This document shows positions 1 through 58,039 of a stretch of 58,039 bases of DNA, in pieces. Origin of the DNA: a virus. The notes below the pieces were generated by a model. It searched no databases, was not told where the DNA came from, and worked only from the letters and a program-made list of their open reading frames with translations. The first letter of the stretch is position 1. Every line of letters starts with the position of its first letter. Both the position numbers and the translations under genes were made by a program. Location of the stretch: the IMG/VR virus record IMGVR_UViG_3300017781_000009, positions 1 through 58,039 of that record. One strand, written 5' to 3'.

Positions 1-1
1 A

Positions 2-520
2 ATTGGTAGACGACTAAGCATTGCTGACATTTGTCATTATGCTCCAGGTATGTTAAACAAGATTGGTAAAGAAGGTAAAACATCTTGGGATAGCTTTGGC
101 TATGCACTAATGATGGCACATAACGTTTATCAGCATATTGTTGCAGTACAACGTGCAAACAACTTAACTGATATTGAACTTAAAAAGACTAGACCAGATT
201 GGAGACTATGGCGTAAAGTTAAAGAAGCAGATAAGAGTGATGAGTATTCAGATTGGGTACCACGTAACATCTTATACTTCGATCGCTTTGTTGAAGAACT
301 GTTCGAGCAGCCAACTAAAGAGGCAGCGTTCGCAATGATTAAAGAAGGCGACAGTTTCCTTAAAAACTTAGAAGGTGCAAGACTACGTGGAGGAGTTACT
401 AATATTTCAAACTCGTTATTCGTTGAAGTAGACGATGACGGTAATGAAGAAACTCCTTGGACTGACGATAGAGAAGATACAGAACTAGATAAATTAGAAA
501 GTGAGCTAACGGAGGCTTAA
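2..520 (+). CDS. Partial protein, possibly the C-terminal part of a TGT/DpdA-like transglycosylase
   Basis: The reading frame is open from the first bases of the window, so the 5' part lies outside and only about 172 residues are visible. The segment around 'ALMMAHNVYQHIVAVQRA' resembles the 'HNL..Y..L...R.A' helix near the C-terminus of tRNA-guanine transglycosylases and their DNA-acting phage relatives (DpdA). The tail after that is acidic. The next gene starts directly after the stop with a GGAGG ribosome site. The 7-deazaguanine genes downstream make a transglycosylase reading attractive, but the catalytic core is not in view. This is inference from a short resemblance, and an unrelated phage protein is equally possible. 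Confidence 0.35.
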   Translation: MGRRLSIADICHYAPGMLNKIGKEGKTSWDSFGYALMMAHNVYQHIVAVQRANNLTDIELKKTRPDWRLWRKVKEADKSDEYSDWVPRNILYFDRFVEELFEQPTKEAAFAMIKEGDSFLKNLEGARLRGGVTNISNSLFVEVDDDGNEETPWTDDREDTELDKLESELTEA

Positions 521-1039
521 ATGAAAAGATCATATAAACAAGGTACTGTTAATGATGCAATTTTCTTTGTAGGTGTTGAAGTAGAACATACTCCTGCATA
601 TGGTAGAAAAACATTGTTCGTAACAGGTGTTCAGAACGTTGACGAAATATCTCAACAATATAATGACAATGAGTGTGAACATATATTCTTTGGTGCTAAT
701 CACAGTTTTCAACCTACAAACAGTAAAGACTATGATGACTGGGAAGCCATGATTGAGCCTTTTTTAGATGATGAAATTTGTTGCACTTTGGACATTCCAA
801 TTGCAAAAGCAGAAGAAATGCTAGAAAGTTCATTAATTGAAAGTGATAGTTTTATTCCACAACTACGTGTACCAATTCCGTACATTGAACAGTTTGGTTA
901 CAATGCTACACTTAAGATTGATGATAAAGATTTTAAAGCAACAAATCCGGGTGTTTGGACACATAGTTTACATGAACTAATGGATCGTTCAAAGTTTACA
1001 CCTTGGCGTGAATATGAAAATGACGACATAGTAGATTAA
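521..1039 (+). CDS. Conserved phage protein of unknown function, 172 aa
   Basis: The ATG follows the upstream stop codon directly and has GGAGG six bases upstream, so this start is firm. The protein is soluble and acidic with no signal peptide or membrane segment. Recognisable blocks are 'FFVGVEVEHTPAYG' near the N-terminus, 'HIFFGANHSF' in the middle and 'NATLKIDDKDF' followed by 'NPGVWTH' near the end. I recall proteins of this kind in marine T4-like phages but know no assigned activity. Its position between a possible transglycosylase and a QueD-like gene suggests a role tied to 7-deazaguanine metabolism, which is guilt by association only. Confidence 0.75.
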   Translation: MKRSYKQGTVNDAIFFVGVEVEHTPAYGRKTLFVTGVQNVDEISQQYNDNECEHIFFGANHSFQPTNSKDYDDWEAMIEPFLDDEICCTLDIPIAKAEEMLESSLIESDSFIPQLRVPIPYIEQFGYNATLKIDDKDFKATNPGVWTHSLHELMDRSKFTPWREYENDDIVD

Positions 1040-1042
1040 TGA

Positions 1043-1071
1043 TTGACATTAGAAACAAAAGGTGCTACAAT
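1043..1071 (+). promoter_or_regulatory. Sigma70-type promoter candidate overlapping the queD-like start
   Basis: TTGACA at 1043-1048 is followed after 17 bases by TACAAT at 1066-1071, matching the bacterial consensus at 11 of 12 positions. The -10 box overlaps the ATG at 1070, so a transcript starting about 7 bases later would lack that start codon and would need the in-frame ATG at 1097 or 1109. It is probably an early promoter read by host RNA polymerase, but it may be chance. Confidence 0.4.
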
Positions 1072-1531
1072 GGAACAAGAGCGTTATGCAACATATATGC
1101 AACGAAGAATGAGAGAAGAAGATATGGAACAAGGTAAAGAAAACGCATTGCAACATGCAAAGCGAATGATTTGGGTAACCTTTACAAAAGAAGGTATCCA
1201 TAAGTATCCTGCGGCACTAGATGATCCTAGTCTTGCAACAGGAGATGAATATGATGTGAGTTTCTTAGGTTATCCACATAGACACATATTCCACTTTAAG
1301 GTAGGTATCGCTGTAACACACAATGACAGAGATATTGAATTTATTCAGTTTAAACGTTGGATGGAGAAACTATACGCAGAAAAAACATTAGAACTTGACT
1401 ATAAGTCCTGTGAGATGATGTCCGATGATTTGTGGCATCAAATTACAAACAAATATCCTGGACGTGAAGTCCACATCGATGTCTCCGAAGACGGAGAGAA
1501 CGGTGCCCACATTGAGTATGCTAGTTATTAA
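1070..1531 (+). CDS. queD: QueD-like / 6-pyruvoyl-tetrahydropterin synthase-fold protein
   Basis: QueD converts dihydroneopterin triphosphate to 6-carboxytetrahydropterin, the step between FolE and QueE in preQ0 synthesis. The T-fold pattern can be followed here: 'FTKEGIHKY' at the place of the first zinc histidine (FSAAH), 'PHRHIFHFKV' for the HGHNYxxxV pair, 'DIEFIQFK' for the DFxxLK element, 'SCEMMSDDL' for TxENLA, and 'VSEDGENGAHIEY' for the terminal ETxxxxAxY strand. The usual catalytic Cys before HGH is not obvious, so activity may differ. The start at 1070 is chosen because AAAAGG lies 7 bases upstream; a TTG at 1043 is an alternative. FolE and QueE nearby support the call. Confidence 0.55.
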   Translation: MEQERYATYMQRRMREEDMEQGKENALQHAKRMIWVTFTKEGIHKYPAALDDPSLATGDEYDVSFLGYPHRHIFHFKVGIAVTHNDRDIEFIQFKRWMEKLYAEKTLELDYKSCEMMSDDLWHQITNKYPGREVHIDVSEDGENGAHIEYASY

Positions 1532-1543
1532 AGGAGACCTAAA

Positions 1544-1744
1544 ATGGGTTACTGGCAGGACCATCCTGAGGTGGTCAAGGTTTTTGATGATCTTGACCTA
1601 TATAAAGACTTTTGCCGACACAACGGTTTTAAGTTTGATGAAAAAGATCTCTACAAAAATGCAAGTCGTTCTTGGAGAGCTTTTGAGAATCGAAACAATT
1701 ATAAGAAAACGTTTCGTAAAAAATTTAACAAACGGAGAAACTAG
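1544..1744 (+). CDS. Small basic hypothetical protein, 66 aa
   Basis: This short gene has a strong AGGAG ribosome site 7 bases before its ATG and is followed directly by the next gene (TAG then ATG). The N-terminal half is rich in Asp, Tyr and Phe, and the last third is strongly basic ('KKTFRKKFNKRR'), which suggests nucleic-acid contact. I do not recognise the family. A second frame across the same bases (1425-1748) is a shadow without a comparable ribosome site. Confidence 0.7.
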   Translation: MGYWQDHPEVVKVFDDLDLYKDFCRHNGFKFDEKDLYKNASRSWRAFENRNNYKKTFRKKFNKRRN

Positions 1745-2785
1745 ATGAAAGTATGGCTTGTTGATTTAGAAGCAGTTGAAACTCGTTACACCAAGCAGTG
1801 GAAAACTGAATTTCCTAAACTGTTGAAAGCTCACGGCCATGACGTTCATATAGTTAACGGAGGAGATACGCCTCAGGCTACAACACCTGGGGCGTTTCTT
1901 AACTTCGGCGGTACTAACGTTTATAAAAGTAAACAACTAGAGCAAATTGCAGAAGCATTCTGTAACGGAGAGGTTAAAGACGGTGATTATTTTCTTTATA
2001 CTGATGCTTGGAATCCTACAGTTATTCAATTACGCTATATGGCAGAGCTATTGGGTATTAACATTCGTATTGGTGGTATGTGGCATGCTGGTAGTTATGA
2101 TCCGCAAGACTTTTTAGGTAGACTAATAGGTGATAAGCCTTGGGTTAGGAATGCAGAACGTAGTATGTTTGAATGTTATGATCATAATTATTTTGCAACA
2201 GAGTTTCATATAGATATGTTCTTTCAATCATTTCCAGAACTAGATAGATCTAAAGTTGTACAAACTGGTTGGCCATTTCATTATATGGATAGTACATTAA
2301 CTATGTACAAAGGAATGCCAAAGCGTGACTTAATTTTATTCCCTCATAGGATTGCTCCTGAAAAGCAAGTTGAAATATTCCGTGATCTTGCTGATCAACT
2401 TCCACAATATGAATGGGTAGTTTGTCAAGAACGTGAACTATCAAAGAACGAATATCACAACTTACTAGGAGAAGCAAAACTTGTGTTTAGTGCTAACTTG
2501 CAAGAAACACTAGGTATTAGTTGGTATGAAGGTGCTCTTGTTGGAGCATTGCCTATGGTACCAGACAGATTAAGTTATACTGAAATGGGTTTGCTGCCTT
2601 TCAAATATCCTAGTAATTGGACAATAGATTGGAAAACCTATATTTCCAATAGAGAGGCTGTGAAAGAACGTGTAATTGACTATATGGAAAATTACAAAAG
2701 TTTTCTTCCTAGCCTAAATAAACAAGTAGAAACACTGAATGAAAAATATTTCAGTTGCAATGATCTACTAAAGGTGCTAAAATAA
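1745..2785 (+). CDS. GT-B fold glycosyltransferase (GT4-like)
   Basis: This 346-residue protein fits a two-domain GT-B enzyme. The C-terminal half has 'LILFPHRIAPEKQ', the typical start of the donor-binding domain, and 'SANLQETLGISWYEGALVGALP', where two glutamates seven residues apart form the E-x7-E signature of retaining GT4-type enzymes. The N-terminus 'MKVWLVDLEAVETRYTKQW' begins like an acceptor domain. It would move a sugar from a nucleotide donor to an unknown acceptor. It sits between the QueD-like gene and folE, so the acceptor could be modified DNA, but a surface glycan or metabolite is as likely. GGAG upstream supports the start. Confidence 0.75.
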   Translation: MKVWLVDLEAVETRYTKQWKTEFPKLLKAHGHDVHIVNGGDTPQATTPGAFLNFGGTNVYKSKQLEQIAEAFCNGEVKDGDYFLYTDAWNPTVIQLRYMAELLGINIRIGGMWHAGSYDPQDFLGRLIGDKPWVRNAERSMFECYDHNYFATEFHIDMFFQSFPELDRSKVVQTGWPFHYMDSTLTMYKGMPKRDLILFPHRIAPEKQVEIFRDLADQLPQYEWVVCQERELSKNEYHNLLGEAKLVFSANLQETLGISWYEGALVGALPMVPDRLSYTEMGLLPFKYPSNWTIDWKTYISNREAVKERVIDYMENYKSFLPSLNKQVETLNEKYFSCNDLLKVLK

Positions 2786-2829
2786 TATTATTAAAAAGGC
2801 AATCCACTGCCTAAACATCGGAGAATAAA

Positions 2830-3513
2830 TTGGAAATAAGTAAAAAGATTAAAGCAAGATTGAAAGAAGCCGGCAAACGGTTTTGGGCAGGAGACAATAT
2901 CTCCGACTTCATCGAAGAAGGTGAGAAGCAACAACTAGTAGATGAGTTGACTTCTAAATTTGAAGAAGTATTACAGGGTCTTGTTATAGATACTGAAAAC
3001 GATCCTAACAGTAACGGCACAGGCAAACGTCTTGCTAAAATGTATATTAACGAACTAATGGCAGGTAGGTACGAACCAATTCCTGCTGCAACTGCATTTC
3101 CAAATGACAGCGCAACACCTTATGAAGGTATGTTAGTTGTTCGTTCAGAACTTACAAGCATGTGTTCACATCATCATCAGATTGTTAGAGGTGTAGCATA
3201 CATTGGTATTATTGCTAGTGAGAAACTAATTGGACTAAGCAAGTATACAAGAATTGCACAATGGTGTGCTATGCGTGGAACACTTCAAGAAGAACTTGCA
3301 AATGACATTACCCGTGAAATACAAAAAGCAACAGGTGCAAAACACTTAGGTGTCTACATTCAAGCCACACACGGTTGTGTAGAGAACAGAGGTGTAAAAG
3401 CACATAGTAGTTTAACACAAACAACTGTTCTTAAAGGTGCGTTCAAAGATGATCCAGCAACTAAGAAAGAGTTTATGGATAATATTAAATTACAACAACA
3501 ACACGCATGTTAG
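2830..3513 (+). CDS. folE: GTP cyclohydrolase I (FolE), TTG start
   Basis: FolE opens GTP to dihydroneopterin triphosphate, the entry step of folate and 7-deazaguanine synthesis. The zinc-binding segment 'MCSHHHQIV' gives Cys112 and His115, and 'ATHGCVENRG' gives Cys183, matching the Cys, His, Cys ligands of the family. 'LIGLSKYTRIAQWCAMR' and 'QEELANDI' are standard FolE core elements. Length (227 aa) is normal. The start is TTG, supported by CGGAG six bases upstream and by the absence of an ATG before residue 70. In this phage context it more likely feeds the deazaguanine route with QueD-like and QueE than folate. Confidence 0.93.
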   Translation: MEISKKIKARLKEAGKRFWAGDNISDFIEEGEKQQLVDELTSKFEEVLQGLVIDTENDPNSNGTGKRLAKMYINELMAGRYEPIPAATAFPNDSATPYEGMLVVRSELTSMCSHHHQIVRGVAYIGIIASEKLIGLSKYTRIAQWCAMRGTLQEELANDITREIQKATGAKHLGVYIQATHGCVENRGVKAHSSLTQTTVLKGAFKDDPATKKEFMDNIKLQQQHAC

Positions 3514-3520
3514 GAGTTTT

Positions 3521-3736
3521 ATGCCAATACCAGAAAAAATAATTATGCCAGCAAATAGAGATCCAAGTGATAATCATTTTGCTGTAAGTTTAGTAAAAAG
3601 TATATTTAGAATAGTCGGCTGTGGGTGTTTAATTTACGGAGGCTATATGTTAGAACAATTTGGTTTGCTTTTTATAGCAGCCGGAGTAATCTTTGCCTTA
3701 GCAGAAGTGCTAGGCATTATAGAGGAGATAGTATGA
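3521..3736 (+). CDS. Small predicted membrane protein, 71 aa
   Basis: The ATG at 3521 has TAGGAG upstream. After a polar N-terminus of about 27 residues come two hydrophobic stretches, around 'IFRIVGCGCLIYGGYML' and 'FGLLFIAAGVIFALAEVLGII', separated by a short turn. The product is therefore probably a two-helix hairpin in the inner membrane. The last codons overlap the next start (ATGA). No family is recognised; small membrane proteins of this type in phages are often linked to host takeover or lysis, but nothing here shows which. Confidence 0.65.
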   Translation: MPIPEKIIMPANRDPSDNHFAVSLVKSIFRIVGCGCLIYGGYMLEQFGLLFIAAGVIFALAEVLGIIEEIV

Positions 3737-3963
3737 ACATTCATAAGAAAAGAGTTTACAGTGTATCAGAGCCAAAGAAGCCTGAGGACTGCATGGCGCT
3801 TACTCCAGCCGAAGCACTCATGTATAATTTAAAAGGTATTAAATTAGTTGACATGACTGAAAAGCATGGAATGACAGTGCAAAGACTAATGAATAGTCGA
3901 AAAGATACATCACATGAAAGGTATACTTATGGGACCATATTCGGAAACAAAACAACAGCATAG
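3733..3963 (+). CDS. Small hypothetical protein, 76 aa
   Basis: It starts in an ATGA overlap with the membrane protein upstream and has GGAG before the ATG. The middle 'LTPAEALMYNLKGIKLVDMTEKHGMTVQRLMNSR' looks helical and could form a helix-turn-helix-like segment ('DMTEKHGMTVQRLMNS'), so a small DNA-binding protein is possible. That reading is weak. The C-terminus overlaps the start of the following gene in another frame. Confidence 0.6.
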   Translation: MNIHKKRVYSVSEPKKPEDCMALTPAEALMYNLKGIKLVDMTEKHGMTVQRLMNSRKDTSHERYTYGTIFGNKTTA

Positions 3964-4132
3964 AATTAATAATATTAAATCTATTCTTGCAAATAAGAAG
4001 TTACCAGATGACACTCGTAATATTTGGGAACAAAAACTGCACAACATTGCAGTTAATGAAGATGAATATAACAAAAGAGTATTTGAAATATTCAAAGATG
4101 TTAAACAAGGTATTTTTACAGATGTTACTTAA
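3929..4132 (+). CDS. Small hypothetical protein, 67 aa
   Basis: The ATG at 3929 is preferred over the one at 3914 because GAAAGG lies 8 bases before it. It begins within the previous gene, and its last codons contain the start of the cupin gene (4122). The protein is polar and helical ('RINNIKSILANKKLPDDTRNIW' region) with a mix of Lys and Asp. No domain is recognised. The nested start and stop suggest translational coupling along this run of small genes. Confidence 0.6.
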   Translation: MGPYSETKQQHRINNIKSILANKKLPDDTRNIWEQKLHNIAVNEDEYNKRVFEIFKDVKQGIFTDVT

Positions 4133-4544
4133 TTTTTTAGATTGGATCGGAAGAAAGCGTACTATCTATGATAGAACTGGTAGTATTCCGTATTTGGTTA
4201 GATACTATTTGTTTTTGAAGGACAGAAAGAACTTTCCTTTTAACATCACATTACATAAAGTATTAGTAAGTGATGAACCTACACTACATGATCATCCATG
4301 GAGTTGGGGAGCATTAATTCTAAAAGGCGGCTATTGGGAACATACACCACAAGGTAAGTTTTGGCGTGGTCCTGGTAGTATACGTTTTAGAACAGCAAAA
4401 GATTTACATTGGTTAGAACTTGCAAAAGATAAAGATGGGAATGAGATTCCTTGTTGGAGTATTTTTTATATGGGTAAGAAAGCACAACAATGGGGTTTTG
4501 TTAAGAATGGTAAGTGGATACATAACGAGGAATACTTAAAATAA
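4122..4544 (+). CDS. Cupin-fold protein
   Basis: This is a single-domain 140-residue protein. 'EPTLHDHPWSWGALILKGGYWEH' fits cupin motif 1 (histidines followed by a glycine turn), and 'GPGSIRFRTAKDLHWLEL' fits motif 2, where 'DLHWL' supplies the last metal-ligand histidine. Cupins of this size bind a metal and act as isomerases, dioxygenases or small-molecule sensors; the substrate cannot be told. The start at 4122 was chosen because AAGG lies upstream and the frame before it is occupied by the 67-residue gene. Its stop overlaps the next start (TAATG). Confidence 0.7.
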   Translation: MLLNFLDWIGRKRTIYDRTGSIPYLVRYYLFLKDRKNFPFNITLHKVLVSDEPTLHDHPWSWGALILKGGYWEHTPQGKFWRGPGSIRFRTAKDLHWLELAKDKDGNEIPCWSIFYMGKKAQQWGFVKNGKWIHNEEYLK

Positions 4545-5077
4545 TGATTAAGAAGCACTATTATAGTTGGCAAGATGTTGAAAAAATGTGTGTAAGCATA
4601 GTCAATCAGATGTACAAAAGTAACTGGAAGCCTAATTATATTGTAGGAATAACAAGAGGTGGAAATGTTCCTGCTACTATTATTAGTAACATGACTGGTA
4701 TACGTTGTGAGGCATTAAAAGTAAGTTTGCGTGATGATAGTCGAGATAGCGAAAGCAACTGTTGGATGGCAGAAGATGCATTTGGTTATGGAGATGGTAA
4801 AAGTTATCCTAAAGCACGTAAAAATATTCTTATTATAGATGACATCAATGATACTGGTGCTACGTTTAACTGGATTATGGAAGATTGGAAAGCAGGTTGT
4901 TTACCTAATAGCGAAGCATGGCAAGACATTTGGCAAGAAAATGTTCGCTTTGCATCACTTACTGAAAATCTAGCAAGTGATTTTGACAAGGTTGATTACT
5001 ACTGTCATGAAGTTAATAAAGCTGAGGAAGATGTTTGGTTAGTTTATCCTTGGGAAAATGTTGCTGACTATGCGTGA
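4544..5077 (+). CDS. Phosphoribosyltransferase
   Basis: This 177-residue type I PRTase shows the PRPP loop 'NILIIDDINDTGAT' (about residues 94-107) and the early 'IVGITRGGNVPA' loop that binds pyrophosphate. These enzymes join a base to PRPP to make a nucleotide or run the reverse. The hypoxanthine/xanthine-guanine branch has this size and motif order. In this setting it might salvage purines or handle a deazaguanine base, which is inference. The last five codons overlap the next reading frame. Confidence 0.8.
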   Translation: MIKKHYYSWQDVEKMCVSIVNQMYKSNWKPNYIVGITRGGNVPATIISNMTGIRCEALKVSLRDDSRDSESNCWMAEDAFGYGDGKSYPKARKNILIIDDINDTGATFNWIMEDWKAGCLPNSEAWQDIWQENVRFASLTENLASDFDKVDYYCHEVNKAEEDVWLVYPWENVADYA

Positions 5078-5462
5078 CGATCTAATGGTTCAACAACAAG
5101 TTGACAACGTATGGCAGCATATGGTTGGAGTTATTTGTTTGAACCAAGTAAACAGACTTCAAACAAAACCTGTTCTTACAATATTGTTTAACAAGTATCC
5201 TACTGCACATAGTCTATTGCGTAGTTGTACTATTCCTATGTTAGAAGAACTATTAGAGCCATTAGGTATGCAACGTGTAAGAGCTAAAAGAATTTATAAG
5301 ATGAGTATCCAGATTGAGAACTGGGATGGTGTTGATGCTACCGACCTTTATGGCATTGGTAAATATGGGTCCGATAGTTATAATATATTTTACCTAAATA
5401 ATATACCAACCGGTGTTCAGGATAAAGAATTAAAACGATATATTGCAGAGGAGTTAGTATGA
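5070..5462 (+). CDS. HhH-GPD DNA glycosylase, MBD4-like
   Basis: The order 'GVICLNQVNR', 'FNKYPTAHSLL', 'LLEPLGMQRVRAKRI' and 'LYGIGKYGSDSYNIF' follows the glycosylase domain of the MBD4 family closely. The last block is the helix-hairpin-helix plus the catalytic Asp (about residue 102, in 'GSDSY'; MBD4 has GNDSY). The lysine used by bifunctional EndoIII enzymes is absent, so a monofunctional enzyme that cuts out a mispaired T, U or damaged base is expected. No iron-sulfur Cys cluster follows, and at 130 aa it is almost only the catalytic domain. ATGs at 5058, 5070 and 5085 are all possible; none has a clear ribosome site. Confidence 0.75.
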   Translation: MRDDLMVQQQVDNVWQHMVGVICLNQVNRLQTKPVLTILFNKYPTAHSLLRSCTIPMLEELLEPLGMQRVRAKRIYKMSIQIENWDGVDATDLYGIGKYGSDSYNIFYLNNIPTGVQDKELKRYIAEELV

Positions 5463-5683
5463 GCTATGATAATAAATGTACAGTTACATGTACTGATAAC
5501 GGTAAAGTTGCTGAAGCAGAAGTTGACCGAATTGAGCCTAAAGATTTCTTAAACATCTTTATGGCGAGCAATAAAATACATATGAAATGGAATGGTAGAG
5601 TATTTGTAGGAAACGCATTTGGTTTTGAATTTACTACACCTGGACCAAAACAATTTAACAATGCAATTAGAAGAGGCTTTTAA
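5459..5683 (+). CDS. Small hypothetical protein, 74 aa
   Basis: The start sits in an ATGA overlap with the glycosylase gene and has GAGGAG upstream; the stop overlaps the next ATG (TAATG). The sequence alternates polar and hydrophobic residues ('CTVTCTDNGKVAEAEVDRI', 'KWNGRVFVGNAFGFEF') and so is probably a small beta-rich domain. No family is recognised. Confidence 0.65.
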   Translation: MSYDNKCTVTCTDNGKVAEAEVDRIEPKDFLNIFMASNKIHMKWNGRVFVGNAFGFEFTTPGPKQFNNAIRRGF

Positions 5684-6057
5684 TGAAGGCTGACACTTTA
5701 CAATTAGCAATAACAGAACAAAGAGCACCGTGGACAGACGTTGAGATTGATACTCGTGAGTTCACTGTTTTTCGTGATAAGTATCCTGTAACCGAAGGAC
5801 ATTTATTAATTGTACCCAAAGAAGCAACACAAGAAAACATTTTAAAGTGTTTTAATTTTGCTGTTACTATGGGTTATGATAATGTAGCAAGTGAAAAAAC
5901 TAACATCACAGGCTACAACATAGGTTTGAATGTAGGTGAAAGTGCAGGACAAACAGTCATGTATCCACATGTACATTTAATATTCCGTCGTAATGGGGAC
6001 ATGGAAGATCCGAAAGGAGGCGTCAGAGGCGTCATCCCATCAAAGCAAAAATATTAA
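5683..6057 (+). CDS. HIT-family nucleotide-binding protein
   Basis: HIT proteins hydrolyse or transfer nucleotidyl groups such as dinucleoside polyphosphates and AMP conjugates. The fold is indicated by 'DKYPVTEGHLLIVPK' in the N-terminal half and 'GYNIGLNVGESAGQTVMYPHVHLIFRR' before the end; 'GDMEDPKGGVRGVIP' is the typical tail of the bacterial HIT branch. The usual signature His-x-His-x-His here reads Tyr-x-His-x-His: the first histidine is Tyr, while the middle, nucleophilic His is kept. Length (124 aa) is normal. Activity may be altered rather than lost. Confidence 0.8.
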   Translation: MKADTLQLAITEQRAPWTDVEIDTREFTVFRDKYPVTEGHLLIVPKEATQENILKCFNFAVTMGYDNVASEKTNITGYNIGLNVGESAGQTVMYPHVHLIFRRNGDMEDPKGGVRGVIPSKQKY

Positions 6058-6066
6058 GGAAAGGTT

Positions 6067-6273
6067 ATGACATTGAGAGAAACTTTGATTAGTGCAGCTC
6101 GTAAACATGCAGAAGCAGACATTGCGGTGCACAAAGCAAATATTGAAGTCTATATGCAGCAGGTAGTCGGTATTGGAGAACATTCTGATATTGTTGAAAC
6201 TATCCAAAAAGAATTGGATAAAATGGCTGCGGCAACAGATAGACTTGAGATGCTGAACGAGCATTTCAGCTAG
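6067..6273 (+). CDS. Conserved small phage protein, 68 aa
   Basis: AAGGAAAGG precedes the ATG. The protein is almost wholly helical, with 'LRETLISAARKHAEADIAVHKANIEVYM', then a short 'VGIGEHSDI' loop and a second amphipathic helix ending 'RLEMLNEHFS'. It looks like a helical hairpin that could dimerise. I recall similar small proteins in T4-like marine phages, without an assigned role. The stop TAG shares its G with the next GTG start. Confidence 0.7.
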   Translation: MTLRETLISAARKHAEADIAVHKANIEVYMQQVVGIGEHSDIVETIQKELDKMAAATDRLEMLNEHFS

Positions 6274-6455
6274 TGAGTTGGCAAGTAAAAATTGAAGAAG
6301 ATCCGTACACGAAAGAGTTAACGTTACCGATTCCAACGGATCTTCTTAACCAAATGGGTTGGGATATTGGTGATGATCTCGTTTGGGAAGAGAGTATGCC
6401 AGGCACTTCTTATACTCTGAAAAAGGTTGACAAACCTGGTGAAAAGAAGGTATAA
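6273..6455 (+). CDS. AbrB/MazE-like small protein, GTG start
   Basis: This 60-residue protein starts with GTG directly at the previous stop. 'ELTLPIPTDLLNQMGWDIGDDLVWEE' matches the swapped-hairpin AbrB/MazE pattern 'lplPxelLxxlGwxxGDxlxw', which forms dimers that bind DNA or act as antitoxins. No toxin gene is adjacent, so a small transcription regulator is more likely than an antitoxin. The 3' end of the gene carries the -35 and most of the -10 box of the promoter in front of queE. Confidence 0.6.
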   Translation: MSWQVKIEEDPYTKELTLPIPTDLLNQMGWDIGDDLVWEESMPGTSYTLKKVDKPGEKKV

Positions 6456-6456
6456 T
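6427..6456 (+). promoter_or_regulatory. Full-consensus sigma70 promoter before queE
   Basis: TTGACA at 6427-6432 and TATAAT at 6451-6456 are exact consensus boxes, 18 bases apart. They lie at the end of the AbrB-like gene. The expected transcription start, about 6-8 bases after the -10 box, falls on or next to the queE ATG at 6463, so the message could be leaderless. A purine-rich GAAAAGAAGG before the -10 box could act as ribosome site only on read-through transcripts. Confidence 0.65.
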
Positions 6457-6462
6457 AGTAAT

Positions 6463-7404
6463 ATGAATGATAAAATACAGACTCTTGCACAGCACGACTT
6501 TAGTAAAACAGTAGAAAAAAAGTTTTACTATTCAGAGATATTTTATAGTATTCAAGGTGAAGGGCATTACACAGGTGTTCCGACAGCTTGGATTAGATTC
6601 TTCTTGTGCAATTTACAATGTAATGGGTTTGGTCAATTAGATCCAACTAATCCAGATACACATGAATTGCCTTTTGAAGACTTTGATGTTGACAGTGTAA
6701 AACGTGTTGAAGACTTGCCTGTATGGGATAAAGGCTGTGATAGCAGTTATACATGGGCTAAGAAATTTAAGAAACTAATGGGTCAAGAAACTCCTACTGC
6801 TATGGCAAATAAGATTGTCGACTGTATTAAGAATGATAGCAATCCAGAAGGTAAGTTTTTACATCCTGTAAGTAAACAAAATCAACACTTGTGTTTTACA
6901 GGTGGAGAACCTTTGATGGTTACAGGACAACAGGCAGTGGTAGGTATATATAACGAATTAAAAAAGCAGGGCAATTTGCCTGGTAGCATGACATTTGAAA
7001 CTAACGGTACACAAAAACTTAGAGAACCATTCTTAGAATGGGCTAAGAGCATTGACACAGAAATATTTTTCAGTTGTAGTCCCAAACTATTTACTGTATC
7101 AGGTGAAAAACCTGAAAAGGCCATTAAGCCTGAGATAGTTGCTGAATACTTACAAGCATCTACAAAAGGACAACTTAAATTTGTTGTAGGTCCATTACAA
7201 CGTGAATGGGATGAAATGGAAGAGACAGTTGAAAAATTTAGAAGTGCTGGTGTTGATTGGCCAGTATGGATTATGCCAACAGGAGCAAGAGAAGAAGAAC
7301 AAACCGCAACTGCTGGTTCAGTTGCACAAAAGGCATTCCAGAGAGGATACAATGTAGCGGCAAGAGTACATGTATACTTGTTTGGTAATGCTATTGGAAC
7401 TTAG
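6463..7404 (+). CDS. queE: 7-carboxy-7-deazaguanine synthase (QueE), radical SAM, with a long insert in the cluster motif
   Basis: QueE contracts 6-carboxytetrahydropterin to 7-carboxy-7-deazaguanine using an iron-sulfur cluster and S-adenosylmethionine. 'FYSIQGEGHYTGVPTAWIRF' is the family N-terminus, and 'CFTGGEPLM' holds the SAM-binding GGEP motif (147-150). The cluster motif begins Cys49-x3-Cys53, but the third Cys is Cys92 in 'GCDSSYTW', so about 36 extra residues sit where CX3CX2C would close. The enzyme is longer (313 aa) than bacterial QueE. The start at 6463 directly follows a consensus promoter. A queC gene, needed to go on to preQ0, is not in the window. Confidence 0.9.
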   Translation: MNDKIQTLAQHDFSKTVEKKFYYSEIFYSIQGEGHYTGVPTAWIRFFLCNLQCNGFGQLDPTNPDTHELPFEDFDVDSVKRVEDLPVWDKGCDSSYTWAKKFKKLMGQETPTAMANKIVDCIKNDSNPEGKFLHPVSKQNQHLCFTGGEPLMVTGQQAVVGIYNELKKQGNLPGSMTFETNGTQKLREPFLEWAKSIDTEIFFSCSPKLFTVSGEKPEKAIKPEIVAEYLQASTKGQLKFVVGPLQREWDEMEETVEKFRSAGVDWPVWIMPTGAREEEQTATAGSVAQKAFQRGYNVAARVHVYLFGNAIGT

Positions 7405-7412
7405 GAGAAAAT

Positions 7413-7793
7413 ATGTCATTTTTAACAAAAATGCTTGGCTTAGATAAAATTAAAGAAGTTAACGAAGCCAAAGAACAAGAAAAGAATAAACAACTTAGTC
7501 CAAAAGAACTTGCGACTAAGAAGAAAGAACCGTGGGTAGGCGTACTACAAACACACGTTAACAAAGAAAATGTCCGAAATGGCTTTTTTGAGCTTGACTG
7601 GAATAGGCATTTCGTGTTACAATTAGTTAAAGAAGGATACGGAGTTGAGAATGATAAAGAAGAAGAAATTATTGATCGTTGGTTCCGTGAGCTTTGCGCT
7701 AATGTTGTTGTTGATGGCGACTACGGCGGTCCATTAGAAGGCATGGCAACAGGCAACATAGATATAGATAATATTAAGAGAGATAACAAATAA
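7413..7793 (+). CDS. Conserved phage protein of unknown function, 126 aa
   Basis: AGGAG lies 8 bases before the ATG. A basic, Lys/Glu-rich first third (about residues 10-38) is followed by a compact domain, 'EPWVGVLQTHVNKENVRNGFFELDWNRHFVLQL', and then 'IIDRWFRELCANVV'. I recall similar proteins in T4-like marine phages with no known activity. The stop overlaps the RNase H start (TAATG), which suggests coupling to replication genes. Confidence 0.75.
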   Translation: MSFLTKMLGLDKIKEVNEAKEQEKNKQLSPKELATKKKEPWVGVLQTHVNKENVRNGFFELDWNRHFVLQLVKEGYGVENDKEEEIIDRWFRELCANVVVDGDYGGPLEGMATGNIDIDNIKRDNK

Positions 7794-8779
7794 TGACACA
7801 CATTCTAGTAGATACAGCAAATACATTCTTCCGTGCAAGACATGTAATTAACGGTGATGCTGATATTAAGTTAGGTATGGCTTTCCATATTACACTTAAC
7901 AGCATTAAGAAGGCATGGCAAGACTTTGATGGCACACATGTTGTATTCTGCTTAGAAGGTCGTAGTTGGCGTAAGGACCATTATGAGCCTTACAAGCGTA
8001 ACAGACAAGTTGCTCGTGATGCACTTACAGAAAAACAGCAAGAAGAAGATACTGTGTTTTGGGAAGCCTTTGATACATTTAAAGACTTTGTAGCAGATAA
8101 AACTAACTGTACTGTATTACAACACAAAGAGTTAGAAGCAGATGATTTAATTGCTGGTTGGATACAACAACATCCAGATGTAGATCATGTTGTTATTTCT
8201 ACAGACACAGACTTTCAACAACTAATTGCACCTAATGTAAAACTATACAATGGTGTACAAGATGTAACTTCTACACATGAAGGTTTCTTTGATAAGAAAG
8301 GCAATCCTGTAATTGATAAGAAAACTAAAGAAGCTAAGGCTGCGCCTGATCCGCAATGGTTGTTATTTGAGAAATGTATGCGTGGTGACACTAGTGACAA
8401 TGTGTTTAGTGCTTATCCAGGTGTACGTAAGAAAGGCACTAAGAACAAGGTTGGTTTATTAGAAGCATTTGAGGACAAGGATCTTAAAGGCTACAACTGG
8501 AATAACTTAATGCTACAACGTTGGGTAGATCATAACGGTGAAGAACATCGAGTACTTGACGACTACGAACGTAATAGAATATTGATTGACTTAACTGCAC
8601 AGCCTACAGAAGTAAGAGAAAAGATTACAGGTACTATACAGACGTCAATTGATGCAAATAAAAATATTAGTCAGGTTGGTGTAAGACTTATGAAATTCTG
8701 TAATTTATACGACTTAAAGAAAATATCAGATCAAGCACAAGCATACGCTGAACCATTGAATGCGAGGTACATAGTATGA
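7793..8779 (+). CDS. rnh: T4-type RNase H / 5'-3' flap exonuclease
   Basis: This FEN-family enzyme removes RNA primers and 5' flaps during lagging-strand replication. Metal-binding acids are visible: Asp7 in 'ILVDTANTFFRA', Glu115, Asp117 and Asp118 in 'ELEADDLIAGW', and Asp138 and Asp140 in 'VISTDTDFQQL', with further acids in 'MRGDTSDNVFSAYPGV' at the helical DNA-binding part. 'YEPYKRNR' is the helical-arch segment. Length (328 aa) is near that of T4 RNase H. It overlaps genes at both ends. Confidence 0.92.
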   Translation: MTHILVDTANTFFRARHVINGDADIKLGMAFHITLNSIKKAWQDFDGTHVVFCLEGRSWRKDHYEPYKRNRQVARDALTEKQQEEDTVFWEAFDTFKDFVADKTNCTVLQHKELEADDLIAGWIQQHPDVDHVVISTDTDFQQLIAPNVKLYNGVQDVTSTHEGFFDKKGNPVIDKKTKEAKAAPDPQWLLFEKCMRGDTSDNVFSAYPGVRKKGTKNKVGLLEAFEDKDLKGYNWNNLMLQRWVDHNGEEHRVLDDYERNRILIDLTAQPTEVREKITGTIQTSIDANKNISQVGVRLMKFCNLYDLKKISDQAQAYAEPLNARYIV

Positions 8780-9252
8780 CAACTGATTTTAAAGCAAAGC
8801 CAGTTTTAGAAGATAAGTTTTGGATTGTTGAAGAACAAGGCCAAAAAATTGGTACACTAAGAAAGAACGAAGATAAGTTTGTTTTTAGTAATGAGAAAGG
8901 TGTTAAGTTTTATCATAATAAGAAAAGTATCTTAAGTGACTATGGGAAAGACTTTTTTGTTGCTAAAATTGTAAAAGAAGCAGATGATTCTGATCCTAAA
9001 GAAGTACACGGATACAGATGTAGCACTAGACCACACAACTCTATGTTTGATATACAAAAGCGTTTACCTCTTTTTACAAAGAGTAAAGACTCAAAGAGTT
9101 TATATTGTTCAGGCTATTATGTCATTAAATTCGATAAAGGCTGGGTTAAATCGTTCTGTCCTAAGCTCATTACCCTCCAACGGTATGCGTATAAAGGACC
9201 ATTTAAGACTGATTTAGAGATGAAACAGGTACTATCTAATGTCAACAAATAG
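8776..9252 (+). CDS. Conserved phage protein of unknown function, 158 aa
   Basis: It starts in an ATGA overlap with the RNase H gene. The N-terminal part reads as beta strands with turns ('FWIVEEQGQKIGTLRKNEDKF', 'GVKFYHNKKSI'), and the C-terminal part has 'LYCSGYYVIKFDKGWVKSFCPKL'. That last block contains two Cys and conserved aromatics and may be a small nucleic-acid-binding domain. No family name is known to me. The gene overlaps the following one by 14 bases. Confidence 0.7.
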   Translation: MTTDFKAKPVLEDKFWIVEEQGQKIGTLRKNEDKFVFSNEKGVKFYHNKKSILSDYGKDFFVAKIVKEADDSDPKEVHGYRCSTRPHNSMFDIQKRLPLFTKSKDSKSLYCSGYYVIKFDKGWVKSFCPKLITLQRYAYKGPFKTDLEMKQVLSNVNK

Positions 9253-9487
9253 CCTTCCGCAGTCACTTCCTACCATTGAAAAGATACTACAACGTATTGC
9301 AGTTGCGGAGAAATCACAGCAAAAAGACATCAGAATAACTATACAAGAAGCACGTTCACTAACACTTGAACTATCTATGTTTACATCTAAACTAGGTACT
9401 GTTGTAGCGTCTATAGACGAACAATTAAAGCAGATCAAGCAGAACAGCGAGCAGGTTGAAGTGAAATTTGAAGGCGGACAGTTCTAA
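9239..9487 (+). CDS. Conserved small coiled-coil protein, 82 aa
   Basis: This helical protein has 'TIEKILQRIAVAEKSQQKDIRITIQ' and 'LGTVVASIDEQLKQIKQ', heptad-like patterns suggesting a coiled coil, and a short tail 'VEVKFEGGQF'. It begins inside the upstream gene. I recall equivalents in T4-like cyanophages at the end of the replication cluster, with no established role. The next gene has its own late-promoter-like box, so a transcription unit may end here. Confidence 0.65.
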   Translation: MSTNSLPQSLPTIEKILQRIAVAEKSQQKDIRITIQEARSLTLELSMFTSKLGTVVASIDEQLKQIKQNSEQVEVKFEGGQF

Positions 9488-9492
9488 AAAAG

Positions 9493-9500
9493 GATAAATA
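9493..9500 (+). promoter_or_regulatory. T4-type late promoter candidate
   Basis: GATAAATA differs from the T4 late consensus TATAAATA at one position and lies in a 44-base gap, 31 bases before the next ATG. An AAAAGG ribosome site lies between. The same core is found before several structural genes on the other strand. Confidence 0.5.
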
Positions 9501-9531
9501 TATACGTAGTTAATTAAAAGGATTACGTATA

Positions 9532-9816
9532 ATGAGTAGACCAAAACCAACAGTGCTTCTCGAACATGTCAATCGAGAATCATATAAGACAGAACAAATA
9601 TTAGAGAGCGAAGCAATTTGGGCGGTCTTCTATAAGGGAAAGCCGTTTAACTTAAAAAGCGGAAGTATGGTATCGAGCTATCCTGGACCGAAGTATAAAA
9701 AAGTATCGTTTTCTAATCCTGGACACGCTAGAAACTTAGCAAAGAAACTAAACGCACTTTTTAATACTGAAGAGTTTGCGGTATACACACTTACTTCTGG
9801 AGCAAAAGAAGAGTAA
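9532..9816 (+). CDS. Conserved phage protein, 94 aa
   Basis: It follows the late-promoter-like box and an AAAAGG ribosome site. The protein is basic, with 'YKTEQILESEAIWAVFYKGKPFNL' and 'SYPGPKYKKVSFSNPGHARNLAKKLN'; the second block, with many Lys and Arg, is the most distinctive part. I recall homologues throughout T4-like marine phages, but no proven function. DNA or RNA binding is plausible from charge alone. Confidence 0.75.
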   Translation: MSRPKPTVLLEHVNRESYKTEQILESEAIWAVFYKGKPFNLKSGSMVSSYPGPKYKKVSFSNPGHARNLAKKLNALFNTEEFAVYTLTSGAKEE

Positions 9817-9822
9817 TGACAC

Positions 9823-10221
9823 ATGGATCAAAAGGACAACTATACAAAGGTATTTCTGAAAGCCGCTAATCAGCCTTTTGACACCCCAGACATAAAAGAT
9901 AAGAGAACATTATGGTGGTATAACATTCGTGATGTTGGCGGGCTACGTCTAACGGACGAAGCCAAAATGCACATTGAACAAATAGCAAAAATCAAAACCT
10001 ACAAAGTAGACTTTCCAAAACAATTTAAAATAACACCTAAAGTGCTTTTATGGCTTGACAATTTTATTGAATCACCGTATTATATAACTAAGAAAACAAT
10101 AACTGTACTTAAAGAAAGGTCTGCTTTTGAATTATACTTGTTTAGTGGAGATATCAGTAAAATGGGATATAATAAAGCATTATCCAAAAGACTTTCTGAA
10201 GAAACTGCGGACCAAGAATAA
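9823..10221 (+). CDS. Hypothetical protein, 132 aa
   Basis: This is a soluble protein with mixed helix and strand. Notable are 'TLWWYNIRDVGGLRLTDEAKMHIEQI' near the N-terminus and 'LLWLDNFIESPYYITKKTITVLKERSAFELYLFSGDI' towards the end. It resembles a conserved T4-like cyanophage protein I cannot name. GAG before the ATG is a weak ribosome site, so coupling with the gene six bases upstream is likely. Confidence 0.65.
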   Translation: MDQKDNYTKVFLKAANQPFDTPDIKDKRTLWWYNIRDVGGLRLTDEAKMHIEQIAKIKTYKVDFPKQFKITPKVLLWLDNFIESPYYITKKTITVLKERSAFELYLFSGDISKMGYNKALSKRLSEETADQE

Positions 10222-10255
10222 CATTCATTAACATAGCATATAATAAATATTAGTG

Positions 10256-10525
10256 ATGATAGAACTTAATCCATTAGACGTACTACGTTCAAGAGAACTT
10301 AAGACTATGCCCCCACACTTTGCAAAGTTACAAGTGTCGGCAACAGATCGATATGACCGTAGACTTTATGAGTGGGTTAAGTCTAATACAAGTGGTAGGT
10401 ACTGTATTAATACATATCCTACTGCCAAAGAAAATACTTTTAAGACTGCTACATTTGTAGGCTTTGAAGAAGAGAAAGAACTAACATATTTTATGTTAGC
10501 TTGTCCATACTTAAGGAGAAACTAG
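10256..10525 (+). CDS. Conserved phage protein, 89 aa
   Basis: GTG (10253) and ATG (10256) are adjacent possible starts; ATG is preferred. 'LNPLDVLRSRELKTMPPHF' and 'ATDRYDRRLYEWVKSNTSGRYCI' are followed by 'VGFEEEKELTYFMLACPYLRR', giving a small mixed alpha/beta protein. I recall relatives in marine T4-like phages, all of unknown function. The stop lies one base before the next start. Confidence 0.7.
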   Translation: MIELNPLDVLRSRELKTMPPHFAKLQVSATDRYDRRLYEWVKSNTSGRYCINTYPTAKENTFKTATFVGFEEEKELTYFMLACPYLRRN

Positions 10526-10526
10526 A

Positions 10527-10838
10527 ATGGCTGAAGAAAATAAGACGCCGGAAACGGTAACAGAAGCAGCGCCACAAAGTGGTCCTGTTCCTACACCAGG
10601 TGTAGATCAAAATGCACCTGCACCAGAAGCTGGGGAACCAGCAGCACCAGATCTTAACATTAGCGACCTTAATGCAGTAAAAAGCATTATCGAAGTTGCT
10701 ACACAAAGAGGTGCATTTAAGGCAACTGAACTAGAAGCAGTTGGCAAAGCATTTAACAAACTAACAGCATTTTTAGATCATGTTGTTAAACAACAACAGG
10801 CTGCTGCACCAGGAGCACCTGAAGGAGGACAGCAATAA
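10527..10838 (+). CDS. Conserved phage protein with disordered Pro/Ala-rich N-terminus, 103 aa
   Basis: AAGGAG precedes the ATG. The first 50 residues are rich in Pro, Ala, Glu and Gly and are probably unstructured. The ordered part is a helical segment, 'LNAVKSIIEVATQRGAFKATELEAVG' and 'FNKLTAFLDHVVKQQQ', followed by another Ala/Pro/Gly tail. A short structured core between flexible arms suits an adaptor or assembly protein, but no function is known to me. The stop overlaps the next ATG. Confidence 0.7.
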   Translation: MAEENKTPETVTEAAPQSGPVPTPGVDQNAPAPEAGEPAAPDLNISDLNAVKSIIEVATQRGAFKATELEAVGKAFNKLTAFLDHVVKQQQAAAPGAPEGGQQ

Positions 10839-11461
10839 TGGCTAAAGAAATGAAGCACGTTGGTAAAATGACCAACACTGGCGATGCTGTAGCTGTAGTA
10901 TTCAGAACTGTGCCAGGTGAATCAAATCAGGCATTAGTACTACAAACTGCAACATTACCTGATATCTATCATGACAGTTTAATGAAACTAATCGAAACAG
11001 ATCAAGCTCAAGAAGCATATGAACTTGGTGAGTTTATGTTTAGAAATTCTTTTCCAGACGGAAGACCAATGTTACAATCAATGCAGGCTGATAATAGACT
11101 TATTAAAGTTGACACATCAAACGTAACTATGACACCTACATCTTCATCAGTAATTCAATTAAGTGAACTTAACGCTTTAATTGCTGAACAGAAGGGTGTT
11201 AGCATTGACGAGCTACACAAGTTTGTAAGTGGCGCACCAGAAGAAACTGCTGCGAATCCAGGTGCAGAAGCACCAGCACAGCCTGTTACTGAAGCAGTTG
11301 CACCACAAGACAACGGTGTGTTAAGTGACGAAGATCTTGCTAAGTCTTATCGCTCACAAGCAGATAGATTAAGTAAAGAAGCAGCACAACTAAGACGCCA
11401 AGCTGAAGAACTTGTTCCTACGAAGAAGACTTCTAAAGCAAAAGTGTCAGAGAGTGCCTAG
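10838..11461 (+). CDS. Conserved phage protein, 207 aa
   Basis: It starts in a TAATG overlap. The N-terminal domain (about residues 1-95) has 'TNTGDAVAVVFRTVPGESNQALVLQTATLPDIYHDSLM' and 'AYELGEFMFRN'. A central part has 'IQLSELNALIAEQKGVSIDELHKFV'. An Ala/Pro/Glu linker follows, and then a Lys-rich helix with 'ADRLSKEAAQLRRQAEEL' likely forms a coiled coil. I recall homologues in T4-like cyanophages without assigned function. The Ala/Pro-rich linkers resemble those of the gene upstream, so the two may act together. Confidence 0.7.
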   Translation: MAKEMKHVGKMTNTGDAVAVVFRTVPGESNQALVLQTATLPDIYHDSLMKLIETDQAQEAYELGEFMFRNSFPDGRPMLQSMQADNRLIKVDTSNVTMTPTSSSVIQLSELNALIAEQKGVSIDELHKFVSGAPEETAANPGAEAPAQPVTEAVAPQDNGVLSDEDLAKSYRSQADRLSKEAAQLRRQAEELVPTKKTSKAKVSESA

Positions 11462-11762
11462 TAAGCATTATTTTAAACCACCAAAACATCTGGTTAAAGA
11501 ATGGCCGGAGGTTTTTGACGACCTCTACATGAATACTATGCCTGTTGCATATTTAGATGCAATGATTTTAGAATTTAGTGACGGTAGAGTTTGGGAGATT
11601 GATGTTAAGGAACATCTTCAGGCAGATGATCCAGATAGTGTAGCAAAAAAAATGTTACAGACTATGAATGAATATAAAGATACTATTAAGAAAGTAGACT
11701 TTAAAATCAATGTTGATCTTCTAAAGAAAGAAATAAAAGATCGAACAGATCAGATATTGTAG
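11454..11762 (+). CDS. Conserved small phage protein, GTG start, 102 aa
   Basis: The GTG at 11454 lies inside the end of the previous gene and gives 'MPSKHYFKPPKHL' as N-terminus, a more natural start than the ATG at 11412, which would add a basic stretch without homology to the rest. The body, 'MILEFSDGRVWEIDVKEHL' and 'VDFKINVDLLKKEIKDRTDQIL', looks like an alpha/beta domain. It is the last gene of the plus-strand arm and is followed by a clear terminator. Confidence 0.65.
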   Translation: MPSKHYFKPPKHLVKEWPEVFDDLYMNTMPVAYLDAMILEFSDGRVWEIDVKEHLQADDPDSVAKKMLQTMNEYKDTIKKVDFKINVDLLKKEIKDRTDQIL

Positions 11763-11775
11763 TTTCTCACACTTA

Positions 11776-11808
11776 GGGAGTTAGTAGAAATACTAACTCT
11801 CTTTTTTT
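11776..11808 (+). terminator. Rho-independent terminator of the plus-strand arm
   Basis: The arms GAGTTAGTA (11778-11786) and TACTAACTC (11791-11799) pair perfectly around a GAAA tetraloop. Two more pairs (one G-T, one G-C) extend the base, and seven T residues follow at 11802-11808. It ends the rightward genes 14 bases after the last stop codon. On the other strand the hairpin is not followed by a T run, so it works one way only. Confidence 0.9.
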
Positions 11809-12985
11809 ATCTTGTATTTCCGTAATGAATAACTTCGTGTTTATCTGAAGTGTAAGAACGCCAAGGATCAACTACAACGGAGTCGTCTGATAGTTCTACA
11901 TAAAGCTCTGGATGAGATAAAAGAACACATGCTCTAAAAGGTCCTGGATCAGAACCATATACTAACGGATCAACTTGCATAGGATTAAAGCCGTACTCTG
12001 TACAATACTGTGCAACTAGTAAAGCATAACTTCCATCGATATAAGGCACGCCTGGTTTGTAAGCAATACCGTTAATAAGAATAGGAAGTTCTTTTTCTTT
12101 TGCAATATCACAAAGTTTCTGTGCAACATTTTGCGCCTGCACTTCTCTAGCATTCATTACTGCATCAAAAATATCATAACCAAGATCTAGTTTCTTTGCC
12201 ATATACCTAAGTGCAATATTATCTCTTGGGTGACAACTGCCGCCATCTCCCATTCCTGCTTTCATGTAACTTGGTCCCATTATACGTTGTGTACTTTCTG
12301 CAAGTGCTGTAGTAACTACATCAACGTTTATATTACCTTGCTTTTCAGCAACGTCTTGTATCATATTTACAAGTCCAATCTTTGTACTAATAAATGTATT
12401 ATAGAATACTTTGATACATTCGCATTCGTCCCAAGTACCAATTACATATCTTGGATCATTCTCCATGCATGTATCATAAAAATCTCTAAGCTCTTTAGCA
12501 TCGCCGGTTTCAGTACCATCTTCTGTACCAATCATAACCATTTCAGGATTGACCATGTCCCAAGCAACTGTACCCATAGCAATTAAATAAGGATTATAAA
12601 CAAAACGTGTGTTAGTTATTAAAGGTACAAACTCACGTCTTACTGTTCCAGGTAAAACTGTACTAATAAGAACAAGCATTTGTTTTTTATTCATATACTT
12701 GTTTGCTTCTTGTAAACAATCAATAACAATATCGTATTGAAAGTCTTTAGGCTCTAAATGTGCTGTAGGTGCTTTGCCGTCATAGTTTGGATCATGTGGA
12801 GTAGGCACTGCAACAAATACAATATCTGCTTCTGATGCTACGTCTTTAATAGTATCTTCTACAATAACATAGTCGCTATTCAATGATTTATCTACATCAT
12901 ATCCTAATACAGCATGTCCTTTTTTAGCAATTTCTTCTGCGCAGGGCATACCCAATTTGCCAAGTCCAATAAATCCAATTTTCAT
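11807..12985 (-). CDS. ugd: UDP-glucose/GDP-mannose dehydrogenase family enzyme
   Basis: The enzyme oxidises a nucleotide sugar to its uronic acid with two NAD+. The N-terminus 'KIGFIGLGKLG' is the GxGxxG NAD-binding loop, 'ISTVLPGT' is the central-domain loop, and 'GDGGSCHPRDN' holds the catalytic Cys (about residue 251) with His-Pro-Arg where most members have Leu-Pro-Lys. The C-terminal third has 'ILINGIAYKPGVPYIDGSYAL', the typical second nucleotide domain. Length 392 aa is normal. The ATG at 12985 has AAGGA upstream; a TTG sits three bases earlier. It would supply a uronic-acid sugar to the glycosyltransferases upstream in the same arm. Which sugar is used cannot be told. Confidence 0.88.
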   Translation of the reverse strand: MKIGFIGLGKLGMPCAEEIAKKGHAVLGYDVDKSLNSDYVIVEDTIKDVASEADIVFVAVPTPHDPNYDGKAPTAHLEPKDFQYDIVIDCLQEANKYMNKKQMLVLISTVLPGTVRREFVPLITNTRFVYNPYLIAMGTVAWDMVNPEMVMIGTEDGTETGDAKELRDFYDTCMENDPRYVIGTWDECECIKVFYNTFISTKIGLVNMIQDVAEKQGNINVDVVTTALAESTQRIMGPSYMKAGMGDGGSCHPRDNIALRYMAKKLDLGYDIFDAVMNAREVQAQNVAQKLCDIAKEKELPILINGIAYKPGVPYIDGSYALLVAQYCTEYGFNPMQVDPLVYGSDPGPFRACVLLSHPELYVELSDDSVVVDPWRSYTSDKHEVIHYGNTR

Positions 12986-13013
12986 CAATCTGTCCTTTTC
13001 GAATAGTTATTAC

Positions 13014-13021
13014 TATTTACA
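13014..13021 (-). promoter_or_regulatory. Late promoter candidate for the dehydrogenase gene
   Basis: TGTAAATA on the minus strand, one base off the T4 late consensus, lies 28 bases before the ATG. It gives this gene its own start site, separate from the island behind it. Confidence 0.45.
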
Positions 13022-13127
13022 ATTCAACCTTAAAACGCTGTTTAAGCCTGGCTTTTTACGCTGATACACAAGTAATGCTTATGTGTGTTAACCACGCTGT
13101 ATGACGCTTAAAATGCGTTTTAGACGC

Positions 13128-14273
13128 CTAATTCATAGGCTTTATTAAGTAGTTTCTCCCTTTTAAAACCCTATAATTATATTGTGCAATCTCACGTACT
13201 TTGGCATGCCAATTTCTAAACTCTGATCCTTTTAAATTACACAATCTTTCAATTTCATTTACAATTGCTATTGCCCTATCTCCGTGGTCTTCAATTTTAT
13301 CGTAATCTTCATTTATGTAAGGATGATAAGTTCTGTACCCTAATTCTTTAAGATACTGTAATGTGTTTGGAGAACCTATCAAAACAAATGGGTGTCCCAT
13401 TGCAATACATTTAAATATTTTTTCACTTAGAAACGGAACATTTTCGTAGAATGTTGTTTCGCTAATTACACTAAAATATGTTTCTTGATAATACTTGTGT
13501 ATTGATTGTTGATGTTCTGCTCTATTAGTAACAAGGTCTTCTTCATCAAGATACATTGACGGCAACTGCTGTACATCAGCAGAACGTTTTAAAACACGAG
13601 AAATCTCTTTATGATCTTTGTGTTTTGTTTGTAGCCTATTCCATACTTTCTTCCAATCTAAATTATCGTCTGATGGTGCAAGACTAACATATCCATCATC
13701 TAATAATCCTCTATCATATAGTAATGTAACCATTAACGGCCTATGTAAGCGCCATCGTCTATTTAGATTAAGATATTTTTTAGAGTACTTGCGTTTCTTT
13801 TCCATTGTAGGAAAAGCACTACGTTGTAGTATTGTATCTCTACCAGTGTTTTCAAATAAACTGAACCACATAATTTTAATAGGCTCTACATTATTTTTCT
13901 TACAATAACTTAATGTGTATTTGTACATAGTAGGTACACCAGATAGAAACACAACCTGACTTGTTGGTATGTCATATTTTTGTATAATATCATTATAAAT
14001 GGCATCTAAACTGTCATAAAAGAACTCTAACGAGTTGTCTAGTACTAATGAAATCTGTTTAAGTTGTAATTTAAGAATCGTTTCTTGATCTAAAATCGTA
14101 TCTAAAGGAAAATATTTAAAACTTCTTGCGTCGGAAAACATTATAAAATAGTAATCTTGTTTTAATTTAAGACGTCCTATTTCAGCAGGATTTGTAGGTA
14201 TAGTAACCTTCACAGGATTGTTAACATCATATGTTATAAGGTATGGTAAATTATCGTTATTCAAACAAGCCAT
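13128..14273 (-). CDS. Putative glycosyltransferase-like protein, paralog of the gene at 15051-16289
   Basis: This 381-residue protein shares its C-terminal half with the 412-residue protein two genes upstream. Matching blocks are 'RPLMVTLLYDRGLLDDG' and 'SVISETTFYENVPFLSEKIFKCIAMGHPFVLIG', followed by a tail with 'LKELGYRTY'. The 'SEKIFKCIAMGHPF' segment resembles the donor-binding part of fucosyltransferase-like (GT10) enzymes, which read 'TEKxxxxLxAGxxP'. Sugar transfer is therefore a reasonable but unproven guess. The N-terminal half is variable and may bind the acceptor. It is the last gene of the long island transcript. Confidence 0.6.
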   Translation of the reverse strand: MACLNNDNLPYLITYDVNNPVKVTIPTNPAEIGRLKLKQDYYFIMFSDARSFKYFPLDTILDQETILKLQLKQISLVLDNSLEFFYDSLDAIYNDIIQKYDIPTSQVVFLSGVPTMYKYTLSYCKKNNVEPIKIMWFSLFENTGRDTILQRSAFPTMEKKRKYSKKYLNLNRRWRLHRPLMVTLLYDRGLLDDGYVSLAPSDDNLDWKKVWNRLQTKHKDHKEISRVLKRSADVQQLPSMYLDEEDLVTNRAEHQQSIHKYYQETYFSVISETTFYENVPFLSEKIFKCIAMGHPFVLIGSPNTLQYLKELGYRTYHPYINEDYDKIEDHGDRAIAIVNEIERLCNLKGSEFRNWHAKVREIAQYNYRVLKGRNYLIKPMN

Positions 14274-15064
14274 TATAATCGTCCTGGTTTGTTAGAATGT
14301 TCTTTCCACCAAACTTCTAAATCGTCAAAACTACTTGCTTTCAGTACTTTTTTATTTGTGCTAAGAGCAAACTCTCTCATGTCTTTTGATATTAAATGTT
14401 TAGGAAAGCATTTAGCAATATATTTTAAATGATGTTCAGGTCTAGGATGATAATCAGCAGTTTGGCCTTGTCCTTTAGAACCTTTTATAGGTGTTGTTGG
14501 CCAAGAGCCGTCAAAAATTGCTGTAAGAATATCTGGTTGCATTGATTCAAGTGTTGTAGCATATACTCTTTTAATATCTCCGTAGTCGCTATTTTTCATT
14601 TCTGGAGTTAAATTAAATGAGATCATATCATCGATTTCAAAAGGAGCCATGTTCAACATATGAAATTCAGCTTTTGATTGTTTCATGTAGTGTCTTGTTA
14701 ATTCTATAAGTGCTAAATCTCTTAATAGATAAAATCTATAATCAAACCAATCATGTACAAACTTGGCAGAGATATTATTTTGTGTTGTAATATTCCCCGA
14801 TGTTACCCAATGATTTTTCTTATATCTATCTTCACGTGTAACTGAGCTCCACATAACAATAACCAAATCATTTTTATTAAAGTTATGTGTTAAATTTGCT
14901 TCTACTAGTTGATTAGAAATGTAAAGATTTCCTGCGCCAGACTTTCCGTAGTTATGTGTTTCTGGTATATCTTGTTTGATGATGTCCGACCATGTTGGCC
15001 ATCTATATCTGGTTAAACTGCAACCAAATGTAAAACATCTTTTATATTCACTAAACCGTTTCAA
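14273..15064 (-). CDS. SGNH/GDSL-type hydrolase
   Basis: 'FTFGCSLTRY' gives block I with the nucleophile Ser16, 'NYGKSGAGNLYIS' gives the Gly and Asn of the oxyanion hole (Asn46), and 'DYHPRPEHH' near residue 205 supplies the Asp-x-x-His pair. The protein is cytoplasmic (no signal peptide) and 263 aa long. SGNH enzymes often add or remove acetyl or other acyl groups on sugars, which suits its place among glycosyltransferase genes. Its ends overlap both neighbours, so it is co-translated with them. The substrate is unknown. Confidence 0.75.
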   Translation of the reverse strand: MKRFSEYKRCFTFGCSLTRYRWPTWSDIIKQDIPETHNYGKSGAGNLYISNQLVEANLTHNFNKNDLVIVMWSSVTREDRYKKNHWVTSGNITTQNNISAKFVHDWFDYRFYLLRDLALIELTRHYMKQSKAEFHMLNMAPFEIDDMISFNLTPEMKNSDYGDIKRVYATTLESMQPDILTAIFDGSWPTTPIKGSKGQGQTADYHPRPEHHLKYIAKCFPKHLISKDMREFALSTNKKVLKASSFDDLEVWWKEHSNKPGRL

Positions 15065-16289
15065 AGTATCTCTCCGCTGATTTTATACAATTAGTTATTG
15101 CATCTTTATAAAAGTCTTGTGTTCTTGCATGTTCAAAGTTATGTTGTACAGCAGGATATGCATATAGTAAACGTCTTTGCTTAGTTTTAAAATCAAGACT
15201 GATCCACTCTTTTAAATTTTGTTGTACAGTGTTAAAACGTTCTAATGGATCTACAATTAAGTCGTAGGGCTTACTAAACAATTTAAAGTCTGTTTTAAAT
15301 CCTAATGAACGTAAACCAGCAAGTGTTCCTCTTGATGCAATTGTAATGAAAGGATGTCCAAGCATAATAGGTTTAAACAATTTTTCTGTTAAAAATACGC
15401 TGTCGTCAAAGAATATAGTTTCAGTTACAACTGTTAGTAACGTGTTTGCATATAGTTCTGCATTAAAACTATTAGCAGCGTTTGTAACACTCCAGTCTCC
15501 ATCAAAAAATCTTGGAGTAAACTCTTTGTGTCTTGCGTAATTTTCTTTACCAATCAAGTATTCTGCATTTAGATCTTCGCCTTCTTTAACTTCGTTACAT
15601 GTAACAATACCTTTGTCTAATAGTCCACTAATGCCTAAGTCTGTTACGTGTGCAGCTCTATGCGGTCTATGCACCCTATTTAAACTATTAAATGCTTTAC
15701 TATCTTCGTTGTACATTGCACCTTTAATTAACGGCTTGTAAGGCATAGATTGATTCATAAATATTTTTAAGAAGTGATTTGAATATGCAACTTCAAACAT
15801 ACGTGCATTGCCTGTTTTCTCTAACCAATCTTCGTAATGCTTTTCTACCAATTGGCTTCCTTGCATAATATAAACAGACATTGGTGGTAGTTCTCTTTTA
15901 ATTGCAGCATCATGTATACGCTGCCAGCCATCACCTAATGATTTGTGTATAAAGGGGCCTCCTTCTTTGTCAGCACCAATTACAAGTCTTAATCTTTTTT
16001 TCTTTACTAGTTTTACAATATTCTTTGGTAATGCAGTTATAATGTCTGTCGGTCCGTTGTGTACAGAGCTAAGTCCTGTCCACCAACAAGGATCACCATT
16101 AACATCAATATAATATATGCCAGGCGAATTTTGACAGTTTCCTAACTCTTGCACAGGCTTCTTCATACTGCGTAAAGTTTGTTTAACAATAGATCCTTTA
16201 GAAGTTAGATACCAATCAGTTTCATCTGTAGTAGAAAGATGAGCTAAATTTTCTGTATGTTCGTCTGTGGTATCAAAGTAAAAATTCAT
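15051..16289 (-). CDS. Putative glycosyltransferase-like protein, paralog of the gene at 13128-14273
   Basis: The 412-residue product has 'RPHRAAHVTDLGISGLLDKG', 'TVVTETIFFDDSVFLTEKLFKPIMLGHPFITIA' and 'LRSLGFKT', matching the downstream paralog block by block. The 'LTEKLFKPIMLGHPF' segment is like the donor-binding region of GT10-type transferases. N-terminal residues 1-190 differ and include 'GNCQNSPGIYYIDVNGDPCWW'. The SGNH gene separates the two copies, so the duplication is not simply tandem. The role is probably in making the same glycan, with different acceptors. Confidence 0.6.
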   Translation of the reverse strand: MNFYFDTTDEHTENLAHLSTTDETDWYLTSKGSIVKQTLRSMKKPVQELGNCQNSPGIYYIDVNGDPCWWTGLSSVHNGPTDIITALPKNIVKLVKKKRLRLVIGADKEGGPFIHKSLGDGWQRIHDAAIKRELPPMSVYIMQGSQLVEKHYEDWLEKTGNARMFEVAYSNHFLKIFMNQSMPYKPLIKGAMYNEDSKAFNSLNRVHRPHRAAHVTDLGISGLLDKGIVTCNEVKEGEDLNAEYLIGKENYARHKEFTPRFFDGDWSVTNAANSFNAELYANTLLTVVTETIFFDDSVFLTEKLFKPIMLGHPFITIASRGTLAGLRSLGFKTDFKLFSKPYDLIVDPLERFNTVQQNLKEWISLDFKTKQRRLLYAYPAVQHNFEHARTQDFYKDAITNCIKSAERYFETV

Positions 16290-17485
16290 TAAGTTAACCT
16301 TTTCAATTCTGGAAATGTTTCTGCAAAGTTTTCATTTCTAATTATATCATAATGATGTGTACGGTTTTTAAATTGTTGTTTTGTTTTCTCATTAAACTTA
16401 GAACTGTTTATATAACTTACAACACCCTTTAGCATATCATCAATATGCTTATTATATTTTTTACCTTGTATCTTTTCAATAATTTCTGTTTTAAATGAAT
16501 CATCTAATACTGATGCAGTATAATATTCTGGATATTGTATATTATACATCTGTGGGAAATAATCTTCAAGATCAAAAAATCCTTCATTCAATACATAATC
16601 AAAAAAGTCTGTTATTGTATATAAATTAAAAACACTAACAACTGTATTGCTTTGCATCTTAATATGAGGACATTCTTGTTTTATTTTTTTAATATTACCT
16701 TTAACCAAATTCCAGTCTGTTCCTGATCTAATATACTCTGCTCTACTACCATAATGATCTAAACTTGCACCTATGTGTATAGTATCAAAGTGTTTCCATA
16801 GCTCTAAGACGCTCTTAGACTTGTATTTTAGCACACTACAGTTACTATTATACTCTAACTTCACATTTGTTTTACCTATTGAAATAAGGTGTTCTAGTAT
16901 GTCATAATGCTTGTCTGTGAGCAAAGGTTCTCCGCCTGCAAAGTAAAATGTTTCAATATCCTTAAAGTGCGGAAGGAACTGGTTATACAACTTATCGTTG
17001 TCATTACCATCTGCTAAAATAAAAATAGGTTTCTTTTCACCTTGTGCATTATCTTCTTGCGCCCATGTGCTAGAGTATGTGCTACTACAACTTCGGCATT
17101 TAAAGTTACAAATATTACTCCAACGCACATCAAAATGTTTTAGATGCATTACTGGTAATGTACCATCAGCTTCTGTATGTGCTATTAGACCAGCAGTATC
17201 ACCAAAGTATGGATTACGATTAGCATGTGTTCTTGAACTTTCGGCTCCACCATCTTCTATATTATAACAGGCTTGACATTCTACACAACGTTTACCCTCA
17301 AGCATATTTTTACGTATTTTCTTGTAGGGGTTGTCATTCCAAATTTCTTTAATTGTGTTTTGTCTTACATTACCTAAGGGCTTGTCCCACTCACCAACAC
17401 AACAAGGTAACACCGACCCGTCTGGGTTTACATACATATGTAACCAAGGGTATATGCAAAACGTATCAGACAGCTTCGCAGTCAT
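16289..17485 (-). CDS. Radical SAM protein with N-terminal SPASM/twitch-like domain
   Basis: Two regions are visible. At the N-terminus 'FCIYPWLHMYVNPDGSVLPCCVGEW', 'GNVRQNTIKEIWN' and 'CVECQACY' form a cysteine-rich SPASM/twitch-like module, which in most enzymes lies at the C-terminus. The core follows with 'WSNICNFKCRSCSS' (CX3CX2C, about residues 130-140) and 'FYFAGGEPLL' (SAM-binding GGEP). Such proteins use auxiliary clusters to modify peptides, proteins or sugars. No short precursor-peptide gene was recognised beside it, so peptide maturation is not supported. It overlaps a second radical SAM gene by 20 bases. Confidence 0.82.
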   Translation of the reverse strand: MTAKLSDTFCIYPWLHMYVNPDGSVLPCCVGEWDKPLGNVRQNTIKEIWNDNPYKKIRKNMLEGKRCVECQACYNIEDGGAESSRTHANRNPYFGDTAGLIAHTEADGTLPVMHLKHFDVRWSNICNFKCRSCSSTYSSTWAQEDNAQGEKKPIFILADGNDNDKLYNQFLPHFKDIETFYFAGGEPLLTDKHYDILEHLISIGKTNVKLEYNSNCSVLKYKSKSVLELWKHFDTIHIGASLDHYGSRAEYIRSGTDWNLVKGNIKKIKQECPHIKMQSNTVVSVFNLYTITDFFDYVLNEGFFDLEDYFPQMYNIQYPEYYTASVLDDSFKTEIIEKIQGKKYNKHIDDMLKGVVSYINSSKFNEKTKQQFKNRTHHYDIIRNENFAETFPELKRLT

Positions 17486-18833
17486 GGTAGAAGTCCTTTA
17501 GATCTGGAAACGTATCAGTAAAGTTAACATTTCTGCGTTTATCATATTCAGTAAACCACTGATAAAAATCTCTACGGCCTTCTGTCAATCTGTTGACATC
17601 ATACTGTGTTCTTTCCATATAGTCTACTACACGTCTAAACTTTTCATATTCTAGTTCGCTAAATTTATGCTTATCTTGGTCGTCCATATTATCAATAATA
17701 AACTGTAAGTGTTTCTTCATGTATGGCATAAACATTTCTTTAGGTAAGATATTCATATCATACTGTAAAGGTTCTTTTAGGTACGGAGTATCAAATCTAA
17801 TTCTCTGCCATTTAGTTTGATTATCGCTATTATATTTTATACGCCAGTCTAAGAACTTTTGCAATAGTGTACTAAAATTAGTTACAGTTAAAATATTAAA
17901 CGTAACCATAAATGTTAAAGGCATGTTAGTCTTGGTCATGTAAGTGTCTAAGTTCTTTTGCCAAAGCTCTAAATCTAAGCCTGTTCTAATATACTCTGCT
18001 TGTGGTCCCCATGTATCAATACTAGTAAAAATCTTAAAGTCTTTGATACAGCCTTTTTCAACTAAACTGTTTACTTTGTCAGTAAACCTTTCAATAAGAA
18101 TTGGCTTAACACCTAAATTAGTATTGATGTTTAATTCTAAATTAGGACAAGGATTTTTTTCAAGCTCGTCAAATACTCTCCATGTGCTTTGCTGTAGTAA
18201 TGGCTCACCTCCTGTAATACGTAAAATTGTAAGTGTCTTACGCAATTCAGGCCACCACTTCCACCATGCTTTAACATATGGATTTGTTTCTTCATCTTTG
18301 TGTATTTTAAACCAGTCAATATCATTCCTATGATTCTTAACCATAGTGTATGGACCTTCTTTTTCAATTTCTTTATAGTAACTGCTAGAATGTTTAGGGT
18401 GGCAATATCCGCATTTAAAATTACACTCATTACCGAATGAAACTTCAACATACTGTGGATTTACATTTGCCATCGGCTCTTGCTTAATTGCATTGAATCT
18501 TTCAGGTGTGTATATACTTGCATTACGTTCTTTACGATCACTAATGTAATCTTTACCCATACATTCAACATTCCAACAATAGTTACAACCGCTAGGTTTC
18601 TTGCCGTCTATCATCATTTGACGTTCTGCTTTTTTCTGTTGTGTGTTGTGTAACGCACTTGGATCTGCTTCAATTTCATGCAAAGGTATTTTATGCGGAG
18701 CAGGGTGATAACAACTGTGTGTTTCTCCTGTACCTAAGTATAGTGTTGTATGATGCCATTTGGCCAAACAGAATGTAGGACTTAGCTCGTCCATGATAGG
18801 AATAAACTTTTCTATTCTTTCCTTATCGTGCAT
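17466..18833 (-). CDS. Second radical SAM protein with N-terminal twitch-like domain
   Basis: The 455-residue protein has the same layout as its neighbour. N-terminal 'FCLAKWHHTTLYLGTGETHSCYHP' and 'GKKPSGCNYCWNVE' supply extra Cys for an auxiliary cluster. The core has 'SFGNECNFKCGYCHPKHSS' (CX3CX2C) and 'LRITGGEPLLQQ'. The C-terminal third is long and polar, with 'FDTPYLKEPLQYDMNILPKE'. The two enzymes are only distantly alike outside the motifs, so they may act in sequence or on different substrates. Overlap at both ends indicates co-translation with the glycosyltransferase genes. Confidence 0.82.
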   Translation of the reverse strand: MHDKERIEKFIPIMDELSPTFCLAKWHHTTLYLGTGETHSCYHPAPHKIPLHEIEADPSALHNTQQKKAERQMMIDGKKPSGCNYCWNVECMGKDYISDRKERNASIYTPERFNAIKQEPMANVNPQYVEVSFGNECNFKCGYCHPKHSSSYYKEIEKEGPYTMVKNHRNDIDWFKIHKDEETNPYVKAWWKWWPELRKTLTILRITGGEPLLQQSTWRVFDELEKNPCPNLELNINTNLGVKPILIERFTDKVNSLVEKGCIKDFKIFTSIDTWGPQAEYIRTGLDLELWQKNLDTYMTKTNMPLTFMVTFNILTVTNFSTLLQKFLDWRIKYNSDNQTKWQRIRFDTPYLKEPLQYDMNILPKEMFMPYMKKHLQFIIDNMDDQDKHKFSELEYEKFRRVVDYMERTQYDVNRLTEGRRDFYQWFTEYDKRRNVNFTDTFPDLKDFYHDCEAV

Positions 18834-20460
18834 TAAACTGTTCCTTTAACCAATCAAAGTCATTTATTTTACGTAGGTTATCTGGCTTGTTACTGTTTGC
18901 AACTCCGTAAGCTCTGCCTGCTTTTGCTCCTTTAAGTGCATACTCTGCAAAAGGTCCTTTTGCTTCTTTACACCAAATATCTAAACGTTTATCAGTTTCC
19001 ATGTTATCTTGTCTATTAATAGCTCTACTTGCTAGTTTAACACATTCTCTAAATGAACTTTTCCATGTACTGTATTCATCGGTATCAAACACACTAATGT
19101 TACTTACTTCATTCATAGCTTTAAACTTTGAAGATAGACTAGTAGTCATATCAGTAGTAAAATCTGTAATGTTCATAACTGCTTTTCTTGGTAGTAATTT
19201 TACACCACCGTAACCATATTCTAGATCATTTACTGCATTTTTACTTCGCCAAACATGTACCATATCTTGATCCCAAAACGGAACACGATGATCGAATTTA
19301 AAATGTTCAATTAGTTTAGCATCACCGTCAACTACCCAAAACATATCTGTTTCACATAGTCTTGCTGCTTCCATATGTGCTTGATGAATACCTTTTACAT
19401 CACGTATCCAACGTAGTTTTACACTAGAGTCTTGTACTCTTACAATGTCTTGTAGTTCTTTGAAATGCTTATCTGCATTTTTTTCTTTATAACTTATAAA
19501 AGCAATATCATATGACGTCGGCCTACTACTATTTTGTTTTACATCTTTTTTATTTGTAAAGAATCTTGAATTAAATTCACGCTGTGTTACAGGACGCTCT
19601 TTTGAAAATAATGTAACACCGTCATACCATTTGCTATTTTGAAAACAGTGAGTAAGTTTTCTATGATAACTATCGTACTTAGGAATATAATAATCAAATT
19701 TAAAACTATCAATAATATTTAGATCAGGATATACTCCCCAAAACATATCTCCTGTTGCTTTTTCTTGAGCTTGTTTATAATCGTCAAACGTTTCTAAATT
19801 AAATACTTCCCACTTCTTAGGATTACTGGCTACAACGTTAACTTCTTTTTTATTTGTAAAGAATCTATAATCAAATTCTCGTTTAGCAATTTTATTATTT
19901 TTATGGCAAATAAAAATACCATCGTAAGTTTTATCATTTTTAAAAACATGAACAACATCTTTATCCCAAGCAGGAACTTGATATTGAGGAATGTCTGTTG
20001 GAACTACATCATCAGGTATACATAGTATAAACTCTGAATGTGCAATTTCTTGTGCTGTAACAAGTCCTTCGTAACTGTCTAGTTTAATAATATCGTAAGG
20101 TTTAGGACGACTTGCTAGTATATCAATTTCTTTTTTATTTGTAAAGAATCTATACTTCCATTCTTTGCTCGATACGTTTAAGTTTTTAGGAAATAAGCAT
20201 ACACCATCATAGTGTTCGCCATTTTTAAATACATGAATATATTGATTGTCCCATTCAGTAAGTCTGTATGTAAAATCAAAGTCTTGTGTTATATGTAAAC
20301 AATCCCATACTACCCAAAAGTTTTTTGTAAGAGTCTTTTTATTAAGTGTTTCATAGCTTTCACAGTTTTCTATTTTCTGTGCGTGTGGAAAACGTGACTT
20401 GAAATTATTCCAAGAACTTACGTTAACCTTAGAATCACTAATAAAAAAGATATCATACAT
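18823..20460 (-). CDS. Repeat-containing GT-A-like protein, 545 aa
   Basis: The protein is built from about four units. Three N-terminal units of 95-100 residues each end in the same block, 'YRFFTNKKE' or 'SRFFTNKKD', preceded by 'HVFKNxxxYDG'. The C-terminal unit is fuller, with 'YDIAFISYKEKNADKHF', 'AHMEAARLCETDMFWVVDGDAK' and 'YGYGGVKLLP', and so resembles the neighbouring GT-A protein at 20453-21358, including its Asp-x-Asp metal motif. The earlier units lack a clear Asp-x-Asp and look like reduced copies ('FWGVYPDLN', 'FILCIPDD'). It may be a transferase with extra sugar-binding modules. This is inferred from sequence likeness alone. Confidence 0.6.
   Translation of the reverse strand: MYDIFFISDSKVNVSSWNNFKSRFPHAQKIENCESYETLNKKTLTKNFWVVWDCLHITQDFDFTYRLTEWDNQYIHVFKNGEHYDGVCLFPKNLNVSSKEWKYRFFTNKKEIDILASRPKPYDIIKLDSYEGLVTAQEIAHSEFILCIPDDVVPTDIPQYQVPAWDKDVVHVFKNDKTYDGIFICHKNNKIAKREFDYRFFTNKKEVNVVASNPKKWEVFNLETFDDYKQAQEKATGDMFWGVYPDLNIIDSFKFDYYIPKYDSYHRKLTHCFQNSKWYDGVTLFSKERPVTQREFNSRFFTNKKDVKQNSSRPTSYDIAFISYKEKNADKHFKELQDIVRVQDSSVKLRWIRDVKGIHQAHMEAARLCETDMFWVVDGDAKLIEHFKFDHRVPFWDQDMVHVWRSKNAVNDLEYGYGGVKLLPRKAVMNITDFTTDMTTSLSSKFKAMNEVSNISVFDTDEYSTWKSSFRECVKLASRAINRQDNMETDKRLDIWCKEAKGPFAEYALKGAKAGRAYGVANSNKPDNLRKINDFDWLKEQFNAR
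19545..20151. repeat. Three direct DNA repeats inside the 545-aa gene
   Basis: An identical 22-base string occurs at 19545-19566, 19845-19866 and 20130-20151, spaced 300 and 285 bases apart. It encodes the RFFTNKK block of each protein repeat. Identity at the DNA level, including third positions, points to recent duplication or gene conversion. Confidence 0.85.
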
Positions 20461-21358
20461 ATTTTTTACTATAGTAGGTTTGTCCTAGGTTCAATGCTTC
20501 GTCATATAGATCCATTGTATACCTACTTGCATCAGGTTCTAGCCACACCCAATCAAGACCTAGGTTTAATTTAATTTCGTCTCCTAGACGTTGTATTTCA
20601 GCAATACACGCTTCACTATCTTTTGAAAAATGCTCTGCTTTATCTTTATATATTTCGCCCAACATTTCAAAATCTCTAACTTGTATATGATCCCAGTCTG
20701 TACAATTAGTCATATAGGTTCCTTGCCTTGCACCTAGTATTGACATTATACCATTTTCTACATGTGATCCAACCGTTGACCACATTCTAAGTCTGTGAAT
20801 ATTATGCCACCAAATTCTTTCTTTAATTTCCATAGGTGGTAGTTTTAGACCATCAAACAATGTCATTTTAACACCTTCTCGAAATCCTGATCTCCATGCA
20901 TGATATGGATTGCCATTTATTTTTGTGTCGCTATAAGTTACTGGAAAGTTTCTATAACCTGTTTCCCAACAAAAGTCAACTTGCGCTCTTTCGCTATCTG
21001 CATTTTCATGTGTTTTCATATTAAGTAAATGATCCTTAGACCATAACTTTAATCCGCCGTTACCGTAACGTAATCCGTTAACAGTATTCTTACCACACCA
21101 ACTATATACTTTAACTTCTTCTTCTGACATATCTAAGTCAAGATTAAAATATTCAGGATATACTATATTGTCTGCATCAACGGTAAGTAACCAATCAGTT
21201 TCAGATTGTTCTGCACATGCTTTATGTGCATGATCACTTCCTTTTACACCATGTACACGTTTAGCCCATGGTAACTTATTGCATAGATCTGCATAATGCA
21301 AATCAGCAAAAGGTTCATCATAAGATAAAAAGAATACGTCGAATTCAGCAACCCGCAT
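20453..21358 (-). CDS. GT-A-like glycosyltransferase, 301 aa
   Basis: 'FDVFFLSYDEPFADLHY' begins the nucleotide-binding fold, 'VKGSDHAHKACAEQSETDWLLTVDADN' carries the Asp61-Ala-Asp63 metal motif, and 'LRYGNGGLKLWSK' matches the acceptor-side loop of the C-terminal unit of the 545-aa protein upstream in number. 'NGNPYHAWRSGFREGVKM' is likewise shared between them. Domain order and length suit a single-domain inverting transferase. The C-terminal 80 residues are helical. It ends in overlap with its neighbour and probably acts with it on one glycan. Confidence 0.68.
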   Translation of the reverse strand: MRVAEFDVFFLSYDEPFADLHYADLCNKLPWAKRVHGVKGSDHAHKACAEQSETDWLLTVDADNIVYPEYFNLDLDMSEEEVKVYSWCGKNTVNGLRYGNGGLKLWSKDHLLNMKTHENADSERAQVDFCWETGYRNFPVTYSDTKINGNPYHAWRSGFREGVKMTLFDGLKLPPMEIKERIWWHNIHRLRMWSTVGSHVENGIMSILGARQGTYMTNCTDWDHIQVRDFEMLGEIYKDKAEHFSKDSEACIAEIQRLGDEIKLNLGLDWVWLEPDASRYTMDLYDEALNLGQTYYSKKYV

Positions 21359-22009
21359 TTAGATCTCCTCTAGTACATAGTTTTTAAACAGTCTACGAGT
21401 AAACACACTAAACTTTCCTGTAATGTCTACATCGTCAATTGTTACAGACTTACCTTCTAACTCTTCAAGTGTAACATCAAAAGTTTTTTGCGGAAAGTGT
21501 GGATCATTATAATCAGCAACTGTAAAAGATAAAGTTGTTTCACCTCCCCAAAATATATTTCTTGGTGTTGCTGGTTGCCACTGTTTTTCTAAAACTCTTG
21601 TACCACCATACTCTTCGCTTAGTTCAACTGTAAGTTTTTTGGCAGCTAAGTCATATGTAAGATAGATGTCTGGTTTTACCTCTTCATCTAAATAACGCTT
21701 ATCAATAATCCTATGTAGTACGTCATCAATTTTTGATAAGGTTTTTTCTTCTGTAATTTCAAACTTACCTTCATGAGTATCAAAAAAGCACTTACTGATA
21801 TGGATGTCACCGTCAATAATTTTGATAGCAAGATCTTCGTCAATCTCAACAACGTTTTTGCTGTACTCCATTTCTATTGCCGAATACGGACCTACTGAAA
21901 CCAGTTGTCCTGTATCTGGGTCAAATGCTGTACCAAATCTACGTGCTGGTTCTTCATAATTTTTAAGCCACTCATCAAAGTCGGGCATAAATTCTTCTAC
22001 TTCTTCCAT
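21359..22009 (-). CDS. Unknown acidic protein, 216 aa
   Basis: No family is recognised. The N-terminus is strongly acidic ('MEEVEEFMPDFDEWLKNYEE'), and the rest alternates short strands, for example 'LAIKIIDGDIHISKCFFDTHEGKFEI' and 'DIYLTYDLAAKKLTVELSEEYGG', suggesting a beta-sandwich. 'TFDVTLEELEGKSVTIDDVDITGKF' is a further strand-rich part. Position between two transferase genes suggests a partner or the polypeptide that is modified, which is speculative. It abuts the upstream gene in an overlap of 13 bases. Confidence 0.65.
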   Translation of the reverse strand: MEEVEEFMPDFDEWLKNYEEPARRFGTAFDPDTGQLVSVGPYSAIEMEYSKNVVEIDEDLAIKIIDGDIHISKCFFDTHEGKFEITEEKTLSKIDDVLHRIIDKRYLDEEVKPDIYLTYDLAAKKLTVELSEEYGGTRVLEKQWQPATPRNIFWGGETTLSFTVADYNDPHFPQKTFDVTLEELEGKSVTIDDVDITGKFSVFTRRLFKNYVLEEI

Positions 22010-22836
22010 GCTATTTCCTCCAGTACATTAATTGTTTCTAAATTCATTTTATCTTTTTCAACATAATGTACAATGTCGTTTTGTTGATAACTACCTATTT
22101 TTAATTTGCCTTTATCATTTAAGTAATATCCTACATGATCTGAAAACTTATCAGCATGCCATGGCCAATTTTGTACACCGCCTTTCATATGTACAACTCT
22201 TGGAAATCCTAACGGGTATGCAATATCGTCTGTGATATCTAATATCTTTGCTGCTATTGCAAATGCTTCATCAGTTCCTATAACTTTAGGTGTATGCTTT
22301 GTTAAAAACAAATTAGTGTATTCATTTGGATTGTCCATTATAGAACGCTGTAAATTAAAGAAGTCATTTGCTAGTTTACTATCTTTTTTAAAGAATGTAA
22401 AGAATGAATATAAGTTTGGTAATTCATTTTTAGTAAATGTTCTTCTATAAAAATCATTAGTTACTACTTCTCCTCTATATGTGTATGCTTTGTTAGCAAC
22501 ATACAGTTCAGAATTTGCAACAAAATAATCAATCCAATGACTGTAATCTCTAAAGAACAACATGTCTGCATCTAAACATACAGTGTGTTCCCACGGTGTT
22601 AGCTCGTCCATATAAGAACGGCCGTCCCAAAAACCTTTCTTGTCCCATTCAATAATCTCATCAAAGACCCAAGTAGATTCAAAATTTTCTATTTGAGTTT
22701 TATCATCAATTACTAATGCAACTTTATCGTAACCTTCTTTTTGTGTATTCTTAATACTTAATGCAAGAGCATATGCCATTTGTGCATAATTGTATTCTTC
22801 AGAAGTTGCAACAACAATTAGATATCCAAAGTTCAT
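21997..22836 (-). CDS. GT-A glycosyltransferase, GT8-like
   Basis: 'NFGYLIVVATSEEYNYAQMAYALALSIK' is the nucleotide-binding start typical of GT8-type enzymes, and 'TPWEHTVCLDADMLFF' carries the Asp89-Ala-Asp91 motif at the usual distance. 'GTDEAFAIAAK' and 'VVHMKGGVQNWPW' near the C-terminus match the acceptor and His-x-Lys regions of the family. It would transfer a sugar from a UDP donor with retention. The length of 279 aa is normal. The start overlaps the next gene by four bases. Confidence 0.75.
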   Translation of the reverse strand: MNFGYLIVVATSEEYNYAQMAYALALSIKNTQKEGYDKVALVIDDKTQIENFESTWVFDEIIEWDKKGFWDGRSYMDELTPWEHTVCLDADMLFFRDYSHWIDYFVANSELYVANKAYTYRGEVVTNDFYRRTFTKNELPNLYSFFTFFKKDSKLANDFFNLQRSIMDNPNEYTNLFLTKHTPKVIGTDEAFAIAAKILDITDDIAYPLGFPRVVHMKGGVQNWPWHADKFSDHVGYYLNDKGKLKIGSYQQNDIVHYVEKDKMNLETINVLEEIAWKK

Positions 22837-23681
22837 ATCAACTCCATTAGTTTGTCAAAGTTTCTTTCAATGCTTTTTTTATTCATTACATGAACATCTT
22901 TGCCTGATGACGAAGCAACTAGTTCTTCATTAGTTAATAAAAATTGTAATGTGTTACTTTTTACATCAACTAACATATCTCTATCTATTGTAGAAAACAC
23001 TGACGGTAATTTATATTCTGTATCTGCTTCTTGAAATCCATTTAGTATATGATTAGCTATTGCAAAACTAATATCGTTCCTATATAGTCTAGGATCAAAA
23101 CGATATGTGTCTGCAAAGAACTTGTAATTTTTTTGTATGTATTGTACTAAATCAAAAAGTACTTTTGTTTGATCGTTCTTGGTAAACATAACTGTTGTAG
23201 CCCAAAGCAATTTAACGCCAGTATCCGAAACATACTTGTCATGGTAACCTGCTCGTGTTCCCATAATATCATTATACTCATGTGATATTAAGAAGTCTTG
23301 TTCGACATCCCAATAACTGTTCAAAGTATCTGAAAATGTTAGATAGTCACAATCTAACAATAATGTTCTTTCATAAGGTGTAATATCCCAAACATTTGGT
23401 CTGTTTGAATTATCGAAAGGTACTGCTTCAAAATCATTTCCATCATGAAGATTTCTGTATTGCTGTGTTGGAGGACGCTCTACAAAAATAAGGCTGTCAA
23501 AGATTTCTTTTGCTTTATCTGCAGTACCTATTTCTTCCATATAATCAACAGTTGACTTATCTGTGATTAATGAAACTGGATAGCCGAGATGCTTTTTAGC
23601 AAGGCCGCCTGCGACCAATGCTAGTTTAGAATAGTCTAAACTTCGACTGTTATGTGCAAATATTACGATTCCTTTATCCAT
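22833..23681 (-). CDS. GT-A-like glycosyltransferase, 282 aa
   Basis: 'GIVIFAHNSRSLDYSKLALVAGGLA' opens the fold, and 'TPYERTLLLDCDYLTF' holds Asp110-Cys-Asp112 in the same setting as the 'CLDADMLFF' motif of the next gene. The two are therefore distant relatives. 'NDISFAIANHILNGF' corresponds to the 'TDEAFAIAAKILD' block of the neighbour. It is the first transferase of the island and lies one base from the 116-aa gene upstream. Confidence 0.68.
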   Translation of the reverse strand: MDKGIVIFAHNSRSLDYSKLALVAGGLAKKHLGYPVSLITDKSTVDYMEEIGTADKAKEIFDSLIFVERPPTQQYRNLHDGNDFEAVPFDNSNRPNVWDITPYERTLLLDCDYLTFSDTLNSYWDVEQDFLISHEYNDIMGTRAGYHDKYVSDTGVKLLWATTVMFTKNDQTKVLFDLVQYIQKNYKFFADTYRFDPRLYRNDISFAIANHILNGFQEADTEYKLPSVFSTIDRDMLVDVKSNTLQFLLTNEELVASSSGKDVHVMNKKSIERNFDKLMELI

Positions 23682-23682
23682 A

Positions 23683-24033
23683 TTATACTTCTATAAGTTT
23701 TTCTACGGATCTGCTCTTTTTGAGCTTCTGGTATTCTTCGTAATATTCTAATGTTGATGTTGTGTATCTATCAAGTATGATATCTTTAAAATCTGCAAGA
23801 TTTTCAATCAATATAGGATTATCATTAACATCAAGTAATACTACTCCTTCGGTTCTATCTACTGAAAGTAGCATTTGAACGAAGTTAATTAGTTCTCTAT
23901 TGATCTTAAAGATGCCGCCATTAACACCGTATGTTAATCTAGCATCAATTTTTTCCTTTAAAGTTTTACGCTGTACAGCAAAAGTTTCTCTATACTTGCT
24001 AAAATCCAAGGCTTTTTTTAGTTGTTCTTCCAT
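23683..24033 (-). CDS. Small conserved phage protein, 116 aa
   Basis: This is the first gene after a late-promoter-like box, with GGAGGA before the ATG. It is helical at both ends ('LKKALDFSKYRETFAVQRKTLKEKIDAR' and 'STLEYYEEYQKLKKSRSVEKL') with a strand pair 'GVVLLDVNDNPILIENL' between. I recall similar proteins beside structural genes in marine T4-like phages. The function is unknown; a small virion or assembly protein is possible. Confidence 0.65.
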   Translation of the reverse strand: MEEQLKKALDFSKYRETFAVQRKTLKEKIDARLTYGVNGGIFKINRELINFVQMLLSVDRTEGVVLLDVNDNPILIENLADFKDIILDRYTTSTLEYYEEYQKLKKSRSVEKLIEV

Positions 24034-24062
24034 ATGTCCTCCACAGTTATAGTAGCACTTAA

Positions 24063-24070
24063 TATTTATG
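24063..24070 (-). promoter_or_regulatory. Late promoter candidate heading the accessory island
   Basis: CATAAATA on the minus strand, one base off TATAAATA, lies 29 bases before the ATG of the 116-aa gene with GGAGGA between. No other such box is seen until 13021, so genes from 24033 down to 13128 could be one late transcript. Confidence 0.6.
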
Positions 24071-24092
24071 CGCTGTACTGGGGGCTAGGAAA

Positions 24093-25118
24093 TTAACTGA
24101 CTGTGAATCCGCCCACTGTTACAGATGGCGTTTCAATACTAAATGATTGTGATCCTGTGGGGTAAAGATTAATGGTACCAACTGCTTTTCTAGTAACAGT
24201 TTGGAGATAAAGTGAAGCAGGTCCTACTAAATCAGGTCCATAAGTACCTGGTCCTTGTTGTGGAGTACCTGATGTTGACGGTCCACCTAATCCAACGTGA
24301 TCGTCATTGTAAACTGCTGCCATTTCTAGTTGATATGCACTACCACTTGAGTTATCTAATACCGCAGGTGTTCTTGCATATAATCTATAATAGTTTGCAT
24401 TGTAAGGACTACTAGCAACAGCTTGGTACCAAGGTGTGCTATAAACGTTTGTACATCTATAAAAGTTTCCATTATCATTAGGATTAACACCCGTTGCTGG
24501 TTGTTGTCCTCCAAATGTCTGTGTACTTGCTGTCTGTAGTAAACTTCTCCAAGAAGCGTCTTGGGCTGAACCGCTAATACTGTTCAAACTGCTTGTAAGT
24601 TGAATTTGTCCACCACTATTAAAATAGTGCCTAGCGGCTAATGCTGATGACCATGTAAAAGTAACTAATACTTGAGCAGAAGTTGACCATGATCCTGTAT
24701 ATACTGCATTACTGTGTGTTGTAGATGATGCTACTGATGCTGGTGGTATGGTATATTTTGCAGCCTCTAGTGCAATAATTAAATCATTCCATCTTCTGTA
24801 AGGCTGTGTATTGTATGTTGCATCATTAGTAAGAGTATTTGCTTTAATTTTTTGAGAAGTACTAATGTTATTAGGCCAACTTCCCCAATTAGTAGGAGGA
24901 TTTGAACCATATATATGCCTGTAAGCATTATACATGTCTGTAATTAACCTACCGTATTCTTCTACAGATACTTTGTCCGAAACACCAACACCTGATGCAT
25001 TCATTGTTTGGCCCCAACCATATAATACTGTGCCGTCAGCAAGGCCCACCACTTGCTCAAGGCGAGTGTATAATGCATTGTAGTCGTTTCTACTAATTGT
25101 TGCGTGTACGGTCGTCAT
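24093..25118 (-). CDS. Putative virion structural protein A, paralog of the next gene
   Basis: The 341-residue protein begins 'ISRNDYNALYTRLEQVVG' (trimer-like helix) and continues into strand-rich, Ser/Thr/Asn-rich sequence. 'GSWSTSAQVLVTFTWSSALAARHYFNSGG' and 'SWRSLLQTASTQTFGGQ' match 'AWSTNAEYVITVTFSNANDARYFWNSGS' and 'AWTSLLSTVGRQVIGG' in the neighbour, showing a duplicated domain. No enzyme motif is visible. Similar proteins in marine T4-like phages are listed as virion proteins. Its position next to fibre genes suggests a surface or whisker-like part. Confidence 0.7.
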   Translation of the reverse strand: MTTVHATISRNDYNALYTRLEQVVGLADGTVLYGWGQTMNASGVGVSDKVSVEEYGRLITDMYNAYRHIYGSNPPTNWGSWPNNISTSQKIKANTLTNDATYNTQPYRRWNDLIIALEAAKYTIPPASVASSTTHSNAVYTGSWSTSAQVLVTFTWSSALAARHYFNSGGQIQLTSSLNSISGSAQDASWRSLLQTASTQTFGGQQPATGVNPNDNGNFYRCTNVYSTPWYQAVASSPYNANYYRLYARTPAVLDNSSGSAYQLEMAAVYNDDHVGLGGPSTSGTPQQGPGTYGPDLVGPASLYLQTVTRKAVGTINLYPTGSQSFSIETPSVTVGGFTVS

Positions 25119-25137
25119 ATAATATCCTTAACAGCAG

Positions 25138-25145
25138 TATTTACT
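25138..25145 (-). promoter_or_regulatory. Late promoter candidate (weak)
   Basis: AGTAAATA followed by C lies 19 bases before the ATG of virion protein A. Six of eight bases match the T4 late consensus, with the invariant TAAATA core kept. Confidence 0.35.
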
Positions 25146-25156
25146 ACAACAAGTGT

Positions 25157-26059
25157 CTATGTTGCACTAATGCTGGTTCCAGAATACGATGGACTCGTAA
25201 TAGAAAATGCAGCACCACTTGGTTGTAATGTTCCTGTAGCTTTTAATTCTTCTACATCAATACTAAGTGTGCCGTCAACTTGATCGCCTGGCGCTGGTGC
25301 ACCTGGATCAACGTAACTGTCAGTCAATAAAACCTTAAAGTTAAATACTGCGGCTGTTCCTGCGGAGTTACTTGCCACATCACACTTGCCTTGAATCTTG
25401 TAATTGTTTGCTGAATATGGCGTACTAGCAGATAAATTATATAAATCTTGGTATACATTTGTAAGCATGTATATATTATTCAGCCCGTCTGGTAATCTTC
25501 CGCCGATTACTTGTCTACCCACAGTTGAAAGTAAACTAGTCCATGCACCGTTTTGTGCTGTTGCTGATCCTAGTCCTCTTCCTGTAGTAAATCTTAGTCT
25601 ACTTCCAGAGTTCCAAAAATACCTTGCGTCGTTAGCATTACTAAATGTTACGGTTATAACATATTCTGCATTTGTACTCCAAGCAGATGTATAGCTTTTT
25701 GAATCTTTAACTGATGCTGTTAGTAAACCAGCATCGCAGTCAAATCTATCATTTCGACATTCGTCAGCAAGTGTGTTGTATCCGTTAAAAGGATCACTTG
25801 ATGATGCTGTAATAGGATCTCCAATAGCAGCAATAGTTGCTGTTGGTACTACACCGTTCTGATGAAAATAAGCATTTACAATGTCAAACCGGATTGCATC
25901 AAAGTGTGACTTTAATACTGTTTGACCAGAAATAACTGTTGAGCTGTTAACTGATTGTCCATATCCGAATGTACCAACACCGGTACCCATGACTTCAGCA
26001 ATTTTGTTTCGCAGGCTGTTGAGGTCTGTTGATAGGATCTGTGCGCCTGTTGTTACCAT
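25157..26059 (-). CDS. Putative virion structural protein B, paralog of virion protein A
   Basis: This 300-residue protein shares the central domain of its downstream neighbour and the N-terminal pattern 'LSTDLNSLRNKIAEVMGTGVGTFGYGQ'. 'NIYMLTNVYQDLYNLSASTPYSANNYKIQ' matches 'YRCTNVYSTPWYQAVASSPYNANYYRLY' in the paralog. It ends in a Ser/Gly-rich strand region. The start overlaps the stop of the fibre gene upstream. It is probably an exposed virion component; no catalytic motif was seen. Confidence 0.7.
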   Translation of the reverse strand: MVTTGAQILSTDLNSLRNKIAEVMGTGVGTFGYGQSVNSSTVISGQTVLKSHFDAIRFDIVNAYFHQNGVVPTATIAAIGDPITASSSDPFNGYNTLADECRNDRFDCDAGLLTASVKDSKSYTSAWSTNAEYVITVTFSNANDARYFWNSGSRLRFTTGRGLGSATAQNGAWTSLLSTVGRQVIGGRLPDGLNNIYMLTNVYQDLYNLSASTPYSANNYKIQGKCDVASNSAGTAAVFNFKVLLTDSYVDPGAPAPGDQVDGTLSIDVEELKATGTLQPSGAAFSITSPSYSGTSISAT

Positions 26060-27822
26060 TATAATACTACCGCTTCAATAATTTTTGTTCCTGAATTTGA
26101 ATTGCTTTCTATTGCAATTGCAAATACGTCTGCATGACTGTCAGCCTTTGTAGCGTAACCTTCCGCAGCAGCAACTAATCTATCTCCTTTAGCAATACTG
26201 CCGATAACTTTAACTGGTACACGACCTTTAAGTGCAATGTATGTTCCATCTTCTAACCATGAATTCATCATAAACGCAGGTTGTGCTGAAACAACACCTA
26301 ACGCTCTATCGCCCTCACTACATGCAGTAACTTCTGCGTTTCCGCCAACTGATACAACTGTACCAGCTTCATATTCTTTGTCTGCTAAATATTTCTCTGC
26401 TAAGTCAGCATATCTAGCTGCGGTTGCTGTACCTTGGAATAAGTTAGCAATTAAGTCACCGCTTGAATTTCTTGCAGCAATTGAACTTGCTGATGCTGTT
26501 GTTTTAGCAGTTCTGTAATTAGGATCACTGTCTGTTGCACTATCATCAATTTTAACTCTATCTGCAAAAGTTGCTGCACCATTAAAAGTATTTGCAAAAA
26601 TTACACCTGACGAATCTCTAACAACAATACTGTTGCCTGAAGCAGGAACTGATACAGATGGTGTAATACCGTTCAACGCACTTGCATCTGATGCTGTACC
26701 AGTCAAGTTACCTTGAACTGATCCAAACAATGTACCAAAAATATTTGCGCCTGTGTAACCAATGTTTTTAGTTGCACCGTCAACCATAACAGTTGAATCA
26801 TTAGCAAGTAAACTACCTTGTGTGTTACCTGTAACATTACCTGTAACATTACCTGTTAATGGTCCTGTAATTGCATCAGCATGTATTGCTGACCAAGCCA
26901 GTGCTGCTGTACCTAATGTAAACGAACTGTCAATACCTGGAACTACTCCAGCTGCTGTAATATCTAATACATTCTTTCTTGTTGAGCCGCCGTCATTAAT
27001 AATAAAGTTAATAGGGTTACCAAGAACACTTTCAAAAACAATTTCGTCATCGTTTTCAACTCTTAATCTAAAGTCGCTTTGGTCACCTACTTTATAACCT
27101 GAATCTTGGAAGTTGATTTCCTGGTTAAAAGTAATACTTCCTTTTTGTAAGTATTGATCAGCAGCAATGCCACCTAGCTTTAATGCGTTAGATGATGTTC
27201 CCCAGTATACATAACTATCTGATGTAACACCATTAGCATCGGCTTTCGCCATTGTAATACCTTTTTTAACTAACGTAAAGTCGTCAATAGGGTTAAGTGA
27301 ACTGTTTAGTGTAAATTCTGTTTGTGAAATAATTGCAACTGTTTTACCACCTGCATTAATTTTTAAAATTGAATGGTTTGTGTTACCTGTGTCTTTAACA
27401 ACTTGTGCAACCGCTCCACTAGCACCAAGATCTGGTGATGCTTCAGGTCCTACTAAGACAAACTCTCCGCCTGACCATGCATATAATTGTTTTGCTGATG
27501 TATCCCACCAAAATTCTCCTACTCCTAATCCTGAAGGAGCAACTGATGCTACTTCAGCACCGTTGGTAGTTTTCCATTGTGCGCCGTCATAAAACTTAAT
27601 TTTCTTATTAGCACTGTCAAACCAAACTTGACCAGTGACTGCTTTTGGTGGTGCAGTAGTATTCGCAAAGTTTTCTAGTAAATGTAAGAAGTTTTCGTTC
27701 TGTACTTCACCGTATCCTGCGTAGTTTTTACCAACGAAACGTATATCCGTAGTGGTATCAATAGTTCCGTCTTCTACTGACGTTAAAAATGTTCCGTTAA
27801 ATTTATCTACTTGATATGCCAT
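26059..27822 (-). CDS. Tail fibre-like protein 1, 587 aa
   Basis: The first 90 residues carry the module shared with three other genes here: 'GKNYAGYGEVQNENFLHLLENFAN' and 'GQVWFDSANKKIKFYDG'. The middle is low-complexity and strand-rich with 'GNVTGNVTGNTQG', as in trimeric fibre shafts. The C-terminal 100 residues, 'YADLAEKYLADKEYEAGTVV' and 'GRVPVKVIGSIAKGDRLVAA', are a separate tip domain of the type found in phage fibres, related to self-cleaving peptidase G2-like tips. It would recognise the host or complete the distal fibre. Confidence 0.82.
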   Translation of the reverse strand: MAYQVDKFNGTFLTSVEDGTIDTTTDIRFVGKNYAGYGEVQNENFLHLLENFANTTAPPKAVTGQVWFDSANKKIKFYDGAQWKTTNGAEVASVAPSGLGVGEFWWDTSAKQLYAWSGGEFVLVGPEASPDLGASGAVAQVVKDTGNTNHSILKINAGGKTVAIISQTEFTLNSSLNPIDDFTLVKKGITMAKADANGVTSDSYVYWGTSSNALKLGGIAADQYLQKGSITFNQEINFQDSGYKVGDQSDFRLRVENDDEIVFESVLGNPINFIINDGGSTRKNVLDITAAGVVPGIDSSFTLGTAALAWSAIHADAITGPLTGNVTGNVTGNTQGSLLANDSTVMVDGATKNIGYTGANIFGTLFGSVQGNLTGTASDASALNGITPSVSVPASGNSIVVRDSSGVIFANTFNGAATFADRVKIDDSATDSDPNYRTAKTTASASSIAARNSSGDLIANLFQGTATAARYADLAEKYLADKEYEAGTVVSVGGNAEVTACSEGDRALGVVSAQPAFMMNSWLEDGTYIALKGRVPVKVIGSIAKGDRLVAAAEGYATKADSHADVFAIAIESNSNSGTKIIEAVVL

Positions 27823-27849
27823 GTGTGTTTTCTTCCTAGTTTACTGTTG

Positions 27850-27857
27850 TATTTATC
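27850..27857 (-). promoter_or_regulatory. Late promoter candidate for tail fibre 1
   Basis: GATAAATA followed by C lies 27 bases before the ATG, within a 40-base gap, and differs from the T4 late consensus at one position. AGGAAG lies between the box and the ATG. Confidence 0.6.
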
Positions 27858-27862
27858 TACCT

Positions 27863-28303
27863 TCACTCGTCTTCTGGTGGTAACGGCTTAGGGTAAAAAC
27901 TGTATACATCCGGGTTATCTTTATACGTTTGGACAGCAGTATTATGGTTAGTAATCTTCTGCTTAGTATAGTTACGCATAGCAATAAAGTCATCTGTAAG
28001 CGGAATTCCAGCATTTTCTAAGCATTCTGCAATAATATTAAGTTGCTTGTGTACAGGATACTTAACAAGAATCTGCTTGTTAACTACTTCGTCAATCGCT
28101 ACTTCTTCAATTAGCGGTACATCGTTAAGAGATCTTACTTCACCAGTAGCATAATCTCCCCACCAATATTCATTTGCGTCATCTAAATCAATAACTTTGT
28201 GAGGTACGCCTTGCGCGGTAAGTCTTTCAGCAAACTCGCTATTATAGTCCTGAGACGATATCACTTTTGATCTATCAGTACTAAAAATAATAATGTTTTT
28301 CAT
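27863..28303 (-). CDS. Possible tail fibre assembly chaperone, 146 aa
   Basis: The 146-residue protein has an alpha/beta N-terminus ('KNIIIFSTDRSKVISSQDYNSEF') and a helical C-terminus with 'YPVHKQLNIIAECLENAGI' and 'MRNYTKQKI'. Many tail-fibre assembly proteins carry such a 'YPxxxQLNI' segment after a variable front. Its place among fibre genes agrees. It overlaps the oxygenase gene by four bases. An unrelated small protein cannot be excluded. Confidence 0.45.
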   Translation of the reverse strand: MKNIIIFSTDRSKVISSQDYNSEFAERLTAQGVPHKVIDLDDANEYWWGDYATGEVRSLNDVPLIEEVAIDEVVNKQILVKYPVHKQLNIIAECLENAGIPLTDDFIAMRNYTKQKITNHNTAVQTYKDNPDVYSFYPKPLPPEDE

Positions 28304-28794
28304 CTAGTTCTTCCCCAACTTAATGCAAGACTTATTTTTGGTCTTTCATTTTGTTTAATTTCTGTTACTTCGTGTTCTAAGTTCACAGGCATATCTATTA
28401 ACATACCAGGACCTTCGTCTACTAAATTTCCTTTGCCTTGTTCATCGTACCAACAAAAATGTGGTGCATCAGATCTTAAAAATATTAACTTAAACTTCCA
28501 ATATCCGCCTGCACTATCTTTATGCCTTTTAAGATAATCCCCTGGATCATATTTGTTAATACAAAAACTATCACAAGTTCTATCTTCTTCTGGAATTGAT
28601 TCTGTAATCAACTCCTTTAATTCTTTTGGCATGTTCCAACGGAACATACTCTTTAACTTACTTTCACCGTAGGCAGTTACAAAATTAAACTCTTCTCCAG
28701 GCTGCCTAATATAAAAACTTTCTTCGTTTGCCTCTACTAACTTTACTATCTCGTCAACATTCTTACAATAGTCCGATACTAACTTTACTGCCAT
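28300..28794 (-). CDS. 2-oxoglutarate/Fe(II)-dependent oxygenase
   Basis: The jelly-roll enzyme has 'INKYDPGDYLKRHKDSAGG' with His91 and Asp93, 'LEHEV' with His141 and 'RPKISLALSW' with Arg151, that is the HxD...H triad for iron and the Arg that holds 2-oxoglutarate ten residues on. Members of the prolyl 4-hydroxylase type hydroxylate proteins; others act on bases or small molecules. The ATG at 28794 is chosen because it overlaps the stop of the fibre gene (TAATG); the longer frame upstream is coding for that fibre. Its setting within the fibre genes suggests the substrate could be a virion protein, which is inference. Confidence 0.85.
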   Translation of the reverse strand: MAVKLVSDYCKNVDEIVKLVEANEESFYIRQPGEEFNFVTAYGESKLKSMFRWNMPKELKELITESIPEEDRTCDSFCINKYDPGDYLKRHKDSAGGYWKFKLIFLRSDAPHFCWYDEQGKGNLVDEGPGMLIDMPVNLEHEVTEIKQNERPKISLALSWGRTR

Positions 28795-31025
28795 TATACA
28801 TATGACCAAGTACCAGTGTAACTCCAAGTACTACCGTTTGAGTTATAAGTCAACTTGTATCCTGTAGAACTGTTATAAATGTTTGTTGAAGTGCTAACAC
28901 TTCCAGTAGCCCATCTATATGCTAAAATCCATCTACCAGCACTAAAACTAGAACTTGAACCTGCGTATATGTTATTAATTATCAATTCAAAATTTAATCC
29001 ACTTGCATTACTTGCAGGAAGGTACGCTTCAATTAAGTCAATATATTGTGCATCTGGTGAACTTGTATTTGGTGCTGGTGAACTAATAACAAGTTGTCTT
29101 GTGTTTGCATTTGCAACAACATTTTGTACAAACGCTGTAGTAGCAATATAAGTTGAACTATCTGAATTTGCTCTAGTTACACTGTATGATGCATTGTCTG
29201 CATTATTAGCATTTGCAGCCTGTGTTGCATTAACTGCTGTAGTTGCTGTAGATGCATTAGTTGCTGATGATGCGTTACCATTTAGGTCTGCTTGAATAAC
29301 ATTTGCACTAAAATTACCACTTGCATCTCTAGCAACAATTTTGTTTGCTGTAGCCAAGTTAGTTGCATCAACATTAAATGTTGTATTTGTAATGCCGTCA
29401 TAAACTAAACCAGTTAAGTAGTTTCCTGGTGTTAAGTTTGAAAATGCTATTGTATCCCATACTGGCTGACTAGGTCCTGTTGACTTTAAGAACTTACCTG
29501 CTGTACCTGATGGAATATGTGCTGTTGAACCAGAAGCAGTTTGATAAGGTATTGTTCCACCTGCTCCACCTGCTATGTTAGTTGCTGTGGTTGCTGTTGT
29601 AGCGTTACCTGCAACTGCACCAGTTAAATCACCGTAAAAATTTTGTGAGTATGTATTCTTATATCTTAATGCACCCGAACCAAGGTCAAGTGTTATATCT
29701 GCACTTGGTAAAAACCCTGCTTGTGAACTTGGAGATCTTGTAGGTCCAAATAAATCAAGTTGATAATCTACACCTTCTGATGCTGCTAAACTAATTTGAT
29801 TAGTTGCTTTTATTTCAGCAGCGTTAATTGTGCCGTCAATAGTTAAGTTTGAAGCAACTGTAATGTTACCTGTAACACCTAATGATATCAGTGTTCCTAC
29901 ACTTGTAAGTGCTGATGTAGTAACAGTGTTGTGTAAGTTTGTACCTGTTAGTGTGTTAGCATCTGCTGTAACTGTAATGTCTGCTGTTCCATCAAATCCA
30001 ACACTATTAATATTTCTAGGAGTTAATAATCTTTGTGCTGCACTTGCTGTTCCGCTTAATGTTGCACCAATAAAGTTTTCTGCTGTTACAGTTCCTGTAA
30101 ACGAACCTGTTGTACCTGTAATGTTACCTGTAACATCGCCAACTAAGTTTGATGTAATTTGATTTGCAACAAAGTTACCTGTTGTATCTCTTGCAACAAC
30201 TTTACCTATTTGATTTAAATGTGTTGCATCAACTGACCATGTAGTAGCATTTCCGCCATCAAAGTCTGTTCCTGTTAAGTAATTTCCTGCAACTAAACTG
30301 TTAGGAGTTTGTGCTGTAACTGTAAGGTTCTCTGACCCGTCAAATGCAACTCCATTAACTAGTATAGGCGATTCAAGTCTTGTTGCTTTATCTGCAACAC
30401 CTTGTAACGATCCCATTACTTTTGCCATTGCATTTAAATTAATACCTGTAATTAGATCTGAAAATCCGCTTACTTCATTAGTTGGATCAATTGTAAAAGC
30501 ATTTGAAGCAATAATACCTATTGTAATACCATTTACTTTAAGTTCAATTACCGGATATGTTGTTCCGTTAGTTGCTAATAGTGTTGTTGTTAATGCTCTA
30601 GTCGGTAAGTAACCATCTGCTGTTTCAGGACCAATCTTAATCCAGTTAGTTCCATCAAAAACATGTAAAGAAGGATCTGCTGGTGCTGCTGCGGACGATG
30701 CATTTTTTAACCAAAACGTTCCAAGTGCTGGTGTTACTGGTGGAGTAGCGCCTACATTTGCAGAGCCTGTTTCTACCCAGTTTTCACCATCGTAAATTTT
30801 TAATATACTTAATGATGTATCAAACCAAACTTGTCCTTTAATAGGAGTTATTGGTGCAGAAATATTTGCAAAATTTTCTAATAAGAATAAGAAGTTTTCG
30901 TTTTGAATTTCACCGTAGCCAACATAATTTCTACCAACGAAAGATAAACTAGTGGTTGAGTCAACTGCTGCATCTTGTAATACTACAAGTTGAGTTCCGT
31001 CAGTTTTGTTAATTACATAAGCCAT
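28794..31025 (-). CDS. Tail fibre-like protein 2, 743 aa
   Basis: It has the shared N-terminal module, with 'GRNYVGYGEIQNENFLFLLENFAN' and 'GQVWFDTSLSILKIYDG', followed by a long shaft with recurring 'ANxIxADLNGNA' or 'GDVTGNITG'-type segments in which Asn, Thr, Ala and Gly prevail. The C-terminus 'ATGSVSTSTNIYNSSTGYKL' is a distinct Ser/Thr/Tyr-rich tip unlike that of fibre 1. The longest of the four paralogs, it is probably a homotrimer. The oxygenase gene begins at its stop. Confidence 0.8.
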   Translation of the reverse strand: MAYVINKTDGTQLVVLQDAAVDSTTSLSFVGRNYVGYGEIQNENFLFLLENFANISAPITPIKGQVWFDTSLSILKIYDGENWVETGSANVGATPPVTPALGTFWLKNASSAAAPADPSLHVFDGTNWIKIGPETADGYLPTRALTTTLLATNGTTYPVIELKVNGITIGIIASNAFTIDPTNEVSGFSDLITGINLNAMAKVMGSLQGVADKATRLESPILVNGVAFDGSENLTVTAQTPNSLVAGNYLTGTDFDGGNATTWSVDATHLNQIGKVVARDTTGNFVANQITSNLVGDVTGNITGTTGSFTGTVTAENFIGATLSGTASAAQRLLTPRNINSVGFDGTADITVTADANTLTGTNLHNTVTTSALTSVGTLISLGVTGNITVASNLTIDGTINAAEIKATNQISLAASEGVDYQLDLFGPTRSPSSQAGFLPSADITLDLGSGALRYKNTYSQNFYGDLTGAVAGNATTATTATNIAGGAGGTIPYQTASGSTAHIPSGTAGKFLKSTGPSQPVWDTIAFSNLTPGNYLTGLVYDGITNTTFNVDATNLATANKIVARDASGNFSANVIQADLNGNASSATNASTATTAVNATQAANANNADNASYSVTRANSDSSTYIATTAFVQNVVANANTRQLVISSPAPNTSSPDAQYIDLIEAYLPASNASGLNFELIINNIYAGSSSSFSAGRWILAYRWATGSVSTSTNIYNSSTGYKLTYNSNGSTWSYTGTWSYV

Positions 31026-31046
31026 TTATACGCTCCTATTTTCATC

Positions 31047-32915
31047 TTATGGTAATACCTCATCTGAAACGTGTGTCCAAGTGCCTGACAACAACTGGAA
31101 TACTTTAATAATTCTAGATGTTGTAATACCAGCAGCTGGAACTGATGCAATTGCACCGTTTACTGCTGTAACAGCAGGTGCTGTTCCTGATGGTGTATTA
31201 AATGTATTCGTTGTTATAGTAATTTCAGGTGCTAAGTTAAGATTAACTGTTGAGTTACTTAATAATGTTACAAGTATTCTTGCAAAAGTACCTGATCTAT
31301 ATTCAGCTGGCGGAGCCAGCTTGGATAAAATTTCTGATGCAATGTAACTGTTTGGTTTACCATCTGATAAGTCCATACTAAATGCTAATGATCTTGATTG
31401 TGCAATATCGTCAACATATTCTTTTGTTGCAGCATCTTGTGCAGTTGTAGGATCAGCAAGTCCTGTAATTTTTGGTGTTCCTAATAGTGCAATATTACCT
31501 GAGCCATGTGCTTCTAATTGTAAATCATCGTTATTATCAAGAGTTGAAATCTTCTGATTCTCAATTCTTAATTGTGCTACTGGAGGTAAACCAGGACCAA
31601 CATTAACAACGTTCTGAGCACCAAAAGCTGTAACACCTGGGATACTAGTAATACCTGTACCTAAAGATGTTCCGCTTAATACTGTTACACCGTTAATTTT
31701 AAATTCTTTACCAGTTGCTAGGTTAACGTGTTCTGAACTTGTAAATGCTTGTGAAGCAAGTGCAGGATATTCTGCTGTTGCACCTAACCCATCTTTACTA
31801 TATAAAATTGCTTTATCAGTAGTACCTTTAATTACAAGTCCACCGCCGTCTGCAATTTCATCTGAGTTAGAACCACTATCGCCTGTTTGAGCAAGAACAA
31901 TGTATTTGTCTTCAACAACTAATTCTGTTTGTTTAATTGTAGCAAGATCGCCATCATTAATAACAAGGTTACCTCTAATAGTAAGGTCACCTGCTAGTTC
32001 CATGCTACCACCAGTTTTAACTAAACTGTCTGGTGCGCCTTCATATAAATCAATTTGTCTTGTAGAAGGAGTAATCTTAACTGCAATTTCCTGCGAGATA
32101 CCTTTTCTAACATCTAAAATTAAAAGTTTATTTTCAGCAGCGTTTGATAACTTAACGTTACCGTTATCAACTGACAAGTTAGCCTGCGAAGCAGAACCAA
32201 CAACAAGACCTAAGTCACTTTCAATTCTAAGTGTGTTAGTTAATGAGTTAGCAGTATCTTTTCTAACATAGTTTGTAGAATCAACATTTGCTAATTTTTC
32301 TGAATTAGTACAAGTTACATCAAACTTAATGCCTGACAACGTACCTTGGTTAAAACCTGGACCAATGTCTCCACTAAATCCTTCAATAGCATTTTTAGGT
32401 GTAAATGAATCTTTAGCAAATATACCTAACAAGATACCGTTGTTGAATAATGATGTAATAACACGAGTTTGGTTTAGTGTATCAAGAATACTTGTTACAA
32501 TAAGTCCACTAGTTCCTTGTGCATCTGAATATGCAGGGCCTAACAATATAGTGCTAGTTCCGTCAAAGAAGTATAACTGTTTAGCAGTATCATTAAACCA
32601 AAGATCACCAACACCAAGTGTTGTTGGTTGTGAGTTAGCAATTGTTGCAGAACTTACAGGAACAAATGCTGTTCCACTGTAAACTTTAAGTTTTGATTCT
32701 GTGCTATCAAACCAAATCTGTCCTTTGATAGGCGCCGTAGGCGCAGTCACGTTAGCAAAATTTTCTAGTATTTTAATAAAGTTTTCATTAAGTACTTCAC
32801 CAAATCCGCTATAGTTTTTACCAATTAGTGTAATGTCAGTAGAGATATTATCAATTTGACCATCGGCTACTGTTGAAACTATTGTACCATCTGTTTTATT
32901 AATTTGATATGCCAT
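31047..32915 (-). CDS. Tail fibre-like protein 3, 622 aa
   Basis: Shared module: 'GKNYSGFGEVLNENFIKILENFAN' and 'GQIWFDSTESKLKVYSG'. The central part has 'RGNLVINDGDLATIKQTELVVEDKYIVLAQ' and 'GLADPTTAQDAATKEYVDD', the latter a typical phage fibre shaft-to-tip joint. The C-terminal tip is short and strand-rich ('VNLNLAPEITITTNTF'). GGAG-like bases lie before the ATG. Tip differences between the paralogs suggest different ligands or nested positions along one fibre. Confidence 0.8.
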   Translation of the reverse strand: MAYQINKTDGTIVSTVADGQIDNISTDITLIGKNYSGFGEVLNENFIKILENFANVTAPTAPIKGQIWFDSTESKLKVYSGTAFVPVSSATIANSQPTTLGVGDLWFNDTAKQLYFFDGTSTILLGPAYSDAQGTSGLIVTSILDTLNQTRVITSLFNNGILLGIFAKDSFTPKNAIEGFSGDIGPGFNQGTLSGIKFDVTCTNSEKLANVDSTNYVRKDTANSLTNTLRIESDLGLVVGSASQANLSVDNGNVKLSNAAENKLLILDVRKGISQEIAVKITPSTRQIDLYEGAPDSLVKTGGSMELAGDLTIRGNLVINDGDLATIKQTELVVEDKYIVLAQTGDSGSNSDEIADGGGLVIKGTTDKAILYSKDGLGATAEYPALASQAFTSSEHVNLATGKEFKINGVTVLSGTSLGTGITSIPGVTAFGAQNVVNVGPGLPPVAQLRIENQKISTLDNNDDLQLEAHGSGNIALLGTPKITGLADPTTAQDAATKEYVDDIAQSRSLAFSMDLSDGKPNSYIASEILSKLAPPAEYRSGTFARILVTLLSNSTVNLNLAPEITITTNTFNTPSGTAPAVTAVNGAIASVPAAGITTSRIIKVFQLLSGTWTHVSDEVLP

Positions 32916-32928
32916 TTAATATCTCATC

Positions 32929-35070
32929 CTACGTTGTTGTAAACGCTGGTGGTCCCGAACGTATAATATAGTTAATTGTCAAGAACGGATTCATAATACC
33001 AACTAATGACCCTAACGTAAAGTCTGTACTTGGTTTCTTAATACCGCCTGATTGTTGTAAGTACTGTGCTTGTCCTGGTGCTGTAGGTCCTAAACCTGTT
33101 GTACCTGGACTGTTAATAGCACTATCAACTCTAACAGCAGAATATTGAATTCCATTTGCTGTCATATCGTGTTCGTGATCTGGTAGGTTACCTAATGTTA
33201 ACGCTACCGCACTTGCGCCTGCTGCTCCTGCAAGTGTTTGAGCTTCTGTACCTTCAACTCTTGCTGGGCTTGGTTCACCGCCGCCGTTATCAACAAATCC
33301 ACCAACTGAGTTTGGCACGTTGATGTTGTTGTCCATGTTGTGTCTGCCTAATGCAAATCTACCACGTAAATCTGGTAATCTAAACGTACCTACACCATTA
33401 AGTGGTGCTGTACCATTATAAGTTGTTCCTATAGTATCAAACAATTCTCTAAACTTAGATATTTCAACTTCTCCACCATCACAAAATAAAAATCCTGTTG
33501 GTGGTTGTGATCCTGCATAAGGAATAATACCAGCTAATGGTATACCTAAGTCTCCTACAAACGTATCACGTGTTTGTTTAAGAAGTCCTGTTGCTCCTCC
33601 TGATTCAGCTGAAGCTCTATATACTAGTACAAAATCATTTTTGTCTGATTGGTTTGGTGCAGGTTCATCTCTACTTTTAACAATGTTAGCAGTCAATGTA
33701 GTAGCAAATGTCTTAGTTGCACTACCTACCTGCCCGTCAAACTGTATTGCTGGTGAAACAACATCACCTGTTAGTGCAAAACTTGTAACAGTTTTTAAGT
33801 TAGTTGCAGTGTTTGCATTACCTGTAATGTTACCGTTAATTGTACCAACAATTTCATCTGCTTGAATTGATTTAGCATAAACTGTTTTCCAACGTGTTGT
33901 TGCCTCACCTAAATCATATGTATCATTAAGTTGAGGTTTTGCAGTTGATGATGTAATAGTTCCTGTAATATTTGCTGAGCCACCAATTAATAAATTTTTA
34001 GTAATTGCTGCGCCACCTGTTGTAACAATGCTACCTGTTGATAAGTTAGTTGTTTCGGCTGTGCTAGAAATCTTTAGTGCGCCAGTTAAACCAATGTTAC
34101 CGTCAACATCAAGTGCTTCGTCTGGTGCTGCAATGTTAATACCAACTTTATTATCAAGCACTCTAAGTACTGTAGTTGGAATACCATTTCTGTTAACTTG
34201 TAAATCTACTGAACTACCTGCTGATGAATTGTAAAGTTTTGCAGCGGTAGATGATGTTGTTACTTGGAAGTTCCCGTCAACGCCAATTGTTAAACCTGCG
34301 TTGTTTCTTACATTAATACCTTGATCAGTTGTGTTAAGAATATCACTTCTTAAAAACTTACCTGCTGATACTTCAACTCCGCCAACGTTAAGTGCGTCTG
34401 CATTTTTAGCAGTACCAATAAGTTTAGGTAGTTCGCCTCCTAAAAATATAGAAGCAAATTCTGTTTTTTCAGTATCGTTTGCTGGAGTTGCAACATTAAG
34501 TCCTGCTTTGATTGTTGCAAAGCCTTTGATATTAACTTTAGGTGTAAATGAATCTTTAGAAACAATTGCAACCGGTTGGTCTGCAATATATAAAATTAAA
34601 ATACTTTTTGTTTGGTTGTCTGAGTCAGCAATATTTTCTACTGCTGGTCCATAACGTAATCCGTCAATTGAACTTTCTGCTGGTCCAACTAGTAACCATC
34701 TTGTACCTGTATAAATTCTTAACTGTTGGTTTGTAGTATCAACCCAAAGTTCACCAACTTTAGAATTTTCAACACTAGGCTCTGTAACACTCTTTTGAAT
34801 GTTTGATGCTGCTTTCCATGCTGTGTTATCAAACAACTGTAGCACACCGTTTTGTGTGTCATACCAAAGTTGTCCTTCAACTGGATTTACAGGTGCATTT
34901 GCACTTGCAAAATTTTCTAATACAGATAAAAAGTTTTCAGCAATAATTTGTCCGTATCCAGTAACATTACGTCCTGGAAATGTTAAACTTGTATCTTGGC
35001 TTGATGTATTATCAAACACCGTGATCGGAGTTTTGTTTTCGCTATCTGTAAAATTTACAATATATGGCAT
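32929..35070 (-). CDS. Tail fibre-like protein 4 with tail-collar domain, 713 aa
   Basis: After the shared module ('GRNVTGYGQIIAENFLSVLENFAS', 'GQLWYDTQNGVLQLFDN') and a shaft, residues from about 510 form a phage tail-collar domain: 'GIIPYAGSQPPTGFLFCDG', then 'FDTIGTTYNG' and 'FRLPDLRGRFALG'. This domain is found in T4 gp12 short tail fibres and in many fibre tips. The distal part has Gly-rich sequence and His residues ('LPDHEHDM') that could bind metal as in gp12. It is the best candidate for a short tail fibre or adhesin in the group. Confidence 0.85.
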   Translation of the reverse strand: MPYIVNFTDSENKTPITVFDNTSSQDTSLTFPGRNVTGYGQIIAENFLSVLENFASANAPVNPVEGQLWYDTQNGVLQLFDNTAWKAASNIQKSVTEPSVENSKVGELWVDTTNQQLRIYTGTRWLLVGPAESSIDGLRYGPAVENIADSDNQTKSILILYIADQPVAIVSKDSFTPKVNIKGFATIKAGLNVATPANDTEKTEFASIFLGGELPKLIGTAKNADALNVGGVEVSAGKFLRSDILNTTDQGINVRNNAGLTIGVDGNFQVTTSSTAAKLYNSSAGSSVDLQVNRNGIPTTVLRVLDNKVGINIAAPDEALDVDGNIGLTGALKISSTAETTNLSTGSIVTTGGAAITKNLLIGGSANITGTITSSTAKPQLNDTYDLGEATTRWKTVYAKSIQADEIVGTINGNITGNANTATNLKTVTSFALTGDVVSPAIQFDGQVGSATKTFATTLTANIVKSRDEPAPNQSDKNDFVLVYRASAESGGATGLLKQTRDTFVGDLGIPLAGIIPYAGSQPPTGFLFCDGGEVEISKFRELFDTIGTTYNGTAPLNGVGTFRLPDLRGRFALGRHNMDNNINVPNSVGGFVDNGGGEPSPARVEGTEAQTLAGAAGASAVALTLGNLPDHEHDMTANGIQYSAVRVDSAINSPGTTGLGPTAPGQAQYLQQSGGIKKPSTDFTLGSLVGIMNPFLTINYIIRSGPPAFTTT

Positions 35071-35073
35071 TTA

Positions 35074-35715
35074 TTAAACCTCCGTAAAGCCTGTTAAACT
35101 CTGTACTCTAATTGTATAATCAACTTGTAAGAGTCTGTTCAAAGACTTTTGTACAGGGTGGAAAACCACGTGTGTTAAAAGTTTGCCTGTACCTGTAGAA
35201 TTATACCATTTAAGTCCAAGCTCGTCGAAAACAAAGTTACTGTCCATGTCAACACTATTATCAAATGCTTGTTGATCATCTGGCTCACCATAATCAAGTG
35301 TACATGTAATTACAATGTCACTGTATGTTGCACCACTAACGTGTCTAACTTCCATTTTGTTACGCACTGGATCAGCGTTCGCAATAGAGTTTTGATCAAT
35401 AACTTTAACGTATGTTTGATTGTATAAACTGGAGTTTGAACCAACTGTGTTAGGTGTTAAGTATGTAATTAATCCTGTAGGGTCAACTGTAGTACCACCG
35501 CTACCAAACGCCATTTGGTAAACTGTACCTTCCCCTTGATTTGAAAGACTGTTAACTATTGCAACACTCATGTTTTCATAGTGTATTGCATTGCGTTTAT
35601 CCTGAAAAACTTCTCCAGTTTCAGGATCAAAAATCTTAATATGCCCTTCAAAATGGAACCCGCCGGTTTCATTCAATCCAGGTGCTTTTGGCGTTTTGTT
35701 TTCTTTGTTTGACAT
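35074..35715 (-). CDS. Virion structural protein, 213 aa
   Basis: The start at 35715 is preferred over longer frames because the late-promoter-like box at 35748-35741 would put the transcript start near 35735, and GGAAG lies before this ATG. The protein has 'GFHFEGHIKIFDPETGEVF', 'HYENMSVAIVNSL' and 'VYQMAFGSGGTTVD', a strand-rich pattern also seen in tail appendage proteins of marine T4-like phages. Its place between the fibres and the giant protein suggests a connector or baseplate-periphery part. Confidence 0.7.
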   Translation of the reverse strand: MSNKENKTPKAPGLNETGGFHFEGHIKIFDPETGEVFQDKRNAIHYENMSVAIVNSLSNQGEGTVYQMAFGSGGTTVDPTGLITYLTPNTVGSNSSLYNQTYVKVIDQNSIANADPVRNKMEVRHVSGATYSDIVITCTLDYGEPDDQQAFDNSVDMDSNFVFDELGLKWYNSTGTGKLLTHVVFHPVQKSLNRLLQVDYTIRVQSLTGFTEV

Positions 35716-35740
35716 ATTTTTATCTTCCAGTTTCATAGTG

Positions 35741-35748
35741 TATTTATT
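35741..35748 (-). promoter_or_regulatory. Late promoter candidate before the 213-aa virion gene
   Basis: AATAAATA followed by C, on the minus strand, lies 25 bases before the ATG at 35715 and overlaps the last codons of the giant gene. It matches the late consensus at seven of eight bases. Confidence 0.5.
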
Positions 35749-38700
35749 CAGGTAACTTCGATGTATTGGCAGCAATGAACTTACTAATTGGAGTACTGTT
35801 TTTAAGCAGTGTAACGCCTGATGTAGCAGTATTTTGGCCTCTATCGTACCATACTTGTCCTTGTTGTTTTATAATACTAATTCGTGTACCTGCAGCAGGC
35901 ACATTTGTTAGTCTAATATATGCTGACGATCCGTCAACACTAAATTCAGCTTCAACCTTCTCATCGCCCGCCGGGCTAGTTGAACCTATAGTTTCATTAT
36001 ACTGATCTATATATGTTTTGCGTAATCGCTTACCGCCAACAAATACTTCAATCGAGTCACATCTTCCATAAATTGCTGGAATAGTACCTTGATACCAATC
36101 ACTAACAGTACTTAGCTTAGGAACAAAAGGTAGTGGTCCAATTAACTGACTACTTCCATCACTAACAAAATCTGTTCTTGATTGTGTATCTTTGTACGGA
36201 ATAGTTTGATCCGTACTCATATCAACCACATATTCTCCTACTGGACTTAAAGTCTTGATTGCTGTACCTTGTGTACCTCTTCTCAAATTGCTTAGTACAT
36301 TACCGCTCTTGATCATGTATTCAATCTTTTCACCGTTGATTTCAATAATGCCTGGTACATTGTTACTTGCAACAGGTTCAAACAGTGAAGAAGCATCTTT
36401 AAGTGTAATAGTTTCGTCATAGTAAGTTAATTCTTTTGCTAGTACTAGACTATCAGTGATAGCATATCTAGTGTATCTATTAATGTTTAGCATGTCTTTG
36501 CTAACTTGATAAGCACTTGGTAGGGCAAATATATTAGAACCAAACGCTATAATTTCAAAAACATCTGTTTCTGTATTAGCCCCTTCAATATATACAACAC
36601 CTTTGTTAACATCTAGTCTATAATCAACGTCTTGTATTAGTTTTTCTTTGTTTCTATAAACCCAAGTGTAACTTACACCCAATGGTTTAAACGCTATAGG
36701 ATAAAATGCTTTGCCGCCTGTGTATTGATCGCTAACAATATCCATTGACGGATATTCACTAAACCAAGTAACATCAATTGTGTCACCTAATGTTAGTGCT
36801 GTTGAATCGTTGATAACAATATTATTACCAATCACAGAGTATTCTGCTCCTAAGTTGTTTTCAATCTTGATAACATCACCGACCGTCAAATTTTCCGCAG
36901 TAACCTCAAGCTCTTTTGTTGTACCGTTGTAAACATAGTCTGTAATAAATGTTTTTAGCTCGTTATTAATATAAACTTTAATATTGTTTGGAACAATAGA
37001 ACCTGCTGATGCAATAGGGTCAACACCTAGTACATACTTTTTAGTTACACCATCGTAAACACTGTAAACTGTGTCAACACTTTTTAATTTTTTGTTGTTT
37101 ACTTCAACAATAGTTGATGCTAATGCACTATCTCTACTTAACTGTACAAATGTATCTAAGTCATAGCTTTTAGTGCTACCGTCATATGTAAACTCTTGTT
37201 GGTTAACTCTAATTAGAGATTGTAATGAACTATCAACATCTGTTGCTGCACTAAATGCAACTATTCTAATTACTGCTAGTCTATCAGGCTTTATACCAAA
37301 CTGTACAAGTGTTCTGTTTGGTGTGTCGGGCAATAAGTCTGTACTGTCAATAAATCCTGTATCAGATTGTACACCGTTAACTGATACAAATATATTTGAA
37401 GTGTCAGCGTAATTTGCATTAGTTAAGAATAATGTAGTATCACCGTCTGCAATAAATTCTTGATAATCAAGTATTGACACGCCGCCTAATCCTATTGAAA
37501 CTATTTCGATTTTAGAATTTTCTACTGGAACACTTGCAAATTCAATAGTACTATTAGTAACACTAACTGTGTATGTTGCTGGTTCAACTTTTAATCCGTC
37601 AACATATACTATTACTGACTTATTCTCAATAATTTTTTGTCCTATAGGATATGTTAATGTTGATCCGTCACCTATTCTAACATTAGACTTAATTGGAGCA
37701 CCTGTTGAATCTTGATTTGAATGGAATACTTTAATACTTAAACTGTCTAAAACCTGTCCAGGTACGTTTTCTTCTGTTGCAGGTACTTGATCTGGGCTAT
37801 TATATTCACCACCGTCTATTGAAATGTCTTCTGCATTTGTTCCTGTTGCTGTTGCATAAGCACCATCCATTGCTGATAAAGTACCACCTGATAATTTTGT
37901 ATCTAATAAGTTATTATCATTAATAGTTACAGCGCCATCGCTTTCTGCAGGACGGAAAATTAAGATATCTCCTGGACTTGTTGAAACATATTCGCCTACT
38001 TCTACAACTTTTGTGCTGCCGTCACCTATAAATGTTGGCATCTGTGCATGAGGATTAGTTGCTATTGAACTATCCCAAGCATCTGTATAATTAGGATCGT
38101 CAATTCTAAGTGTTGGTGGAGCATCAACGCCTTCTTCAGTTTGTAAATTAGAAATATCGTCAGGTACAACAATACCTGCACGTTTTAAGTAAATGTTAAT
38201 AACTTGTCCGTTTGTAGGAACATAAGGAAGTGTTACACCAATTGTACTTCCATCTGCAACATAGTAGTAATCTGCTGCTGCTTCGACACTATCCCAACTG
38301 TCTGTAAACCAAGGAAGTGCGTCCCAGCCACCTGTAACATCAAATGTAGTACCTTGTACTTGAACACCACCAAAGTCAATACCTGTCATTAATTGATCAA
38401 GCTCTTTACCTATCATACCTGATGAAGGATTGTAGTATTTTGTAATTCTGCTTACACTATCTAATATTTCATCATTCTTTTCATACGTAATTGTAATATT
38501 ATCGTCTTTGGCAGGCGGAATTACAAATGTAATTTTACCTCTTAACTGTTTGTACACATCTGTTTCTAAAGTAAACAGTGATATAGTGTATTCGTTATTA
38601 AGAACTACTTGACCATTATTAATAATTGATATTTTTGCTTTATCTCTAGTTGGTGGATATGTTAAATTAAACACCGCAGTTGATCCGTTAGCAGTAAATG

Positions 38701-41700
38701 ACTCAGTTTGTGTAAAGTTATTGTAGATACCTGTTTTAGAAAGCCTATCAAACTTCATATTAACGCTCATAGAACGTGTTTTACCGTTACCTAGCACTGC
38801 AACTGCTCTTGCAACTGACGGTGATGTTCCATTACCGCCTACAAGCGAAACTGTTGGAGTTGATGTGTAACCTGTGCCATGTTCAGTTAGCGCAATTCCT
38901 GTAACTTTACCGTTTGAAACATATGCTTTTGCTTTTGCTCCAGACCCATTGCCGCCTGTAATTAATACTTTAGGTGCTTCTGTATAATCTGCACCTTTAC
39001 TTGCAATACTAATTTCTACAATTTGGTATCCTTTATTGTCATTCCAAAATTTGTAAGGATATGTTGCTAGTATATCGTCATTGCTTTCGACAGGAATAAT
39101 TTTACCCTTCTCTTCTGAGTAGTAAGGAGGTAAATCAAAGTCTGCTATTGCAGAATCTGCAATATCTAAGTTATCATACTTACTAATGTACTCCCTTACA
39201 GTTGTACTATAAGGTTTGACTTCGTTAATATAATCTAAGTAACTCTCAAGACTGTCGTTTTTGTAATTAGTTTTCTGTTTTAATGTGCCAACGTTGTGTG
39301 TTGCATTTAAGAAACTAGTTTTAAATGCCCAGTCAACGTATGTTTGTTCTTTGAAAACATATCTAATAGATGTAAAGAATAAGTTATTCCACTCAACTGC
39401 ATAATTACCAATCAAGATATCTTCTTTCAATGCTTTTAAAATAAATCTAAGTTCGTTTGAAACTTCTTTATCGTAAAAATCAATGTCATATGAATCTACA
39501 TTATCAAATCCAACACCACTTAGTGTTGTATCATACAACGATGTTGAAAATTGTATAGTTCCTAACTCTCTACCAATTAATTCGTAATTGTTCATAGCAG
39601 CGCCATCGAGATCAGTAATTTTCTTAAACACTGCCCAACCGCCTGCACCGTATTCTTTGATTCTAATCAAGTCACCAATTTCAACATCTATAGTTGGTTC
39701 TTGGTACACACTAATAATTTCTTGAATGATCCTTGAAGTAGGACCAAAGTCATTGTCCCACCAGTCGGCATATGACCAGTATCTTGGTGTGTTGTACGCT
39801 TGTGATCTACTTCTGTACCAAGACTTTCTTACATCGTCCCAAGCATAAATGCTCCAGAAGTCATTAGCTGTTGAATCGCTTTCAACAAGTACACTAAACT
39901 GTCTTGGCTTAGTAGCAATGTAAGTATATAGTTTACCTTTATTAGTAATTGTTACACTGTTAACTCTGCCTTGGTTATCAATTGTAGTAACTGCTTCTGC
40001 ACCTGTTCCGTCACCTTCGAATTCAATAGTAGGAGGTATTTTATATCCAAAACCTGGACTTAATATATCAATAGAGTTAACTTCATTGTCAACTATATTT
40101 GCACGTAATGAACACTGCTTGGTTCTAGATGTACCAACTTCAAGTAACTCAGTGTAAGTATCAACTGTTGTATCATATAAGTTTAATAAAGAACTTGGCT
40201 TTATATCAACAGAGTTTAATGTTGTAAGATCTAAAGAATCAGCAAATGATTCTTTGTGCATAATTGCATTAATGTTTGTAATTAAAGTTTTTAATAAAGT
40301 CTTTCTATCAACAAACATACTTTGTCTTGGTCTATAACTAACACCATATCGTTGTTTTTCTGGCAATTTAGGATCAGGTATTCTATTACCTTGTACATCA
40401 TAACCAATTAAACTATCAATCCATTTGTTTTCTAATGAAGTTGTTGGTAGACTATCTGCAACTCCTTCAGTAAGAAGTTGATACTCGTTATGTACTTGAT
40501 TTTGATTTTCTTGTTGTGTATAGTATTCAATATTAAGAACTGCTGAATCGTCTGCTACCGTTGCTTTATAATTAAACAACAAGAACTTATCTTTATCAAT
40601 AAATGCTGCGTAAGTTTGTCCTAACGCTGACGGGTCACTAATTAAGTTGAACACATCTGCTGCTGATATACTTCTATCTGGCATGCCTTCTGGTACAGTA
40701 ACTTTATTTTTTACCCAATAGTAATAATAAATTTCTGTTTGTTCTCCTGTATTAGGATTAAATTCTGCTTTCACACTATAAGCACTATCGTCTGCATACA
40801 AAGGTTGTCCTGATATGCCTAGTGGTAACCCCTCGTTAGTATCTGCAACCAATGCCCACTCTGACGGTAGTAATTTAGACTGTACCCATTCATAAATATC
40901 AATTGATGCGCCAGGAGCCAATGCTCCCCAAGCACCTACTCTGTATGATACTTCACCTTGCTCATAGTCAAACCATTTAGCAGTTGAAATATCCCACCAT
41001 AATTTACCTACGTTTTTAGTCTTCCAACAAATTGAATCGTCGACAACTGCGCCTTCTGCTGTTCCTGTTGTATAAATTGCAGGATCATAAGGCACTTTGT
41101 ATGAAAGCTCTCTTTCTGCTTCTGCTAACAGTTTCATTTTAGCTGGATCAAAGATTTCTAAATCAAGAATTTTTGTATCATCTTCTGTATCGTATAATGA
41201 AATACGTTTAAACTTATCAATGTCAACTGTCTGTGGTTGTGAGCCAATAATGTTTAGTGAATTTTGTCCTTCAGTTTTTTCAAATAATCTAACTGTACCT
41301 GTTTTAGGTCCATCGAATGCAATGTCAACTCCGTGCGGTGCAGGTGATATAAAGTTGGGTGATCCAACTACTATAGCATTTCTTGTAGCATATAAACTAA
41401 ATCCAAATGATTCATTTAAAGAAAGTGCTTCGTCAATTTTCTCTGATAAGAAGAACTTCTCATTTGTACCCTTTTTCTCAAATACATATACTGCCCCAGC
41501 AAACCCATCAAAGTCTCTAAACGTAGTTCTATTACTATCGTATGATGTTTGTGAAGCATCAAATCTAGTTTGCAATACATACGGAGAGTTAGTTGCACCA
41601 ATTGCAATTATTTCTGTGCCGCTTGATATTGAAATATCTTGGCCAAACATTTCATTTGGATAATCTGAATAACTTGTTAATTTTTGTTTTAGTCTATAAG

Positions 41701-44700
41701 CAAATTCTGTTGAGTCAGTATCAAACTTGAATACATAAGCACTACCTTGATTCTGGAAGTTCTTGTCTGCTAATGGACTAGTTACAACTAATGTATTACC
41801 TGAATAGTCTAAGCCAATTGCATAACCAAACTTATCACCTGAACTAATTACTTCGCTTGGATCAAGATCACTTAGGTATGGTAAAGCATCTGCGTTTATT
41901 TGTTGTAGTAATCTATAAACTCCAGCAGTGTTCTTTTTGTAAATGTAAACTTTACCTGAAGCAACACTTGTACTGTCACCCACGTTAACCCAAGGTTCGC
42001 CAGCATCTGGTGCTTCGTTGTAACTTCTGATTGTACTATCTGCACCTACTGCACTTGGTCCTAGATTTTGTAACTGATGATACCCGCCCTGATACTTAAC
42101 TGTATCTCCTTGTGCATATTCGTAGTTAGGTCTCCAGTGGCCTTTATAGTTTGTAAAATATTGTCCATCACTGTTAGGTGCGCCTACTGCTAGTACTGTT
42201 CCGTCATAGTTCATTGCTATAGAAGTACCAAAGCGATCATCTACTTTAATTAATTCAGTAAGTTGTTGATCATCAAGTAGTCCAGCATCAAGTGTTGAGC
42301 CATCATCGTTAGTTGCAATTGACATTGGAAGCGAAGCACCTGTTGTTACTTCGTCTAGTAGTACCCAATCATTTGATCCAGTTGTTAATGAACTTCCGTC
42401 TGCAACATTGTCAACTAATGCTTTCCACATATCACCATTTGAAAATACAATTGAATCCTTAGGATAAAAAGTAGAATCATCAGCAGCATAAATGCCTTTG
42501 TAATTTTTATTGTAGTCTAAGTGCCAGCCATCTGTTGTATCATATGTGTAAAGATACACACGACCTTTTGCATCTTGTGAGCCAGGTGCTGATACTGACA
42601 TGTAATAAGGTCCTGTACTACTTGCTTGACTAACTGCAATCTTCTGACCAAATCTTTCGTTGTCATAAGTTCTAGGACTTACTTGTATGTCATGTAAGTT
42701 CCACTGTTGAGACTGGTATTGGTAAATGAATATTACCCCTGTTTCAAAACCGCCTGTATTTGAACCATCTTGTTCAGCTTCAATTTTTTGTACTTCAACC
42801 CATTCGTTGCTGTATACATCAATAGTACTACCATCACCATTAATATTATCTTGTGCTTTGTAAAGTCTTCCTGAGAATAAAACAATATCGTTGACTATGT
42901 AGTTTGCGTTTACATCAAACAGCCCTTTGTATCTACTAGGAATACCACTTGCTGTGTGTGCGCCAACCATTAACCAATTGCTATCTGGGCTTAGTGCTAG
43001 TTCAAGACCAAACGATCCTGTAACATCTGTTGTTAACCATGTTGGTGGTTCAAGCAATTGCTTAGACGATAGACCAGTTGCACCTTGAATATAAACTCCT
43101 ACCCTTGCTACATCAGGTATACCAACTATAACTTGTTTAAGTGTATCACTGTAAACTGTTTTTGTACCAACACTTGTTGGATCGATGATACCAAAGTCAA
43201 TAATTTTCTTACCTGTAAACTGTTTTTTCTTTTCAACAACTTCCCAACGTGAATTGACATTTGAATCTACAAATAGTTTCGCCCCGTCACTTAATAGTGC
43301 TAACTTTTCTGCATCAATATCATCGTAAGTAGTAAAACGTGATTCTGTTAGTAACATAGGATAAGCACCTGTGCTAGGCTCAAATCCTTGATCTGCATCA
43401 TACTTTTCTGTATGCTGTACTGTAACTGTATTAGTTGTTGCTGCTTTTACTTTCCAAAACTGATTTAAGCCTGCTATTGTTTTGATACCAAATATATCAT
43501 CAACTTTCAGCAAGTGTGTTTTTTCAAAAGTAAAAATTACTTCGTTATCATCATTACTTTCTAAGTTTGTAATTTTTAAATCGTATACTGTATTTGCTCT
43601 AAGAACAGTCCATGAAGGTCCATCGAATGTAACCCATATATGATTATTGTCTTGTACTGATGCAATTGCAAGATTTAATATTTCATCTCTGTTTGTAACT
43701 GTAAAGTCTGTTTGGCCTACTGCTACATACCCTGGTGTTAACATAGGCTTAGAATCATAACTAACAGGATTAATTGCTGTTGTAAATGGCGTAGGACCAA
43801 ATTCAAAGTTAGTAGAATCAACTCTATAGTATCTATCAACTTTATCTTGTGCTGATGCTTCAACTAATACAGGTTGAGGATTTAATTTAAATTTGTCAGT
43901 GTCTAGTCTAATTTCAAGTCTTTCTGATTGATCAACGCCGCCTATCTGTCCTAGTCTGAAACCCCATTCCTCATTTAAGTCAACAGCAGCAGTAGAAGTA
44001 TTATCACCTAGTTTTGTAAATAATTTGGTAATTGCATTAGGTGTACCTTTCTCTCTAATGAATCCTTGATACAATTTAAATTGTGTTGTTGGATCTTCGG
44101 ATAAGTTTTCTAAATATGTTCTGCTTTGATATCCTACAGTATGTCTTGCAAGATCTCTTTGGCTTTTTCCTAAGCCTTCAGATGCTACATCAAAGTAATC
44201 TTCAATTTGATTAATTCTGTAATCAAAGTTAGGAATAAGTTGCTTTTCAGGTTCTGAATCTAGTTGTGTCCAATTAGCATCATTAAACTCTTCACCACTA
44301 GTATGGTTACCTCTTGCAGTATATTTGTATGCTCTATAAGATACAATGTCGCCTAACTTATAATCGTAGTAAGGTGTCCAGGTTGCAAATGATACATTAT
44401 CAAATAAGAAACCTGGGCTAGTATAATCACCGTCCCAATCTGTTGTTCTAAATCCTTGAGCTTTAATTCTTTCTTGTCTATAACCTGTTGCTTTATCAAA
44501 GATAGTATCATTGAAAACTGTTTTATCGTCAAACACAACAACGTGTTCTTTTAAAACATAATTTAGTTTTAGTAAGTAGATACCTTCAGTTGTATTTGTT
44601 GTACTAATCGATATGTTTTGAAAGTCTCTCGAAACGTTTATAAACTTAGGATCTATTGCTGAACCGTCTGCTTTTAAAACACTGTAGTCATAAAAACTAT

Positions 44701-47700
44701 CTAGTAAATTATCAGCAACCCCAACTGCTAGTTTAACGTCCATATTCGTTGCACCTGGACTAACTGATAGCACAGAACCTACTGCCCAGTTGTGGACTGT
44801 CCAATACATAAATTCTTTTGATGCTGTTACAAAGTCTTGTACTACTTGATTAGTTCCATCGTAATTTGCAAAGTTAAAACCTAAACTTTTTAAGTGTGCT
44901 TGATATCCTAACAAGAAGTCAACAACGTCTTGTATAGTATTGTATTCTGTTCCGTAACTTACTTTCTTAACTTTGAAAGTATTAAAATTTCTACGCTGTT
45001 GAGCAGTAACAGCATTTGCAACTGGTAAGTCAGGTAGCTGTACTAAGTTACTTTTATCAAACGTTTCTCCAGAGGTAAATGTTTGTGTTGCTCTATAAAA
45101 TGATCCTCTGTATTCAACAATACCGCCGTTATTAAATCTTTTTTCTTTTTCCCATGTTGCAAATGGTTCTGAAGTTCCTGCAACAGATATAACAGGATCT
45201 TTTTGTTGTGGGAATGTTTCAAATGTATTAAAGTAAGGATTAATGTCATCGTACCCATTAACTACCCAACCTTGTGTAGTTTTCTCAAAGATAACGCCAC
45301 TGTATGTTACTGAGCTTATTGGCGAACTTACGTTAAAGATAATGTCATAGTTTTCTGGTGGAATAAACACACTTGCACTTGCTGAACTAGGATTTTTACT
45401 ATCAAGCAAATACTTCTGCTGTTGTTTATCAACAAACCCGCTTACTCTTGAACTTAGTCTAACATTAATACAATCAATGTTCTTTTGTGCTTCAGCAACA
45501 GAAGCACCTTTAGACTTAATATAAGAAGCAATGTACATTGCAAGTCCTGCAACTTGTGTTTTTCCTGCTACAGGAAATTTTAAATCTGTTGGTGTTAAGA
45601 ATGTATCTGATGTTACATTTACTAACTGATTTATAATGTTTCTTTTAGTTACAGATCTATCAAAGTTTAATATTAAATAATCAAATGGCTTTAACAATGC
45701 TAATGCTGTTGTTACTGCAAAAGCATATTCTGAACTTGTTTTCCATGCGTTTTCAACTGGACTGTCATCGCCTAATTTAAATGGTCCTCTGTTATTAACA
45801 AGCTGGAAGTTTCCTGCAAGACCTGATGTTAACGGATCAACAAGTTTACCATCACAATCACAAGGAATATGATTTAAAATAGTTGTTCTAGCATATCTTG
45901 GATATATTCCTGCTCGTGTACCTTGAGCAATTTTACCTTGTGCAATATCTTCCCATAATACTAAGTTACCGTTTGTGTAAGGTGCAACACCATATTCTGT
46001 ATCCCACCAACTAGGTTTAATACTAAAGCCTAACATTTCCCAAGGGTGTGTATGAGGTCTATCAGTGTCGTAGAAGTGTTTGTAAACACCTCTCCAATAT
46101 CCAGGCAAGTTTTCTTTGCCTGTAGGATCAGTCATGTTAGAATATGTATATGTAAATGGTTCTGTATCTACAAAATAATCATTTGTTGTATAACCTAGGT
46201 TAGTATTTTGTACCCAAGATAAAAACTCTTGATTAATTACATTATCTAGTTCTTCTTTTGTAAATGTACTATTACCATAATATCCACCTAACGCTTTTTG
46301 TACATCAAAGATTTCAGGATCATATTCTTGTTTAATATTATTAAAAATACGTTTTTCAAATTCTAAAAGTAAGTCATCTCTATAATCATCGTATGCTGTA
46401 GTTTTACTTCCATCATGTCCTTGGATTATATTTTTAGGTACTCTATAAGTATCATCTAAATATTTTGTAGGCTCATACTTAGGATAAAGTCCTAAAGAAC
46501 TAGGAGTTGGTGGCACATGGCTAAATGCTGTTGATACATATTCTCTTATTTCAATTCTATCACCTGGTACAAGAGTTCCTGTTATTGTAATAAAGCCTAA
46601 CGCACCATTAACTTCGTAATCTTTTCCAACAATAAGTTGTACATCGTTAAGGTAAACATATGCTGCTTTCCTACTTAATGTTTCTAAATCAAAATTTTCA
46701 TTAAGTGTAAAATTCTTAATACCAGGATCATCAACTACATATTCAGTTTTAGTAAATGCTCCAGCACCTATCATATCTGTGTCTGCAAAAGGACTTTCGA
46801 TAGTTTTAGTTTTTGTAATATTTTCTATAATATTATCTAAAAAGTCTGAAGTATTCTCGTTAAAGTCAACTTCGGTTGCTTTCTTAATAATATTTTGTTT
46901 AAAAATTGTATATGCTTTTTTAGCATATCTAACAGACTTTACAATGTTAACATCTTTATCATTGACCAGTAACGTAGAAACTGCTGCGAAGCCTGAGTGC
47001 TTCATAAATCTTGTTGAGTTCTTCTGATAACCGTCTACGTCTCTTAGGTTTGAAACTCCTGGAACAGATCCTACAACTCTCCTATCAAATTCAAGAGATG
47101 ATTTTAAATGGTCAGTTGCTTGTCCTAGTGTAAATGTTTTTAACTGTTCGTTGAGAGGATTTTTTTCTAGCCCTGCTGGTATTTGATAGTAACCTTGATC
47201 AGGCTTAACTGCTGCAACTACTTTTACAGATAGCACATCATTTATACTAAATGTTCTATCAAACGTAAATTGATTTGCACTTCTAGTATATGTATTAGTA
47301 ATATACTCGCCATTTAGATAAAAATTAATTAGTGCATCGCTTGGAAGTGTTTCCCAATCAACAGTATTAAATATTCCTATTGAATCTGCTGTATTAAATG
47401 TATACTGATCAATAATTGGCTGTATGTAAGTTTTATCAGTTGCTATCCAACCGTTAGCATATACTCCATTAATTTTATAGAATCCTGTGTTGGTGTTCTT
47501 GGTATATTGTTTTTGCAATAATGTGTAAACAAATTTTTCTGTTTCAAAACTCCAATCAAATACAATATCACCTACGTTATTAATGTTTGCATATGTTAAT
47601 GCAAATCCTAATTCTGTGTCTACAACACCACTACCAATCTTATAACCTAAAAGGTTACTACCTACAAAACTTGATACAGGATATGTAGTTTCGTTTGAAA

Positions 47701-49525
47701 ATGCAACTCCTGTAGAATCATACAATTCAAATTTAGGTGCTTGGTTAGCACTAATTTTTTCTTGACTACGTTTCCAAGTCGACCCGTCATAATGATACAT
47801 CTTACCAGAGTTAACTGTACCTCGTCTTACTAATACGCCTTCGTTAAATGCTGACAATGTATCAGTAGTTTCTTTTAAGTTAATTTGTGTTGTATTGTTG
47901 TGTCTTACAAACTTTACTTCATAAATTCTATTGTTTGCTAGACTATCTGTATCTGCAATAACTAAAACTCTTGCACCTTCAAACAAAAATTCGCCATCAA
48001 TGTTATAACCTTGCGAACCTTCAATTTTAGAAAAGACATCATCTGTAAATGTATCTACATAGTCAACTGTTTGTTTTGCAACGCCACCGTGATTATATAA
48101 TTGTATATCAGGAAGGAATTCAATAATAGGTCTTTTAGCTCTAGCTGACTCCAACGAATCAAAGTCTTGATTTCTAAGTTTGTATGCTGACTCTAAAACA
48201 GTTCTGTGGAACCATCTATTATATCTGGACCACGGGTTTGAGTCTTGGCTGTTTCTAGAAATTGTAATATAATCTTTATTACCAGGATACTGTGACGCAT
48301 CGTCAAAAGGCTGTGTATCAAATCCTTGATTGTCAAATAGTATATCAGGAGAGTCTGTGTCTAATGGCGGTGGTACTAAGTCAGCAAATCTAATTAATTT
48401 AATTTCACTTCCTACACCTTCAATTAACCACTGTCCTTCTGCATACTTAGACGGCTGTACTTGTCCTCTAAACTCTACAACTAAACCGTTTGTAAATTCA
48501 AGTCCATCTGCTGTTGTGTAATTTACTTTACCTACAATTTCTTTATCAACATCAATAAAAGTATTTGTGTCAATATCCGCAATAATAAATCTTCCTAGTC
48601 TATTAGGAGTAACATCACTTTGATAATATAAAATATCTGGTGAGTTTTGTGGAACTTTAAATGTAACTGTTCCTACTTTTGCGCCGTTACCTTCTACTCC
48701 ATCATTGTATAGTAGTGATGCAAAGCCTGCATCATTTGAAACTAGTTTCCAATCTTGTGAATCAATTGTAATACTGCTTCCGTCTAACGGACTAGTTTCA
48801 TTAACACACTTCCAAAGTTGTTTATCGAATACTGCTAGTTCTCCTGGAAAATATGCTTTGTTAGCATTAAATTCTAATGAACCTGTGTCGTAATTATTTC
48901 TAATATAGAAACCTTCTGCGGGAGAATTAATTTCAAATTTGTACTCTTGCCCTCTATACAAAGTAATGTCGGGATTGTTAGTTACGCTATCTGGTGTAAC
49001 TATCCAACTGTTTATTCCTGTTCCTACTTTATATGTACTTTGAATATTTGCTGCTTGTCCGTATACATCTATAGATGGTGGACCTCCAGGAATCCAATAG
49101 TATTCTCTATAGTTAACAAACTTGTCCCATATAATAGGTGGGTTCCAGCTGTAGTGTTCCTGCTCTGTAGTTTTATCATCTCTCTCATTAGCATTACCGA
49201 AAAATTCGATCATGCTTTTAAGATCAATATAATCTTTAAACTTTAAAATTTCTTGGTTTTCTTCAACCGTAACCGCTGGCTCAAGTTGATAGCGACTTCT
49301 TAGAGTTTGATCTGTATCAAGATAAACATCTTTACCAGTAAATGTTTTTCCGTAACGCTTACCGATGTAACCTACAGTTTTATCAACAACACCTGGTTGA
49401 ACTAGTGGATCAAGTACACCTGATAAAAATTTATCATTGGCTGGCGTTTGAAAGACATTAGGTAGTAAGTCTTTACTTTTTCTAATAGGTATTTCACTGT
49501 TAGGAAACTTTTTGTTATCTGCCAT
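35744..49525 (-). CDS. Giant multi-repeat virion protein, 4593 aa
   Basis: A single uninterrupted frame of 13.8 kb fills nearly a quarter of the window. The N-terminus 'KSKDLLPNVFQTPANDKFL' leads into 'SWNPPIIWDKFVNYREYYWIP'. Between about residues 2165 and 2740 at least five FG-GAP-like blades occur ('DRFGTSIAMNYDGTVLAVGA', 'NESFGFSLYATRNAIVVGSP'), suggesting a beta-propeller. Segments like 'YIVNDIVLFSGRLYKAQDN' ending in Trp occur at about 210, 1470, 1720, 2210, 2350 and 2470 and resemble CBM5/12 carbohydrate-binding units. 'GYTSTPTVSLVGGNG' repeats lie near 3150 and 3500, and many 'DGST' units fill the last 1200 residues. It is probably a tail appendage or fibre that binds glycans; enzymatic activity is not evident. 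Confidence 0.85.
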   Translation of the reverse strand: MADNKKFPNSEIPIRKSKDLLPNVFQTPANDKFLSGVLDPLVQPGVVDKTVGYIGKRYGKTFTGKDVYLDTDQTLRSRYQLEPAVTVEENQEILKFKDYIDLKSMIEFFGNANERDDKTTEQEHYSWNPPIIWDKFVNYREYYWIPGGPPSIDVYGQAANIQSTYKVGTGINSWIVTPDSVTNNPDITLYRGQEYKFEINSPAEGFYIRNNYDTGSLEFNANKAYFPGELAVFDKQLWKCVNETSPLDGSSITIDSQDWKLVSNDAGFASLLYNDGVEGNGAKVGTVTFKVPQNSPDILYYQSDVTPNRLGRFIIADIDTNTFIDVDKEIVGKVNYTTADGLEFTNGLVVEFRGQVQPSKYAEGQWLIEGVGSEIKLIRFADLVPPPLDTDSPDILFDNQGFDTQPFDDASQYPGNKDYITISRNSQDSNPWSRYNRWFHRTVLESAYKLRNQDFDSLESARAKRPIIEFLPDIQLYNHGGVAKQTVDYVDTFTDDVFSKIEGSQGYNIDGEFLFEGARVLVIADTDSLANNRIYEVKFVRHNNTTQINLKETTDTLSAFNEGVLVRRGTVNSGKMYHYDGSTWKRSQEKISANQAPKFELYDSTGVAFSNETTYPVSSFVGSNLLGYKIGSGVVDTELGFALTYANINNVGDIVFDWSFETEKFVYTLLQKQYTKNTNTGFYKINGVYANGWIATDKTYIQPIIDQYTFNTADSIGIFNTVDWETLPSDALINFYLNGEYITNTYTRSANQFTFDRTFSINDVLSVKVVAAVKPDQGYYQIPAGLEKNPLNEQLKTFTLGQATDHLKSSLEFDRRVVGSVPGVSNLRDVDGYQKNSTRFMKHSGFAAVSTLLVNDKDVNIVKSVRYAKKAYTIFKQNIIKKATEVDFNENTSDFLDNIIENITKTKTIESPFADTDMIGAGAFTKTEYVVDDPGIKNFTLNENFDLETLSRKAAYVYLNDVQLIVGKDYEVNGALGFITITGTLVPGDRIEIREYVSTAFSHVPPTPSSLGLYPKYEPTKYLDDTYRVPKNIIQGHDGSKTTAYDDYRDDLLLEFEKRIFNNIKQEYDPEIFDVQKALGGYYGNSTFTKEELDNVINQEFLSWVQNTNLGYTTNDYFVDTEPFTYTYSNMTDPTGKENLPGYWRGVYKHFYDTDRPHTHPWEMLGFSIKPSWWDTEYGVAPYTNGNLVLWEDIAQGKIAQGTRAGIYPRYARTTILNHIPCDCDGKLVDPLTSGLAGNFQLVNNRGPFKLGDDSPVENAWKTSSEYAFAVTTALALLKPFDYLILNFDRSVTKRNIINQLVNVTSDTFLTPTDLKFPVAGKTQVAGLAMYIASYIKSKGASVAEAQKNIDCINVRLSSRVSGFVDKQQQKYLLDSKNPSSASASVFIPPENYDIIFNVSSPISSVTYSGVIFEKTTQGWVVNGYDDINPYFNTFETFPQQKDPVISVAGTSEPFATWEKEKRFNNGGIVEYRGSFYRATQTFTSGETFDKSNLVQLPDLPVANAVTAQQRRNFNTFKVKKVSYGTEYNTIQDVVDFLLGYQAHLKSLGFNFANYDGTNQVVQDFVTASKEFMYWTVHNWAVGSVLSVSPGATNMDVKLAVGVADNLLDSFYDYSVLKADGSAIDPKFINVSRDFQNISISTTNTTEGIYLLKLNYVLKEHVVVFDDKTVFNDTIFDKATGYRQERIKAQGFRTTDWDGDYTSPGFLFDNVSFATWTPYYDYKLGDIVSYRAYKYTARGNHTSGEEFNDANWTQLDSEPEKQLIPNFDYRINQIEDYFDVASEGLGKSQRDLARHTVGYQSRTYLENLSEDPTTQFKLYQGFIREKGTPNAITKLFTKLGDNTSTAAVDLNEEWGFRLGQIGGVDQSERLEIRLDTDKFKLNPQPVLVEASAQDKVDRYYRVDSTNFEFGPTPFTTAINPVSYDSKPMLTPGYVAVGQTDFTVTNRDEILNLAIASVQDNNHIWVTFDGPSWTVLRANTVYDLKITNLESNDDNEVIFTFEKTHLLKVDDIFGIKTIAGLNQFWKVKAATTNTVTVQHTEKYDADQGFEPSTGAYPMLLTESRFTTYDDIDAEKLALLSDGAKLFVDSNVNSRWEVVEKKKQFTGKKIIDFGIIDPTSVGTKTVYSDTLKQVIVGIPDVARVGVYIQGATGLSSKQLLEPPTWLTTDVTGSFGLELALSPDSNWLMVGAHTASGIPSRYKGLFDVNANYIVNDIVLFSGRLYKAQDNINGDGSTIDVYSNEWVEVQKIEAEQDGSNTGGFETGVIFIYQYQSQQWNLHDIQVSPRTYDNERFGQKIAVSQASSTGPYYMSVSAPGSQDAKGRVYLYTYDTTDGWHLDYNKNYKGIYAADDSTFYPKDSIVFSNGDMWKALVDNVADGSSLTTGSNDWVLLDEVTTGASLPMSIATNDDGSTLDAGLLDDQQLTELIKVDDRFGTSIAMNYDGTVLAVGAPNSDGQYFTNYKGHWRPNYEYAQGDTVKYQGGYHQLQNLGPSAVGADSTIRSYNEAPDAGEPWVNVGDSTSVASGKVYIYKKNTAGVYRLLQQINADALPYLSDLDPSEVISSGDKFGYAIGLDYSGNTLVVTSPLADKNFQNQGSAYVFKFDTDSTEFAYRLKQKLTSYSDYPNEMFGQDISISSGTEIIAIGATNSPYVLQTRFDASQTSYDSNRTTFRDFDGFAGAVYVFEKKGTNEKFFLSEKIDEALSLNESFGFSLYATRNAIVVGSPNFISPAPHGVDIAFDGPKTGTVRLFEKTEGQNSLNIIGSQPQTVDIDKFKRISLYDTEDDTKILDLEIFDPAKMKLLAEAERELSYKVPYDPAIYTTGTAEGAVVDDSICWKTKNVGKLWWDISTAKWFDYEQGEVSYRVGAWGALAPGASIDIYEWVQSKLLPSEWALVADTNEGLPLGISGQPLYADDSAYSVKAEFNPNTGEQTEIYYYYWVKNKVTVPEGMPDRSISAADVFNLISDPSALGQTYAAFIDKDKFLLFNYKATVADDSAVLNIEYYTQQENQNQVHNEYQLLTEGVADSLPTTSLENKWIDSLIGYDVQGNRIPDPKLPEKQRYGVSYRPRQSMFVDRKTLLKTLITNINAIMHKESFADSLDLTTLNSVDIKPSSLLNLYDTTVDTYTELLEVGTSRTKQCSLRANIVDNEVNSIDILSPGFGYKIPPTIEFEGDGTGAEAVTTIDNQGRVNSVTITNKGKLYTYIATKPRQFSVLVESDSTANDFWSIYAWDDVRKSWYRSRSQAYNTPRYWSYADWWDNDFGPTSRIIQEIISVYQEPTIDVEIGDLIRIKEYGAGGWAVFKKITDLDGAAMNNYELIGRELGTIQFSTSLYDTTLSGVGFDNVDSYDIDFYDKEVSNELRFILKALKEDILIGNYAVEWNNLFFTSIRYVFKEQTYVDWAFKTSFLNATHNVGTLKQKTNYKNDSLESYLDYINEVKPYSTTVREYISKYDNLDIADSAIADFDLPPYYSEEKGKIIPVESNDDILATYPYKFWNDNKGYQIVEISIASKGADYTEAPKVLITGGNGSGAKAKAYVSNGKVTGIALTEHGTGYTSTPTVSLVGGNGTSPSVARAVAVLGNGKTRSMSVNMKFDRLSKTGIYNNFTQTESFTANGSTAVFNLTYPPTRDKAKISIINNGQVVLNNEYTISLFTLETDVYKQLRGKITFVIPPAKDDNITITYEKNDEILDSVSRITKYYNPSSGMIGKELDQLMTGIDFGGVQVQGTTFDVTGGWDALPWFTDSWDSVEAAADYYYVADGSTIGVTLPYVPTNGQVINIYLKRAGIVVPDDISNLQTEEGVDAPPTLRIDDPNYTDAWDSSIATNPHAQMPTFIGDGSTKVVEVGEYVSTSPGDILIFRPAESDGAVTINDNNLLDTKLSGGTLSAMDGAYATATGTNAEDISIDGGEYNSPDQVPATEENVPGQVLDSLSIKVFHSNQDSTGAPIKSNVRIGDGSTLTYPIGQKIIENKSVIVYVDGLKVEPATYTVSVTNSTIEFASVPVENSKIEIVSIGLGGVSILDYQEFIADGDTTLFLTNANYADTSNIFVSVNGVQSDTGFIDSTDLLPDTPNRTLVQFGIKPDRLAVIRIVAFSAATDVDSSLQSLIRVNQQEFTYDGSTKSYDLDTFVQLSRDSALASTIVEVNNKKLKSVDTVYSVYDGVTKKYVLGVDPIASAGSIVPNNIKVYINNELKTFITDYVYNGTTKELEVTAENLTVGDVIKIENNLGAEYSVIGNNIVINDSTALTLGDTIDVTWFSEYPSMDIVSDQYTGGKAFYPIAFKPLGVSYTWVYRNKEKLIQDVDYRLDVNKGVVYIEGANTETDVFEIIAFGSNIFALPSAYQVSKDMLNINRYTRYAITDSLVLAKELTYYDETITLKDASSLFEPVASNNVPGIIEINGEKIEYMIKSGNVLSNLRRGTQGTAIKTLSPVGEYVVDMSTDQTIPYKDTQSRTDFVSDGSSQLIGPLPFVPKLSTVSDWYQGTIPAIYGRCDSIEVFVGGKRLRKTYIDQYNETIGSTSPAGDEKVEAEFSVDGSSAYIRLTNVPAAGTRISIIKQQGQVWYDRGQNTATSGVTLLKNSTPISKFIAANTSKLPE

Positions 49526-52500
49526 TAGTAACTAGAACCTCCGCTGCTAGAAGAACTTGATGAACTAGAGCTGGATGAACTAGAACTGGATGAACTAGAA
49601 CTGGATGAACTAGAACTGGATGAACTAGAACTGGATGAACTAGGACTGGATGAACTAGATGTGGTATTTGCCGTTGAGCCAACTGTTATAGTTGTTGTGC
49701 TGGAACTAATTTCGGCAGCAGTAATACTTGCTACAATTTCAATATCATCAACAGTGGCACCACTAACAAAAATTTCGTCTGGTTTACTTTGTATTTCAAA
49801 CAGGCTACCAAATGCCTGTGATGGCTGTCTTGGCAATATAACAAAATTTGATATATCAGGCGAAACTACATTTAGTATGTAAGTTGAAAGTTCGCTTAGA
49901 TAGAATCTATCTCCAAAGTCCCAGTTATTAACATCAAAGAACTGATTCATTGCTGTTATGATTCTTACTTTTAAATCATTATTGTTAAGATTTCTTGTAG
50001 GATTTTTAACTACTTTAAACTGAGCTTGTACCTTAGTATCAGCAGTACTGCCAAACAACACTTTGTACTTCACAGGATGGTAAACAACTTCATCACTGAT
50101 CGACTTAATAGCGTTTAGTCCTGTACCAAACGTTACCCTAAGTTCGTCATTTGTCGGTGCAGTCGGCTCTGTTGTACGAGCACCTGCTAGAAAATTTCTA
50201 AATTCTGTATCATAAGATCTAGTTAGAAGGTAAAGGTCAATAATGTTTGTTACACTAGGATCAATTCTTCTATCTTCGCTGGCTGAATGTGTGTATTGAA
50301 ACTTAATATTGTCTCTACCAATATTTGCTCTGTATGTAGGATCTAATATAAGTGTATTAGTTGTACTGTCAACACGTTTAACTCTGTTTTCTGCACTATC
50401 ATAAAAGTATATTAACTGCCCATCTGTATAATTGTTAACATTAACCAATGATTCTTTTTCAATTACTAAGATAGGAGTTACTGCTGGGTCAACTAAGTTG
50501 AATACTGTCGTACCATAATTATCTTTCTCTGATTTAAAGAAAAGAAATTTTAAATCAAGATCTTCACCGACAACATTAACAAATGACTCTGGATTGTCAA
50601 TAACACCGTCTTGATCAGAATCTCTAAATCCTAATCTAATTTCTTTTGTACTTTCATAACCGTCGTCAAACTTGATTACATCTGCAACTTCAAATGGATA
50701 ATCTTGTACTAAAGATCCTGTGCCAACATTTTTAGAATTAATACCTAAAACATTTACAACATCTTTTTCAACCTTACCTGTTAAACTGTTATATGCTTTT
50801 TCATTTTTATCAAAGTAAAATCTATTTTGCTTTTTACTACCAAACACATAGTTAAGTGTACGTGTTCGTACAATATATTGATCGTTGTCTTTTACAAATG
50901 CCATAATCCAAGAACTATCTAGGTTATTATTTGTTACGTCACCTGATTTACCTAAACTAAATGGTGAAGTTAAGTCTAAGTTTTGATTTTGAATAATTTT
51001 CCAACTAGAATCTGTATCATCGTATCTCAACCCAAAGTTTAAATTTGCAAAGGCTTGATTAACCATTGACGATTCAAGTGCATCTGAAAGATCTGTTACA
51101 AACTTAGGAACAATTCTTGAAGCAACTGCATCTGAAGGTATATTATCATTAAACACAATAGGTCCAATGCCTTTTGCATTGGCTCCTGTGCCTGCGTTTG
51201 TTCCGTCACCTGCAACACTAATAACTTTTGTCCAGATAAAATCCGTTGCACCAGCATGATCAGCAGCGCCATTCATAAGTGTTCCGTCAGGCATGAAGTG
51301 CTTGCCTTCTGGGGCAACAAATTTAACATTTGCTCCTGCTGTAATGTACTTTAAGTTATTAGTAGAATACGTGCCTACTTTAAGTAGCGATAAATCAACT
51401 TTGTTTTTAAAATAACCAGTACCTTGATTAATACCGTTTGTAGACGCATTCCATACAATATTATCGCTTGTAAATAAAATGCTGTCGTATTTTGTAAAGT
51501 AAAAATTGTATACATCTGTTTCTGTAAAGACACCTTCTACTTTTTGTTTAATAAAGTTAATAATGTCTGATCTGTTTGTAAATTTAAAAGCAAGTGACTT
51601 TTCATCTTCTTCTTTATACATATAACCGTCTGTACCAAATACATTAACAGAACTATATTTTCCACTTGCATCAATAAGATCAAAGTTACGTGATAAACCA
51701 CTTGATGTTCTATTTGATGCTTTTACTTTTAAAATGTTTTGTGATGTTGATAGAGGTGCAAGATTATAATCTTCACCAGTAATCATTCTATTTTGTGTGT
51801 AATAATTTGCAGGTGCATTCTTTTTAATAGATGCAACTGACTCTGTAGGAGTTGCTGTTGCAACAGTTGACTGTAACGCCATTCCAATTGTTAATGTATG
51901 TGCAATGCCTGCTTGGTTAATATACTCAACTGAGATATTAACGTTTTTCATTTCACTAGGTGAAATCGTATAACTTAATCCATTACTAATTCTATAATAA
52001 GTTCTAAAAGAACCTTTAGGTAAGTTACCATACACACCGTCAGCAAAAGTTAAATCAATCATATCGGTTTGTTTAGTTTCTACACCGTAAATATTTCTGA
52101 TATCTCCAGTCAAGCTATTATAAGCAATATTGTTTCCTGTAAGGCTTGATACTTTTGTCCACTCTTGAGCTTGGCTTCCGTTTGCAAGTAATTCAAACAA
52201 CCAAACGTCATCGTTGTTAATTCCTTTTGCATCAACTGCAACTTTTTCATTTGTTGATGGCGCATCAATTGTAAAGTCTGCTAACTCCAAAGAACCTTGT
52301 TTGAAGTGTATAAAAAATCCTGTATTAGGACTTGCTGGACCTTTGTTGTCCTGTCTGTAAAGAAATCCTAGTTGGTTACCAGGTGTAGGTGCTTCCTCGT
52401 AAATCTCTTCTGCACCTTTGAATGTTGTACTTAAAATTTCAAACACCATTTGTCTACCTGCAACAGTTTTTGAAAAAGTAAACATTGGCACATCAGTACT

Positions 52501-53076
52501 AGCAGTTCTAAATCTATATTGTTCTGTTGGAATGCTTTGAATAACATCTGTTCCTTGGCTTCTACCAAACTTTGTGTTATCAGACATAGCAGCATCAAGA
52601 AGCAAAACAAACTGTTCTGCCCAGTTTGTATTAGTTGGATCGTTCCATTTAATTGTTTGACTTGCTAGGTTACGTCCATTACTGTCAAGTAACTGTTCTG
52701 TAGTTGAAACTGATGTAAATTTAAGTAAGCCTTTTGCTGGCATGTTACGCTTTGCATTGTAACTAAGCATTTTAGCAATACGTAGTACACTTTCTTTACG
52801 CTCAGCAAGTTCAATAAAGTTTTCTCTACTTGCTAAATCAATACGGAAGGATAAACTTTGTCCTAGAAAAGCAATAGCATCAATTAGTGCAAGGTACTCT
52901 GAGCTTTCAATATAATCGTTAAAATCTTCTGGATAGTTTTCTCTTAGATAGGTGATGATCACACGTCTTAGATTCTCAAAATCATAAGATTTGAAATCAG
53001 CATTAGCGAAAGTCTGGTATATACGTGTCCAGTCTTCGTTAAGTAATAAATTATTTTGTCTTGACGTTGTGCTCAT
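49525..53076 (-). CDS. gp6: Baseplate wedge protein gp6-like, with poly-serine tail
   Basis: The first 700 residues resemble the T4 gp6/baseplate J-like wedge: 'DFENLRRVIITYLRENYPEDFNDYIESSEYLALIDAIAFLGQSL' at the N-terminus and 'NYYTQNRMITGEDYNLAPL' in the middle. At 1183 aa it is far longer than T4 gp6 (about 660). The C-terminal 60 residues are nearly all Ser, encoded by 15-base tandem repeats. The gene lies next to gp25 and gp5, as expected for a wedge/hub cluster. Its stop overlaps the ATG of the giant gene, and its last glycine codons form that gene's ribosome site. Confidence 0.85.
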   Translation of the reverse strand: MSTTSRQNNLLLNEDWTRIYQTFANADFKSYDFENLRRVIITYLRENYPEDFNDYIESSEYLALIDAIAFLGQSLSFRIDLASRENFIELAERKESVLRIAKMLSYNAKRNMPAKGLLKFTSVSTTEQLLDSNGRNLASQTIKWNDPTNTNWAEQFVLLLDAAMSDNTKFGRSQGTDVIQSIPTEQYRFRTASTDVPMFTFSKTVAGRQMVFEILSTTFKGAEEIYEEAPTPGNQLGFLYRQDNKGPASPNTGFFIHFKQGSLELADFTIDAPSTNEKVAVDAKGINNDDVWLFELLANGSQAQEWTKVSSLTGNNIAYNSLTGDIRNIYGVETKQTDMIDLTFADGVYGNLPKGSFRTYYRISNGLSYTISPSEMKNVNISVEYINQAGIAHTLTIGMALQSTVATATPTESVASIKKNAPANYYTQNRMITGEDYNLAPLSTSQNILKVKASNRTSSGLSRNFDLIDASGKYSSVNVFGTDGYMYKEEDEKSLAFKFTNRSDIINFIKQKVEGVFTETDVYNFYFTKYDSILFTSDNIVWNASTNGINQGTGYFKNKVDLSLLKVGTYSTNNLKYITAGANVKFVAPEGKHFMPDGTLMNGAADHAGATDFIWTKVISVAGDGTNAGTGANAKGIGPIVFNDNIPSDAVASRIVPKFVTDLSDALESSMVNQAFANLNFGLRYDDTDSSWKIIQNQNLDLTSPFSLGKSGDVTNNNLDSSWIMAFVKDNDQYIVRTRTLNYVFGSKKQNRFYFDKNEKAYNSLTGKVEKDVVNVLGINSKNVGTGSLVQDYPFEVADVIKFDDGYESTKEIRLGFRDSDQDGVIDNPESFVNVVGEDLDLKFLFFKSEKDNYGTTVFNLVDPAVTPILVIEKESLVNVNNYTDGQLIYFYDSAENRVKRVDSTTNTLILDPTYRANIGRDNIKFQYTHSASEDRRIDPSVTNIIDLYLLTRSYDTEFRNFLAGARTTEPTAPTNDELRVTFGTGLNAIKSISDEVVYHPVKYKVLFGSTADTKVQAQFKVVKNPTRNLNNNDLKVRIITAMNQFFDVNNWDFGDRFYLSELSTYILNVVSPDISNFVILPRQPSQAFGSLFEIQSKPDEIFVSGATVDDIEIVASITAAEISSSTTTITVGSTANTTSSSSSPSSSSSSSSSSSSSSSSSSSSSSSSSSSSSSSSSGGSSY
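49537..49542 (-). promoter_or_regulatory. Ribosome binding site of the giant gene inside the gp6 tail
   Basis: GGAGGT on the minus strand encodes the two glycines near the end of the Ser tail and lies 11 bases before the ATG at 49525. Stop and start overlap as TAATG, so the two proteins are probably translationally coupled. Confidence 0.8.
49561..49650. repeat. 15-bp tandem repeat coding poly-Ser, six units
   Basis: Six consecutive 15-base units run from 49561. Units 2-5 are identical, and units 1 and 6 each have one change; the change in unit 6 makes the single Pro in the run. A seventh, partial unit follows. Each unit encodes five serines using mixed TCN/AGT codons, so gain or loss of a unit keeps the frame. 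Confidence 0.95.
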
Positions 53077-53093
53077 TATTGGTTCCTATACTG

Positions 53094-53101
53094 TATTTAC
53101 C
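53094..53101 (-). promoter_or_regulatory. Late promoter candidate (weak) before gp6-like gene
   Basis: GGTAAATA followed by C lies 17 bases before the ATG in a 41-base gap, with AGGAAC between. Six of eight bases match the consensus. If real, gp6-like and the giant gene form one transcript. Confidence 0.35.
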
Positions 53102-53117
53102 CATGTATATAATATGA

Positions 53118-53555
53118 TCAGTTTATAACGGAGTTATCTCTGTCGAAATTAAACTTCATTCTCTCGCTAACATTGAACGGTATATATGTTACATCGGCTT
53201 CGATTCTAATTCCTTGTTCGGTACTGTCTACTCCTACAGCATTTACCTGTATTCTTGGGTCATAATTGATAATATCTTGTACATCTTTAGCAATCATTTC
53301 TTTAACTTGTGGTGTAAATTGCTCAAATATCATGTCCCAAATAATAGTTCCGAAGTTTGGATTTTCTAATTTTTCACCTTTTCTAATATAAAAGTGATTG
53401 ATAATATCTTGTTTTACTAAATCTATATCATAGAGCTTGAAGTTATCAACTGCATTTGCTGAACTAAATCCTTTATACGCATAACTTTTTGCGCCTACCT
53501 GCCCTACTGATGCTTGGTTTGCTGATACAGTTTTTTGATTGTATAACTTAGCCAT
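53118..53555 (-). CDS. gp25: Baseplate wedge protein gp25
   Basis: The 145-residue protein shows the GPW/gp25 pattern: 'DLVKQDIINHFYIRKGEKLENPNFGT' followed by 'IIWDMIFEQFTPQVKEMIAKDVQDIINYDPRI' and a terminal strand pair 'IRIEADVTYIPFNVSERMKF'. gp25 joins wedges of the baseplate to the tube/sheath junction and is needed for assembly. The family is also found in type VI secretion (TssE). Length is close to T4 gp25 (132 aa). It overlaps gp5 by eight bases. Confidence 0.92.
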   Translation of the reverse strand: MAKLYNQKTVSANQASVGQVGAKSYAYKGFSSANAVDNFKLYDIDLVKQDIINHFYIRKGEKLENPNFGTIIWDMIFEQFTPQVKEMIAKDVQDIINYDPRIQVNAVGVDSTEQGIRIEADVTYIPFNVSERMKFNFDRDNSVIN

Positions 53556-55329
53556 CTTGTTTCTCCTCTCTATCTGTTGCTAGTGCTGTAACAAACTGAG
53601 GTGCTTGGTTTTCATGCAGTAACCACGGCTCATGCATAGGAACACGCCTCATGATAGATGTTATTGTTCCGTCTTGCCATTTTGTAGTAGCCCAGTCTTT
53701 TAATGGGTTTACTAATGGGTTATCGTATTTAATTAAATCTGTAATTGTTAATGCTGTGTCAGCTTGTGCTGCTCCTGTTGCAGCTGGACCGTTAAGGTGT
53801 ATGTTAGGACTTGCTGACATAATGATGTCTCCGCCTGATGCAACTTCTGTATTTGCGCCTGATGTTAAGTAATTGTAACCGCCTGTATTAATATCCCAGT
53901 TTGCTTGTGTATCTGATCTATCACCAATTGTTTGAATATCAGTAGTTCCGCCAACGAAGTGTCTGTGGTTGCCAGCAACTGAAATATCTAAATCTCCAGA
54001 AAGAGGAAGATCTTCTGCATTTGTATACATTCTTGTTTCAATTTTTCCGTTAGCACCAATTAATATATTAGTGTTAAATGCACTCTCTATTTGTACTCTA
54101 CCATTTTCTTGTTTAAGAGCATCTTCAATTTTTGCATCTTGATGTAAACTGTCAGGTGCTTGATATTCAGCGGTTGCTTTAATGTTTACATTACGACCAG
54201 CTTCCATGTTGATATCTCTATCTGCTTTAATATTAATATCATTCATTGAGTGAACACTTACACTGTCGTTCGCAAACACATCTACTTTACCATTAGATGT
54301 TAACTCAACCCATGAAGTTCCTTTTGCATTACCTATGTAAATTAAATCTTCTGAATTATGTAAAAGAAGTTGATGGCCTGTTCTTGTTCTAAGTCTTGTG
54401 TACTCATTATATGGCAAGTCAAGTAATCCTACGTTAGGATTTGCATCTGTTGCTTCAACATATTCTACTGGTCCGTCTTGTGGTGAAGATTTTCTAATGT
54501 AACGATCATCACCATCGTCCATGACAAACTGTGTTCCGCCTAATCTTGTAACAGGAATTTCAACACTTAGATTTTCTTTTGTACCACGCCTCATGCGTTT
54601 ACCGTTTGGACCGTAGTCTAAAGGACCTGGAGTACTAATACCAAATACTGCATTAGGATTATTACGTCTACTAGATGTAGTAGTAACCCCTCTTACATCA
54701 TCTTCTAATAATCCTTGGAAGAAAAATCTATCTGTTATAGGATGTACGGGCTTTGGAATCTTTTCAGCATCAATTTGTTGATCTCCTTGGCCATTTATTC
54801 GTTTGTTAATTTCACCAACTGGCAAAGGCATTTTTGTATTGAACTTTTTCTTGTCATCTTCTGATAATGCAGCTAATGACGCTCTATTACTTGTTTGATC
54901 TTCACCCCTAGCACCTGTTGGTTCTGTATCTGCTGCACCAATAGCAGGTACCATGTGATTTGCAAACCTTGGAGGAACACATGCAAACCAATAACCTGAT
55001 GCAGGATTACCTTCAATAAACATTACCATAACGGTTACACCAACATCTGGTGGAACTGCCCACATACCATAACTTTGTTGTGTATCTTTAAAGTCGTCTT
55101 TGTTCATTCCTAATGCTTCGTATGGTGTGTGTCCGAAGAATGGAGATGCATAATTTACAAGATATGTTTGTCCGTCAACGTTACCTGCGTTACCAGATTC
55201 TCTGAGTAACGAAACTTTTAGTCTACCATTGAATGTAGGATCAAGTACATCAATTACTGTAGCAAGATAAGCACCTGAGCCTAATGCTCCTGCCTGAGTA
55301 TTATATCTGGTTCTCTTTTCAACTGGCAT
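53548..55329 (-). CDS. gp5: Baseplate hub / tail spike gp5-like protein
   Basis: The N-terminal OB-fold is indicated by 'GAYLATVIDVLDPTFNGRLKVSLL' and 'MWAVPPDVGVTVMVMFIEGNPASGYWF'. After a linker the C-terminal part from about residue 300, 'YTRLRTRTGHQLLLHNSEDLIYIGN' and 'HSMNDINIKADRDINMEAGRNVNIKA', is the regular octapeptide-like pattern of the VgrG/gp5 beta-helix needle. A lysozyme domain between OB and helix, as in T4 gp5, is not evident at 593 aa, so this spike is probably non-enzymatic. It sits between the hub-like gene and gp25. Confidence 0.85.
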   Translation of the reverse strand: MPVEKRTRYNTQAGALGSGAYLATVIDVLDPTFNGRLKVSLLRESGNAGNVDGQTYLVNYASPFFGHTPYEALGMNKDDFKDTQQSYGMWAVPPDVGVTVMVMFIEGNPASGYWFACVPPRFANHMVPAIGAADTEPTGARGEDQTSNRASLAALSEDDKKKFNTKMPLPVGEINKRINGQGDQQIDAEKIPKPVHPITDRFFFQGLLEDDVRGVTTTSSRRNNPNAVFGISTPGPLDYGPNGKRMRRGTKENLSVEIPVTRLGGTQFVMDDGDDRYIRKSSPQDGPVEYVEATDANPNVGLLDLPYNEYTRLRTRTGHQLLLHNSEDLIYIGNAKGTSWVELTSNGKVDVFANDSVSVHSMNDINIKADRDINMEAGRNVNIKATAEYQAPDSLHQDAKIEDALKQENGRVQIESAFNTNILIGANGKIETRMYTNAEDLPLSGDLDISVAGNHRHFVGGTTDIQTIGDRSDTQANWDINTGGYNYLTSGANTEVASGGDIIMSASPNIHLNGPAATGAAQADTALTITDLIKYDNPLVNPLKDWATTKWQDGTITSIMRRVPMHEPWLLHENQAPQFVTALATDREEKQDG

Positions 55330-58039
55330 TAAGTTTTAACTCCGTCAAGTATTTTAGGATCATAAACTCTAATAGTATTTCCATCTCTATCTTTACTTTC
55401 TGTAAATGGTTTGGTTCTATCAATATTAAAGTTAACTAATGAACCGTTGGCTTGTTTTCTATATTCTTTTAGGACAGGTTTCTTAGGTTTAGATTTAAAC
55501 TCGCCATCACCTTTAGGTAATTTTGCAGCAAATTTTTCTATACTATCTAAGTTTAAGCCAAATTTAGCAAGAACATTATTAGCAAACTGCTCTCCTGCTT
55601 TTTCTACTTCTTCAATTGTTATTGTCCTATCAACTTTTACTGGTGGAGGAGTTTCTCCAACTTCTGTTTTTTCTTTTTGTGCGGAACCAATTTCTGTTTG
55701 AAATCCTTCTTTAGAACCATCTGGAATTTTACCACCGTAATCAATTGGTTGACCTGACATTCTAATACATCTAAGTTTTTGTGTAAACTGCCCGCCTTTA
55801 AATTCACTTTCACATTTCAATACTTTATAAATTCCGCTAAAAGGACTTGGATTTTCATTTGCGAATTCATAAAGTCCAGTGTCAGTATTTGTATCAACAG
55901 GCGTTCTAAAACTAATAAAGATATAAATTTCGCCTCCTGTGTAATTAGCTTCTCCGCCATCAGTTGTCTGCGAACGTGGTGCTGCTCCGTCTATGTGATT
56001 TCCTTGGCCGCTTTCAACCATCCAGTACGTATCGCCGAGTATATCTAAATCAATTGTAATCAAGTCACCTGCGCTGTTGTCAATAAATGCTTTCTGGAAA
56101 TTTTCAGCAACCAATTGTTCAACATCTTTGAATCCGCTACCACCTTTCTGACTTTCGTGTAATATAGATACATCACGTTTTAGTTTTTTCTTACCTAGAT
56201 TAGGTGCTTTTGCTTCTGCTGTACCCTCTGGAGTGTTTGTAGTTAATGTTGTGTTAGTACCTGTACCGTTAATATTCTTGTTAACTTCACCTGTAGTATT
56301 AGCTTCGGGGGTTGGTCGAGAACCTGCAAAGAATAAATTATTAATCTTGATATCAAATTTAAGTACGTCAACGTTTTGTCCTGAATATATGTAGTCGTAT
56401 CTTTTAGCAATTGTTTTTTGTAATGCTGCTGTGTCAACTCCTTCGCCAGGCGCTTTAAAAATACTGTGATGCACAAAATATGGAACAATTCTAAATGTAT
56501 ATTGTTTAGCAAAGTCTCCTATCTGTGGATCGTAATCTAAGAACGCTACTTGAACATCAATTTTAAACCACTTAATATATCCTTCTGGTGTAAGGTTATG
56601 GTTATCAGGAGTTCCGCTAATAGCGTCTTTTGCATATCTTGAACTTAATATAGTCTGTGTAATAACATCAGTTAAGGGCTGTTTCTGTGTAAAGAAAAAT
56701 TCACGCTGTTTAGGATCTAATTGCATTTTATAACGATCAATACGACCTGTTTCTTCATTGTACTTAGAATCTCCTGCTCTATACATTGCAGAACTTTCCC
56801 AGTTAAAGTTACCACCTGATGTTGAATCAAAACCAAACGTTGATTTTCCTATATGATTAGATTCGAAAGATGATAAAGTTGTTTGAGCAGGTGATGCATT
56901 TTTTCCAAATGCTTTAAAACCGCCTGGTGGGGGGTTGTCTGCGTCTACTGTTGCAAAAGGATTTGGTGATTCTTCAGAAGCTGTTGCTCTAGCACCTGTT
57001 ACAAAGTCTGTCGACTTCTCAGGAAAATCAATGATGTAAACATCTGGAATTGAATATGCTCCTGATTCTATTAACAATTTTTCATTATCATTAAGTACTT
57101 TCTCTAAGCTCTTAGGTCCTGTTTTTAACATTTCTTCAACTGTACCTTTTTCCGGAGCAGTAACTGAAATATCATTAAACAGCATATTAACTGTGTCCAA
57201 GTAAGCAGAATGATTGTAAGGAAACGCTTGAACCTTGTAGTTGGTTCCTGATTCGTTTGTATCAAAAGTAACTCTCTTTAGTTTCATTACAAAGTACTTT
57301 GGATTTAATCCTTCTTTGTTTATAACTTTTTCTTCTGTTCCATCTGCACTGAATCCTACAAAGTCTAAACGCAATACAAACGGAGCATCTAGGTAGTTAG
57401 GATACCCTGCTTTAAGTGCAGAAACTTGCAACGACTCCAATAACAATCCCATGCTGTATGGTTCAAATATATCAAATTCAAAGTTAATTGCATTTGTATT
57501 ACCTGTGTTTTTTGTTGCTGACATTACTGTGGTCATTTTAAAGTTGTCAACAAAATATTCAGGTGATTTGCCACCTTGGATTTTTGTTCTATATTTGTCG
57601 CCACGCCCTGCGGCAGAAAAAACAATTCCGGATTTAACTGTTATGCCACCACCTTCAAAATCTTGTCCTGCAAATCCTAGATCTCCTGTCCTATAAGAAC
57701 TTGGATCATTATACTGCATTGGTGTTAGCACAGCCATCGTCCATAACGAACTAACTGTTGAAAACTTTTCTAACGGATTTTGAATTAGATTTGGTGTTTC
57801 TGAATCTCTTCTAGGACTTGGTGTTCCTGGTCCTACTGGTGCCGATCCGTTTTTGTCTTTTTCATCTGCATTAGCAACAGCGGCATCAACTGTTTTAGTT
57901 TCGTCATTTATTATTTGAGCTACTTTTGATTCTGCAAGTTCTATTGTTTCTAACTGAGCATCAAGACCGAAAACTTTTATTTTCTCTCTTAGTTCTGCAC
58001 TTCCTACAGGAATATTTGATGCTTGAAAAGTATTAGATG
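55329..58039 (-). CDS. Baseplate hub-like virion protein, 5' end outside the window
   Basis: An internal ATG at 57737 looks like a start, but the frame is open from there to the window edge, adding about 100 residues ('NIPVGSAELREKIKVFGLDA', then a Lys/Asp and Pro-rich linker, then 'NPLEKFSTVSSLWTMAVL'). The gene is therefore truncated, with about 903 codons visible. Middle blocks are 'NAINFEFDIFEPYSMGLLLESL' and 'VDVLKFDIKINNLFFAG', and the C-terminal 'YKVLKCESEFKGGQFTQKLRCIRM' resembles the end of hub proteins of the gp27/gpD type. It abuts gp5, consistent with a hub role. A general virion protein is the safer reading. Confidence 0.65.
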   Translation of the reverse strand, partial: SNTFQASNIPVGSAELREKIKVFGLDAQLETIELAESKVAQIINDETKTVDAAVANADEKDKNGSAPVGPGTPSPRRDSETPNLIQNPLEKFSTVSSLWTMAVLTPMQYNDPSSYRTGDLGFAGQDFEGGGITVKSGIVFSAAGRGDKYRTKIQGGKSPEYFVDNFKMTTVMSATKNTGNTNAINFEFDIFEPYSMGLLLESLQVSALKAGYPNYLDAPFVLRLDFVGFSADGTEEKVINKEGLNPKYFVMKLKRVTFDTNESGTNYKVQAFPYNHSAYLDTVNMLFNDISVTAPEKGTVEEMLKTGPKSLEKVLNDNEKLLIESGAYSIPDVYIIDFPEKSTDFVTGARATASEESPNPFATVDADNPPPGGFKAFGKNASPAQTTLSSFESNHIGKSTFGFDSTSGGNFNWESSAMYRAGDSKYNEETGRIDRYKMQLDPKQREFFFTQKQPLTDVITQTILSSRYAKDAISGTPDNHNLTPEGYIKWFKIDVQVAFLDYDPQIGDFAKQYTFRIVPYFVHHSIFKAPGEGVDTAALQKTIAKRYDYIYSGQNVDVLKFDIKINNLFFAGSRPTPEANTTGEVNKNINGTGTNTTLTTNTPEGTAEAKAPNLGKKKLKRDVSILHESQKGGSGFKDVEQLVAENFQKAFIDNSAGDLITIDLDILGDTYWMVESGQGNHIDGAAPRSQTTDGGEANYTGGEIYIFISFRTPVDTNTDTGLYEFANENPSPFSGIYKVLKCESEFKGGQFTQKLRCIRMSGQPIDYGGKIPDGSKEGFQTEIGSAQKEKTEVGETPPPVKVDRTITIEEVEKAGEQFANNVLAKFGLNLDSIEKFAAKLPKGDGEFKSKPKKPVLKEYRKQANGSLVNFNIDRTKPFTESKDRDGNTIRVYDPKILDGVKT

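Follow-up and report, generated by a model that had tools for sequence, protein, structure and literature searches.

The phage 7-deazaguanine enzymes DpdL, DpdM and DpdN were reportedly described by Cui et al. in 2023, and DpdL is said to be a decarboxylase of 7-carboxy-7-deazaguanine (CDG) in 7-deazaguanine phages. The available part of PMC12783734 cites Cui et al. 2023. In the available sections of Hutinet et al. 2019 (PMC6884629), the phage 7-deazaguanine modifications go via preQ0 (QueC). The tubercidin pathway, according to the excerpt of PMC6112128, reaches CDG through homologues of FolE, QueD and QueE, and CDG is a branch point with tailoring beyond it.

Here, we analyzed a window of 58,039 nucleotides (IMG/VR record IMGVR_UViG_3300017781_000009), in which the gene at 521-1039, the target, is probably an undescribed extra step of a guanine-modification pathway. 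The locus shares FolE, QueE and a TGT-like DpdA with the phage system of PMC6884629, as the available sections present it. Canonical QueD (PF01242) was found in 5 of 16 records, including those of phages ACP17 and PAC2 and not including the window, which is a fragment. The locus differs from that system in the added QueD paralogue (QPAR), glycosyltransferase (GT) and target, and in QueC (PF06508), for which no match was found in the window (a fragment), ACP17 or PAC2; across the 16 records, QueC matched partially in four, and one passed the cut-off. The CDG branch point with later tailoring would be common to this locus and the tubercidin pathway. However, the latter uses a phosphoribosyltransferase and a UbiD-type decarboxylase, and the excerpt of PMC6112128 mentions neither a transglycosylase nor a target-like protein.

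The Target Gene and Its Family

The target is located on the plus strand, begins with ATG and encodes 172 amino acids. A sequence-only reading had described a 172-residue protein with a firm start, and the ORF at 521-1039 matches this exactly: positions 511-515 read GGAGG, a Shine-Dalgarno-like sequence, and the start codon ATG at 521 abuts the upstream stop codon (TAA, 518-520). The blocks that had been called distinctive, GVEVEHTPAYG (residues 18-28) and HIFFGANHSF (residues 54-63), both fall within conserved blocks of the family. Invariant residues among 91 aligned rows include G18, E20, E22, T31, L32, F33, K132, D135, N142 and W146, and D134 is conserved at 99%. The motifs G-x-E-x-E and K-[ILV]-D-D were each found in 167 of 168 homologues. 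The target is a real, conserved gene.

The window protein had no significant match to Pfam, PHROG or NCBIfam, in accord with the earlier statement that it has no known activity, and a PHROG scan of 91 homologues gave one weak match only (E = 0.0068). A HisZ-like Pfam match (E = 0.22) and a match to phrog_4734 (E = 0.16) were taken as noise, and an amidoligase identity, based on the GxExE motif, was without Pfam support. Some homologues (L103, L105, L120, L154, L157) have long C-terminal tails that look low-complexity by eye. These tails are not domain-like, and NCBIfam gave nothing notable for two of them; fusion was rejected as a functional clue.

Relatives of the target were found by tblastn in 13 phage records. 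Eleven of these are PA5oct-like Pseudomonas jumbo phages with about 43% identity to the target (recorded host PAO1), and two are ACP17 records with 32%. At least 586 IMG/VR stretches in one scan and at least 583 in another encode relatives; the best 80 of each scan were examined, so the loci were sampled in order of similarity. When the 84,980 species genomes of GTDB were scanned with a pattern, two matches were obtained, both on MAG contigs of 3.0-3.5 kb. Because relatives are abundant in IMG/VR and this GTDB scan gave only the two small contigs, the family is essentially viral. On a 3-kb contig of a Flectobacillus MAG (L171), the target C-terminus follows directly on an N-terminus that looks HemA-like by eye. 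This is probably an assembly chimera, and L171 was therefore left out of the length-filtered neighborhood counts.

Genes around the Target in the Window

The target had been placed between a possible transglycosylase and a QueD-like gene, and this arrangement was recovered. Upstream, the window edge truncates a TGT/DpdA-like gene, of which the 3' part is included (2-520, plus strand). Its full-length homologue has 514 amino acids (L001:4883-6424) and carries the motifs DSGGYQ (by eye), VLQG, GG and FDCASP. A profile of 18 TGTs (17 from bacterial loci and that of E. coli) was the best of 57 non-self profiles for this protein (hhalign, single P = 5.8 × 10−4, probability 29%), and the TGT catalytic motifs QG, GG and FDC.SP are in register. 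The DpdA-like protein also has a weak blastp match to a 424-aa protein of ACP17, which itself matches NCBIfam tgt_general under the family cut-off (E = 4.6 × 10−7). A PDB sequence search with the DpdA-like and QPAR profiles gave nothing credible.

Downstream is QPAR (1043-1531, plus strand; phrog_17812), a T-fold paralogue of QueD as judged by hhalign against phage QueD (P = 3.2 × 10−5, probability 73%). QPAR is distinct from canonical QueD, both being encoded by ACP17, and may be related to DpdL. It is followed by a 66-aa ORF (1544-1744, plus strand), and comparable small ORFs recur in this position by eye. The GT (1745-2785, plus strand), a conserved member of the module, is a putative family-4-type glycosyltransferase. 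It shares 40% identity with an ACP17 protein that itself matches Glycos_transf_1 weakly, and the GT of L244 matches the same family with E = 2.1 × 10−10; by these matches the GT is a putative Glycos_transf_1 member, weak to clear depending on the sequence. FolE, GTP cyclohydrolase I, follows at 2830-3513 (plus strand; PF01227, E = 1.7 × 10−37). QueE, the radical SAM 7-carboxy-7-deazaguanine synthase, is located at 6427-7404 (plus strand), with CX3C and then a distant Cys; it was assigned by alignment and by NCBIfam QueE models (E down to 9.2 × 10−10, under cut-off).

The interval from FolE to QueE contains other genes. Positions 5058-5462 encode a protein with a weak HhH-GPD base-excision-type match, and 5683-6057 encode an HIT protein. 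A phosphoribosyltransferase gene (4544-5077, plus strand; PF00156, E = 1.5 × 10−9) is possibly associated with the module and recurs near or beside queE (L175:12330-12764, L234:2447-2908, L245:10428-10931); the assignment was made by Pfam in the window and PAC2, by annotation in BUCT-ZZ01 and by eye in L245. Such an enzyme could recycle guanine freed by DpdA.

Linkage of the Target with the Pathway Genes

ORFs were called in 172 sources (171 loci and the window) and searched with iterated profiles. The target was found in 168 of them; the other four (L083-L086) had been taken from other searches. The recurring module consists of DpdA-like gene, target, QPAR, GT, FolE and QueE. The 514-aa DpdA-like type was present in 161 of the 168 target sources, QPAR in 162 and GT in 153. 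The absences of these three genes lie within 2.4 kb of a sequence end or in L171, except in L082, L087 and L096, where another DpdA type replaces the 514-aa type, and in PAC2 (L081). When only loci with enough sequence were counted, a DpdA/TGT-like gene was found in 145 of 146 (2.5 kb upstream); downstream, 111 of 112 loci contained QPAR and 111 of 112 the GT. The sole exception in all three counts is PAC2, whose genome contains these genes at other positions. With 8.5 kb downstream, FolE was found in 67 of 80 loci, QueE in 72 and either of them in 79. All 479 DpdA, QPAR and GT matches share the strand of the target. A check of co-occurrence with queE and dpdA had been proposed, and the DpdA-like and QueE counts bear the association out; homologues common in phages without deazaguanine genes did not appear.

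Clustering at 70% identity reduces the target loci to 42 groups, so they are redundant, and related phages mostly share one gene order. Thus, the independent evidence for linkage comes from the reordered cases: ACP17 (QueD-FolE-target-DpdA-GT-QPAR-QueE), L096, five loci with the order DpdA-GT-target-QPAR, and PAC2, in which the target lies about 27-28 kb away from DpdA, GT and QPAR. Polymerase- and clamp-like genes (by eye; families with 138 and 141 members) are located in the same block at most loci, as they would be if the target stood outside the pathway and were kept there by the synteny of related phages. However, the linkage persists through all of these rearrangements and in remote relatives of the target, and we consider this explanation very improbable.

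The strong linkage with DpdA, the position downstream of DpdA in most loci and the start codon that touches the DpdA stop in the window might also be explained if the target were a non-catalytic partner of DpdA, that is, a base-loading or DNA-recognition subunit. However, the target accompanies two divergent DpdA types (514-aa and 424-aa), and linkage that crosses both types suggests a tie to the chemistry and not to a single DpdA. The PAC2 target is distant from DpdA, 30 of 84 DpdA-bearing GT loci had no detected target, and the remote relatives in phage X1 and L301 adjoin the GT and not DpdA. A DpdA partner is accordingly held to be quite unlikely, and a tailoring step is preferred to a subunit because of the two DpdA types and the remote relatives beside the GT.

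The Target as an Optional Member

The neighborhood was also viewed from the GT and from QPAR. With the GT of Sinorhizobium phage Phosso as query, 72 loci were obtained. Among the 49 with more than 3.5 kb on both sides, DpdA-like genes were found in 48, FolE in 47, QPAR in 47 and QueE in 43, and the target or an X1-type protein in 39. A scan with the QPAR alignment, of which the best 80 of at least 598 were kept, gave 53 loci with room on both sides, containing DpdA-like genes (51), GT (50), FolE (49), QueE (24) and the target (15). In the pooled scans, which overlap in part and are thus not fully independent, a target-type protein was present in 54 of 85 GT loci with 4 kb on both sides, and none was found in 31. 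One locus (L362) has the target and DpdA while the GT is absent from its flank. We further inspected 14 named records: phage 9g and 13 others selected because they encode a relative of the target, QPAR, GT or DpdA. QPAR was found in 11, GT in six and the target in two.

The core is therefore composed of DpdA, QPAR, GT and FolE, often with QueE nearby; the target is an optional addition. Its absence from 31 of the 85 GT loci means that it is dispensable or replaced. Because it is frequent and yet optional, it more likely serves in tailoring or as an accessory than in a core step. The sequence-only reading had suggested an undescribed step or accessory of the pathway. The pathway association holds from all three starting points (target, GT and QPAR). 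The target may act as a catalytic step of the pathway.

Without QueC, for which the window, ACP17 and PAC2 gave no match, the pathway would end at CDG, and the target might be the decarboxylase that converts CDG to 7-deazaguanine before DpdA acts, using E20, E22, K132, D134 and D135. K132 and D135 are invariant and D134 nearly so, and a QueE-like pocket, if the models are right, would bind CDG. However, the target was not detected in the 31 GT loci above or in 38 of the 53 QPAR loci, phage phiST has FolE, QueD, QueE and QPAR and no target was found in it, and QPAR would fit a general step after CDG better. Decarboxylation by the target seems rather improbable, and tailoring is preferred to it because so many QPAR, DpdA and GT loci have no detected target.

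Possible remote relatives were found beside the GT. In phage X1 and L244, an ORF of 136-143 aa with "GIEVEG" is located directly upstream of the GT, and the target profile was its best match of 63 (single-comparison P = 9.3 × 10−4 with a two-sequence profile; about 0.06 after correction, marginal). A 159-aa ORF occupies the same slot next to the GT in L301, and the target profile was again the best, of 64 (single P = 1.3 × 10−3, one sequence, 89 columns; about 0.08 after correction, marginal). Neither match is significant alone after correction; the gene slot and the collinearity add weight to both as putative remote relatives.

Fold and Likeness to QueE

The AlphaFold model of the window target (pLDDT 94.4, pTM 0.89) has alternating alpha and beta elements, and that of the ACP17-type target of L096 had pLDDT 89.8 and pTM 0.84. 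In Foldseek searches, neither model had a match in the PDB at E ≤ 0.001, and the single match in BFVD at this level was ACP17's own protein. A PDB sequence search with the target profile gave nothing up to E = 10.

VIA-align gave matches with Z below 8 throughout, a range in which such arrangements often arise by chance. Among the matches of the window model, STAS/RsbS domains ranked first (Z 6.8 over 90 residues), B. subtilis QueE (5th5) was at rank 5 (Z 6.2, 3.4 Å, 129 residues) and QueE 5tgs at rank 7 (Z 6.1, 127 residues). The L096 model matched E. coli QueE (6nhl) best (Z 6.5, 3.7 Å, 127 residues), followed by QueE 5th5 (Z 6.3, 132 residues), and B. multivorans QueE (4njg) was at rank 8 (Z 5.6, 117 residues). 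The STAS domains score as high as QueE, but over only about 80-90 residues. The QueE matches were favored because they are collinear over nearly the whole chain and recur for the QueE of three species and for two models, in a fitting pathway context; the alignments behind the two models are largely the same, so the models are not independent. A comparison with T-fold and QueF-type enzymes had also been proposed, and here the outcome was divided: QueE was among the matches, whereas neither T-fold nor QueF proteins occurred among the 50 structural matches listed. Sequence models agree with the latter, since the target had no match to the PTPS family (PF01242) or to QueF models (Pfam, NCBIfam) and the comparison with the phage QueD profile gave only P = 0.038 over 16 columns. 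QueC, which would supply the preQ0 reduced by the QueF nitrile reductase, was likewise not found in the window, a fragment. On these grounds, a T-fold or QueF identity was set aside as unlikely; a list of 50 matches does not prove that such folds are missing.

At the sequence level, the bacterial QueE profile ranked first of 57 non-self profiles for the target, with a low probability. This alignment is collinear (target 37-132 with QueE 69-153; single P = 0.0053, probability 6.8%) and places K132 on a QueE Lys. The target-QueE profile probabilities ranged from 1.6 to 6.8%, and the signal is lost after correction for 57 profiles. Phage QueE alone gave a different register, and for this reason sequence homology between target and QueE is not claimed. 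By eye, G-x-E-x-E of the target stands where QueE has QGEG. The differences are also clear: the target has about 170 residues and QueE 210-325, no QueE or radical SAM model matched the target (Pfam, NCBIfam), and the window encodes a genuine QueE besides it. Phage QueE with a QGEG-type motif has CX3C after it in 81 of 81 cases, whereas neither CX3CX2C nor CX3C occurred in any of 168 target homologues. Without the iron-sulfur cysteines, the target would not be a radical enzyme. In the model, 7 of 15 invariant polar residues are at the C-terminal ends of strands (expected 3.7, P = 0.038 in a post-hoc test), a distribution that would lean somewhat toward that of an alpha/beta active site. The models lend support, though weak, to a fold derived from QueE.

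It may be explained instead that this likeness is only a common alpha/beta arrangement and that the target acts on the sugar side, together with the GT and nucleotide-sugar enzymes. A target-type protein adjoins the GT in X1, L244 and L301, an oxidoreductase pair resembling GFO and ADH proteins is located directly upstream of the PAC2 target, and PIG-L-like genes are neighbors in some phages. However, the QueE matches recur in two models over nearly the whole chain, GT loci without target exist, and the target matches no sugar-enzyme family in Pfam or NCBIfam. We regard a purely sugar-side role as unlikely.

Proposed Role

We tentatively favor the target as a cluster-less, QueE-derived protein that binds the 7-deazaguanine base or its sugar conjugate in a QueC-less, GT-containing DpdA pathway, a reading we hold plausible and somewhat short of probable. 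FolE, then QueD of host or phage, and then QueE would produce CDG; QPAR and GT would act on CDG or a product of it; and the DpdA-like transglycosylase would place the base into DNA. The target may bind the 7-deazaguanine base, either free or in DNA, or its sugar conjugate, through a pocket inherited from QueE, and may perform or guide an optional tailoring step tied to the sugar-transfer branch. Phage glycosyltransferases can also modify virion or cell-surface sugars, and the 7-deazaguanine base is a putative acceptor of the GT.

A broader proposal is that many phages, including the PA5oct-like ones, replace guanine with a glycosylated 7-deazaguanine without QueC, reusing downstream a copy of QueD as QPAR and a de-radicalized copy of QueE as the target; we consider it possible and doubtful. 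A widespread QueC-less branch with a dedicated GT, if true, would mean that phage DNA can carry guanine decorated with sugar, and this would affect restriction, Cas targeting and sequencing. The glucosylated cytosine of T4 DNA is a parallel case. Among the titles listed in our literature search, none named a glycosylated 7-deazaguanine in DNA. Conversion of a radical-SAM scaffold into a cluster-less protein that stands next to its parent enzyme would, if true, be an unusual form of pathway growth by duplication.

Other Genes near the Module

The GFO/ADH pair was found in 20 of 85 GT loci, but just 5 of the 168 target loci first collected contain it. It consists of a 290-aa GFO/IDH/MocA-like protein (by eye) and a second protein of 305 aa (ADH_N match in the PAC2 member), and is located at L081:10218-11986, L278:5575-7346 and L316:6220-7991. 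As 16 of the 20 GT loci with the pair also have the target, the pair was rejected as a replacement for it.

LmbE/PIG-L-type ORFs lie beside the GT in PhiXhv-15 (E = 3.5 × 10−7), L244 (E only 0.13) and X1 (by eye, no Pfam match). PhiXhv-15 lacks both QPAR and target, and its GT is only distant. These neighbors give a hint, no more, of an N-acetylated sugar. In L244 (7141-8001), QPAR is fused to an N-terminal domain resembling LmbE/PIG-L, the Pfam E-value being only 0.13.

Two further ORFs recur in the 27 GT loci that have neither a target-type protein nor the GFO/ADH pair. A cytidylyltransferase-like ORF (by eye; L349:12218-12709 and relatives) was found in 20 of them, and a GMP-reductase/IMPDH-like ORF (by eye; L334:10131-11234 and relatives) lies near the GT in seven. 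According to the excerpt of PMC6112128, the tubercidin pathway also uses a GMP reductase-type enzyme.

Farther along the window, a UDP-glucose/GDP-mannose dehydrogenase-like gene is located at 11807-12988 on the minus strand, and beyond it further unplaced ORFs, some of them sugar-enzyme-like by eye, extend to about 23.7 kb. The minus strand also carries a 4593-aa ORF (35744-49525) and a 1183-aa ORF (49525-53076) that has a long poly-serine stretch at its end.
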